This document shows, piece by piece, positions 1 to 64,000 of a stretch of DNA of 64,000 bases; the stretch's first letter is position 1; each line of letters begins with the position of its first letter. Source of the stretch: Pyrenula massariospora. Lineage: Eukaryota; Ascomycota; Eurotiomycetes; Pyrenulales; Pyrenulaceae. The DNA lies in contig JAGFMI010000005.1 of assembly GCA_021030905.1 (NCBI GenBank), forward strand, positions 558,001 through 622,000, given 5' to 3'. A model generated the notes under the pieces. It did no database searches. It was not told where the DNA came from and saw nothing but the letters and a program-made list of their open reading frames with translations. The position numbers and the translations under genes were made by a program.

Positions 1-807
1 ATCGCCATTGGCGGCGTCCTCAGCGTAAGCGATTTCTCTTACATGTTCCCCAAGGTCGCTCTCAGTCCCACTAGCTACCATAGCTCGAATCAGTGCGGAC
101 GCAACCAGTGCTCCTTTGTCAATCGTCGCCTTATCTGACTCCCCGGGAACGTGCAGGAATAAAGCCTTTTTAGCTTCTGCTCGAATTTCCCTGGTTGCCA
201 AGCTCGTGTAAAATGTGAAATCACAGAGATATCTCCCGGCATCAGTGCTGACCCTGACATCCGTTCTTTCGTCCAGATGACTCTTCCACCGCGCAAATAT
301 CTCTTCCACATTCAGGTCCGGCTTCAGTATCTCCGAGCATTTCGCCTCGTCTTTCCAATATTTCTCCTCCGCTGTCGGCAATTTTCCGTCGACGTCTTTT
401 ATTTTGTAACCCTCACGGTGAGCTTGGGATTCGACGCTGTAATATTTCCGACCGGCGGCCATTCCAATGCTGAGAATGTAGTCAATCTGGATTGGAAACG
501 CGGAAAGTGTTTGCGGGATGAGTTCAAAGACGGTGGAATATGAAACGCGCACTTCACTAGGGTGGACGAAAACATGGATCGTTGGCCCGACAGCCCGGGA
601 TGGATCATTGGGATCCAGTAATGGAGGGAGAATTCGCTCTAATTGTCGGGCAATGAGCCATGACGTGTTGACCTTGAAGTCCTTGAAGGGTCCAAAGCCT
701 AGCACAAGGACGGTGACGATGCCGGGGGATTGTGCATCTGTTCGGGTATTGTCAGATCCGTCCCTGCGCGCGCCTATATCAAGCGACGTTGGACGGAGGT
801 CGCCCAT
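1..807 (-). CDS. Pyroglutamyl-peptidase I family (peptidase C15), 3' end off the window
   Basis: An open frame without introns runs from ATG at 807 to the left edge (269 codons, no stop reached). Residues 37-41 read GFGPF, the family's N-terminal signature, followed by an NTSW stretch. A conserved SIGMAAGR segment precedes the catalytic Glu (E126, in VESQ). The nucleophile Cys lies in DAGRYLCDF (C195) and the His in FLHVP (H219), so the whole Glu-Cys-His triad is present and in order. The family removes N-terminal pyroglutamate from peptides in the cytosol. Bacterial members are about 215 aa and fungal ones are longer, so the stop is probably just beyond the edge. The 650 bp upstream separates it from the 3' end of the BUB1-like gene on the same strand. 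Confidence 0.88.
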   Translation of the reverse strand, partial: MGDLRPTSLDIGARRDGSDNTRTDAQSPGIVTVLVLGFGPFKDFKVNTSWLIARQLERILPPLLDPNDPSRAVGPTIHVFVHPSEVRVSYSTVFELIPQTLSAFPIQIDYILSIGMAAGRKYYSVESQAHREGYKIKDVDGKLPTAEEKYWKDEAKCSEILKPDLNVEEIFARWKSHLDERTDVRVSTDAGRYLCDFTFYTSLATREIRAEAKKALFLHVPGESDKATIDKGALVASALIRAMVASGTESDLGEHVREIAYAEDAANGD

Positions 808-1458
808 CAATACTCCTGGGCGCCTCCTTTCGACGATGTGAAATGAACGTTTGAGGGGTCAGGATGCAGCTTGCATTTGTATTCTAAGGTATGTCTCCGA
901 ACCCGCTCCAGATCTCTCGATGATCTGGTGGGGCAGCGCGTCTACTGGTGGGGAAAGTGTCCCGACGTGGGGTGCTCTCCCCCTTCGCTCGGAGCGAGGC
1001 CGAGATGGAGATACAGAGTGACCAAATAGAAGACGTAAATCTCTCGGCTTGCCTCCTAAATGGAAGCCAGAGAAGATCGAACGATGCGAACGCTACAGAG
1101 ACTCTCGTCATCTGACATAGAACTCAAATCAAACGCTGACACAAACGATTTCCCACGAGAGACAACACCGCGTCATAACTCTCCCGACCACCAGGCATAC
1201 AGAATTGTACGTGAGTATGGAGGTGGCTAATCAGCAGCTGGATGGAGAGAAGGATCCAATCTGTTTAACTGGTTGACAAAAACAAAAGACGAGGCCTCTA
1301 TCCTGTTGACTGAAGCAGACATCCATTGGACTACTAGACCCAGTCCTTCCACCTCCCAACCTTGAACAGATCCGTCCAAATCGCCGTACGCCAGGAAGAT
1401 GCGCTCAAACGCCATTCATGCCTGTCGAGATGAATTCACATATCTTGCCAGCCTCTCG
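808..1458. other. Intergenic, peptidase promoter side
   Basis: This is the presumed 5' region of the pyroglutamyl peptidase and 3' region of the BUB1-like gene. Only short, overlapping, low-quality reading frames occur. I see no gene, RNA or repeat. Confidence 0.5.
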
Positions 1459-4400
1459 TCATTTCTTGTTCTTCCCATAGCTCGCAACGAGCACCTCACA
1501 TCGCCTAATGGCTGCTCGCAATCCCTTCCTCTCCCCCTCCTCTTCCAACCACTTCTCCATCCTTTCCCTACATTTCTTCATCCCTTTCAACAACGGCATC
1601 TTCCTTCCCGCCTCTCCCTCCAACCTCTCGTCCTTGGTGGGATTCAGCAGCATTTCGAACAACTCGTCCCAAATCTCTTGCTGCCAATATCTCTTGAGTC
1701 GCTCTTTCAGCCGATACTGTTTTTTGGCACTTAAACCAATCCCACATCCTGCGACTTCTACCGTTTCGATGTACTGTCCGTATAGCAACGTGTAGATCGT
1801 TCCCGCAAGACCGAAATAATCGATCTGCCAAGTCCAAGGCTTCATGCTCCGGATCTCGGGACAATCCTGAGGACCCGTTTCCCAGTCAGCGATGAACGCC
1901 ACATCATCGCGGAATCTCCGCATGTCGATTCCTCTCCCGAAGTCGATGAGCGTAAGACCCTTTGACGCCCAGCCATTTGCACCGTCAGCGCGATACGGCT
2001 GAGCCAGCATTCCATCAGACATTGAATATGACCCGTGGTCGGGAGTCAGCAGGCGCACAAGACAATTATCAGCCTTTAAGTCCCCATGCAGAACGCCAGC
2101 TCGGTGACTCTCCTCCATGACTCGGAGAAGCTCAACGGTAAAGAACATGGCCAGGATCTCGTCCATCCCCTCACCCGGCGCCTTCCCAGCTTTCCTCCGC
2201 TGCTCCGCAAAGTTATTGACCAAGTCTAGTAGCGTGCCTTGGTTGCAATAGTCGAGGATGAGGTAACCTTCGTTAGCAAAAACATGGCATTCATGTGCGA
2301 CCACGATTGAATGGCTAGCCCGGGTTGACGAGCCGAGACGGGAGCACAGCGTTCGAATGATATAAAATTCCCAAGGTTGGGATGTCTGTTCGAGCTTCAG
2401 CGCTTCAAGATCTCGCCGTGGTATAGTAGACTTTGAAGAGGAGGCATGGACGGAATCTGCGCCAAGGTCTTCGCTATCGACAAGGTAGACTGGCGCGAAA
2501 GCGCCTTTTCCTAGTTCCCGCTTGATGGCATATACCCTGCTCGCGCCTTCGAGTTTGATAATTGGGGGAACGGCTTGAGTATGTGTCCGCTCTGGGTCTC
2601 TACTCTTCTTCGTATTCTGATTCTTGATAAATCTTTGAATTTCTTGGCCTTTGCTACCACTAGAGCTTGACTGGTCGAAGAAGCCAACAAAGGATGACAT
2701 TGGTGGGTGTATGTTCTTCAGTATCGCACCTCGGATTCCTTCATGCACTGGGTTGCACTGGACGTCATGAATGATTGGCCCCTTAATAGGGGCGATTTTA
2801 GGGACACCAGGATTAATAACCGCTGAACTTGCGGGTGAGTGCTTCGCCTTCTTCGGCGGGGAATCTTCATCTATCGATCTCAGCCTGTTCTTATTCTTTT
2901 TCGGCGTGCTCAGCTCAATGAATGGGCTGCTGTCCAGCAATTCATCAAGCTGCCGCTCAGCCGTACTTGCTGGACGAGACGGCGTCTTAGAATCGAAATA
3001 GCTCTGTTTCGTCAAGGCACCTAGTGACGACTCTGTCTGCTCCACGATCGGCGTCATGAACGGTAGCCGGTTCTGCGCGACCATGTCTGGATCCCGATAC
3101 GGCCGTGTGGGCGGTTCATAGTCCTCAGGTGGAATCGGGATGAACCGTGGTCTGGAGACATCCTCGATTTCTTTGGAATCATGTTGTTGTGTGGTGGGTG
3201 TATGAAGGTCCTTGTCACTCTCTTCTTTGACATCGCTCTCAACATTCTTTGTGTCAACGGACAGCTGATTGGTGCCATCTCCCGTTACGTTTGCCACGCT
3301 CTCCGAAATGTCAGTATTATCGGTCCCTTTCTCTCTTTTAGGCATCTTGCTCGCAGTGAATGAGGACCACTCCGACGCACTGTGTGTTGTCAGTGGCGCC
3401 TCACTAGACATTGTCGTCTCCTCGCGACCGAGTTTCAGCGATCCGCTCGTTGTCCCGTCAAAATTCTCGGTCTCGTCAAATTCGCCATCTGTACCTGAGA
3501 TCATACCCGTGCCGGTACTTTCCCCAGCGCTTGCATACTCGTCTTCGTCGTCGTCACTATCACCTCCACTTTGTGTGTCGTCTTTGGCGGCCGTCTCGCA
3601 TTTCAATGGTTTGTTAAACATGTCGTAGATATCCTCCATGGCGGCCTTGCTAACAAAGGTCATGGTCGGCTCGGCGCTGTTTTTGCGCTTCACCTTGGAT
3701 CGCGTGGGGGATTCGAGGTTTGTCTTCACTGAACAATGACGTTAGCGCGTGATGAGACGAAGTTGAGCTTAACCACAACACGCAATATTTTGCATTCGCA
3801 TTCCCGATTGAGGGAGATAAGACATACCGGTTTGCGGCTCTTGCCTGATTTCCCTTACTTTCATCTTTTTCGCTCTGGTCGGCTTAATCTCTGCAGGCCC
3901 TTCTTTGATGTTGATACTAGCCGTTGTATCCTGTGATCGGGTAAGATTTTCATCTTCTACACTTTGCTGCGATGCTTTTGAGTTCCCGTCTACAATCACC
4001 TTCTCTTCTAATGCTTGACTTAGCGATTCAATCTCAGCTTCTGTGGTGGCTGGTCTCGGTTGCACCCAGGCATTTCCGGCTGTCTCTCTCAGAGCCTTTG
4101 AAGCAATAGGCCGTCTTCTCCAGTCTTTCTCAAGCCATCCTCGATGAATGGCTCTCAGCTCCTCAAAGCTTGTCTCTTCTTCCGCGACGCCGTTGTTGCC
4201 GTACACGGCCTCGAGGTTGACAAAGACGCGCTCTTTCCTGCCGCTTTTGGGATTTATGGTCACTTGTCCAGGGTGCGCACTCTCAGTCATGGGTGCTGGG
4301 TATGAAGACAATGATGAGAATTCATTACTTCGTGAAGTCTATATATCAAGAAAAATTTGCGCCAGAAATTAGTCCTGCGAGCGTAAATATTTGGAAAAAG

Positions 4401-5453
4401 AATGAGATGAGGGGGGAAACGGAAGTCAAAGCTTACCTCGTCCTTGAATATTGCCATTTTGGGTGCTGCACTGGCTGGCCTCCTCTCTGTCTTCAACGTC
4501 TCTCCAACCCACGGCTTCGCCTCTATGGCGTTTTCTTTCTTGCGCTCTTTCAGCGACCCAATACTCTCCCATCCTTTTGTGCCACTGCCTGTGACCGCTG
4601 GAGGCCCTTCTGCACCATTGTCTGAAAAGATGGCCATCTTTGGTTTTCCTGACCTTGACGTATTCTCAGCTCCACTCCCGCTCCCTGGCCTTTGAATTTG
4701 CTGTTGTTGCGTCGCTACTGTTGGGCTCGCTGCTGGTGCAAAAGGATCTACCTTCACCCCGAGCGCCTGCCTCACAGGCCTCAAAGCAGGGCTATGTGGC
4801 CCTTCCCCTTCTAGCCCCTCTTTTGCCTCTCTCCGTCTCCTCATCTCTTCCCATCTCCTCCCCAGCCTCTCCACCGGTCTTGCTTCCTTCTCAACCCCCA
4901 GCGCGTACACCTCGTCCGCTTGCGCCCAGCGTCCTTGCCCCTCCAACCATCCCGCGAATTCTTCGTAGAACAGTGCCAAGGATTCACCGATCTTGTGGCG
5001 CGAAAGGAAGGAATATGTTTCTCTCGGGGAATCGGAGAAGAGATGGATGTAATGCAGCCACAGCCTCAGATACCGAATGTCATTTTTGTAATGCGGAGAG
5101 CTCAAGAAGGTCTTGGTGGCGCGCTCCAGCAGCGGCTGTAGCCCCGACTGTGCTGTGTTCTGCGCGCTCGGGTAAGCCTGCAGCGTCCAGCGGACGTACC
5201 GGTCGAATATATCTATTGGGTCGTCACTCTCGCTCAGGGTGAGGAGTTCTTTCTCGTACTCGGAGCGGATGGCGGAGTTGAGGGTTTGCGTGTCGCCGTC
5301 GGTGCAGGGAGATGCAGGTTTGCCCGTTGATGGGTTTGGGGAAAGGAGGGTGGCGAGCTGTTTCGCGCTGCGGCCAGAGGGGAGGGATTGGATGTTTTCT
5401 TTGCTGGACTCGATGAGGGACATATCGATGAGGGGCGCTTCGGGTTCCGCCAT
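1459..5453 (-). CDS. bub1: BUB1/Mad3 (MADBUB) spindle-checkpoint Ser/Thr kinase
   Basis: Three exons (5453-4437, 4338-3828, 3728-1459) give about 1265 aa. Introns are 98 and 99 nt with donors GTAAGC and GTATGT. The N-terminus has a KEN box at residues 18-20 (ESSKENIQS) and the Mad3/BUB1 TPR-like region at about 60-200 (DRYVRWT, YLRLWLHYI, YEEFAGWLE). A second KEN lies at 306-308 and two MAIF[SK]D repeats at about 273 and 333. Exon 2 holds a GLEBS-like Bub3-binding stretch (SFEELRAIHRGWLEKDW). The C-terminal kinase domain starts near residue 900, with a glycine loop GKGAFAPVYLV, HGDLKADN at about 1057 and LIDFGRG at about 1103, so it looks catalytically competent. The protein acts at kinetochores to delay anaphase by inhibiting APC/C-Cdc20. 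The KEN boxes plus an active kinase point to an unsplit Mad3+Bub1 protein. Confidence 0.93.
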
Positions 5454-6247
5454 TTTGACTGATTGAGGCGGCGGTGTGGTTTGTTGCTAAAAAGTCGGTC
5501 GGCGTCGAGTAATTGAAGTCTGCGATTTTGTTTGTTCGAGGAGTTCCCTGTTCTAGATTAGGTCGGTTGCTGGGGTAACAGCTCCTCCTGCAGAACATCT
5601 TTGACAACCCTTCAATTCAGAGCGCCATCAGATGGAACATTAATGCCTTCAGCCGTTTCAATTATTTGATGAATGTGATACAATTTTACCTCATTGTTAT
5701 CGCCGACCAGTACCAATGGGCGACGAGAAGGCTAGCATTTAGGACTCTTTTTATGATGTGCTCAGCGAAACCTTTTTATACCCCAAGTGATCCAACGCAT
5801 CCTCGACAGGATTTTTTCCGATCACTGTCGCCTTAAAATGGCATGGCCATCTTCGCATCTCTCAAATCCTTGAATATTAAGTTCGCCGCTTTCAGATGCG
5901 GAAAGATATCAGTGACGCTTCACGGCAAGCCCGGTGACAGCGTCGACTGAAGTCATAGCTCCCTCGAAGTTCCTTTACAGCGAAATACTTAGGTTCCCGT
6001 TGCTAAGAGACGGTCATGATCTTACAGCTATGGTGGATGAAGATGGCTCCTCTCTCCTCCAGGCGTTCTCAACCCTTAAGCAATCTAGAGCAGCAATCGG
6101 ATTATACCTATCAGTATACCATCCCTACATAGCCGTTTCAACCATACAACATAGCTCTTTGCATATCTCCAATTGAACCCGAAATATTAACACCCGCCCA
6201 GCACCGAAACACGCCAACAGCCCCTTCTGATTCCATTGCTAACCCTC
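5454..6247. other. Intergenic upstream of the BUB1-like gene
   Basis: Presumed promoter of the checkpoint kinase plus the 3' flank of the next minus-strand gene. I see no coding frame with family resemblance and no repeat; a CCAAT pentamer lies near 5725. Confidence 0.45.
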
Positions 6248-6754
6248 TCAGAGCCCAAGCGGGTTACCACCATCCTGATCCTTCCCACCCAACCCCTTCT
6301 TCAATTCCTCCTTCTGCTGCTCACTATTCGGCTTCCCATACTCCTCCTTTGCCAGATTATTAAACTCCGATCCGCTCTTCATGATTCCTCCCACAATGGG
6401 CTCGACGAGGCCGCCGACGGGTTTTGTTGCGAATCCCAGGCCTTTGCCGAGGGGCTCGCCGACTTTTCCGAGGGTGCCTTGGATCTTGTCGCCGGCGGCG
6501 TTGCCGTATTTGCCGAGATAAGCGTCTACGCTGACGGTGATTAGTCTAAGAAATAGGGGGAAAAGGACGTGAATATGGAACATGTTTGGGGGTAAAAGAG
6601 GAAAGGTGGAGCAGGAACAGGACATACCATTTGGATCAGGCTTGTCCTCCTCACCCCAGCCTTCAGGTAAGATGCCGCCCTTCTGGACTTCTTGAGTGTC
6701 CTCAGTTGGTTGCTGAGTCGTCTGTTGCTGCGCTTTATCTTGCGATTCCGACAT
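6248..6754 (-). CDS. Small hydrophilic Gly/Lys-rich conserved fungal protein
   Basis: Two exons (6754-6628, 6525-6248) with a 102-nt intron (GTATGT donor, CGTAG acceptor) give 134 aa. The start is the ATG at 6754, which has a favourable ACAACA context. The first exon is Gln/Glu-rich. The second has an amphipathic Gly-rich block (LGKYGNAAGDKIQGTLGKVG, then PVGGLVEPIVGGIMKSG) and a charged tail ending NPLGL. There is no signal peptide or membrane segment. I recognise the general style of small hydrophilin/LEA-like fungal proteins but no defined family, so no function is assigned. Confidence 0.65.
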   Translation of the reverse strand: MSESQDKAQQQTTQQPTEDTQEVQKGGILPEGWGEEDKPDPNGMSCSCSTFPLLPPNMFHIHVLFPLFLRLITVSVDAYLGKYGNAAGDKIQGTLGKVGEPLGKGLGFATKPVGGLVEPIVGGIMKSGSEFNNLAKEEYGKPNSEQQKEELKKGLGGKDQDGGNPLGL

Positions 6755-7555
6755 TGTTGTGGACGTGAGAAGGGTCGAGAGAGTTGCTAGGATGATCAGG
6801 GCAGGCAAACAGGTAGACGTTTATGTTAGATGATAGATGATGGTATGCAAGAAAGGTTACCGCGAGCAATTCAAGTAACATAGAACACTTAAAGCATGTG
6901 GTACATGACGACGAGCTTGGGGAGGCTTAAGCCTGTTCTGGCGCGGGGAGAAATGACGTAGGTGAAGCATACTTGAAGGGGGCCACTTGGGCTGGCGGGA
7001 AGACATGACGCGCAGATATCTACAATGCTGCAATCTATTGTTGAGCTTTTCGTCGGGTGGAAACTACTGTAGTAGTAGATCTGTGCCATAGTTTATCACT
7101 ATTCATGTTGAAAAAACCCGTTCTCAAGACTGTTGGCTCAACCGGCCTTCATCTCCCTCTCTCCCACAATGACCTGTGCTAGATCCTCGATACTCGTATT
7201 CGACTCTAACATTTTCAGAAACCAAACCTCCGCCGAGAACGACCTGACGAACCAGGACCGCAGCTCACTCCAATTAGACTGTCAATTCCGTAGTCCGCGA
7301 CACATTTAGACAGGTCAATGGTCTTCGCAGGACCGAGCATCAGACCAGTTCAATTCGCTGAAAGTTTGTCATTATTCACACACCGTATTGAAGGTTATTA
7401 GTACCAGAGCCGCTTCGAGATGTAGTTGCAGACATTAAACATCTTACAATCAGCGACTAATAACAAGAGAAGCATTTGGCCTTTGCCAACAAATTAGGAG
7501 CAGCAACATGCGTCCTTGTCCCCTAAGGATTATATCAAAAGTAAGTAGCAGTTTT
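6755..7555. other. Intergenic
   Basis: Upstream of the small Gly-rich protein gene and downstream of the SDR gene. Only short random frames are present. No repeat or RNA was seen. Confidence 0.45.
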
Positions 7556-8638
7556 TCATAACGCAATTCCAACATCAAGATTGGCCTTGGGAACCTCCTC
7601 CCGAAAAAGAGCGAGTGTCTCTGTCCACAGCCGCTCCTGCGCTTTACCCCCTTCCGGTGATAGAACAAATGAAGAGGGTCTGGAGTTAAGCGCATTAGCG
7701 ATACTTTGATAGAGAGTATAGAATCGGCAATGTACTGTACGTATTCCAGACAATCACGAAGCAAGGGACACTTACGGTTTCATGGTTTGTTCGCTAAGGT
7801 AGCCTCCATGTGTATTGGCTTGCTGAACGGTCAGTGCGTCTGTAAGACAGTGCCCACCTTGAGCTGCGCTCCATGCCAGGAGCTTGACGATAAAATTGAA
7901 GCCACCACCACTCTCATTACGATGTAATGAACTATGGCAAAATCCAGGGTTTACCGTGTTGACCACGATCTCTTCACTCTTCACTTTCGACGCAAGTTCG
8001 CGGGTCCACAAAACGTTGAGCAATTTGCTGGTACTATATTTCTCCGGTCCCGGCTTGACTGAATCTTTCTCATCCAAGCGAGCGAGGATGCTTGGAGATT
8101 TTTGTTCGTTGAAAGGGGTCCAGAAGTGGACTTCTGAAGACACTATTGTCAACCGCGAAGGACGAGAGTTGGTTTTTGCTGTGCTGCGAAGCGCAGGAAG
8201 CAATAGAATGGAGAGGAGGGATGTTCCAAGGTGATTGATCTGCACATTGCTTTCATGCCCAGTCGGAGAGGCGGAGTATTGGAGATTTTTGACGCCGGCA
8301 TTCAGCACGACGAGATCTATTCTATCGAGAGAGCTGGCTCGCTCTGCAAAAGTGGTGATACTATCGAAGTCTTCATAATTAAGGGGCCAGACTTCGACCT
8401 TACAGGTTTGGCTGACTCGCTGAATCTCCTTCTTTGCGTCCTCTCCTTTGGAAAGGGTTCTAACGGCGAGAATCAATCTTTCAAGGCCGTGAGCGGCCAG
8501 CTCTTTCGCGGCCTCAAGCCCGAGCCCAACATTCGCTCCCGTGACCAGCGCAGTCTGGCCTTGTAAATTTATACTGGGAGGTAGTGGCTTCGGCTTGAAT
8601 GTAAGCTGTCGATAAATGAACCCAAGCATGCCTCCCAT
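7556..8638 (-). CDS. Short-chain dehydrogenase/reductase (SDR)
   Basis: Two exons (8638-7776, 7703-7556) give 336 aa. The 72-nt intron has a good GTAAGT donor and a weaker AAG acceptor. That acceptor restores the frame to a typical fungal SDR C-terminus (PSSFVLSPEGGKAQERLW). The Rossmann cofactor motif is TGANVGLG (residues 33-40) and NAG is at 113-115. The catalytic Ser is at about 167-168 (VSSEVH) and the active-site motif is Y201-x3-K205 (YSTSK). A short hydrophobic start suggests loose membrane association. The family reduces or oxidises carbonyls or alcohols with NAD(P); the substrate cannot be told. It is divergently oriented from the P450 across 826 bp, so a shared promoter is possible. 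Confidence 0.88.
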
Positions 8639-9464
8639 AGTGTCGCCAAGAAATTTTGAAGCTTTAGATGGTAGGCTGAGAGGAAGGCTAGAATGAATTC
8701 TAAGGAGTGAATAGCAGAGAATTGTACGAAGCAGACATACACTCCGCTATCGGTGTCGGGTGTGCTAACATACGAGGATGACTTGAGCAAATATTAAGAT
8801 ATCTAGATACATGCTGCGTCGTGGTGCCGTTATTAAGCTCTATATAGCTCGTGAGTGGCAGAAATTGGTAGATTTGGGGGCCATCACCCAGTTCCAACTT
8901 TGGTAGGTAGATGTGCTAACGGCGTCGTTCTACCCGATTCTTCAAAATCTTTTGATTGACTTGCATCTCTCTCTCTCCCATCCTTCCCTGTCCCTGTTGA
9001 GCCACGCTGAAGATACCCTTCTATGGCTGGGACATCATCCGAGACTTGACGCTAACCGATATCCATACATTAGGGAGCTGCAGGACGACAAGGCTCTTCG
9101 TTCCTTTCTTCCCCGGATTGGTCGCATATAACGGCGCAGGCTCTCCACGCCGCTCATAGACAGGTTTCACACTTCACATCCTCCAGCAAACGCCTCATGA
9201 ACTAGGCTGAGCCACCCTTCGCCGCACGCGCGCATGGGTAGATGGTGAAGGTGTCAGCAAGATACCTGCAGATCTCCCAAAATCATTGCCTTGCAAGATC
9301 AATATTTGACCCATTGACACGAGGCATATCATATGAAGCGTAGGTGGTACATTTCGGCGTTTCCTCTTAGCCTTCTCAGCAATGACTCTGTCATCCTCGA
9401 TTTCCTCCTTCAATATAGCTTTGGATGCTACTCGTACCTAGCCAGTTTTATCTTTTCAGTCATC
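8639..9464. promoter_or_regulatory. Divergent SDR / P450 intergenic region
   Basis: An 826-bp region between two oppositely oriented oxidoreductase genes. It carries a TATATA-like string near 8841-8846, about 200 bp from the SDR start, and pyrimidine-rich tracts near 8965-9000. It could act as a bidirectional promoter; this is inferred from arrangement only. Confidence 0.35.
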
Positions 9465-11444
9465 ATGGCTTTAGAAACCGGCGATACGTTTTCGTTGGCA
9501 TGCTTGTTTGCAAAGAGTATATCACTATGTCTACAATATCCAATTCGGCTTCTAGCTACTCTCGTATGCCTGTACATCTTGTTTTGGATAGCTCGTGCAA
9601 TCTCAAGAATATTTTTGCATCCCCTATCTCTATTCCCGGCCCCAAGGTTGCCGCAGCGTCGGTGGAGTGGTGGGAATGGTACTGGAATTTTCACCAGCAA
9701 GGGGAGCTCTTGTTTGAGATTGAGCGTCTACACCGACGGCTTGGTAGGGATAACCGTCCTCACTAGATCTCACAAGACTGGCTGTCCTCACATTTGCAAG
9801 GCCCTGTCATCCGCGTTGGCCCGAATACCCTTCACATCAACGACCCTAGGGTGTACCAGGACATGACCAAAGTTGGCTCTCGCTTCATGAAGGACCCTAG
9901 TTTCTACAACTTTGTTACCTTCCCAAAGACGTCCATCGGTGAAACTGACCATAGTCGACATCGAGTTAGACGCCAAGTTCTCACACCTGCGTTCTCGCTG
10001 TCACGCGTTCAGGAATTAGCGCCAATGATTGAGTCGAAAATAGAAAAGCTAATGTCCAGGTTCGAAGACTTCGCCGCTCGAAAGCCCATCAATATGTTCA
10101 ATGCCTGCAAGGCATACACAATGGACATCATTTCCAAGATCGTGTTCGGTGAGGAAGTAGGCTGCCTAGATGATCCGCAATTCCGCAACGAGTTCATCGA
10201 GTATCTCCATGCTGCGTTCAGTATGGATTGGACTGCTACTGCTTTTCCAAACATGACTAGGATTTCCCTATCACTTCCTCCTTGGCTTCAAAGTTTCATC
10301 TTCCCTATCCCTATACTAGAGTTCAGAAGGGTAAAAAAATTCACTTAGCAGAAAGGCTTGTAGGTGCTGACAAAAGATTCCTCAGAAATGCCTTGTCCTC
10401 ATCGACACGTATCTGCGTGACCGAGAGTCCCCAATGCCTCTTGAGGAAAATGCCGAAAGCACGAAAGCCATGGACAGACCCACATCTCGGCGTCTCAAAA
10501 AACGGTCGGACGTTATAGACATGCTGATAGACCCGCACGTAGCAAAAGACCACTCGCCTCTCGACTCATCTGCTCTGGTAGATGAAACCATCATGTTGCT
10601 CAGCGCTGGCAACGATACAGCGTCCGACGCCATGTATATCGGCATCTATCAGATATGTCGCAACGAGCCGATACGGAAAAAGCTAGAGAAAGAGCTCCTT
10701 ACACATCTTGCAGACGGTCAAAAAATCACATACAGCGGCTGCAAACAGTTGCCATATCCAGTACGCCGAGAAAACAAGTTGCGCTCGGTAAACGCTAACG
10801 CAAGCAACGAAAGACCGCAACCATCAAAGAAATCCTCCGCTACAGCTCCCCCTTACCAGGCCGTCTTCCTCGCAGAGTCCCCCCAGAGGGCTACAAGCTC
10901 TACGGCACTACCCTCGCGCCAAAGGCAAGACCTCCACATCATTTCGCTCTTCGCATCTCGCTAACGGCACAAATCTCAAGACAACCATCCAGACATCATC
11001 CTACCTCCTCAACCGCCACCCAGACATCTGGGCTGAACCCGACAAGTTCACGCCAGAGCGGTGGCTCGACCCGGCCGAATCAAAGCGGCTGGACAGGTAC
11101 ATGACGAGCTTCTACCACGGATCCAGACAGTGTCTGGGCAAAGAGTAAGTCCCTCCCCCCCAACCCCGAACCGTTCTGTGAATGCAGGTGGGACAAAGAT
11201 CCTGACCACACGACGATTTAGTCTCGCCTGGTGCGAGATGTACCTGCTGCTCGCGAACCTGTTCCGGCGCTTCGAGGTGGAGATTCACGACACGTCTGAC
11301 GAGGACATGAGGTGGATAGATTTGCTGCTGGTCTTGTGAGTCCCCATCCTAACGTGCTGTCCAGCGTAGTACTCTCGATCTAATTACCAATGTAGCTTCA
11401 CTGGCAAACGGTTCCATGTCACGCTCACCAGGAGGATAAAGTGA
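9465..11444 (+). CDS. Cytochrome P450 monooxygenase, one apparent frame break in exon 1
   Basis: Seven exons: 9465-9743, 9801-10330, 10386-10760, 10814-10924, 10981-11144, 11222-11335, 11396-11444; about 540 aa if the frame break is bridged. An N-terminal membrane anchor (LLATLVCLYILFWIA) is followed by the hinge RIFLHPLS. Later landmarks are the helix-I motif SAGNDTAS, ExxR (KEILR), PERW and the heme-binding loop FYHGSRQCLG with its axial Cys. Downstream exons join cleanly in frame, including one GC-AG intron. In exon 1 the frame carrying RIFLHPLS and the frame carrying IPGPKVAAAS differ by one base at about 9630-9650. This could be a disrupted allele, a sequencing error or an unusual intron. 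The protein is a heme-thiolate oxygenase on the ER membrane; the substrate is unknown. Confidence 0.8.
10925..10980 (+). other. GC-AG intron in the P450 gene
   Basis: The donor is AAAG|GCAAGA, a good match to the GC-donor consensus. There is a CGCTAAC branch site and a CTCAAG acceptor; length is 56 nt. Removing it gives APKTTIQTSSYLL, which lines up without gaps with the usual P450 P-x-G-T-x-V strand. Reading through it breaks the frame. Confidence 0.75.
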
Positions 11445-12063
11445 GCGCGGGATGGTTGTAATAGAGTAGTAGAGGTCTCATAGGCTTAGAGATTCTATCA
11501 CTGTTAGTCATACCTAGGATATAGGTAGTCTGCGCGGGGAACATATTGCTGCAGTAGGGCGAAATTTCTCTGCGGCTTTCATTGCTTTCGAGAGCAGCTT
11601 GGACTAAAAACACAAAGTTTTACATGGACAGTGATTTATAATTCTCTCCGATATAGAAGACCACATAGTTTGTGGATTATTCATCTGTTCAGCTTTCTAG
11701 TACCTCTTGACCAGAAAGGCTTCCCTCTTGCCCAGCTGCCCTCCCTTGCTTGGGCTATGCTACCTTGAACGTACGACCTAAGTCAGCAGCAGCACAAGAT
11801 TCGCTCTGTAGTAAGATATCAATGGCGACGACGAAATCTGGAAGAATATTCGAAGTCTGTTATATCTCCTATACCAATCTCCTAGATCGTCAAATTTCAG
11901 CTGGCTGGGCCTAGCAGCGCTGGAGATGACGGCCTAAGTTAGCGCAATTGCTGCAGTCAGTGAAGCTTCAACGAACCGCAAGAGCCTATTCTCTCCTTCC
12001 TCAAGCGAAAGTCCCTTTGTGGCCTGGCTTAGTATTTCGATCTCCTGAGAGTCTTCTTGATGA
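11445..12063. other. Intergenic between convergent P450 and LSM12 genes
   Basis: Shared 3' flanks, 619 bp. I see no coding frame, RNA or repeat. Confidence 0.5.
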
Positions 12064-12997
12064 TCAGCCTCCCTTCCTCATCCCAACACCATTCTTTGGT
12101 AGCGCAGGAGGTGTGCTTTGAAGGTCAATGTTCGTCCGTTTCAAGTCTAATTTGCCGCGCTCCATCTCAAGCTACGGCGCGAGTCGCATGTTAGCTAAAT
12201 CTAGCCAGTGCTCATAGAAATTGGTAAACCAGTCTAAATTGCCAATTCGAGAAGAAGTATGGACTTACCACCTTCCTTACTCTCACTAATGCAACCCCTT
12301 CTCCACCGGGCACATTCCGACAGTCGCCCACCCGATATGGATGTTCGATTACAACCGAATCACTGACTAACATAGCCGTCCCATGCCACCGAATGGGCAT
12401 TGTTCTGGCCAACGCATCGAATATCTCTTGAGATTCTTTGCTGGTCCCCTTCGGTCCTTTGTTTTGCTCTTTCAGCTGTAGAGCACGGACGGCCGACTCT
12501 TCGCGGGCACGTAGCGCGCGGATATCAAGAGGCGATAGAGAGGGCAGCGCGGAGGAGAAAGGGGCAGAGGCAGTAGTTTCTGAAGCTACGGGAAGGGATA
12601 GGATTGTCGGCGCCGAAGCTAATTGAGAAATTGGAATAACATGAACAGTGCCGGCAAAGGCTTGAGGAGAGGCGGATGAGGGAGATGTAATAAGCATCAA
12701 TAGGTTCGTAGTCGGGTCGGCGGTGTGAAGAGTGCCTTCGAGAGTAAGCGAGGTCGGCTGTTGGGTTGTGAGACGCACTCTGTTGAAAACGTGATTGTCA
12801 GTACATGCGAAAAGATCAGTGGTCATTGCAGTCAAGTGCAGAAACAATCGAGAAACACAATTTTGGACCCACCTCGCACCGATCGCGCCACTCAGTGCCT
12901 CGTTCAAAGATACAATATTAGCTGGATTGGTCTGCGGTAGAGCCGGCGCGGTTTTGGCGTTCGTGTTGGTCCCGGCATTCTGACGCTGTTTGTCCAT
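12064..12997 (-). CDS. LSM12: LSM12 homologue (LSm N-domain plus anticodon-binding-like AD domain)
   Basis: Three exons (12997-12873, 12779-12269, 12171-12064) give 247 aa; introns are 93 and 97 nt. The N-terminal part (SLNEALSGAIGAR, then LTLEGTLHTADPTTNLLMLI) matches the LSM12 Sm-like fold. The middle (LDIRALRAREESAVR, QEIFDALARTMPIRWHGTAML, VIEHPYRVGDC) matches the AD domain. The short last exon (LEMERGKLDLKR...) supplies the usual basic C-terminus. Yeast LSM12 binds ribosomes/Pbp1 and tRNA-related complexes; a similar cytosolic RNA-binding role is inferred. Fungal members are of comparable length. Confidence 0.87.
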
Positions 12998-13660
12998 CCT
13001 TATGGTGGTTGTAGCAGAATTAGGGGGGGGGACAATCGTATGCGTGAGATTGTAAGTCGGTCACTGGGTGTCGAAACCTAGACCGTTACTTAGGCTCGTG
13101 TCAGTGAAGACAGAAGCAAGGTAAACCAGATCCAGAGTATACGACCAAAAATTTGCAAGTTCAAGGCACGGTAGAAAAGAAAGAGAAAACGGTCGCTAGG
13201 AAAACAAAAAACAAAAGAAGAAAACGAAGAGAGGAGACTCGTTAGTCGACAAGGTTTTGTAGCACCGTGTTTCCTGGAGAGCTTCTTTTGTTGTCGTCGA
13301 GGGTCCGACCGGAGGTCGTTGGGGTCGACATGCGCAGCTAGATGAGGTTTAGGCCGAAATCTGCTATCCTAGCTCCCGCACCCCGGAACCGCTCGTGCCG
13401 CTTAACCTTCGGGGTGTGGTAAGGGAAGACCGCGTCTCATGGTTGCTGATACATTTTGTTCGCCAATTCGAGGTATTCATATGTCTGAAGGCCAGTCTAC
13501 AGTCTGCTGAAAATAAATCTGTGTCTAATTACACTTTCTACAATCTCATTTTCTGTCATCCAATGCAACTTGACCTACTTCGGCAAAGGCAAATACGATG
13601 CGTCTTCCTTTCATGCTAAGGAAGGCTGAACCATCAGGCGCTCGAGCTGCATGGAGAATC
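12998..13660. other. Intergenic upstream of LSM12
   Basis: Contains an A/G-rich tract at about 13160-13240, seen as a pyrimidine tract on the LSM12 sense strand. That is common in fungal promoters and 5' leaders. Otherwise I see nothing. Confidence 0.45.
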
Positions 13661-15462
13661 TTAAGCAGTGTAGGTTGATGCGGACACATTTCCTCCTCTG
13701 CCCGTCCAGTTGACATGGATATCCTTTCCCAGCGGATATTTGTCGCTTGCAAACTCCGGCTTGATCCTGAATGTGTGGGCGCCAAAGTAGTCACGCTGTG
13801 CCTGTAAAAGGTTGGCGGGTAGGTCCTTTGTTCGATATCCATCGTAGAAGCTCAGGGCGGTCGTGAATGCGGGTGTGGGAATGCCCCACAAAGCACCTTT
13901 ACTGACTACGTCGCGCCAGCCAGGTTGTGCCTTGTGGATGGCTTTGTTGAAGAAGTCATCGAAGAGGAGGTTTTCGAGGTCTGGGTTCTTCCGGTACGCG
14001 CTTGTGATATCCTTCAGGAATACTGATCGGATGATGCAGCCGCCTCGCCACATCAGAGCTATGGAGGGCTTATTGAGCTTCCAGCCGTATTCTTTTGCCG
14101 CCTATATCTTGGTCAGCTGACACGCATTGAATCCAGGGTTCGAAACTTACATTCTGAATTAGCATGAATCCCTGAGCATATGAAATAATCTTTGATGCAT
14201 AGAGGGCTTGTTCAAGATTGTCAATGAACTCTTGTTTATTGCCGGTGAAATTGGGCTCGGGCCCAGAAAGGAGTTTTGAGGCACGGCCACGTTCATCCTT
14301 GAGGGAACTAAGACACCGAGCAAACACTGCTTCACCAATCAGAGTGACGGGCATTCCGAGGTCGAGAGCATTGATGGCCGTCCATTTTCCTGTTCCCTTC
14401 TGGCCGGCTGCGTCTAAGATTTTCTCGACCAGCGACGAGCCGTCATCATCCTGATATCGGAGAACGTCGCGGGTAATCTCGATAAGGAAGGAGTCCAGGA
14501 CGCCTTTGTTCCATTTGTCAAACACATCTCCCATTTCCTTATCGTTCAGGCCTATTCCACGTTTCATGATATCATACGCCTGAGATCAATGTTACCCTTG
14601 GCCAAAATGCAGAACTTGCATTTCCAATACTGACCTCCGATATGAGTTGCATGTCACCATATTCGATGCCGTTGTGGACCATCTTCACGTAATGTCCAGC
14701 GCCGTCGTCACCAACCCAGTCACAGCATGGTTCGCCATCAGACTTGGCTGCAATGCTCTGAAAGACATCTTTGATGTAGGGCCATGCCTCTTCATTTCCT
14801 CCAGGCATCAAGCTGGGGCCGTATCGGGCACCTTCTTCACCGCCGGATACTCCGGTCCCAACAAATCGGATACCTTTCGTTGCAAGGTATTTGGCTCGAC
14901 GATTTGAGTCCGGGAAATGGGAATTGCCTCCGTCGATGATGATATCACCCTTGTCGCAGAAAGGGAGGAGGGCCTCGATGAAGTCGTCCACTGCCTTGCC
15001 GGCCATGACCAGCAACATCATCCGGCGGGGCTTCTTCAGCAGTTTGGTAAATTCTTCTATTGAATGTGCACCAACTATAGATTTTCCTGTACAGCCTCTA
15101 TCAGCTCACCATCACGATCTGCAAACAATTATTGTACCCTTTGCTTCATTGTCAATGAATCTATCGACCTTTGCGACGGTGCGGTTGAATGCAATGACGG
15201 TGAATCCATGATCAGCAGCGTTCATGATCAGGTTCTGGCCCATGACGGCCAAACCGATGAGACCGAAATCACCCCTAGTTTCATCTTGCGCAGCAGAGCC
15301 GACATTGATGCCGGCCAACCGCGCACTGCGGTTAGCAGAAGATCGTGGTCAACACATCACAGTCATATCAGGCCGAGCAAGGTATTAGGACTAATTTTCG
15401 AGCTCAAAGACTCGCGATTGTGGCCATGGTACTGAAAGGGGTACTCACTGTGGTTCTGACAT
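13661..15462 (-). CDS. gnd1: 6-phosphogluconate dehydrogenase, decarboxylating
   Basis: Five exons (15462-15449, 15325-15138, 15086-14635, 14579-14151, 14101-13661) give 507 aa. Introns are 123, 51, 55 and 49 nt. The coenzyme fingerprint [11 protein letters not shown] is near the N-terminus. [22 protein letters not shown] and the catalytic [15 protein letters not shown] follow. The family signature [13 protein letters not shown] and the C-terminal GGCIIRS region are intact. It converts 6-phosphogluconate to ribulose-5-phosphate, CO2 and NADPH in the oxidative pentose phosphate pathway (cytosol). The first coding exon is only 14 nt (MSEP plus two bases). The N-terminus is about 15 aa longer than usual, so the start is the least certain part. 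Confidence 0.94.
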
Positions 15463-16245
15463 TTTGAGTTTCTCCCAACGGTGAATTGGTGGCCTCGGGG
15501 AATGAACGGAACACGGTGAAGCTGCTCAAGTCACGTAGAAAAGGGCAGCAGAGAGTGTGGCGAGAATTCTGGCGGAGAGAGCCACAGCGAAGGTCAATCT
15601 GTGGACAGAGGGAGGAACGGAAGATGAGGGATTTGTGATGCAAGCAAACGAAGAAGCGGGTGTCACGGTGCGTTGCGGTGCAGTCTTTGCAGCGGTGGTG
15701 GGGCAGCTGCCTCATCCATCATTCCCAGACGAGGGGCAGCCGCCGAAATACACGGCGATGCTTGGGAGTTACTAAGCTCGCCGGCCGTCCCGCAACGACA
15801 GATCAAGCTTCTACGACAACAATCTGATAGAGCCACTCGCTTCTCAAGGCAGAGAATTCCCTTGCATGGCTCAATTGAGGGCAGTAGGCTTGTCAGACCC
15901 CCGGCCTTCAAGGTCAGGCCAGCCGAGCACCGCGTAGCGCCGGGACCTTTCCGCACCAGCCAAACCACGCTACTGGTAAACCATTGTCGGTGGGCCTTCG
16001 GGCTGGGAGCAATTTTATACCCGTCTTAATCTCCAGCCCACACTCGTGCAGCCCATCAACACATCGCGCTCGACTCATCACCCATCTTAACCGCCGTACC
16101 TCTCGCTATCCTTTTTCTACCAACGCATTTGTGACTGGATAAAGGCCCACGCCGTTCCGTCAACCGCGCCCGAGCTGGCGCACCAGGTTAGGTACGTTCT
16201 TGCGCCAAGGTGCAACCAACACCTATTTAAGACCACCCATTCATC
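15463..16245. promoter_or_regulatory. Divergent promoter region, gnd1 / RBM42-like gene
   Basis: A 783-bp gap between head-to-head genes. A C/T-rich stretch at about 16030-16130 precedes the RBM42-like gene. There is no coding frame with family resemblance. Bidirectional control is inferred from orientation. Confidence 0.4.
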
Positions 16246-17331
16246 ATGTCCTATCCGCCGCCTCCAGGTTTTGCGAGCAGATCCTCCTCTTCGACTCCTC
16301 AACCCACCAATCTTCCTCCGCGCCCTCCTCCGTCCGCCAATGCCCCGCCACCGCCATTCAAAACAAGTCACTCGAATGGCCTTCAAAACAGCCCTAGACC
16401 AGCAGTATCTGGCGCTGCAAATGCCTTCACTGCATTCGCGCCTCGATCCGTGACCTCGTCAAATTTTCGAAGCACTACCTCAACTCCGCCTACCTATTCT
16501 GCTCCTCCAGTCACCAATTACTCGACCAGCGCACAGCAATCGCAAAATCAAGACGCCTACCAAGCAAATTTCTCTCAGTATCCCGGCCAGCAATATGCTG
16601 CTTCCCAACCTTTTTCCATCCGCAATCCTTTCGTTCCCACCGGGACTGACTCGTACGGCGGCTCCAATGGCTATGGTACCCAGGATAATTACGACCCGGA
16701 GATGGAGGCTCAGATAGCGCAATGGCAGTCCGCTTACGCAGGTAAAGACTCAGACGCCAACAAGACTACCATCCGTCGCGACGGCGCTGCCTCTGCCACT
16801 GGTGCCAACACCGGCCCGCTTGGACCCAGCAGCCGCGGTGACCAGGACAAGAAGGACACGCCAAAGACGGTGGTCCGCTCTGGCGGCGGCCAGTCCTGGC
16901 AAGACTCCTCTCTGCTCGAGTGGGACCCGGCTCATTTTCGGCTGTTTGTCGGAAACCTGGCGGGTGAAGTGACGGATGACAGTCTGCTCAAAGCCTTTTC
17001 CAAATACCCTTCGGTACAAAAGGCTAGAGTGGTGCGGGATAAGCGCACCACAAAGTCAAAAGGGTTTGGGTTTGTGAGTTTCAGCGATGGCGACGAATAC
17101 TTTCAGGCAGCGAGAGAGATGAATGGAAAATACATTGGGAGTCATCCGGTGCTACTGAGAAAGAGTACGACGGAGATCCGGCCAACGGCGCAAAAGGATG
17201 ATCGGCGGAATGGCAAGTTTGGGAAGGGAGGTCATGGGAAAGGAAAAGGAGGAGGTGGGGGCAAGACGGAGAGGGGCGGGGTGGAGAAGAAGCCGGCAAA
17301 GACGAAGGGAGGCTTGAAGATCTTGGGTTGA
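16246..17331 (+). CDS. RBM42: RBM42-like RNA-binding protein (single RRM)
   Basis: A single exon encodes 361 aa. Residues 1-130 are Pro/Ser/Gln-rich and disordered. The RRM spans about 230-308, with RNP2 LFVGNL (233-238) and RNP1 KGFGFVSF (272-279). The strings VVRDKRTTKSKGFGFVSF and AAREMNGKYIGSHPV are characteristic of the RBM42 subfamily. The C-terminus is Gly/Lys-rich (GKGGHGKGKGGGGGK) and ends KTKGGLKILG. It probably binds pre-mRNA/mRNA in the nucleus. The start ATG is the first in frame after a pyrimidine-rich leader. Confidence 0.9.
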   Translation: MSYPPPPGFASRSSSSTPQPTNLPPRPPPSANAPPPPFKTSHSNGLQNSPRPAVSGAANAFTAFAPRSVTSSNFRSTTSTPPTYSAPPVTNYSTSAQQSQNQDAYQANFSQYPGQQYAASQPFSIRNPFVPTGTDSYGGSNGYGTQDNYDPEMEAQIAQWQSAYAGKDSDANKTTIRRDGAASATGANTGPLGPSSRGDQDKKDTPKTVVRSGGGQSWQDSSLLEWDPAHFRLFVGNLAGEVTDDSLLKAFSKYPSVQKARVVRDKRTTKSKGFGFVSFSDGDEYFQAAREMNGKYIGSHPVLLRKSTTEIRPTAQKDDRRNGKFGKGGHGKGKGGGGGKTERGGVEKKPAKTKGGLKILG

Positions 17332-17621
17332 AGTCTGCCTTAGTACTCTGCTTGAGGTCGGAATTGATAACGACCATCTTTGTGTGTATCCTTTAGCGAG
17401 GAGTTCCGTGGCGGGTCCAGAAGATCATATGGTAATGCAGGTATTGGGTGAATATAGAGATACAAATACATAGCGCAAAATGTCTCTAGATTCGATTTCT
17501 CTAGATTCGATTTTGAAACATTGTACATCCAAACCCACCCAATCTAGAGACGCGAAAATTGACAACGCCATCGCAAAACAGGACGACATTGGATGGGACA
17601 ACCCTCCCAACGCTTTGAACA
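17332..17621. other. Convergent 3' intergenic region
   Basis: A 290-bp gap between the convergent RBM42-like and SLC35C2-like genes. It holds the short tandem and inverted repeats listed separately and no gene. Confidence 0.5.
17483..17512. repeat. 15-bp exact tandem duplication (x2)
   Basis: The unit TCTCTAGATTCGATT occurs twice back to back. An inverted copy, AATCTAGAGAC, lies at 17541-17551 and pairs with 17482-17492 (11 bp). The transcript could therefore form a hairpin between the two convergent 3' ends. Confidence 0.8.
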
Positions 17622-19190
17622 TCATCCCGGGCTCACGTCTCCACTCCGCCTCCCCCTTTCCGCTATCGACCTCCGCACCCTAGCCTCTTCATCTCCCCCT
17701 TCACCTTCAACGTCCTCCTCCCCTCCCCCTCCAACAAGAGCATCCCCCTCCCCCTCTCCACCCTGCTCCGCCTCTCCCTCCACCACCGCATCCTTCCCCA
17801 AAACCTCCTCCCTCGCCTCCCTCCTCATCCTCGTAACCTTCAAATAATTATACCCGGCAATACTCACCAGCGTCACGCACAGCCCGCTGATATTGATCGG
17901 GGTCAGCGGGTCATGGTACCGCAGCTCCGCGGCCGTGATGGTCATGACCTCCTTGAAGATACCGCAGATAGACAACGTGACCACATTCGTGCGCCGCAGC
18001 AGCGCAAACTCGGACGCGATCATGCAGAACGCGATCGCGCCGGGGCAGAGGAGTATGAGCACGCCGACGACGCTGCCCTTGGCGGCGGCGAGCTCGGACA
18101 GGCCGGTTGCGATGTGGGAGGGGCCTTCGGCGAAGAGGGCGAGGGTGAAGAGGGTGGCGAACATGATGGGGGTGAGGAGCCACATGGTGGCGATGGGGTT
18201 GGCGGTGGCGGGGTGGCGGAGGAGGAGGATCTGGGTGAGGGCCCAGCGGAAGCCGGAGAAGCAGGAGGAGAGGAGGATGAGGGTGAAGCCGAGGAGGTGG
18301 AAGGCGGCTTCGCCGGCGACCATCATGACGACGCCGGCGGTCATGGTGGCGATGATGAGGATGAGTTTGAGGGAGGGCGTTTCGAGCCGGAAGAGGAAGG
18401 CGAAGAGGAGGACGAAGGCCAGGGCGGAGGATTTGCACATGGTGTAGAAGGTGAGGGAGATGAATTCGAGCGACATGTTGCCGAGGCCGATGTCGAGGGA
18501 AGTGGCGCTGCCACAGGGGACGAGGCGTGTGAGGTAGAAGATGGGGGTTATGGTTGGGGTTGGAGATTGGGAGGGTGTGAGGGGAGTATACGACGAGGTT
18601 GGCGGCTTCGGGCGGAGACGGGGGATGAAGTATAGGATGGTGGAAGCGAGGCAGAACTGTACGGCCATGTGAAGTGAGGTTGCAAACATTGGATAGCGAA
18701 ACTTGATGCTTTTGTCCTTGGAGAACATCTCCTTGTTGTACTACAGGAGAGTTAGATATAGTGTTACTAGAAGGCTGAGGAGAAGGGCACCTACGATTGA
18801 CAGTGTGATTGAGAAGGTATACCAAGATACTATGAGGAGAGCGTTAACAAGCAGCGTCTTGACGACACTCTTGTCTGCGTCCCATTTCTCTTCCTTTGTC
18901 ATCGAGGATGTACCAGCTATCCGGACGTCCAGCTGATTCCTTGCCATATTCCTCGCATGGTACCTGTTTCTTTCCTTGGAAGTTAAGCCCATTTCTTCGT
19001 CAATCTCGTCTCCATTTTCTGAATTTATATCGTTCATCTCTAGTTCTTCGCTTGGAGATCTTGAGGCCGCGGATCCCTCCTCCTGTCCGACTGCCATACT
19101 GCCTTCATTGGAATTGCTCTGGTGAAGGTCGGCCTCGCTATCATTTGTCCGAAGCAAGGGATCTGGAGGACTCGATTTCCTAGGGTTCAT
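17622..19190 (-). CDS. Drug/metabolite-type nucleotide-sugar transporter, SLC35C2-like (TPT family)
   Basis: Two exons (19190-18795, 18740-17622) with a 54-nt intron give 504 aa. The first ATG in frame is at 19190. The N-terminal 95 residues are acidic and cytosolic. The first helix spans the intron (VVKTLLVNALLIVSWYTFSITLSI then YNKEMFSKD). About nine more hydrophobic segments follow. LDIGLGNMSLEFISLTFYTM and FSGFRWALTQILL are typical of the triose-phosphate/SLC35C branch. The C-terminal 75 residues are Gly/Glu-rich. Family members move nucleotide sugars or related solutes in Golgi/ER membranes; the substrate is not predictable. Exon 2 is very GC-rich at third positions, which opens long spurious frames on both strands. 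Confidence 0.88.
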
Positions 19191-20166
19191 AGTATTTTGG
19201 CAGTACCATTCCAATGGAGAACATAGGTCGGGCTGGTGGAGATGTGTTCACAAGAGTTTCGGGAAGTGTTATGGTGTTGCTTGGATTGCCCAGCTGACCA
19301 TGAGGGTTGAGTTGACCAAAGGGTTGATCATGCCGGACGCACTTATGGCTTCGATACAAGCATTTGATGGCGAGGTCTTAAATTCTGAGTCGTATACAAT
19401 GTTGAAATATCCAGGCGGCTTTTTCAAAGGGCTGCTTGCGACGCTAATTAGACCTCGCCGTCAGCAGTCATGGATCTGAGGTTGGATGTCACGCGCTTAC
19501 CGCTTTGAGGAAATTTTGGAGAAAGACCAGACAGCTTAGGAGACGGACACGACAATCTGTTTCTATTCCGGCCTACACATCGACATGGTCTCTGGCTCTC
19601 CAGGACCTTGTCATAACTTCGTACCGGTCTCAATATCACTGCACTCAAGCCCCGATATAAGTCAGCGGCTCCGGCATTCAATTCGAGCTCTATCACTCCG
19701 CATTGTAGAGTCAGCCTGGATCTGACGGTCTTCACCTTAATTTACCAGCTCGTCGATAACAGATTTATCAAAAGCTTTGTAGTTCCCAAGAGAGTTCTCC
19801 TTCTGCTATGCCATTGTCGAGCTTCATAAAGCCTAGACACGATTATAACAACCTTAGATGGTAACTCTCGCCCCGTGCAGTTCAGTCAACAACGAACGGG
19901 GCTCGATAATTTTGCGAATTTGTTTCTGTCGATATCTGAATAGTATGCTCCCCATCCTAACCCACCTACCCAAATCCACCCACCAAAATCCTCCTTCTTT
20001 CCCCCAAGCCTCGCTTAGATGTGATGAAGACCAAGACAAAGGCACTAGAAACTTTGCAGATGTGCGCCAGACTTCGAACTACGTCCGCCACCATGCTATC
20101 TTCAATACAGCACAACCCTGAGCGCCTTCAATGCAGTGGTGATGGAGAATTGATGTTGATGCTTGC
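19191..20166. other. Intergenic upstream of the SLC35C2-like gene
   Basis: About 975 bp with short unsupported frames only. No repeat or RNA was recognised. Confidence 0.45.
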
Positions 20167-22909
20167 CTAAACGATGCCATAGACGCGCTTCGCGACGTAA
20201 AAGCAGACAACAGCAAAAACGACTAGACCCGCGGTGACTGTTGCAAACACACATTAGCCAAATACTAAATAGACAAGACGACATGCGAAAACATAGAGCA
20301 AAAGACGTACTCGACCAAAACCAATACAAATTATCAATCTCCTGCCCTGGCACCTTCACATTCATCCCCCACATTCCACAAATGATGTTCATCGGCAACA
20401 CAATCGTCCCCAACACTGTTAATTTCCCAAGCACATCCGCCGTCTTTTCCTGCCTCTCGTTCATCCGGATATTGATTTGCGCCAGGTAATTCGAATGCGC
20501 ACGGCTTAGTAGCGTCTCGTAGTGGCTTAGATTGCTGGTCATGGTGAGGATGTGGTCCTGAATATCACCCAGGTAGAGGCCGATTTCAGTCTTGGGCGCA
20601 ACTTCCCATTGCTCGTTACAACGCTTTGCGAAGCCTTTGATGACATCGGCTTTATTGCCCAGGAGGCGGTAAAGACCCATGACTTTTTTCCGCCCCTCGC
20701 CTACACGGCGGAGCATGTCGCCGCCGCTGACATTCTCTGGGCTACCCTCAGGGTTGGATTTCTTCTCATTTATTGACGCGCCTGACGAGGAGGTGTGAGC
20801 ATTCATCTCGTCGGTATCTCTGTGAAGCTTAAGGATGGTGTCGTCGATGTCGTCAACCTCTTCTTCAATGGATTGGATGAGCGGGCCAAAGACGTCAGTA
20901 ATATCATCGATGATGGCATATGAGATCCAATCGGAACTGAGGATAAGATAGTCTTTTAACTGACGGATGCGGCGGCGAACGTTGGCGGGGTGGGGGCATT
21001 GCGAGAAGTGAAAGCTGAGCACGCCTTCTCTGAAGACTACGACGTACATGTTTACGGGTTCAAGATAATCTTCACTGCTTGGATCTTGCTCGAAGGTTCG
21101 GTAATTGATAAAGTAGTAGTTGCGGAATAGCTCGACCTTTTCACGAGCTTCTTCCATCATGATATCTTCCGCTGTCAAGGCATGTATACCGAAGGCCTTT
21201 GAGATGACACGCATTTCCATTTCCGTAGGACATAGCACATCCAGCCAGAAGGTAGGACGAGGACCGTATCTCTTCGTTTTCTGGGCTGATATAGCTCCTT
21301 TCGAAGGGGTTGCATGACCAGAGCCCTCTCGTGACTCAGCCTTCATTTCGCTGATCAGAGATGGCTGCCTTGTCACCTGAGCACTTTGAGACGTTGGGCT
21401 CGTTGGACCCCTGATATTGGTGCTTTGTGTCGAAGGTCCCTCTTCCTCATCATCTGAACTGTAATCACTGAGCTCGGGAGGATCTGGGATGAACAGTTCC
21501 TGGAAGTTACCGCCAGGCTGCACCAACTCCGATATCGTCTGCGCGTGTATTGTACTTTGGAACTCCTCATTGAAGTACGTGAATCGATACGGTGTGTCTT
21601 CTTCGACGCGGTGCCAGGCCGACTGCTGCGGTCTCAGCCTACCTCCAACAAGAACCGGTTCGCTAATCTTCTTAGCCCGAATTCCTTCACTTCTTTCCTC
21701 CTTCTCTTCCCTGCTCCACTCTTCGAACACAGATAGGTCTGGCCATTGGCGACGACGCCTTCTACGAGGGGCTCCGACGTACTCTTCAGGGCGGCCCCGA
21801 GCAAGAAAATCTTCTTCCGCGATTTCAGAGATACCCTCCGTCGGAAAGCATACATCATCCTCGACAGGTAAAGTAAGAGCGCGGCGCCTTCTAAATTCGC
21901 CATGCTCCAACCGAGGAGAAGGAGGGCTTGAAGTGACAGCGCTTGGTCCATCACCATCAACATCAATAACGCTATCATGAGGAGCTTCTCTTCGAAATTC
22001 GGGAGACCCGGGAGCTGGAAACTCTCCAACCATGACATCGTCGTAGCCCCCGATGGTTGGGCTACCTGGTACCGAAGGGGGATTGTTGACATCGTAGTCA
22101 CCTTGCTGATTCTGCCACGAGTTTTCCCGATTAAGAAGGCCCTTTCTCTTCCGTCTTGTCGAGCTGGAACTCGTAGAACTCTTTCGACGGCCAAGCCGAG
22201 TATGACTGCTGCTGAAATGGCTGCTGCTGAACAATCCATAGGATCGGCCAGTTTCGGAGGGACGTCGCTTTCTCGGTGAGGTTCCTATCAGAGGCGTTCT
22301 ATCATTTGTGTCTTGACCTTCATCTTCTGAATTGTTGTCCGAAGGTGGCTGAATTCGGTACATCGAGGATGACTGATTGCTTTCGAAGGAGGGAATACCG
22401 TTGGCATTTCGAGGAGAGCCCACCAAACGAGGATTGACATTGCCCGGGACAGGCGCTCGACTGTCTCGCCGAGGACGCATCAGGGGTTGGTCCCTAAGAC
22501 ATATTAGTTATATAAGGGATTTATCTCCAATTTCGGGATGAAATCACCTATGGTCCAAAAGTGCCTCGCTGTCCAGGCTCGTATTGCTCAAGTTAGCGCC
22601 ATTCGATCCCAGGCGATACAACGACTTCTGCGGAGCCGGTGACTGCCTTGAGGCTATTGTATCGGTTGTCGATCGAGGCACCGTAGGCAGTTCTGGTACA
22701 GTGGATTCCTCTGAAGGAGCTGCGAACGATTGCCTCCTGTTGCGCTTCTTCTTGCCGGCCCTATGCCTTTTCTTCTTGCGAGCCTCATTTGGCTGTTGTG
22801 ACGAGGGCTGGCTTGACTGAATTGCTGTTGATGATTCTGGTATGGTAGGTGGCCTGCCGGAGTTATTCTGAGGTGCCTTGCCAGGAGGTGGAGGAGGTAG
22901 GGGATGCAT
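20167..22909 (-). CDS. CorA-superfamily Mg2+ transporter, Alr1/Mnr2 type
   Basis: Three exons (22909-22548, 22493-20311, 20237-20167) give 871 aa; introns are 54 and 73 nt. The start is the ATG at 22909 (MHPLPPPPPGKAPQ); no ATG lies further upstream in frame. A long basic/Ser-rich cytosolic N-region (about 1-420) carries Arg/Lys clusters. Then comes the CorA core (RPTFWLDVLCPTEMEMR, FGIHALTAEDIMMEEAREKVE, SDWISYAIIDDITDVF). The first transmembrane helix ends in the hallmark GMN (about 830, CGMWGMN). The last exon supplies the second helix (ITAGLVVFAVVCFYV) and stop. It mediates Mg2+ uptake or release at the plasma membrane or, as for Mnr2, the vacuole. Confidence 0.92.
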
Positions 22910-23425
22910 CGCAGGGTGATTGCACTCTCTCTTTGAACCAGCAGTTGCGATGAGGATACCCAACAAGCGGCCAAGAAAGAAGGGCACGCGAGCAGGTTCC
23001 GACAATGGATGCGGGACACGAACCCAGACAAATTCGCTCGCTAAGACTCAAGCGCTTCGTTGGATCGAATGACTGCCGGCCGGAGGAAAAAATGAGGTCA
23101 ACCTGCGGATCGCTCCCCGCCAATTGGGGTTGGCCACTTTCAGTCCCCTCTTTGCACAAAACCATACAACGAGTGCCAGTTTGTTCAGAACGTCGGCACG
23201 CCGTTGACAGAGTAAGCAGGGGAATTGTGAAGTTCAGCCATGAACGAGGCTATTTGGAAATTTTGCTACATACAATCGTACAGAATGAAAGGAAATTCGT
23301 CGAGTCATGTCGCCCTGAGAATGCACCATCTCCAGAAAACCCCCAAAAAGCCTCCCAAACCCTCCCTCGAGAAAGCATCATGTCTCTTTTTCTCGAGAAA
23401 ATGCTCTCATGCATCTCTTAACGCC
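22910..23425. other. Intergenic between CorA-like and Lah-like genes
   Basis: 516 bp. Presumed promoter of the Mg2+ transporter and 3' flank of the giant gene. No feature was recognised. Confidence 0.45.
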
Positions 23426-26400
23426 TCAAATGACATTACCCATATCCATGCTTGACGGCGCAACGCTATGCACAGACTTGCCCGCATCTATCGACATCCT
23501 GTCGCCGCTCTGGATGCGGACCACCTTTTTGTCCTTGCTCTGTCTTGCAACCAGCACTTGGGCCGGACACACCACAATCTCTTCCTCTCCATCCCCTGAG
23601 TCACTTCCCTTCTTGAACACTGGTGGGAAGAGCACCATCCTAACTACCGCTTGTTGAGCTTCAAGGTCCTCATTTGATACCGTATCCCCGCTCCTCTCAT
23701 TCATCAACGCTGCATTAAAGTACACAAGCTGGGCTAGGTCGCCGTTTTCATCGTATTCCGGTTGATGGGGTGGAAGCATAATAAATTCCGCGCGTTGAGT
23801 TCGCATATCAATTGATAGGTCGACTGCCATTCTGATCACGTTGCGCAGTGAATCTAGTAACTGCGCCTCCACAGCTGGTGAAGGTGGTAAGAATTTTGAG
23901 AGTGTCTTGAAGACCTCCAACACAACCCCTTCAATGTCGCTAGCTCGCTGCTCCTTGAAGCTCTCTCTCTGTATGAGCAGGGTCAAGGTTAGGGCTCGCC
24001 ATCTGCGTACAGCTCTCGGTGGCCCAACTTCGCTTAAATGTTTCTCCAGCGACTTTAGCTTCTGCCTTTGCTCACGATCCATCCCAAACAGATAACGAGT
24101 GAAAATGTACTCCCAGATCATCATCATGACCACTGACATGAAGACATCTCGGCGCTTCACCCGATCTGCAAGGTATTTATTGACATCGTGGTCGTCAAGC
24201 ATGGCGTTTTCGAATCGATCCACGTATTTTTCGTCACGAACTTCGCTGGTGAGTCGACAGACCCTTGTGTCAGAGAGTTTAGAGAATTTGACGACCCATA
24301 ATTGCACGCGTTGGCAAAGCTGCTCGCAAGCATGCTCGAAGTAATCCTCATCCTTGATACTAAGAATATCGTCCGACTTTGAAGAAGATAGGATCTGTCG
24401 TTGAAGTTCTCGGATCTTCTCTTTCGCCATCTCGAGATCGCCTTTCAACCGCTCAATCTCAGAATCGCGGTCAGCCGTAGCAGTCTGAATTTCATGTCGG
24501 ACGATCTCTTCCATGCCACTCGAAAGTTGGGTATGCTGGTCCCGAAGGTTCTCTAGCTCTCTTGATGACTCGTGCCACGTCTGAGAAGCTCGGCTGTGCT
24601 CCGCCTCAAGTTCTGCATACCTTTGAGTATGAGTCGCTTCGATCGCAGCATTTGTCGCGGCCAACCCAGCGTTAATTTCCGTCAGCCGCTTCACCTCCTC
24701 TTCTAAATACTGTAGCGATTGTCTCAGCTGCGCAATATCTGCGTCTCTTTCCTGCAATCGCACTTCTCGAGTTTCTAAAGCCTCTCGCGATGCGCTTTCT
24801 GTCCGGCTCTGGGTGAAATGGAAATCTTCGAGATTCTTCTCAGCCGTGATCTTTGCCGTGGCAAGCAATCGGTTCTCTGACGCCATTTGCTCTAGCTTGG
24901 CTTCCAAATCTTGGATTTGCTGCATGCTTTGTCGTTTGCGCATGCTTGGAGGGCGCGTGGGCGACATGGGTGAGCCAGGTGCCGCACCCAGACCGTCCTG
25001 TTGTACAAGATTAGTCTTCATTTCGAGTCATTGCAATAGACATCATAGGGCTAATGAATGCTTACAAAAGTGTCTGCCATCCCGCGTCCTGCTTCCTGTT
25101 TCTGGTCATTGGTGGGATGCCGAGTCGTTGACGACGGAAAGTCGAGGTTAGATGACTTTGCGCGGGTGGTTGGGCTGGAGCTCGCTTCGCCAAGAGATCT
25201 AGCGGATTTCTTGCCGGGGTCACGTGAATCGTCCCGCAGAGCCTCCGGAAATTGGTCTCTATGAGGACTAAAACTGATCGACTCGTGAACATCGTCAACC
25301 CTCGGCCAAGGACGACTTGTCAAGGCTGAATCAGATATTGCTTCGTCTGTGCGGCGAGGAGGAGAAGGTGCGTGAGGCATTTTCTCACCATGTTCATGCG
25401 ATTCCCTTTCTTGCCCATGGTGATGTGAAAAGGATCCATCCTCCGGAATGGTACCCAGGGACTTGCTCTTCGGAGACATACTTCTAGAGCTTTCGTGCGT
25501 ACCTGGTCCGCCAGAGAAGTCGGGAACGCCAAGGATAGGACCATGATGTGTGGATTCATAAGCTTGAGGGCTGCCTGGCCGATTGTCAATGTCGTGCTGT
25601 AGACGTTCGCTGCTACGTCGGTGAACGCTAGGAGATCGATGGAGACCGGGAGACTGTGAGCGCAGATGCGCATCACCTTTACCAGGCGTCTTGATAGTCC
25701 CCGGGGTGCGGGCCGAAGGAGACGAATCGAAGAGGCCAGATGACCTATCTTTAGAAGTAGAATCGACTGGCGAGGGATGCCTTCGAGCCGGCGTTTCGGG
25801 GAAAGAATCGACGGTGTCTTTAACGTGATGCGTTTGGTGTTCAGTGGGAGGCGAAGGCGGGATATTGCCCTTTGTAGGAATGGTCTTTTCTAGATCTCGA
25901 GACATAGAGTACTCATAGGTCGGGTCCATTTCACTTCCGAGGTTTGCACCACTCAGTCCTGGATCATCCGATGACTTGCGCGATCGAATACTTCGCCTGC
26001 GCTCTCCTCGCAAATTCTCATCTGAGCTCGTTGGAGTGATCGGCCTCAGAGGTCTAGCGCTAGAAGATCGCAACTGAGTGTCGTGATAATCAGACGCTTC
26101 CGCTGGTGAAACGAGCGGACTTGCGACGTATCCGCTATCTCGAACCGGCTGATGAACCTCTCTTACTTCTGGGGAGTCAATCATGTGAAGTCCGCTGTCT
26201 CGATATTCTTGCGGAATAGGAGAGGAGCGGTTGGACCGTGGCGGAGAACCTTTCGGCGAGCTTGTCCAGGAAATGCGGTGGGAAAGTCCGAATTCACGAG
26301 GATCATCAAAATCTTGCGTTTGGTTGTCAGATTCCCTATTTGCATCGCTTGATGTTGGTTTCGTTCCCAGCGCGCTTGCTAGTCCCAAACCTGCCGCGAC

Positions 26401-29400
26401 AGACATCGCCAAGGCTTCCGCAGAAGATTCGGTGCCTTTCTTTGCCTTTTTCTGCTCTTCTCGATCTGGTTCTTTGTCTTGTTCAAGGTCTTCTATTGAA
26501 GACCATGTCCGAGCTTTCTTTCCTTTCTTTCCCTTCTTGCGTGTCCCATCGCGATGTGTCAATAGGGCAACTTCTGCAGACGGGACATCAGCTTGATCAG
26601 AATCCATAGATGCGACCCCAGGTTGCATAGCCACAGTGTGTTCCCCCAGAGGAGGGGGAGAGGCATGTAGATGTCTTTCCTCATCCAATGCTTGGCCGGA
26701 AGGACTTGCACTCCGAGGCGGTGTAAGTGCTGGGGTCATTGGAGCATCGTAATTGAACTGCCCTGTAGTCTCAATCGGTGCCTTCGACGTGTCGAAGCTC
26801 GATCGAGCTCCATTTTCATGAGTGGTATCCCTTCGGCTGGCATCGTCAACGTTTCTAGAGCCAACTGCTTCTGCAATCATAACGTCTGGTTCCAAATGTG
26901 ACGAGGATATGACCGCAGAATCCTCTGCCGGAATTCGAGACAGAGCGTCGTCAACAGATTCACTCCGCGATGGATCTTGCATTTGTGTAGAGTCAAATTC
27001 AGAGCCTGTCTTTCCTTTTCCTTTCTTGTCTTTCTTCTTTTTCTTCGCCGGGATGGCCCAAAGATCTTCTTCGGTAGTGGCTGGCTTGGTGCCTTCATAT
27101 TGTCCTTTCTCATCTCCAGTAATTGGCTGACTAGGTCGCTCAACCTCGGCTTCAACATCCTTTGTCACCCCTGCGTCAAGGAAGGCAGCTTCCGACTTCG
27201 ATTTGTCCTTTTTCTTCTGCTTTTTGCTCTTTTTAGAAGGCGCGCTCCAAGAGAACTCCTCAGGCGTAATCTCCGCCCGTGCCTCGGACAACGAGGATTC
27301 TTCTGGCTTTTCATTGAACGCGACTTCCTCAATTTGGTCTTGCGTTTTGTCTTGCAGCGTCGACTCTACCAACGGCATAGGCTGGCCTTTCTTCTTGTTT
27401 TTCTTTTGCTTTTTGCCTACGACAGGGGAATTGAGTATATCATCGAGTTCTGGTTTAGCTTCGCCAACATCTTGCAGAGATCCACGTTCCTCATCAGTGC
27501 GGGTATCACGGCTGTGCTCGGCAGGGCCTGAAGCATCACCAACCGAGTCCGAATGCTTTTGAAAGTCACTGTCCATCGTATTCCTCATTGCTACTTTATT
27601 CTTCCTCTCTTCATCACTCATAAACCGGGAGCTATGTTCGACCTCGCGAGTGTTCATGGAGACCCCTTCAACATCGCCGAGCCGAGAACTTTCTTGTACA
27701 ACTACATCGAGGTCTCGTGAGGTCCCGAAGGAACGCTCGCCTGTTTGACTTGGCAATGTCTCATCCTTAAAACTCGTGTTGTTGTCTGAAGTCTCTGTCG
27801 CGGTTCCCCTTTTCTTCTTCTTGTCTTTCTTGCTCTTCTTAGAAGCAGCGGGCCAAAGATTATCCTCTCCATCGTCAGGTTGTGTGGTAATTTCTGGGGC
27901 TTCCGCTGGCGTGGAATGCCGCTCAGGATCAGCCTCGGCGTTTCCGTGGGCTCTTAGAGTCTCTTCTGTTTGCTCCGCTTGGGGTGTCTCGGCGGCGCGT
28001 GATACCATGGGAGGTTCATCTTCATCGGAAAACTCTTTCTGTGTCCCCTTTCTATTCTCGTTTTTATCCTTCTTACTCTTCTTTGATGTCGATGTCCACG
28101 TGTTCTCCCGAGGCTGCTCAGGGCGTATACTAGGTTCTTCAGAGTCCGGCAGCTCTTTAGATATGGTCTCTGCAGCCGATGCAATCTCGGGGGTAGGCTC
28201 AGCCCTTGCGGATTCAGCATCTATTCCATCCACGGCGGGCCTGTCAATTTGGGCTGACAACTTCTTTCTCTTGTCCTTTTTGCCTTTCCTACTTTTGACA
28301 GCCCAGGCAGACCACTCATCGACATCTTCGCCTTGAGCTGTAGGCTCTTCTTGCAACCCAGTCCCTTGAAAAGTAGGTATTGCAACATCCGCATCAGGGT
28401 CAATGCTGCGGCCAAGATCTCCATGCGGCTCAATGCTCATATTTGATTTCGGATAATCCCCATCATGAGAAGCTCTAATGTCGGTAGGTGGAGGCTCTGA
28501 AGGCGACTTGTGGTCAACCTTTTTCTGACCTTCATGCTCGGCATGTGCTGCTTCAATTTCATTACGTACTGTGGCCGCAAACGTTGCCGCTTCCTGCTGC
28601 AATTCACGAGAGCCGGCTCGGCTGTGGAAGACCTGGTGCTCTTGGTCTAATTCTTCTTGGAATTCATTAGATCCGAGGACAGGTCTTTCAGGCTCTAGTA
28701 CTGCGGTGGAGTTCTCATCCGCTTCTGTAAACTTGTTCTGCTCCAAAGATGCATCTGCCTCATCGCTGACTGTAGCCTCCTTAGTTGCATACTCATCCTC
28801 AAGAGCAGACTGCATGCCCTTCTGCTTGCTGCCCCCGGCTGCCTTTCCCTTAGCCGGCGTGGCCCAGAAGATGTCCTCAGACGTCTCCTCTATTGGTCTC
28901 GCTAGAGGCATGGACCCAGCAGTAGCTTGTTTCTCAAGAGCGTCAGAGAATCTGTCAGGTTCAGATTCGTGATCCTGCGATTGATCAGAAGATTGCTCAG
29001 TATTCGAAAGAGGGACCGCAAGCTCGGGTGAACTCTTGATATCGTTTGTCGTTTGCTTCCTCTTTTTCGAGCCCTTTTTGGGCTTTTCGATCGGGGCCCA
29101 CGACGATTCTCCCTCCTCAGCTTGTGAAGTCTGTTCTGCTGCGACTATCTTGGATTCTGATGTACCTACATCTGGTTGAGATCGTGATTCTTGGGCCGCG
29201 GATAGTCCTTTAACCTTCGCGCTATCAGGTCCTTGGTCTAAAGAAGCGTCGAGCTTTTCTTGAGAGGCTATTGGAACGTAAGCTGCCTTTTTCTTCCTCT
29301 TGTCCTTCTTGCCTTTCTTAGTTGGAGCCCAGGAGAACTCGTTATCTTCAACAGCTTGTGTATGCACAGAGATTGTGTCTTTTGGTCCTTCCTCGGCAAC

Positions 29401-32400
29401 TGGCGATTCTTCATGTGGCACTGAGGGCTGCAGAGACGATGACTTCTCATGTACGCTAGCAGGTAAATCGCCTAACTCAAGCTTCTGAACTGTCTCCACA
29501 GGATCTGAAGCGCTTAGACCTTCGGCTCCCTTAGCCTCTGCTCTTGGAGCTTGTGAAAGTCCGTCATTTCCCGCCTGTTCTGGCATTGTTTCCGCGGTCT
29601 GTAGAGCAGGTTCTGCCGCATGTGGCGGATCGTCCATACCGGCGGGGCCTGAGAGACTATCTGAGCCGTCATTAAGACCAACCTCGCGAGGCGTGATTGA
29701 CATTTCGTCTCTGAGTGCTGTAGAGCTTTCAGATTCCTCCATCTGTTGTTGCTGCTTTCGCCTGTCCTTCTTGATTTTCTTTGATTTATTTAGGGGACCT
29801 TCCCAGAAAGATTCTGCCGCTTTGCTGTGAGGTGGAACATCGTCGCCCTCAGCAAGTGTCGCGGAGTCCTTGTTCTCTTCTTCGGAGATTGAGAGTCGGA
29901 ACTCATCATCAGCACTTAAAAAGGTTGATGCTTTCTGGGCAGGTGTCTCTGACGGATCGTTATCTGCTGCTGGTTGAGATGTGTCAACCCTCACATCGCG
30001 AGAGTCGTGGCCAAAGACAACAGGAGCATCGGCCGATCGATGAGGCTGTTGCGGAACGTTTATTGAGACCAATGCGGGAACATCTTCTGGGTAGCGTACA
30101 ATGTCGTTACCAGGGACTGTAGGTGCAACATCAGGCAGCGCAGCTCTTGATGGTGATGCATCCGGAGCAGACGTGTCATAGCCAGCTTTAACTTGAGAGG
30201 AAGCTACTTCGGATAGTGCCTTCTCTGCAGGCTCGTACCCTTGGGCAGTCTGCTCCTGTGATTTTGCAACTTCACCATGGCCACTTTCGTTGTCCGACCA
30301 GCTGAGAGCAAGCTTTTTCTTATTCTTTTTGCTCTTCTTGCTCTCTCTCTTGCCTGGTGCAAAACTCACTTCAGGAGGTGGAAGTTCAACCGGAGAATCT
30401 CGCACAGGCTCATCAGGCGTAGCTGACCGCTTTGGAGAGGTGAAGTCAAGGGTCTGACGTTTCCCTTTCTTGCCTTTCTTCTTCTTCGTAGTCGGTGCCC
30501 AATCAACATCATCTTCTGCTTCTTTTGCTGTCCGGTCAATTGGCTCCACGGGGGCTTCAGATGAAGTCGCAAGTGGCTCCTGAGATTCATAGGGCGGTGG
30601 CTCGATGGACTGATTCTCCAAACCAAGCGCGATCTGGCTTGGCGCTGTGGACTCCCGTTCAAGTGATTCAGGCGCCTTCGAACTTGTGGTGTCCTCAATT
30701 GGCTCTTCATGTGCTTTGATCGAGGCGGAATCTACGAATGTTCTATCGTGAGATTCTCCCGAACCTTTGACAGCCTCCAAGACGACTTGCTCTGGAGCAG
30801 ACGCTGCAGCAACCAATTTGTCGTTGTCTGATAGGGAAGCAGTGTCTTCTTCCCGATCAGCGTTTTTCTGTTTTTTACCGCGCTTCTCCTTCTTGCTCTT
30901 CTTCGTTGGAGCCCACGAAAAATCTTCAGTTTTGAGTGTCTCTTCTCTCTCTAACTGAGAATGGATGGAAGGCCCTGTAGAAGGTGTCTCTTGGCGCTCA
31001 GTCTGGACAGATGTCCCAGCATCCCCATGTTGTGTATCATTAATCCCTTCTACGATGATTTGATCGGATCTAGGTAACTCAATTTCATTTTTAGACGTAG
31101 TGACTTCAGAAGACAATCCGGAAGAACGTTTCTTCTTGTCTTTCTTACTCTTCTTGCTGTTTGTCCATGAAAGCTCGTCTGCCGATCCTTTTTGTTGGGC
31201 GAAGATAGTATCAGGTGTCTCAACAAGCTTATCAGAAGTTTCAATAGGCAACGCTGCCGTAGATCCTGGCTCTGGTATAGGCATGGTCTCTAGTGGCTGT
31301 CTTTCCTCTCCCTTTTGGATATTTACCGTTGGCCCCCTTTCCTCGTGTAAGGATCCCTGTGGTGATATTCCCCCCTGGGATACATCGTCGATAGACAATT
31401 CTCTTTCTGCTTCTCGGGATTGGACGTCAATTTCAGCGATCGGCGTTGCATCGACAGTTCCTTTGCTAGGGCTAATTGAAGACAAGTCCCTATCACCAAG
31501 CGCCTCCGATACACCACCCTGATTCTCGTCGAATGGGTCACGGGCAGAAGGCTCGCTCAGATCAAGGGTAACCTTCTTTCCCTTCTGCCCATTCTTGTTC
31601 TTTTTAGAACCCGATCTGGGAACAGGGGCGGCCTCAGCTGCATTTGGTTCCACGATGCCTCTGGAGAAATCCTCACCTGTTTGTTCTCTGGCTTCCAGGA
31701 CAGACTCCAACGGTGCATCTTCAGGATGTAAAGTCGCAGCAAATGATTCCGGCTTTACGTCAACGTCCAGGTTAGAAGGTACGCCGCGGACAGCTTTTGC
31801 ACGTTCAAACGCAACTTTGAGTGGCGATTCTGTTGGCGGGCTTCTGGGTCGAAGAAAATTTTCAAGGTCATCGTCCTCATCTTCGGGCAAAGGGATAGAC
31901 TCTGGTATGACAGAAGAATCTCTCCGTTCAGACAAATGGGCCGACACATCAATATCCGAAGTTGAGTCCCTCGTGGCCTCCAAAGCGAAAGGAGCAATAT
32001 TGGGGTCATATTGCATAGTACGAGCTGTTGGTGAGCCAGGTCCCCAATGTACGTGAGCCGTGTCTGCCTCTGAAGCAGCGGGTGCACTTGGGACTTCTTG
32101 AAGGTGCATCGGTACTTCAGAGAGAGTGGCATCTAGCTCTGGCTTTTGGAGTGTGGATGCCTCGTTCTCGTCTGAAGGAGTCGATCGGTGCTTTGTATGG
32201 ATAGTTTCATTCTGTATTGGTTCTTCATCGGGGATTTGACGACTTTCAGTAATGTCGGCAGGCGCTGGTTGATGCTTGACAGCTTCGTCCCCAAATTTAT
32301 CAGCGCGATGCAGGAAAGGGCTGACTTGGACATCTGCCAACTCTCGATCAGCTGAGTTTAGAGCTTGGATGTAAGACGGAATTTGTCCAGCGGTCTCAGA

Positions 32401-35400
32401 AATATGTTTTTCTTGACTCAAGACTTCCCCTGAGGGATCTTCAAGGTGGAGGGAAGCTGACGCTTCTGGGCTTCTCATAAAATTAGGGTAACTCGGCAGT
32501 GACGATTGCTTTGCGCTAGGCTCAAGTGTTTCCGGTGACGCTTCTTCAGCAATTTTGGATGCATCATGGAGCGAATCTTCCAAAAGGTCTTCGGAAGCCT
32601 GAACTTGTTCGTAGGTTGCTTCATCCTCACGTTGTTGTTGATAAGGCGTCGCTTCGGGAGCTAAGTCAAAGCCTTGTCGTTCCCTTTCCTTCTTTTCCTT
32701 CCTCTTGTTCTTCTTCGACTTCTTGAAAGAGATATTTTGGAATTGTATTGGCTCCTGCTCAAGGGAAGGCCTGGCACTTGAAATTTTCTCTGAAGCGATG
32801 TCATCTCTCAAGACCTCTTCCTCTGGTAAGCTCCGTGACTCAGGTCGACCATACTCATATTCTGCGCCCAGACGCAATGACTGAGGCTTGTCCATCTCTC
32901 GATCAGCACCTTTCTCTTGTACGACAGATGTAATGGCAGCAGCGGTCGCTCCGGCAGCAGCCCCTGCTCCAACGGTCTCCCAAAAGGGCAGCCCTGGTTC
33001 GCCTTGTATTCTTTCCTTAGCCTCACGATCATCAGCCTCTTCAGGGGTGGGCAGACCCATTGGTGACACTCGGGCTTCATCTCTACCCTGCTGAGACGAG
33101 GGATCTTCCAGAAGCTCAGAAGGAGAGTGGAACTCATACTTCGGCTTCGGCTTTTTGACTTCTTTCGGAAATTCAGACTGGGTGGGTGTCGTCTGCTGCG
33201 AGTTAAGATAATCTGGGGACCTTGGTGGAGGAGCGCTTCCCCATGAATAGCGATTTGGTTGAGTACTGAAATAGTCCGAGGAGCCGGTGGAATCTCTCGA
33301 AGCTTCCACCTCTCGGTCAGCAGCCGCGCGAAGGTCCTCGATTGAGGGGTGAGCAGAGCTCGTCCGGCTTGACGGAAGTGAGGGATAAGTCTCTGTAGGT
33401 CCCGCTTCCTTCTTGTAACTGTGCTGCTCGACAAGGAAAAGAGGGCGAAACTCTTTAGATGACCTGAATTCCATAGACCTTGGACGAGGCTGACGGGATC
33501 TGACGACCGCTTGCGGGGTGTCGGGAGATTCTAATGATGGAGAGCCTGTTGATCCCGTTCGAATATGCCCTGGTGTAAGAGGTGGTCGACGGAAGTTAAT
33601 AGGAACTGCCGTTGGTGAGGACGTTGCCGTCTGACTCGATGTAAGGTCACTTGTTTGTAAAGCGGATAATCTTCTTAGTCGTACAGACTTGTCTACCTCA
33701 GGGGTGGAAGGAGATCCGGACCGGCTGTCAGCTTGCGGCCTAGTGTCCACCATTCTTTCTGTAGATCTTGGGGAAACAGAACGGCTCCTAATAGACGACA
33801 ATATTCTTGTCGAGTTATCCTCAAAGTCGGCTTGGACGGGACCTTGTAGATCATGGGCAAGCTTTGAAGCAGGGGCAGTCGGCCCCGAAGCACCAGTCTC
33901 AATCGACAATGGCATTTCGGGGCGCTCACCTAAAAAAGACTGCATGTCTTCGTCGGGGATTGCTTTTTCTTGAGCTTCTTCAAAGACATCATTATCATCA
34001 GTCCCTTGCGTCTCTTCGCTCAAGGATTTGCGCTTGGACTTCTTTCTTGATTTTTTGCGAGGTGTTTCGAATGTTTCTTCGGCGATGTCTATACTGTTTC
34101 CACGTCGCTCTTCTTGTTCTGGCGCCGCTTTGACATTAGAGCTTTCAGACGCACTCTTTACTACATCGAAAAAGCTACCTATACCTTTTTTATTCGACTC
34201 CTTGTCGTCACTGAATTTCGCAGGGGAGGATACAGTTGATTCAGCTTCGTCAAAGTAGTCATTACCTTTCTTTGATTTCTTCTTCGACTTTTTGGGTTTC
34301 TCTGCTTCGTTCATTTCGTGTTCTAGGGCTGCTGCAGCCACGATATTGGCAAACCCACCTGTGTCCTTCTTTGACTTTCTTCTCGGCCCCTTCGCGTCCG
34401 AGAATCCGTCAAGTTCTGGCGCAGAAGCAGCGACTGATCTAGCCTCTCTGTTGGCTGGGTCGAAGTCCTCAGACTGTGATTTGCGTGTCTCTTGCTGTCT
34501 TCCAGCTCCAATAGAGGACTCGCCATCCACATCCTTCGCTGCCGTATACAGATTTTCAATTTCGGCATCTTGTCTTTGCGCATCCTTGGTCTTGGTAGAG
34601 GACCAAGAGACTCGTGACATGGCTTCATCGGCGCCAATTTTGTCAAAGGGCGCAGTCTCGTCCTTCGGACGAGCAGCTGGCGATTCACCCTCAAAATAAT
34701 CAAAAACGTCGTAACCGCCCGGCATCTTAGACTGCGATCGAGCGTCTTTTTCTTCGGACGCTAGCGAAATATTTTCGTCTGCCGACCTCGCCACTTCGCG
34801 ATCAGCAGGTCGTGCTTTCCTCTCTTCCGAGGGAGATTCGACTTCTCCTTCGACAAAACCGATGGAGGGAGCGGCAGAATATGTTGCTATCTGAGTACCA
34901 AGGTCTGAAGTTGTTTCCACATAAGGCGTCTGGTACACAAAGCCCTTGTCGGAGCTTGATACAAAGTCGCGCCGGTGGTAATCTGGGTTATCAACTACAA
35001 TGGAAGGATCAAACCCAGCTTGTTCAGCGCCAGCCGCTAGAGCTGCTGCAAACTCTAAATCTCGATCATGCTTTTTTCCTTCCGGTGACTCTGACGTATC
35101 GACTTCTATAGATTCAGCAGCTTCAGACTTCTTTTTGCGGCGTGAATGTCTTGAGGATTTTTCTTCATCATCACTCCAAATCCTGCGCTCGGGCACCGAA
35201 TCCATGCCGTCAGCATCTTCTTCAGTAACCTTGCCGTTTGGCTTGGTGTCTTCGTGAGGCACGCTTTGGGATGGTTCTTCAACTCCAACTGGCTCCACGG
35301 CCACAATGACTGGAGATGCGTCTCCTCGCACAGATTCTCCAGAAATGCTCACAGGAGGCGTAGGCCGTACAAGTCCCAAGCGTGGCACAGGCCAGGGGAA

Positions 35401-38400
35401 GGCTTTGGGATCATCTCCAGGCTGTGAACCAAAGGGTCGGTAGAGATCAGGCTCGAAGGGCGGTGGACTAGTCGGGGAAACTTCCACAATATTAGGTATA
35501 GTAGAGACTGGGGGCACATCTCGCGTATCTGTGGATCTCGTGCGAAGCTCTTCGGGAGTAAAGAAGTCTCCATAACTATCATACACTGGGCTGGTCTTCA
35601 CTCTTGAAGCTGCCATTTTCGCGATCTTTTTCTGCTTCTCCGAGCGTGATTCTGGGCTTTCATCGACAGTTCTTTCCTGCGGAGACGATGCGTCGCGATG
35701 TTTTCGTGACGAATCCTTTCGGCTACGTCTTCGTGATTCTTTCGAGTCTTCTTCTTCAGGCCTATCTTTGTCCGCCATGACGCTGCTCGCAGCTACAACT
35801 CCAGCCCCTGCTAGCCCAGCTGCGATGACCGGTGTTGCCCAGGACCTTTCTGAAGGCTTTCTTCTTTTTTCAGCATTTTGCCTGTCTTCTTCATCCCGTA
35901 GTCTCTCCAACTCCCTCTCAATATCATCGTAGTCTAGTGGGGGCGGTTGACTACCAACCGAAGCTCTCTTTTCGGCAACATCTACATCGTGTGGCCGATC
36001 CTTGGGGTAGTGCTCCAAAGTTGATCTACGGCGATGTGATCTCTCTTCAAATTGAGAAGAGGCTGTTGGGCTGTGAAAGCGGTCCACAGGATCGCTATCT
36101 GAGCGCCTCCGCTCAGCCCGTCTTCTTTCCCGATCTCTATCCCGCCGTTGCTTCTCAGCTGGCTCATCAGGAACATCAAACTTGACAGAAGCAGTTCGAT
36201 CTCGTTTTGAAGAGCTCCGACGGGACAGAATAGAGCCTTCAATTAGCTCCGGGACCGCTGTAGTGACGGAGACTTCTTGATCACGCGAGCGCCGAGGATC
36301 GTCGGCATTCCTGGAAACGCGTCTGATGTCGCTATCAGCTCGCTCGTTGTCCTTCCCGCGCATATGCGTTGGAGAATCAGTCACTGATGCGTAAGGCATA
36401 AACTGAGCGGGGATCGAAGGCTGAGAGTGATGGCGAGAGGTGTATTGCAAAGAAGGCTCGGATGTGTCGTAAACAGATGAGGAAACTGGAACCACTGGTT
36501 GAGGTTGCTGGATAGGAACACCAGGTCGTGCTGTAAAAGGGCCACCCTGGGTCCTCGACGAGGCTACAGAAGTTGCTCCGGTTACGTCGAACATACTGGG
36601 ATCGCTTGTCGGAAAGGGGAAGACCTGTTGAAGGGAAGATGAGCTACCAGCGCTAGGAGCAGGTCCGGTATATCCATCTCCCGGCCGCGCTTCATAAAGC
36701 CCTTGGTCGACCAGCGAGCTGTGATTCCTTCTTGACGGCTGTCTATCCTTTTTCGCGTCTAATTCTCCCACCCATTTGTCCGGCTCTGGTCCGTTGGATA
36801 CGAGCGACTCTCGACTCTGACCGAATGCAAGTGCAGAGTCGACAGACAAAGCTTCATCATCCGAAGCGTCTTCCCAGTCAGAATCCTCTCCAACCAACGG
36901 GCGAGTATTTCTCGAGTTCGACCTATGTTTCCTCCTGTCGTCGGCATTATGTGGTCTATGCCTTGGCTCCTTCACTGCAACAAGGTCCGCTTTATATTTG
37001 CCTTTTCGTGACTGGTGAGCACTCGCTGCGGCGAGGGCTGCAGCTGTGGCTCCGAGTCCTATTATCGCAGCATCTGCGTTCTGGTCCTTTCTCGGACTCT
37101 CCTTTGATTTCACATTACTTTTTCGTTTGATTCTTCCGCCTCCAAACGCAAGATCGGCATCAGAGGAAGAAGAAGAAGAATTATTAAATGTAAAAAAACC
37201 TTTGCGAGTCTTTCTGTGGGATTTTTGCGCATTCGCAGAAGACGCCGTGAAGAAAGACCCATATCCAGGTGATGCTTCAGTTGTTAGGTTGACGTATGAC
37301 GTGCTAGGATTGACGTGCTTCATACGGTGATGTTTGTTGGTTGACCCACTACTGCTGCTAGAGCGTCTTGACCTTGTAGACTTTCTAGACCGTGTTTCGT
37401 CATCTAAAAGTGTAATTCTCGTTCGGGAGCCGTGCCTCGAATCAGACAGAGAACTCCGGCGGGTGACCCCATGTCGCGCATAGTCGTCGTTACTACGCCT
37501 CTTCACACGGTCTTCCTCAGCATATCGATGACCACGTCGAGAGTCATCATGGAGCGGACGCCCTGATTGAATGCTGTACGTATCTTCAAAGTCTTTCTTA
37601 TTGAAGACAGACTTTCCGGCTTGAGCAAGTCCATAGCCAGCCAAGCCAGCCGCTCCTGCAGCCGCCAATGTTGATTTATGACTAGATCTCCTTCTCCGGT
37701 CATCATCAGAAGAGCTGTAGCGGCTCAGCTTATCGACTCTAGTAGAGCTCCCATACCGACTCCCGCCGGAAAGGCGTCGCTTGTAGTGGTGCCTGCGCGG
37801 GGCGTCACGGGGACTTGAACGGGGGTCAAAGCAATATTTGCAAACACCAATGTACTCCGTGTACTCCTCGTATTGGGAAACTCCCTCTGGATCTTTAAAA
37901 AAGTCAACAACTTTTCTTAGAGGTCCACGATGTCGATGCTTGTGCTGGAGTAAGGATGTTTGCGACCCGTTAGCCGCGAAATGATTGTCTCCCAAGGGCT
38001 CATGTTGATGGTGATCATACGCAGCGTTCTCAGCCTGCGTGTAGACATGGTTACTGTTCGGCCCATATGAAGAATGGTGCGACGCAACGTATGCACCAGC
38101 TGCTGCCGCTGCTGCACCATATAAGGCAGCATTTGAAGAGCCAGACGATTGTTTAGGCGGTTTCTGAGACTGATCTAGATGATGCTGTGGGATGGCCGAA
38201 TTGTTTCCGTGCAGATGTGACTCATGCGAAGCGTGCTCTGCATAAGCTCCCGCTGCAGCCGCAGTCGTTACCGCACCGTATAATGCTGCATTTGTAGAGG
38301 CTGGCGTCTGGCTATTAGACTGTGAAGGTCGGTCTGGGAACGCTTGCGGCATATTTGGGTTATAGTGGCCATCCATTTGTGACCCCTGAGACGCATGCTC

Positions 38401-39456
38401 GGCATTACCACTGATCCCTCCAGACATGTAGTATCCTGCATTCAAACCTGACAGCCCATTTGAGGGGCCTGGTGAGGAACGCGGACTTGGTCTGCCAGGT
38501 TGAGCTGACGCGGACATTTTGGATGGGTTTCCAAGAGACGGTTCGGCTTCGAAATCACTGTTATTTGCAAAGAAGGATGCAGCTGCGCCTACCTGCCCCA
38601 GAGTGCTTGGTTCAACTGGTGGAGCCGCATCAACGGTGGGTTCATGAAGGTGAGGCTCTGCGCCAACGATTATCGACGGAGCGGCGGGTCTAACTCCTGG
38701 TTGGTCTGCCACCGATTCGCCATGATCGCCATAGTAGTCAGCTGCTAGGCCTGGCGGTCGGTATGGCGCTGTACTCGATTCTGGGAATTGACCTGGAAAT
38801 TGATGAGGAATATGCGGGTCAAAATTCTGGTCGGTCGTAGGGACCATTGGGATCGATGGATGGTGTGAATATTGGCCAAGTTCGGGAGGCGAACCAACAG
38901 CTCTAGACGAGGCCTGGGATCTGCCACTCTCGGACTTTCTCTTTTCTGATTCTCGAACGCTATCCTTCCTCTTAGGGACTTCTTTGCTATCGCGTCGCTT
39001 AGGCTCTTGATCCCTGCCAGAAGAGCGCCTACTTGGTTTGCGTTCGCGACTACTGCTTCGATGACGCCTACTTTTTTCTGACCTGCTATCACGATCTCCG
39101 TCTCGTGCATTCTGTATTCTTGGTCTCGTAAATTCATCATCCATGCTCCCGTTTCTGTACAACTCCGGAGAGTTATAGGCGTTTTGCGCATGCGTATCCG
39201 CCGTCGCGTAACTCGAAGCTACGGATGGCGCAGCGGTCCCAGCAAAAGCGCTTCTTGAGGTAGAGGAATAAGCAGAGGAGACGGGCTGAAAGCCCTCGCG
39301 AGCGCCTTCACGTTTCGATGACTTGCGACCATTTTGTACCGCAGGCGGAGAGTCGGTACGCGAGCGCGCTGCGGATTTGCTGCTCTTCCGTAGATCTGAA
39401 CGAGGTTCGGAGGTCTCTGAGCGGCCAGAAGACCGCCCAGTAAGTGTTTTCCACAT
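23426..39456 (-). CDS. lah: Giant Lah/leashin-like Woronin-body tether protein (also annotated as 'involucrin repeat protein')
   Basis: Two exons (39456-25066 and 24997-23426) with one 68-nt intron (GTAAGC donor, CAACAG acceptor) give about 5320 aa. Exon 1 is one uninterrupted 14.4-kb frame. The N-terminus (MWKTLTGRSS, then Arg/Ser-rich) leads to a conserved Cys-containing patch, GVCKYCFDPRSSPRDAPRRH. It is followed by RKTRKGFFTF and several Ala-rich segments (AAALAAASAH). The middle is low-complexity Ser/Glu/Lys with about 18 degenerate Trp-x-Pro/poly-Lys repeats. The second exon has a long coiled coil (about residues 4820-5005) and a conserved globular end (YDENGDLAQLVYFNAALMNE). In Neurospora and Aspergillus, orthologues tether Woronin bodies to the cell cortex or septal pore. 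That role is inferred here from this architecture. Confidence 0.85.
26490..34310 (-). repeat. Degenerate lysine-rich repeat array inside the Lah-like gene
   Basis: About 18 copies of a loose motif, acidic-(F/L)-S-W-A-P-x-K-K-(S/G)-K-K-(D/E)-K-(R/K)-K, with 100-400 acidic/Ser-rich residues between the outer copies and much closer spacing in the core. Examples are EDFSWAPTKKSKKEKRGKK, NEFSWAPTKKGKKDKRKKK and DNLWPAASKKSKKDKKKKR. Approximate positions are 26530, 27035, 27220, 27410, 27820, 28080, 28290, 28850, 29080, 29315, 29780, 30335, 30470, 30890, 31130, 31600, 32700 and 34285. Copies are densest at 27.0-31.6 kb. Linker sequence is not conserved. Confidence 0.75.
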
Positions 39457-40235
39457 GCTTCAGCTCTTGATCGTAATCAGTGTCCTCCGCAACTGTTTGT
39501 GTTAGTGTGAGGGCATCAGGTGTAACAAGCTCCAGTCGAGGTGTGTGAAGGTTTGCCGCGATTGGGAAGTTCCATGAGCACAGAACTCAACTTGCCGGGT
39601 ACAGGTGAGCCGGCTGAGGATCTTGAGAATGGGAGAATAATTCAAAGGTTCAGGAAGGTTGGCGCAAACGATCGCAGGCGCTGCTTGAGCGCTGATGGTA
39701 ATCGAAGTTTGTTGGGCTCGGCATGATTTCTTGCTCTCCGCCGCCACCGAATATCGCGGCCACTAAAGGTTCGAAAAGGCGGATGGCTGGTCGTGATTGG
39801 AAGAGCCTCATGCAGTGCGCTTGGACAACGCATCCTACTACCGAGTACTACGAAACTTTTCAGCTTTCCATGGGTCGCACACGTGAAGGACATTCTCAAA
39901 ACGCTCTACCAGAGCTCGTTCCACTTCTCCACCATGGCTAATACTTTTCCACGTCGTCGCGCCTTCTATGGCGATGCATATGGCAAGCAGACACATTACG
40001 CTTCCTATCCAAACTATCACAACGATTCGACCTGAGCATCGGCCATTGGAGTATATCTCTTCTCGTTCTCTCAAATCAAGGCCTTCGCCGAGATACAACG
40101 CCTTTTACAACGAGTCAATCAATACCGCGCTACGTCCAAGTCATAATCGTGAATTCAACTTCACATTTCTTCTGCTGAAGGCTTAAGGCAGCAGGGAGAG
40201 CGGAAGTGATTTTGAATGTGAACACCCGTGCGAAT
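39457..40235. other. Intergenic upstream of the Lah-like gene
   Basis: 779 bp. Holds the presumed promoter of the giant gene and the 3' flank of the aminopeptidase. A CACGTG hexamer lies near 39880. No gene was recognised. Confidence 0.45.
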
Positions 40236-42716
40236 TCACTTGCCCTCTGCAGCCGCCGCAAGATCCTTTTCTACCATTCCTCGACAGATAGGATGATAGA
40301 AGTCCCTATTCTTCTCGAATGTATCTTGCGCGATCTTTAAATCCACCTTGGCAAGCGCCCGGTACCTATAAACTCGCACATCCGACGGTCAGCTTATCAC
40401 TATCTTGAAAGGGGGAATCGTAGGCGCTTCGGTGCATGCTAACGGAGCAGTTGAGGGGAAAACAACTCACATAGGCCGTACAAACTTCATCCTCCCGACC
40501 CTCCCCAGCATTTCTCTGGCCCCTTCAATCACCTCACTACCAATCTCTCCAGCTCTTAACCCAAGGTTCAAAAACCGACTTTTAACCTCTACATTCCCAC
40601 TGGAAGCAAACCCGTACTCCGTGCCCATTGCCTTGATCTGATCAGCGCTCAGTGCCTTCTGCATCTCCTCGGGAAAATCTAGGAGCCTCTCAAGGAAAAC
40701 GATATTCTGGTTCGCGCTAAACCCCTGCACGTCTCCCTGCTTTGCCTCGAATCCTTTTTGCTTCCACCGGTTTACCAACCCGTAGACCTGGTCTACCAAT
40801 TCGGTCCCAAAGGCAGGCTTTGGCGGTAGCCCTGGCTTGTAGAACCAAGTATCCCACTCTACCAGATTAAGAGAGGCAGTAGCGTCTTTGTCGTTTTGGA
40901 AGAAAGCGAATAGTGTGGCCTTGAAATCGCTTGTTACCAAGGAGCGACCACGAAATGTCGTGAAATAGTGGGGAATGAAGGCCGAGAATTTAAACGGGGT
41001 CAGGACTGTTTCGAGATGGCGGAGGAGATTGTAGCCCTTTTCGTAGCTGTGACGGTGGTCAGGAGAATTGCCGGAGAATGACGCTTTTCTGAGAAGGAAG
41101 AAATAACAGTGAACGGGGAACACTCACGGTACTGTACTGAAAGCGTCATCAGGATCTTTCTCTTTAAGATCAGGGATCAATTTTGTGAATTCATGATCCG
41201 GACCGTAGAATTCCACGGCGTCTGTAAGAGCTTTCCAGCCGATTATGGCAGAGAGTTCGCCGTGGGCTTCGCCATGTACAGCCTTAATGATAGCTCTGGA
41301 CGGAGACAAGAGACATTAGCTCAAATAGATCGAGTCAGGAAAGTCGAAGCACGTAGGTAGCAGGGGGTAGACAATGTAGGTAGATCCTTTACAACTCACC
41401 TCTCCAAGTAAACAGTCCATCCTTCATTCAGCCAAAAATGCTCCCACGAAGCATTACTAGCTAGGTTCCCGCTCCAACTGTGAGCCAGCTCGTGCGCGAT
41501 GACATCGACGTTGGCACGGTCTCCACTGATTAAGGTAGGAGTCGCGTAAGTGAATATCTAAAAAAATTAGTGTTTTAGATCCTTACTGTCCTTCTCAGGA
41601 TCGGCGGATGGGGGGGAATGACAGTGGAGAAGAAAAAGTACTTTCTACCTACAGGATTCTCCATTCCTCCGTACGGAAAACTTGGTGGAAGAACCAACAC
41701 ATTGTAGTTGCCCCACACATAGGGAAATACAATGCCCTCTGCCGCCTGAATAAACCTTTCCGTATCAGCCTCAAGCTCCCACTTGCAGGCAGCTACCTCC
41801 TCAGGGCCTGTGGCGACGACACTGCGTGGGCCGATTGGTGCCTGGGCAATGTCTCCACTGGCGAGTGCGAACAGGTAGCTCGGAATAGGAACTTTCTGGT
41901 CGAATGAGTAAAGCGTTTTGCCAGTGGGCTCGTTAGAGTATCGGTTACTGGACATAGGAATACCACTAGCGATTACAGGATGGGGAGATGTGATATTGAA
42001 TGTAAAAGGAGATTTTATGTCGGGCGTGTCCTGAAAAGCAATAGGAGATCAGCCGGCAGGTTCGGCCCATTGAACCAGTTCTTAGAAACTATGTGCTCAC
42101 TTGACATGGAAAACAGCTTCGAGCATGAATGGCCTTTTCTTTTGTCAACTTTGGGAGCCTTCCTGGTGGATATCGTTGGATGTACCTGGCATTGAGAGAA
42201 CATATAGGGAAACTTCTTGTTTGATGTTTGCGCAGGCGTCAACCACTGCAGCGCCGTACACTTATCAGTCGTCTGAATGGCGGCATCAATCTCAACATGG
42301 TCCCCCTTCTTTACACCCTGAGCAAGCGGGATCTTGAGCGGACTGCCATACGGCTCAACTCGTTGAGAAACTTCATACTTCGCCGGCTCTCCGTTAACAT
42401 TAATCGAGCTAATATCAAGGAAGCTGGTGTCTAAAACGACTTCTTTTGGCTCGGCGTCCGTTGTCGATTCAAATTTCAGAACAACATTGCCTTTCAAACA
42501 TTTCTTTTCAAACGAAATTTCGAGGTTGGCGGTGGTGTGCACGGTCTTGAACTCAGTGTAATTCGACAGCGTGTTGGGGTCTCTGTTTCTGTCGAGAGCA
42601 GTCGCCATGCCTTGGGCTGGACTAGAATGAAGAAATCTTTGTTGATTAATCCTAATAGATGATCGGCTAAAAGCTGGGAACCTTATCCTAACATGGCGGA
42701 CAAGGCAAGTTGTCAT
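40236..42716 (-). CDS. LAP2: Leukotriene A4 hydrolase / aminopeptidase, M1 family (yeast LAP2 type)
   Basis: Seven exons (42716-42186, 42133-42101, 42030-41653, 41557-41400, 41295-41128, 41046-40471, 40365-40236) give 657 aa. Exon 2 is only 33 nt ([11 protein letters not shown]). The substrate motif GGMENP is at 309-314. The zinc site is HELAH (336-340) with the third ligand E359 in LNEGW, spaced as expected. The C-terminal helical domain, diagnostic of LTA4H, is present ([36 protein letters not shown]). It hydrolyses N-terminal residues of peptides and has epoxide hydrolase activity in related enzymes. The first 36 residues are basic and hydroxylated with no acidic residue. A second ATG (42608, MATALDRN) opens the cytosolic form. 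Confidence 0.94.
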
Positions 42717-43368
42717 TGAATGTTACAATGCGGAGGTTCGTTACCTGGCCAATAAAAAGGGTCAACTCCGCAGTAAAAGCAACGCGAGGTCTTGAACCAG
42801 AAGGAGAAGGTGAGTGGAAGGAATCGAGTTAGGCGTTGTACTTTTGTAAAATGCCGCCTGCACGAATGAAAGAGCAGGATAAAAGTTGGAGCACTCAGTG
42901 CTTCAAGGAGGTCATAAGCTCAGGTAGAGGGGGTAAACATGTGACGACGAGATGTCTACGATGCGGCAATGTAAACGTAAACTGTCTTCGAGAAATTGAT
43001 AAAAGGGTGTCCCAAAGCTCTACAATCGAGACTGACACCCAGCCTCGAATGCTCACGAATCGCGATGCTGTCAAATTTGCACTTCATTGCTTGAACTAAA
43101 TCATCACTTCATTGCGAGTGCGCCCGCACCAAGCAAAAAGCCAAAGCTCCGTCCCAGCTTCTAGCAAGCGCTGATCACAACAGTCATATTTCTCATCGGT
43201 ATCGCGACTCTTCCTATCTATATATACAGCACATCATGATGTACAGGGTATCTCGCTCATCACCTTCTCTTCTATCCCATGTGTATACTATCATCCCGTT
43301 TAATCCAACCAGCACCAAAATTTCCCAGTCCCAAACCCGATAAATTCAAGAAAGTAGAAATCAGAAAA
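42717..43368. other. Intergenic upstream of the aminopeptidase
   Basis: 652 bp. Presumed promoter of the aminopeptidase and 3' flank of the NIPA-like gene. TATATATA lies near 43219 with no matching gene start. Nothing else was recognised. Confidence 0.45.
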
Positions 43369-45833
43369 TCATATAAATGCTCCACCTCCGCCTCCTCCCC
43401 TCGGCCTCTGATTTTCAAACCTTTCTCTCCCTGCCAAATATCTTGCTTCTGAATCACCTCTCCTTCTTCCTGCTCGGTCTTCATCCGGACTGTTTGCCTC
43501 CGGAGGTACAATCTGCACCCTCGGCTGAGGATAGCCGGAAGAGCTCGTCGACGAAGGTGGAGAATGGTCGGACGAGGCTTGCGGTCGAGTCTGGGGCAGT
43601 TGCCTCGTGTCGACCCGGGGAGGGCTCTGCCTCGTCGCAGTTGTGGCTAGTTGAGGGTGGATCGCTGTTCGCGGAGGGGAAGGGATCTGCCAGTCATCAT
43701 CTTCGTCATCTTCTGAATAACTGGGGTCACGGGTGCGGGTAGCGCGGTATGATGAGGTCTTGCTCTCCTTGTCATAATAATGATGCGGATCATGGGAGGA
43801 GGAAGTGGAGGCGGTAGAAGTGGAGTCAGAACGAGCACGGCTAGGATCGATGAGCATAGATTGGGAATCACCCTTAACTAGGCCCAATCTCTCCTCCTCC
43901 GTAGCTGTCTTGAAAGCCTTCTTCTGCTCGTTACTCGACTGCCGTGGAGTATGGGGAGGTCGAGGAGTAGCTTCAGGGTCGTTGTTTCGCGATCGGTGGA
44001 AGACATTTTGGAAGCTGAATTGGCGGCGTGAGGTGTGAGGCGGTTGATTTGGTGTTAAGCTATCGTCACGGGTGGGAGCATACCGATTTCGAGTATCGGA
44101 ATCGGCGAATTCAATGGACCGACTTTCTTTGGAGCCTTCACTATGCTGCTTCTTTACGAGACTTGCGGGAAGCCCGTAGATGTGCTCCTGTGCTTCCTCT
44201 AGACTGCCAGGTCCGTACGGCTCGATTGGAGTGTTCCCATCTCTGCTCCCCGCTTTTGGCGCGTTGACCGTGATCTCGGTAAGAGGGACTGGGTGCATTG
44301 GACTGCTCACATAGGCCGTGTCCTCACTATGGTCAGACCGGGGTGTTTTCCGAAGGCCTGGGGAAAAAGCATTCTGCGCTCTGTGACGGATGTTTTCGAA
44401 AAAGTGAACGGTGTCTCTATCATGATCCTCACTCTGAGGAAGTTCTTCCTCGGTTGGAAAGTGAGACATGCCAAGCGGAGGATGGAGCGTCTTTCTTCTT
44501 TGAACTGGAAACGTTTGTGCTGATCCGATGACAGTTTTTCGTCTTCGAAGGCCGTCCCATTCGACAATTTCGTTCTCTCCAATAGGCTCCATGTCTTGAC
44601 GTTTTTCGTCTCGTAGTCTCTTCGCTTCCTCTTCCTCCATTTTCTGACGCGAGACGGATATCCTCCGAATGATAGCCGCTGTGCCGCGAAGCGCATCTGC
44701 CTTCGGTTCGGATTCGGGTTGCTCTTGCTCGGCAACTTCACGAACTTGGTCAAGGTCGCCCTTGAATACGGCCGCATCGGGAACGTCTTTCGCTGACTTT
44801 GAGAGCTGTAGCAGGACGACACCACTGCAAATCTGGAAGAATCCAAGAACTACAGTGGTGATTGTTACCGCGGTCCCCTTGAACCCTTGGAATAAAATGG
44901 CGGAAGTGACGATAGTGGCACTGGTAAAAAAGACGTAGTAGGTTGGCGTGACAAGCGCGGCGTTAAAAAGATTGAGAGCTTTCTATATTCGCTATTAGAG
45001 GATTACTAGAGCAGTATCGGCAGAAAACTTACGTTAAGAAAGATGATCTCCGTCAACAGTGTGGTGATGACGAAGACCAAGAGGACGTAGAGAAACCACT
45101 GATTGAACTGTGGTTTTCCACTCGCCTGTGCCAGCACAGCGGCTCCTAGACCTTGGGTCGCAACAACACTTAGCCCTCCAATAAGGCTACACACACTCAG
45201 ATAGACAAGCATGTTCTTCTTTCCATATCGAGGTCCTACCCATAACGCGATGAATGCTGATCCGACGATGATTACCCCTGCATAGCTGAGAAAACCTGGC
45301 GCAATAACGAAGTGCTGCATATCTTGGATTGTGTTGACTGAGGATTGTTCAGGCGCATTCAAGACGATGACGACAGATCCAACAATGCAACTGAAGCATC
45401 CAATCTTTCCAACAAAACTGAGTCTCTCTTTAAGGAAGATGGCTGACAAAACTGTGGTGATGACGACTGACAGTGCTCCCAGAGGAGTAACCAGGATGGC
45501 GTCGACGAAGGCATATGCAACGAAATTGCAGATCTCCCCTATAATCATCAATGTCATCCCTGTCCACCACCATGCGTTCTTCAGATATCCGTAACCATCA
45601 CCTGCCTCTTCATTGTACTTGACATTCGCTTTCAGTAAACCCAGCTTCTTCAAAATAAAGCTGACACCTATAAAACAGCCAGATGCTACCGCGAGTGCTA
45701 TGCCAATGAACTTATAGACGGGTGGCCGGCTGTCTTTTGAGTCTTTGGTGTCAGGTTTGCCATTCGTAGTTGAGTTTTCAACTCTGGCGAGGAGTTGGTG
45801 GGAGGCGACGAGGACATGTGCGGCGGTATCCAT
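43369..45833 (-). CDS. NIPA-family (DUF803) Mg2+ transporter with long cytosolic tail
   Basis: Two exons (45833-45033, 44982-43369) with a 50-nt intron give 804 aa. Residues 35-360 hold about nine hydrophobic helices with NIPA landmarks: GIALAVASGCFIGVSFILKK, WWWTGMTLMIIGEICNFVAY, LVTPLGALSVVITTVLSAIF, LNAPE, and after the intron KALNLFNAALVTPTYYVFFT. NIPA proteins move Mg2+ and related divalent cations at plasma or endosomal membranes. The remaining roughly 440 residues are disordered, Ser/Pro/Arg/Asp-rich and end in a Gly run (RPRGGGGGGAFI). That tail is much longer than in animal NIPAs. The intron falls between two helices and phase is kept. Confidence 0.9.
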
Positions 45834-47962
45834 AATGGAGGCTCAGGTATATAAGCTGCCTTTAGTAGTTCCTCAGGAGATGGTTCGCTGGTGTATCTTG
45901 GTTCTAAGGAGCTTGAGACCAGCTCGCTCCAGGAAGCCAACCAAGCGACCGATGAATAGGGCCCCTTTCCGAAGATAGAATATTTACCTATCTGAAGCTG
46001 AAGGCGGCATGTCGGTGGGCAGGTTAGAGTAGGGCGGTACGGTCAACCCTTTGCCCTCGAGTGCTGGAAGGGATATATTCTGCGAGCGTCCTGCGAGTTT
46101 GTAGCCAATGAAGAGATTCGGATGAGAGCGGGTCTCGGTGGATAGAATCGTTAAGGTCAGATCCGAATTCAGTGAGATTCGTCGTATTTGTTCGAGAGTT
46201 GTTCGTAAGGTCCAGATATCAGGAGGTCGTCTTTGCAGGCGCTGCGACAGCCCAGCTCTTTCTCGTCGCTCAACTCGCAACAAATGCAGGAGTTGTGCGA
46301 AAGTTTTGTCCAAATCGGTTCGTCGTGAAGCTCTATAGAATTCAAATTCGAAAAGGAACAGTTGACATGATCATCCGACTTTGCCAATTGTGCAAGCGAA
46401 CACAGAGATCGGCAGGCAGTGTGAAGTGTTTTGGGGAGGGTCGCGGGACGGATCAGCACGGGGCGGCGTCGTGTGTGTGTGTGTGTGGCGGGAAGAAGCC
46501 CCAGCGGGCGCGGGCTGGGCTGGACTCGTCGGCGCCCGCAGCAACCGTGGTTCCCACTTCAGCACTTCCCGTTCCAGCCTTTACTCTCTTGGTGCAAAGT
46601 GCACACGCTACCAGTCCCAGGCAGGGGTTCCCTAACGTGGCATGATGGGAAAGCCGTGGCACTGCAGTGGCAAGGAAGAAACAAAATCAAGATTATCACT
46701 CGCAATGTCAAACGCGGCTTGACTTCTCGATAGATAGCACGGATATGGACGCTGCCTTTTTCTCCCTTCGGCAATGGAGTCGAGGTATCCACCGTCTCGA
46801 AGGATTGGCGACGCGCGGAAGATCTTCGTTTGATCCAGCCTCATGTCTCAACTTTACGTGCAATCGGGACAACTTGTGATCATGAATTGAATACAGCAAA
46901 CCTCTATATACGCAACTGTCTCATTTCCCCACTTTCAAGCGCTTATTCAGTCTGAATAAATCAAAATCCTCACCGACGTATTTTGAGATCTAAAGTTTTT
47001 GAAAGGAGGTCGCTGGCAGCTGGAGCGAGCCTATTTAACCTGTAAGAGAAGCGTCTGATGGGATGACGCCCTTGATGCCTATATCGCGGATTTACTTTCA
47101 GAAGACTCTATCATCATTGTTCATAAACACATCACACGGGTATAGAACTGGATAGCTCTTTTACGATCGCCCAAAGCTCCTCCACCCATTCACGAGCTTC
47201 AAACCCAAACCTAAACCTTCAGTACGTCATCCCACAGCCGCCCGCGACGCCTTCGCGTCCAATCGCACCATTCTCGATTTAGCCCCTTGAAACTATTTCC
47301 ACACACGTTCCACGTTTCCAATTCCCAAGGTATCTTCTTTACATGTGATGCACTCGTTGATTCAAATAAGCCAATGTTGCTCATAATGCTTCACCAATAT
47401 AGTCGATAGTTTGCCAATCAAACCCTTGTAAATATTGTAGGCTTTGCGGCCGTGGGCTCATCCCGCTTAATGACCATCAAATGTAGCGTTCCTCCAGGAC
47501 GCCGTGACTTCGTCTCAGTCACTAGAGCCATTACGGCCGATGTTTCTGGTCAGTCGTTCTGTGATCGCGCATGACCGATATTCGTTCTCCCATTCCGGGG
47601 CGGGTAGGGATCTGGTATAGACTGCATCGTAGCGGTTAGCTATCACCTTTCTTAAGCGCCTGGCTTTAGCCTTCTCCTTGATCATGACGTGGCCCTAAAA
47701 GCTCCGCGGCCGTGTATGCTTTCATGGGAGATCTTGCAATTCCCGCAAATTATCTGTCAATCACGTTCTGGTCACATTCTCGGGGGACTTCTTTGATGAT
47801 GTCCATATTGAGGCTGGCAGATGTCGAAACGTTTGAACCAGCCACCACAGGTCAAGGTATCTGGCACAACGATCACTTTTGGCTCTCCTTCGCGGTTCGT
47901 AAGTTGCTTTTCCAATGTCTATGCTGAGAGTTTACCGGACACCCAACACCAAAGATCTCTGC
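45834..47962. other. Intergenic upstream of the NIPA-like gene
   Basis: About 2.1 kb. Contains a (GT)n microsatellite (46471-46487) in a G/C-rich patch (46430-46560) and otherwise ordinary sequence. Overlapping frames of up to 157 codons occur on both strands at 46.1-46.9 kb but show no family resemblance. I see no gene. Confidence 0.45.
46471..46487. repeat. (GT)n microsatellite
   Basis: 17 bases of perfect alternating GT, immediately followed by GGCGGG. Confidence 0.9.
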
Positions 47963-49861
47963 TTATCGCGCATGATACTCCGGTTTCCTCAACTTATTGA
48001 CTGCTGGCGGCGGGCCATCCAAGTCCGGATAAGGCGGTCGCTGTGTTCTCCTTGGGGAGTGCAGTTTCGACGTATCGTAATCGCTCGAAGCTGATATCGG
48101 CGTCTTTGGCGGCAGTGGCGGCGCCTGATTCCCAAAATCTCCGCTATACCGCGGAGACGAAGCGATGGATTCTTTGGCGCTGTGGCGCGTATCTTCGCCG
48201 CTTATACGGTATGGTACCTCGCCAGAGATCTTTGGAAGGGACGGTTGTCTTAGGGGTTGAAGCGGTTGCGGATATTCGTCCGATGAGACGAGCGTAGATG
48301 TGTCATCAGAATACGGTCCTTGTCGGTATGCGTGTGGTTCCCGGTGATGGGAATGTGGACTTGGAATACCGTGTGGCTGGACATCCTCTGCAGGTAGCTC
48401 AACGGCTGCCAGGTGAGAAGACGGGGCCAAAGGCTTGCTTTCCTCCGGAGGTGGTGGAAGACCCCGATTGTTGAGCCTTCGCTTGTTCCGTTCAATCTTC
48501 GCGATTTTAACTGCCGCATCGTAAACCATCTTCTGCACGTCTCCTTTGTTCAGATATTGGCGGGTGTTGGTGCTAATATCGGCCAGTCGGTTCCATTCAT
48601 TCATACCAAATTCGCCCACGCCAACCTCGACGTTAAGACGGCAGTAATTCTCTTTCGGTACTCCTCTATTTGCAAGATGTTCCTTGAGCATATATTGGTG
48701 CGTCTCCTCGCAGCCTTCAATCTTCGCTATCAAGCGGCGTCGAGCTTCTGCAAAATCCCCAACGCTTCCACCAACAAAGCCTTCCCACCATTCATGTTGC
48801 CTATTGTTGGTCCCAGGGGGTCTCTTGCCTGTGCCAATACTGACAAGCATACCGACTTCTCTTCCTGGCCATTCATTGACGGCTGCCTCATTGAGGATTT
48901 GCGGTGACGGATTGTATTTGCCAGGACCTTCGTCGATGAACATGGATTGTCCTATCTGTATCGGCTTAAAGGCAAGTCCTGTGGCAGCGGTTGCACGACC
49001 TGCTTGCCAGATTGTGCAGTTGAACTCTGGCGGAGGCTCTCTCCGCGAATCGTACGAACGTAAAAGAATTGCGCTTCCGTTTTTAGGGGTGTTCTTGTAA
49101 ACAGCTGTGACGGCTCTGCCACAAAATCAGTCTTGAAGTTTCATGAGGTGTCGGTACGAATAATCTTACGTCTTTGTACGATTCTCCCTCTCGTCATAAA
49201 GCGAAGCATTTGGATTGCCCCACTGCGAACCATATACCGATAGGCGATTAGTTACCGGGCTAGACACTCCCAGACTGGTGCTACTCCGGATACTAGCCGT
49301 CCTCTGTGGACCACGCTGTGTTCCGCTAAAGATACTCGAAGGGCTGATAGGTGCCTCTGCCGCGCCTTCGGCCGTTCCGTCATTTCCTTCGTCTTCGAAG
49401 ATTGTATGCTCTTTCACACATTCTCTGATAGCTTCCTCGAGTTTCGAAGCCTTGAAAAGAGTTGACCGATACGGTATTCCCGCGATCGTCTTATCGGTCT
49501 CGAAAACCTTCTTCGTCATACGAACATAGACTTTCATGCAGGTTTCTATATCCAGTCGCAGTCGACCTAGCATGATGGCTATCAGGCCCCCGGTCCCAGT
49601 CCCCGCGATCAGATCGAAATATTCGGCCGGCTTTGGTATCTCGGCACGGCGCGGCGCTTTCCCTTCGGTCTCGACGTAGGATCGGTACATTAGTTCTTGC
49701 AGGATAATAAGCATAGAGTAACCGCGGACACCGCCTCCATCTGCGAGGCTACGGTCAGCATAGTGCGACGATATGTCTTCGGATAGAGGTTTACCTAGCG
49801 ACAAAATCCGTAACGGAGGGCCTTTCGTAGTATCCTTTCTGCGAAGATTGGAGCTCTCCAT
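47963..49861 (-). CDS. Patatin-like phospholipase-fold protein, nucleophile Ser replaced by Gly
   Basis: Three exons (49861-49795, 49740-49170, 49115-47963) give 596 aa; both introns are 54 nt. The first splice forms the oxyanion motif RILSLDGGGVRGYSML (DGGGxRG, residues 23-29). The expected GTSTGG elbow reads GTGTGG (69-74): residue 71, normally the catalytic Ser, is encoded GGG at 49595-49597. The second catalytic element, the Asp in FIDEGPGKYNP, is kept. So is the downstream VGMLVSIGTGKRPP. The C-terminal 200 residues are Pro/Ser/His-rich and disordered. Canonical patatins hydrolyse acyl lipids; this one is predicted to be inactive or to use another mechanism. It may act as a lipid-binding or regulatory pseudoenzyme. 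Confidence 0.87.
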
Positions 49862-51044
49862 CGCAGCGGCTTGGATGCGACGCCAGTGGAAACTTGATAG
49901 TGAGGACAGCCAATCTCAGCAAGCTCCAGGGGATATCGTTTGTCTTTAAAGACTTTTCGGAAGTACCGTAAATCATAAAATAATTAATTCGATCGAAGGC
50001 TTGAAGATGAAGGAGACAGAGAAGACAGATGGTCTACGAGTCTGATTCAGCTGTTACCGTAACTGCGCCTGCGGAAGATGTGCGTCACTCGGCGCTGCAA
50101 GGACGGGCTCCACATAAACACCAAATCCTTGAGGGATGTCTTTGGATCTCGAGACTTGATAGGTGATCTACCCTCGGGACTTCACCAACCACTCTTTTCG
50201 GTCTTGGAACTTGCCGTTCGCTCCATGTGGCGAGAACTTGCTTTTCCACGTTTTCAAGAGTGGACCTGGGCATCAAATGTGGCGGTGCAGGCGGGAACGT
50301 AACTCGGAATTGTTCGCGGGAAATTGTTACCTACGACAAGTCCCGGATTTGTTTCCTGAACGCTACCCAGTAAGGCTTCGAGGACATTTCGTTCTACAAA
50401 TCTAAGGCTATTATGTGGAAGGTCCGCTTCTCCTTGCACACCGGGGTCATTGGATCGTGGATCTAAAATTAAAACTCTGTACGACACAACTTGACCGCGT
50501 GGCGATGATTTTGATTTCCAATACAGGTAGAGCGACGGCTTTACCAGCTTGAGATGAGCGACTGTATTTTCTCGGTCTTGGCCCCTTTATATCTTCCTGT
50601 ATGTCCTGGTCAGCCCTTCCGAACCCAAAGTCTGAAGGCCCTTCGGCCTATGATGGGGCTTAGATACCCCGCGATGATCTTCAGCATCATTCGATGGATG
50701 CAACGACCTAATGCAATCCTAATTAGGCGGCCCTCTGTCACAAGGCGCTGTCCATCTTCAAACTTTGCACAGTCTGAAAGATGTCAAGCTAAAGAACCCT
50801 GACCCTTGATATCTAGCACGACCGTCGTGAGATTCTCAAGATTTCTGCTCAAGACCTTCGCAAACATTTTTACCGATCTCTGATTCCAGAACGGAGGTCG
50901 CTGGTCGGTAAAGAAGATTTCATCGACCTGTGAGAAAGTCATTCAACAGGGCGATCTTCAAATTTACCATATCTTCAAACTTACCATAAGCTTTAATCGT
51001 GTACTACATTAACCACACTTCATCAGAAAAGCGACTATTCAGAT
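49862..51044. other. Divergent intergenic region, patatin-like / MOSC genes
   Basis: 1183 bp between head-to-head genes. Only short frames; no repeats recognised. It presumably holds both promoters. Confidence 0.4.
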
Positions 51045-52270
51045 ATGAATGCTCCCAAAGATGAGGCAAAAAACCTTGATCACAATGATATGCACATCAG
51101 CCAAGTGAGTTCCCTCAGGTTAGCGATCGTAGTGAGTTACAAGCATGGCAATTGATTTGAACCTTCTTAGCTCTTCGTTTATCCTATCAAATCCCTCCAA
51201 GGCATCAGTGTTACCAGCTGGCCCATTACATCCCAGGGGTTACAATATGACCGACGCTTCATGCTCGTACGAAATTCCGACTTGAAGAACATGCACCTTT
51301 CGCAGTTTCAATCAATGGTATTGTTTTCGACCAGCATCTCCTTGCCTTCCAACACCGACAACAGCGATTCTGCATCGATGTCATCTTCGTCATCTTCCCA
51401 TTCATGCGGATCAATTACTGTTACATACAATCCCCCAAAAGCTACTCATGATGGTAGATTGACAGATATAGAGGTGCCCTTAGAGCCAGAAGTCGATGAC
51501 TTGGAGAAACTGGAAATTATCATGCATAGAAGCGGCACACAAGCATACGATATGGGAAGACAATATAATGAATGGTTCAGCGCATGCTTTGGTTATGACG
51601 TGATTCTCGCCTACATTGGAGAGAACAGACGAGAAGTCCTTGGGAATCTCCCGCCGCAGGCCGCGCTCAAAGAACGATCATCAAACCAGTCATGGCTCAA
51701 CACGCTCACCTCAAAGATCCCATCGTGGAATAGGAGCCCACCAGAATGGCAAGACTCAGGGCTTAGCTTTTCAGATTGCGCACCATTTTTGATCGTCTCG
51801 GAGAAGTCCATGGAGAATGTGAATAGCCGGCTGCCGGAGAATGACCAGATCGACATTGTCAAATTCAGACCAAACATTGTGGTTGGCGGTGCAGAGGGAG
51901 ATTTTGAGGAAGACTTTTGGGCAGAGCTGAGTATTGGGGACGACAAGGATGTCATTCTGACTGCGAATTGTGCAAGGTGTGTAAGTGTCAATATTGATTA
52001 CGCGACGGGGGAGACTGGGACAGGGGAGTCAGGAAAGATCTTGAAGAAGCTTATGAAAGACAGGAGGGTGGACGAGGGAACTAAGTGGAGTCCCATCTTT
52101 GGGAGATATGGGTTTATTGGGAAGTTCAGGGGAGAAGGTAACCCAAGGATCGAAGTCGGGGAGAATGTGGGTGTGAGGAAGCGAAATGAGGAACGGACAA
52201 AGTTTGGTAAGTGATACAAGAATTGAGTACCCTATGTGCTAACTTTTCTGCAGTATGGCCGGGAATCTGA
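51045..52270 (+). CDS. MOSC-domain protein (MARC / molybdenum cofactor sulfurase C-terminal type)
   Basis: Three exons (51045-51104, 51171-52206, 52254-52270) give 370 aa; introns are 66 and 47 nt. The second exon opens with LFVYPIKSLQGI, the MOSC N-terminal beta-barrel signature, then GLQYDRRFMLV. The MOSC core has APFLIVSEKSMENVNSRLP, FRPNIVVGG (253-260) and the conserved Cys in ANCARC (287-290). The tiny last exon supplies the standard WPGI end. MARC-type proteins carry the Mo cofactor and reduce N-hydroxylated compounds with cytochrome b5. No transmembrane or clear mitochondrial leader is visible, so a soluble enzyme is likely. A Ser run (about 85-100) is an insertion. Confidence 0.9.
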
Positions 52271-53777
52271 CGGCAAGTCTTACCACCCTCACTTCATCAG
52301 AAAGAAAGCAAACGAAGAGTACGACCAAGATATGGTTATCATGGGTGAATGTGTAACTGCCGAAGACCCTGCTGCCTGCCGCCGGTCACATATACCTCGG
52401 AACCGATCATTCGGCAAAGTCATCTCGTCTCTATCTCCTCTCATGGTCATCTTCGCCAGGTCTCCCTGCCAAATCATCGAGCCAGCGTTTGAAGACCTGC
52501 ATCTCCTTGAGGACCTCCCGCATTCCTAGCTCTTGCCTCGTCACCTGCAGAAGACACTTATATGAGAATTATGTATGGAAATTCTTAGACTTGAGCAATC
52601 ATCCCCCCTCGCTGCCAATGCTGCTTGCTTGTTTTGCACGCCGGTGACTCCAAAGGGGTACGGAATTCGCGGTCATAGAGTTCTTGATTGACTTGATATC
52701 GGCACGTAGGTGCTCGGTATATTTAGCAACTCGGTGATACTCAACACCTCCACTGCCGTCAGGTCTCTCCGCTCTTTTGATCTGCATAAAGCTGGGTGTC
52801 TTCTGTTTCGTCCCGAACCTCGTCATAGAACGCATGGAAGTATCGCTCTGTATCTTTGAGGCTGACATGAGGCTCCTCCATAGCATTCGCGATAGATTAA
52901 CGAAGTTTGTGCGACAGTTTTCAGGAGTTATCTTTGTGACCCTCATCTGACATATACCCCAAGCTGTGATGAGCCTTCTGATGTATGCTTGGAATGCGAC
53001 AGTAGTGATCCGCAATGCCATGGCTCCCTTTGGTGTAATGGCGCATGCTCCTCTGAAGCTCATAGCTTTCGCTCATGCTGAACAAGCGACCCATGTCGTC
53101 GTTGTAGACTCTTGGTTGTCGTTTGATTAGCGGAGGACGGGCAACAATCTTATCCTTGCCATGCTATCGCAATGATGCCAAATCCAAAAGGCTCATGCTC
53201 CTGACGTTGAAATCGACGACAGTTTGGCGTTCTTCAACAAGCTCTTTGGGTGTATCAAAGGGACCTTGTCCCCGGAGAAGACGCAAAAAGATGGCTTAGC
53301 ACCTGCGAAGGGAGCTTGTCGGCGCAAGTGATACGAGTAGATAATATACGCCGTACCCGAGGACGTCATATTAGCTATGGGAATACTGCAAGAAGCTATC
53401 CATATTCAAATGTCATATAGTTAAATGGACGTAATTGCGAAGTATCAGCACTTCCCAAACACAAGGTTAAGATTTGGATGCGAAAGTAGCTACGTGAAGC
53501 ATCAGGTAGCACAGAGTATGTCACTTAGAGCGGAGCATTTCTAACCGTAGCTCCAAGTCCAGGTGCGTGCGGGAGAAAATGAAATGAGCTCTATAAAGTA
53601 GGCGGCTTATGATTTTAAACATGTACTAACCAATCACAGGGTAGGTGATGCCAATGACGTCGGTATGTGCAAGCTGCGGATTCTGCAAGATGTGCCACTT
53701 TTTTGCAAATAGAATGTACGAACAAGATTGGAAAATACTCACCTGAGATACTCGTTGCCTACGAAAACATTCTCAAC
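52271..53777. other. Intergenic with a possible decayed gene
   Basis: The stretch to about 52590 is the 3' flank of the MOSC gene. 52.6-53.3 kb holds the protein-like relic listed separately. 53.3-53.78 kb is the upstream region of the CinA-like gene. No repeat or RNA was seen. Confidence 0.4.
52599..53300 (-). pseudogene. Possible decayed protein-coding gene, family unknown
   Basis: Successive minus-strand stretches in different frames look protein-like in composition: KELVEERQTVVDFNVRSM (about 53250), a piece with NDDMGRLFSMSESYELQRSM (about 53070), EEPHVSLKDTERYFHAFYDE (about 52860) and EYHRVAKYTEHLRADIKSIK (about 52720). Each ends at a stop or frame change. I could not place convincing splice sites that join them. 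It may be a relic or an unrecognised multi-exon gene. No function is proposed. Confidence 0.25.
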
Positions 53778-54521
53778 ATGTCCTCGTTTCCGCCGGAGGA
53801 ACTACGGCCTATCGCCGACGAAATTGGGACATTACTGAAAAATCGCAATGAATCGGTCTCAGTCGCAGAAACCGTACGAGACTCAACCGCTCCCCGCTGC
53901 GGACTCTTTGTTGACTATTGGATCTGAGGCAGGCCGCTGGAGGCATCATTTCCGCTACCCTTCTCTCTCTTCCCGGAGCATCAAAGTTTTACAAAGGCGG
54001 GTTGACTGTGCGTAGGTATCGGAACGGATGCTATTCGCCGGATTCTGACTGTCTCTAGGTCTACACGCTCGAGTCACGCAAAGCGTTTGCGGGATGGACC
54101 CAGGAGAACATTGAAAATTATCGAGGACCGTCTCCTGATGTCGTTGGCGGGCTAAGTGAGAATGTCCGCAAGACACTAGATTCAACCTATACGGTCTGCG
54201 AGAGTATGTCAGAGCCAAATAGGCGTTAACATGCTCCTGCAAAATGTCAGCATCGTGCTGATGAACGCGTCTAGGTGGCACCGCAGGACCGACAGGCGGC
54301 AACACGAGGAATCGGACGCCGTAAGCTTAACCAAAGGTTGGTAGATCGATTTAACGATATCTAGGGGTTATGTGGCCCTTGCTGTCACGTCAGACAAAGG
54401 CACAGTTACTCGCGAAATCGAGACACAGTATGGAGGCGATCGCCAAAAGAATATGGTGGCTTTTGCGTTGGAGGCGTTGCGGTTGCTGAGAGATGTCATC
54501 AAGGATGGTCCGAGGATGTGA
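53778..54521 (+). CDS. CinA C-terminal / PncC-like nicotinamide-nucleotide amidohydrolase
   Basis: Five short exons (53778-53873, 53933-54007, 54059-54203, 54275-54320, 54365-54521) give 172 aa; introns are 59, 51, 71 and 44 nt. Joined, the protein follows the CinA C-terminal domain throughout. The helix LRPIADEIGTLLKNRNESVSVAET is followed by AAGGIISATLLSLPGASKFYKGG. Then come the vytlESRKAF segment and the glycine loop SGTAGPTGGNTRNRTPGYVALAV, ending in EALRLLRDVI. Bacterial relatives deamidate NMN in the pyridine nucleotide cycle; some form a CinA fusion, but here only the C-domain is present. It is small and stands alone between a decayed region and a gene-poor stretch. Confidence 0.85.
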
Positions 54522-57500
54522 AAAGCATGAGGAGAAGGCAAGTGTATGCTAGATAAAAGCAATCCATGTCACTATACACCCGTCTTTTCACTACAACGTA
54601 AAGAAGTATCAGAAGTCTCTGATCAGTCTTGAAAGCGCAACTCAAATCAAGCCTTGATTATTATATCAGAGGCCGGCGTCGTTGTCCGCATTCGAGCAAG
54701 CTTGCATTTGGCAATCACCAGCTACAATTAGCTCGAGCAGACCAGGCCTTCCTAGGTCACCTAAGAAGATTGAGAGTTGGTAAATTATAGAAGTCCTAAA
54801 ATCGCTCATTAGCCTCGGAAATGGCGAGCATGCCAGAAGGTACTCTTCCTGAACTGAAGGAAAGCAACATAGGACAAGATATGCGCAGCATCGTGTAGGA
54901 ATTATTCGAAGTGGAAATGCAACTGATCCACAAGGACATCTTCTGAATCTAGAAAAGGTATGGCCTCAAGAGACAGTCTAAGGGCGCTACAAATGCTCCT
55001 CGGAATGTCAGGGCACAGGTCGATTATCCTATGGTTTTCCATAATTGCTGAGTGGATTTTTGATGGATGACCATGTTAGGGTGAGATTTAGGCGAAAATG
55101 CAAAGGAAGTCGGCGTTGCACCTGATGCTGTTGCCCGTAACAAGAGAGATCGACAACAGGCGAAACTGGTCCTCTGACAGCAATCAGGATAAGACGGTTC
55201 ATCCGGTCGTAGGGGAAGTGGTGCCAACAAAGCCCAGGATTGCGGCTGTTGTCGATTGGCTTCTCTGCTGGTTTTCAGACATGTTTGGCAGTGGTACGTC
55301 GAGCCTTTGAGAAAGAGTACGCTGCAAAAAATCTACACCATGTAGAGCACAAACCCTCGTCAGCTGGTCTGCAGCAACCTTACGGGTTCTCAAATTTGGA
55401 ATTGCTTATTCCCACATGCCTGATCGGTGCACGTTAATGGATACCATGATTTGACCCTAGTGTTAGAATCCAGTGTATTGTAAATCACCAACTCATTTTC
55501 AGGCAAGCCAAGAAGCTCTCGGTGATTTATTCAGGCATGATCGGAAGATACACAAAATAATTGTCAAGTTGATGCGTCAACCGTAGAAGATTAGGACGCA
55601 ATGGAAGGACTGACCTACCAATCTGGTTCGACGTCGTTATTCACCATGCGCACGGTGGACGCACTCGCTGCTCATCCAAAAGCACGTTTCCAAGCGGGTT
55701 GGAGGTAGGTGCCACTTGCTAGACTTTCTGTCCCGCACGATGACAGACGACAAGCATCTTTTTGGGAGGAATGTTAGAGATTCCTTGTTGACGAAGGTCA
55801 AAGCTGCTCCCAAGCTTGACTCTCATGTCATTGGAGGAGACCAGTAGTCCTGTTCACGTTAAGCGACGTTCGAGAAAATAGCGATCGGTTTCAGGCAAAC
55901 GAGTTAAGATTGCATAACCTACCTTAGGCGACCGATGCACACTTCATGCGAATGGGTGTTTGGGTTCCATGCTAGACTAGAGCATGCCTGCCATCGCCAC
56001 GTGGAAAGCATGCGAGGCTACTAAGATGTGGCCCCGTTATGGGGCGTTGGTGGTCGGATTCGGCGCAAAAGCAATCATAAGCAGGTCCCCACTTTGGATG
56101 CAAAGCGTGAACCTCGAGGGTTTCTAATCAATCCAGAATATTCCCTAAGTGTGGCTCATGCTGCAAGTCGCTCAACCCTCAGCCGGAAAAAGCACCGAGG
56201 AACCCACGCTCTGTCTTTGACAGAATACTACAGAGGATATAATATCGACAGTGAAGACCCTTTCCTTGTCAGAGCAAATGCCATGCGCTGGATGTAGTAA
56301 ATTGGGTAGGGACTTGGGGTTTGGTCACAATCACCATCACGAGACGATGCAAACTTAGTTTCGTGCTTAGGCCTCTGAGGGTGTTCCAATGGTACTATCT
56401 GGGCAATCATGTCAGACCGGCCGATATTCCGTTGCTCGAATTTACTATCTTGAGCATAAGCTACATAACTTAATATGTATTATCGCGATTTATCTCCTCA
56501 TTCTAGGCTTTCCCGAATCCCGACCCCTGGCAGAGAGAGGGAATCTGCCTTGTTGTCTCAGCCCCTGGTTCCTTGCTATCTAGGTACGTACCTTAGTTAT
56601 CTCGAGGACAGCCCGCGGAGAAAGTCGAAATTCATTTGCGCATCGAAAGAATGTGATGATGATTATGCAAGACCAATCTCCTGCAGAAGAGACGACAAGA
56701 ATAGCATCCGTTAAATTGAGTTTCCAGCTTCTGATGTTGGTGGCTTCCACCGTCTACCAAGACCCTTCTTCAAAGGTGATGTGAAGGTGTTGAGCATCTG
56801 TTGCATCCACACCATTTCAGGGGAAGAGCCCACCTGGACGCCATCCAAATATCAGAGACCAGAAAACCCGTAGACAGCCCTGACTCTCAAGCTTGAAACA
56901 AGTGGGACGAGCTGATTAGCGAGGCACAGAGCACCAACAACCAGGCGCTCGGGTGAGCCAAGCAGCCGCCATCACATTAGCAGCTCTTTGACCATCTCTT
57001 CGTGGGTCAGGGGTGTTGAGACTCTGTGAGGGCACGAGTGCTGACTGCGCTGCTTTTTGGTGTGATCGTGAGGTCCATTGCAGGTGTAGAGTGTAATGTG
57101 AGCCTCAAAGTAGCTTAGAGGGCTGACAAATTGGCGTTGTTTTACTTGACCGTCCTGAAATCCGCATCAACATTTTACGGACTGCCTGGATAGGCCGTTG
57201 TTGCAATCTCATAAGACGTGGGAGCGCGCTGACGCCGCGGTAATTCGCCTTCAACGACAGTAGTTTGCTTCATGCACCTTGAACTGAGATCCGATGTGCG
57301 CAGATCATGGCACTACTCACCTACTACTAGGTAGATGCTGCATAGTTGTGGCCCCAGAGGCTAGAGGAAGGCGCCGAAACCTCAGGAGCCCGCACTTGTG
57401 CTCTGAGATCAACTGCTTGAAAAGTTGGAGAAGTCGGAAACAGACGTCTAACCAAGAGAACAAAATGGGCATTTCGTTGGCGAAGCCTTGTACGATCTAA

Positions 57501-60065
57501 GATTAAATTTGACCTGCAATGCTCTGTGACGTGTGACATGAGGGCTACACTGTCCGAGCACGAGATGTTGCTGTATTTTGTCTCGTTGGAGTCGTCAACA
57601 GTCATCACATCGTTTACGCTGCTGACGAGGGCCAATGAACGAGGAGTCGACGTCGGGAAACAGCCGCGTCGCCATGTGGCCGACGAGCCCTACGGAAAAA
57701 GCACTATCCTCAGCCACCACGTTAGCTCTGTTGGAGGATGTATCCGCAGTATCCGCATCACCTCTTCTTGGGCGGTGAGCCGTGGATGCAGCCTGCGCGA
57801 CATGATGGGGAGATTGGGATCTTCGCCACATGGCAGACGGGAAAGCCGTCGACGACGGTGTTTTTCGGCAGTCACGCTGAGGTTCTCTAAACGGACGGGA
57901 TAGCCAGATGGAGGTGTTGTTCTTCATGGCGGGGTTCCGAGTTGCAGCTCTTTTCAGCCCTTGTGTCACGCCCCTCCACATGGAACGCTGAGAATGCGGA
58001 GAGCTGATCCCAAGCCTCCTCCACCATTCGGGCTTTGATCGGCGGCCAGCCTCGCAGGCGGTGAACCCTCTTAGCCGCTCCGACACCCAGGATCCTGGGA
58101 GCGCAGGCGGTGAAGCGTTGAATTCATGATCATGAGGGCAGGTGGGAAACTCTCGACTCGGACTGGTATTATCGTTGATTCCCTTTAGACAATAATAATA
58201 TTTGCATGTCAATGGGCACGGGTCCTGCAATTGGCATGATGCGCCTCCCCACGCTTGGCCCTGCACGGCCTGACGGGGTCTCTGAGTCCTCCCCTGAGCC
58301 TCCGCTTCAAGCTGTACAGTAATGATAAGGGTGGCAGTATGGCCCCCCCGAACCACCCCCGAGCCTAGGGTTAGTATCAGATACAGGCCACCAGTGCCAG
58401 CCTTTTCTTGGACGAAACATCTTTGTCTGCTCCATCTCACTGTGGCTGTTTGTCACCTCAACCTGACCTGACTCGCCGTTGGGCTTGACGAGTCGTACAG
58501 AGTATAAGCGCAGAATGACTGATGTACACGCATTCCTCCATCCTGATGCTACAATCATCTTCGGCACGCATGGGTCCCTGGCACGCTTAGCTTTGACTTA
58601 TACTTGGCATTCGGCGCCGAAGCACCGGCCGCCGACCTGTGTTCCAGGCGACATGCCAGGGGTTTTTGGCCATCACCTTCAAGTGCTTCGAATAACGAAC
58701 CGCGATCGTAGTTTACCGTTTGCTGCTCTGTTCCTGTCCCTACCTCTGCTGCAAAAGTCCATCTTCTTCCAGAACCCCCGATCCTTCCTTCATCTGATCT
58801 GCTCGGTCCCCACTCGTCTGACAGACTCCCCCCGAAGCTGCCCCTCTTTGGATCTTGCAAGCCTGTTCCCCAGAGCCTTATCCCCTCCCTCTCCAAATCC
58901 TCCACCCTGACCGACTCATCAAGTTACCACCACCTCCTCGTCATCCTCCTCATGCAGCGCAAAGAAGCTGGGCATCCTGTCTGAAGAGATCAGTGCCTGA
59001 TTTACGCGTGTGAGTGTGAGTGTGTGTCGGCCACATGACCTTTGCCATCAACTAGTTTCATTGCAATTCAATTCCCTCGTCGCCATCGACCCACAGTTGA
59101 CTGAACTCAATTGCGCTACGACGGGCCTCCCTACACCGTATGATCTAGCAGTAGTAGTCCTCGCTTTTCCTGCTAGGCCCTCGCATACCAAACCTTCCCC
59201 CCCCCGTTAGGCGCCCCCGCCCGAGAGGAAACTGAGTACTTACCGAGCAGCTAAGTCTGACCTCCCCTCCCCTCGCCTTCTCCGGTTAGGCGTAACAGCA
59301 CTTCTCACCAATGGCCGCCCCTGGCAGAGACGATCTAATCTGGCCTACCGATTCGGTAGATTACAAAGGGGCCTAGCACGCTTGAAGGATAGCCACTCTC
59401 CCAAGGCTGTGGATACCTTCACGCGGTGGGCGTTGGGCGGCGCATCACTCCCGAAGACCATTGCGAGCTCCCCTCTCCCTCCCACCTTTCCCCGTAGGAG
59501 CGGTAGCAGCAGGTGCCAGTCTTGCGTTTCTTTGCCCACCGGTGACTATTCTGCTTCTTCTTTTACTTTTTCGCTCTCTGCTCCACCTCCATTGGCCCTC
59601 GGGACCCGCGAGTCGCACAGCTTAGTGGGGGGCTCCACCCGCTCGTCATCTTGTATCAGCTTCTGTCCTCGACGCTTCTTCTCCGCCTCTCCCGCCGAGA
59701 TTTCCACCCATCCCCTTCAACCCCCCCCTCCCCCCAAACCAGCGACAAAACACCGCTTCAGTATCGTTAAGCTGCCGGCGAAGTTGGGCAGCTTCCGGAT
59801 CGATCTTTCACCACCCCGAGTTCCGCGTGGCAAGCGGGGAATACCGTCGCTCCAAGCGTTGGTTCTCGAGCGTGGATGGACGCTCCAATAACGCTCGGTC
59901 GCCGGTCAAACGTTTGCTTCAACAACCCCCGATCCTGGATGGCTCGCAGCTTTGCATGACGTTGCAGCGCGAACATTGTTCGCAGATACGCGTCCGAGCT
60001 TCCTGCCCTCAGGACCTGCGTCTTTCCGGAGGTCAGATGGCAAGCTTTTCGAAAATCCAACCGGG
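54522..60065. other. Gene-poor 5.5-kb stretch
   Basis: No gene was recognised. 54.5-58.4 kb has only short frames broken by many stops. The longest (57595-58440, minus) is Arg/Ser/Trp-rich with no motif. From about 58.7 to 59.8 kb the + strand is C/T-rich with several C-runs (near 59202, 59730). That pattern suits a long promoter and 5' leader for the transcription factor. I see no transposon, terminal repeats or RNA gene. Confidence 0.5.
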
Positions 60066-63000
60066 ATGGATAATCATATGGACATAGATGAAAAGCCCCG
60101 ACCGCCATCTGGCTCGTATGGGAGTCACCCGGCCTCGCGTCTGTCGTCTGCCGATGCCCCGCCGTCGCACAATCACTACTCCTACACTTCCCCTGCCAAT
60201 GTACATCCAGGACCACCTCCTCCTATGAACCCCCCAAGTCAACCTCCGCCAGGACCAAGTTGGGCTCCGCCACCGTCGCCGTACACAGGTTACCAGGCTG
60301 AAAGGTCTCATCCTGATGCTCCTCAGCATCCTGTGAGCGCGCCTGCGGCCTACGGGTCTGCGCAGCGGGTATACCATCCCCCCGCTTCTGAACACCCTTA
60401 CCAACCTCGACCGGGCAGCATCTCAGGAAACTCTCGCTCGCCAATCGAAAACCCGCACCAATCGCATCCGGCCCATATGAATGGTCACGAGGGACCCCAT
60501 CCCAACCACCAAATGCCCGCAGAACGACATGGCTACGCTCCGGAAACGCCAACGGGTGGCCCACCCCACGGACTGCCATATCCTACAGCGCCAGAATCCA
60601 TGCCTGCCCATCCGACTGCACCTTTGGGACCGCACGCTTATCCCCCCCCTGGGTCCGGTTATGGCACTCCGTCATATGAGTCTTATTACTCAGGTATGGT
60701 TCCCGGCGGACCGCAAAAAAGGAAACCGGTGCGTGCCTCGCAGGCATGCGATACATGCCGAAACCGCAAGGCGAAATGCGACGAAGGGCGTCCTTGTAGC
60801 CATTGCAAAGAAAACAATCTTGACTGTCAATATCGGGAACTTCCGGTTCCGAAGCAGGACCGACATGTCCGGGAACAACTTGACAAACTCGATTTAGTAA
60901 TAAAGAAGCAGGATGAGCTCCATGAACTCATTTTGAGGAACCGAGAAGCCACTGAGCGCAACGAGCGCAAGACCGACAATCACCACGCTCAGCTACAGGC
61001 GATCAATCGCCAGCTTGACATTAAGGATCCTGTAGCAGCCTCAAACTCACCTCGGGCGGTCCATTTCAGCAAGCCGGACCAACCGATTAAATCGGAGACT
61101 ACGCAATCATCATATATTTCCAATTCTTCTTTCACTGGTCAAGCGCAGAAAGAAGCGCTTGCGCCTGTGGACCATCAACCATCAGCTTCGCAGAGCGCCG
61201 ATCTGACGATACCTATTCAGCATACGACCTATGCCCACAAATTGCTCTTATGGCCCTCGGTAATTGAGCTACTTTCAGACTATCGAACGAAAATCGACAC
61301 GATGCAGGCGGAACAACTGACTGAACATTATGTAGACAAGCTAGAACTAAGCCGTGGTCTACCCAGATTATATGGTCGTGGTCAAGGAGAGGATAAAAAT
61401 GACCCCGGCAAAGGTCCTTCAAGTCCTGCTGATTCATCGAGTTCGAGGAGTGACGATCAGGAAAGTACATCGTCTTTTGATTCTTTGACCTGGGGATTTT
61501 CGCTATCATACCCCAAACCGGTCAATGATGGACCTGACCATCCCGGTGGACAAAAAAGCGATGGCATTTTGAACCTCGATTCTATGGTCATCGACGATCT
61601 GTACGACAGTTACATCAGCCATATCCATATCCTACATCCATTCTTGAACCGGAAAGTATTGGCGGGGATGATCACGAAATTCAAAAGACGCTACAGTCCG
61701 GACCGGCTGCCGAAATATTCGGAGCACAGATTAGGCTCAATGAGCCGCAAGAGGAAACTCGAAGAAGAGAATTCATCTCCTCCTGAAGCTTCGTCAAGCC
61801 GCCCACAAATGTCTGAACGACGTTCTAGCGCATCCGGACCTCCTCCTAATACTCTTGAACGCTCTACAAGCAATATCATCATTCTGCTCATTCTTGCGCT
61901 GGGGAAAATTTGCAGACGTACAGATAAGCTACCAGGCCCAGTACCGGCAGATTCTCAAGCATCCCCTTCCTCACATCCCTCCCAAACCTCGCCGTCGTCC
62001 CATCCTTCTTATGCTTCGCCATCATCGTACGGACATACACATATATCCCCAGACTATCAAGTCATGAACATTAATACACCCACGCCGGCCCCAGATGGAT
62101 CTACTACATCATCTGCGCCTACACCGCAATCCGGTGAGAAGAGGCAAAAACGTAACCTCGACGTCATCCCTGGTTTTGCTTATTATGCTGTTGCTGCCGG
62201 TATGCTCGGTGAGCATAGTTGTGAAAATCGAATCGCGGAGGCGCAAGCCTTCCTGCTGGCTGGTCTTTACGCTGGACAATTAGCATGCGTGGCTGCAAGT
62301 CACAAATGGATAAGTTCTGCTGGCTCGATCGTGCAAATTCTGTTGAAATCGTACGTGGTATTGTTTTTCTTTTTTTTCTGTTTCTTCTTTGGTCATTCAA
62401 AGGCAACGAGCGCTGATTCCTGTAGGCGCATCCTGGAAAATGACCTTCCAGCCGATGCTAAGTCAGAGGTCAGAAATCAGGCAGAGGCTTTACGGCTATG
62501 CTTCTGGACGTGTCTACAACTGGAAAGGTGAGCTGAGCTCGGTTTTGTTTATAATCATCCTGACTTTGGAAGCGACATTCTTGCAGAGATCGATCTACCC
62601 CCAAGTGGAATCTCTCGTCACGAAGACTACATGTCCTCCTGTGGTTGGCGTAGACCTAGTCGGTATGTTGAAGAAGACGAATTGGTTGGGAAAACCAACT
62701 CCGAAGACCGCCCCGAGCAGTCCTCTGTTGACGACCAGGGCCTTATGATCTTCTATTCTACACAAATGCATCTCCGCAGAGTCCTCAACAGTGTTCATAA
62801 ACTACTTTATAGTGGTAACGATAAAAATATTGGGGAAATCACCAAAGTTGTCGAAAATGTGGGGTCTAGTTTGTCGGATTGGCGAAGTCTCTTCACAAGC
62901 CAGAAGTTTGGTTGGGACGACAGTGATATGCAAGCAGACGACTTGAACACCGCTCGCGTTCGAGCGAAATTCTACGGAGCTGCGTATGTTATTCACCGCC

Positions 63001-63634
63001 CAATTTTAAACTGGCTTCTTCACCAGAAATCAAAACACCCGGTACTACTAAAAGCTTCAACAGCAGAGTCTCCCGCGAGTTTCGCCAGCCCAGGCTCCCA
63101 TGATGCATCGCCCGGCTCGTCGAAGCCACATAGTGTGGATTTTGGATTAAGTCGGCCAAGCGAGGTGGCGCCGCCAGCCTCTCGTAAGTCAGTTGACGCA
63201 CCTGAATCATCCGAGATCTCTGCGGATCTGAAGAAGAGATTGAGGCGGCATTGTAAAACCTGCATCGAATCGGCAATCAACAGCACTGAAGTATTCGATC
63301 GTTTGATCAAGCAGCGATTGATCATCACCAACATTTTCGGGACCGCACATGCGTAAGTAATTGCATGAATCCTTCCAAAACGACATCTAACCCTCTGCCT
63401 AGTCAATTCGGCAATGTGCTCGTACTTGCGGTAACATGCCGGTCAGAGGATGCGTACCTCAGAAACTTGATCAAATGGGAACGGCTTGACAAGCTGCTCA
63501 CTCGAACCATTGATTTCTTGCGTCAGTGGGACGAAATCTCTCCCACACTGAAAATGGATGCCGACATCCTCCAATTTGTCCAAGAAAAGATTAGTCGGGA
63601 AAAATCACCAAAACCTCGTTTCCAAGCCTATTAA
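60066..63634 (+). CDS. Zn2Cys6 fungal transcription factor
   Basis: Four exons (60066-62350, 62426-62527, 62573-63352, 63403-63634) give about 1132 aa; introns are 75, 45 and 50 nt. The chosen start gives MDNHMDIDEKPRPP. An upstream in-frame ATG at 59952 would add 38 residues. Residues 1-215 are Pro/His/Ser-rich. The binuclear cluster is at 228-254 with spacing C-X2-C-X6-C-X5-C-X2-C-X6-C, followed by a coiled dimerisation stretch (about 265-320). The fungal transcription-factor domain begins near 510 (LYDSYISHIHILHPFLNRKVL). It includes RLCFWTCLQLESDILAEIDLPPSGI across splice sites and ends in MDADILQFVQEKI. It is a nuclear DNA-binding regulator; targets are unknown. Confidence 0.9.
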
Positions 63635-64000
63635 AGATTGTGCGATTTTGTCAAAATTTCAACTCACGTCACACGCAACAGCTACGAGTCGCGATTAAGA
63701 GGATCGATGTACAAAAGCGACCTGGCCATACGTGTGGCAATATACCCTGTGCTCACCAGCCCTTGGTGAACACAACCGTTTTATGCATTGGAGTGGCTGA
63801 TCTGTTATTACTGAGCGACTACAACGATCCTTCCTTCATGTACACTTGATAATCGACGGCCGTACTGACATTCTGCATAATCTCCGGTGGTTTATTATTG
63901 ATACCCCACGTGGGACGGCCATTTGCTCTCCGTTTCTTTGAAAAACATCTAGTGGTGGCAGGTCCAATCTACGTTGTTCTGGGTTTTGGAGTCTGGCTTT
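63635..64000. other. 3' flank to window end
   Basis: Downstream of the transcription factor. Only a short unsupported frame occurs. Contains the palindrome CCCACGTGGG at 63905-63914. Confidence 0.5.
63905..63914. promoter_or_regulatory. CACGTG-centred 10-bp palindrome
   Basis: CCCACGTGGG is a perfect palindrome and a possible bHLH (E-box) site for a gene beyond the right edge. Such a sequence also arises by chance. Confidence 0.25.

Follow-up and report, generated by a model that had tools for sequence, protein, structure and literature searches.

A giant, single-intron gene of Pyrenula massariospora that reads best as an unsplit Lah/leashin gene

Pyrenula massariospora carries, on the minus strand of the 64,000-nt stretch of contig JAGFMI010000005.1 analysed here (the window), a two-exon gene for a protein of 5,320 residues, and the best reading of it, judged from the C-terminal sequence, is that it is very probably the single, unsplit, full-length Lah/leashin gene of this fungus. 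We base membership in the Lah family on C-terminal peptides found in Aspergillus fumigatus Lah (AfLah), on the positions of a coiled coil and a proposed membrane segment, on a CorA-type neighbour and on the presence of HEX1 in the genome; an earlier note on this DNA had proposed the same identity, which the C-terminus bears out. The gene adds an undivided member to an established family and does not represent a novel type of system. Having a clean one-intron Lah gene whose C-terminal exon is precisely located helps annotation, in which genes of this kind are readily broken into pieces, and allows the ancestral form to be compared with the split form of Neurospora.

Gene model and C-terminal identity

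The gene model consists of the following parts:
25066..39456, minus strand: lah exon 1, 14,391 nt, residues 1-4797, from the stop-to-stop frame and the coding signal
24998..25065, minus strand: lah intron, 68 nt, phase 0, GTAAGC...GACTAAT...ACAG, recovered by the splice scanner
23426..24997, minus strand: lah exon 2, 1,572 nt, residues 4798-5320 plus the stop, counterpart of A. fumigatus LahC509

Two minus-strand stop-to-stop frames contain the exons, one of 4802 aa (25051-39459) and one of 533 aa (23426-25027). Joining the exons over the 68-nt intron, which has a consensus donor, branch site and acceptor, keeps the phase and yields 5,320 aa (~583 kDa), so that the gene of about 5320 codons with a 14.4-kb exon and one intron near the 3' end, as first noticed, proved exact. 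At the start, an in-frame stop is followed by one codon and then by the first in-frame ATG; any coding part further upstream would therefore need another intron. In the same DNA the other sense frames contain 96 and 386 stops and the antisense frames 131-178. With codon usage trained on seven other open reading frames of the window, one of them without a Pfam match, the proposed frame beat the five others in all 94 windows of 300 nt. These stop counts and the codon preference indicate that the frame is not due to chance. G+C was lower at the third than at the first codon position in 11/11 blocks of 1200 nt. The unanimous codon preference rules out a chance reading frame or a pseudogene, and it equally speaks against several genes within the one exon, where the longest other frames are small (240 aa on the same strand and 209 aa on the opposite strand).

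The C-terminal comparison uses seven AfLah peptides translated from primers that Leonhardt et al. tabulate (PMC5345055), whose distances from the C-terminus are known. It places these features:
24053..24082, minus strand: MDREQRQKLK, residues 5103-5112, identical to A. fumigatus Lah
24086..24148, minus strand: site corresponding to the transmembrane segment proposed for AfLah, residues 5081-5101, by position and similar sequence
23429..24286, minus strand: region equivalent to LahC288, which targets the septal pore, residues 5035-5320, by AfLah primer peptides
24392..24922, minus strand: coiled coil, about residues 4823-4999, by heptad windows, collinear with the AfLah coiled coil

MDREQRQ starts A. 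fumigatus LahC219, and an overlapping reverse primer extends it to MDREQRQKLK (PMC5345055); here it is identical at 10/10 positions and lies 218 residues from the C-terminus, against 219 in AfLah. In the proposed AfLah membrane segment, 240-220 residues from the end, a mutation primer gives IFMSVVMTMV when its two changed residues are read as Val-Val according to PMC5345055, and the protein here has VFMSVVMMMI at 239 residues from the end (7/10 identical). At the stop, AfLah STMDISNVI is matched by SSMDMGNVI (6/9 identical). In 20,000 shuffles of exon 2, no shuffled sequence scored as high as any of these three peptides. Two further matches are weak: FSKLSDT at 286 for the LahC288 start FSKHSDH (23/20,000 shuffles) and DGLGAAP at 523 for the LahC509 start EGWGESP (90/20,000), both of which have higher-scoring sites in other parts of the protein than the collinear one. 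For the LahC1044 peptide, further upstream, no counterpart was found in the lah product, as a poorly conserved middle would lead one to expect (PMC2690989, available sections).

The coiled coil in the C-terminal exon, which the earlier note had predicted, was found by the heptad scan, with 67 of 77 high-scoring windows starting in the 4800-4999 bins. It lies within 308 consecutive residues that include no proline (4815-5122) and did not stand out in a coarser test of periodicity. Both the coiled coil and the proposed membrane segment are collinear with those of AfLah (PMC5345055). Hydropathy plots are usually read with a cut-off of 1.6. Segment 5081-5101 is moderately hydrophobic (best 19-mer 1.35), less so than Ala/Gly-rich stretches at 796 (1.53) and 1210 (1.94). 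A single-sequence fold of the last 304 residues was uninformative (pLDDT 35) as to the globular C-terminus proposed in the earlier note.

Other aspects of the A. fumigatus gene (AFUA_2G08060, 'involucrin repeat protein') can be compared through published SNPs with genomic and codon positions (PMC8227032, in its available part). Between codons 2316 and 4679, the differences in genomic and codon position agree within 2 nt, which means that A. fumigatus lah is free of introns there over at least 7.1 kb. Between codons 779 and 2316 the same listing leaves 142 nt beyond the coding length, so that A. fumigatus lah seems to carry an intron in that part, unlike the gene here, where the equivalent part has none. 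The LahC509 start would be residue 5030 if V5303 and the construct lengths are taken at face value, and one SNP, listed as non-coding, is found 10-12 nt beyond the last base of the codon before that residue. This fits a last A. fumigatus intron at the same place as here, assuming that both papers number the gene alike. The two genes are alike in the place of the final intron (by this indirect evidence), in a long uninterrupted middle exon and in a CorA-type gene next in number, and they differ in length, both overall (~5,320 aa here against a computed ~5,538 aa for A. fumigatus Lah) and in the C-terminal exon (523 against 509 aa).

The neighbour in question is the following:
20102..22507, minus strand: 3' neighbour of lah, CorA-like Mg transporter open reading frame (Pfam, E 2.7e-34)

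Yeast YKL064W is MNR2, a CorA-type gene. AFUA_2G08070, the next number after A. fumigatus lah, is paired with YKL064W in the accessible part of PMC3289889, and the locus numbering suggests that a CorA-type gene stands next to lah in A. fumigatus too. The genome also contains HEX1 (C31, L016), with E 2.1e-100 to the hexA structure 8qlu and a C-terminal SRL. The name hexA is used in Aspergillus. HEX1 is what the Lah reading leads one to expect of a Woronin-body fungus. On the other flank of lah from the CorA-like gene there is a NIPA-like gene of Mg-transporter type (43369-45842, minus strand), and a leukotriene-A4-hydrolase/M1 peptidase gene is present between it and lah.

Several points weigh against the Lah reading. 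The size of 5,320 aa lies below the range of 5,936-7,480 aa of Ng et al. (PMC2690989, as far as available), and the net charge is -160, whereas the Neurospora crassa leashin is far more acidic at -1088 in the same source. Neither exon matches Pfam, the LahC1044 peptide is missing, and the Spa10 end motifs were not found. Short patterns for the latter gave nothing across the genome in one search and, in another, a single hit containing two mismatches, while the reversed control pattern produced two hits. A PDB sequence search with exon 2 returned one match (E 0.45), Rfam gave no match, and in viral and prokaryotic collections 1, 58, 22 and 9 stretches fitted a pattern, none of which was confirmed as a relative; no N-terminal relatives were found in those collections either.

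Introns, transcripts and function

It is possible, if unlikely, that the lah frame holds more introns than one and that the true protein is somewhat shorter. Six of the seven newly found Neurospora lah introns are in frame (available text of PMC2690989), the 142 extra nt of A. fumigatus lah point the same way, and a scan for candidates of up to 400 nt in exon 1 gave 11, two of them in frame (237 nt, 33929-33693, and 171 nt, 28792-28622). Against this, the coding signal is unbroken, and a scan for consensus splice sites, which does pick up the real intron, found no in-frame intron of 45-160 nt; synonymous shuffles contain 2.7 of these on average, and 25/200 also give 0.

The earlier note had also pointed to Neurospora, where the locus is reported to yield two transcripts (PMC2690989, available sections), and had suggested internal promoters or alternative splicing. 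An arrangement of this kind would give a LAH-1 Woronin-body tether and a separate LAH-2 scaffold of the pore or tip, made from an internal promoter, which would not show in the sequence analysis used. When intron 10 of the Neurospora locus is spliced, an exon of 2,607 bp becomes open in an alternative frame just before the lah-2 promoter (same source). Here, within what a scanner of consensus sites recognises, the nine frame-shifting candidates open no more than 65 codons, and no other same-strand frame within exon 1 exceeds 240 aa. As there is no long alternative-frame exon, the sequence gives no sign of a split of the Neurospora type and does not support the suggested alternative splicing. 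The split is moreover described for the Neurospora/Sordaria clade only, in the accessible part of PMC2690989. We regard two transcripts as quite improbable. In other respects the N. crassa LAH-1/LAH-2 locus is alike, with a giant protein, a disordered middle with repeats and a coiled coil (PMC2690989, in part), and with a conserved C-terminal targeting region common to LAH-2 (PMC5345055).

C-terminal homology alone would fit LAH-2 as well. The C-terminal part of A. fumigatus Lah is common to LAH-2 (PMC5345055), which recruits COT-1 and GPI-1 to the hyphal tip according to the literature available in part, and the protein might then act mainly as a scaffold of the septal pore or hyphal tip that does not bind Woronin bodies. 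We give this very little credence: 4,797 residues lie upstream of the C-terminal exon in one frame, own-genome searches reveal no second gene related to either end, and A. fumigatus lah, which encodes a Woronin-body tether (PMC5345055), is matched in both the C-terminus and the 3' neighbour.

As a single, unsplit Lah gene, the locus would be expected, by analogy with published systems, to give one transcript and a giant, mostly disordered tether. From the work on A. fumigatus and Neurospora, the N-terminal part would hold Woronin bodies, the coiled coil of the C-terminal exon would probably bundle Lah molecules, and the LahC domain would dock at the rim of the septal pore, on the plasma membrane. 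The long acidic middle may serve as a flexible leash holding the plugs close to the pore up to the moment of wounding, with an elasticity that is proposed in the literature. Ng et al. drew an analogy with the PEVK segment of titin, which is likewise a charged, disordered linker proposed to be elastic, and no homology is claimed (PMC2690989, available sections); the analogy is termed speculative in the accessible part of PMC5745230.

Protein anatomy and the Trp-Lys motif array

The 5,320-aa product has the giant size and the acidic, low-complexity middle of the Lah type. Its first two 500-residue blocks carry a net positive charge (+3 and +27), and all such blocks between residues 1001 and 5000 carry a net negative one. 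Two further features were placed in exon 1:
37762..37944, minus strand: N-terminal patch, residues 505-565, with C-x-x-C at 539/542; putative function
26977..31191, minus strand: acidic stretch of disordered type with 11 acidic-Trp-x-Pro-Lys-cluster motifs, by motif count against block shuffles

The protein contains six cysteines (539, 542, 5021, 5025, 5044 and 5274), and the pair at 539/542 is the only Cys encoded by exon 1. The N-terminal Cys patch that had been noticed is therefore present, in the form of one C-x-x-C pair; against Pfam it gave just one match, below the cut-off, which we take as chance. Similarly, the middle had been called repeat-rich, and what stands of this is a short degenerate motif: there is no self-match at E<=1e-3 and no tandem array in the gene, the three tandem arrays of the window all lying outside lah.

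The gene is otherwise ordinary, and the array of this motif is its less expected feature. The motif tryptophans are at residues 2764, 2848, 2986, 3218, 3376, 3453, 3715, 3787, 3868, 4070 and 4133, with a mean spacing of 137 residues, and 11 motifs were observed where 1000 block shuffles average 0.28 and never exceed 3. The motif is unlike the Neurospora repeats LPVDEDLDLLPALPES and PEEVELPASP, as printed in the available part of PMC2690989, and a Trp or Lys-rich motif of leashins is not described among the literature listings on leashins. A role of the motif as a sticker for bundling or docking is conjecture. We would put forward, as a rather doubtful idea, that the array acts as a multivalent set of stickers, in which the Trp/Lys patches pair with acidic spacers or with membrane or pore proteins. 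Lah molecules could then bundle and shorten reversibly, perhaps under phosphorylation, and the leash would be an adjustable spring and not a passive string. If common to other Lah proteins, the array would be a concrete target for studying how the tether stretches, bundles or contracts.

Seven Ala/Gly-rich hydrophobic stretches (at 440, 596, 796, 1210, 1470, 2158 and 4346) are present in the otherwise hydrophilic exon 1 product, compared with a mean of 1.7 and a maximum of 5 in 500 block shuffles. They could serve in membrane contact or self-association.

The rest of the genome and of the window

A paralogue elsewhere in the genome was considered and rejected: own-genome searches with both ends scored six and three candidates, and neither query, the C-terminal exon or the N-terminal 1000 residues, matched anything but the lah locus itself. 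Mpv17/PMP22 matches, which are candidates for WSC, number five in the genome. The HEX1 exon (L016, 967-1872, minus strand) is overlapped by an open frame of 301 aa on the opposite strand (1024-1941, plus strand), which is probably a by-product of codon usage.

In the window, long open frames are present on both strands at 17619-18843. The minus-strand frame at 17622-18740 matches triose-phosphate transporters, and the other two have no Pfam match. At 1459-5486 (minus strand), adjacent frames encode a Mad3/BUB1 homology region and a kinase domain, which probably belong to one BUB1-like gene.
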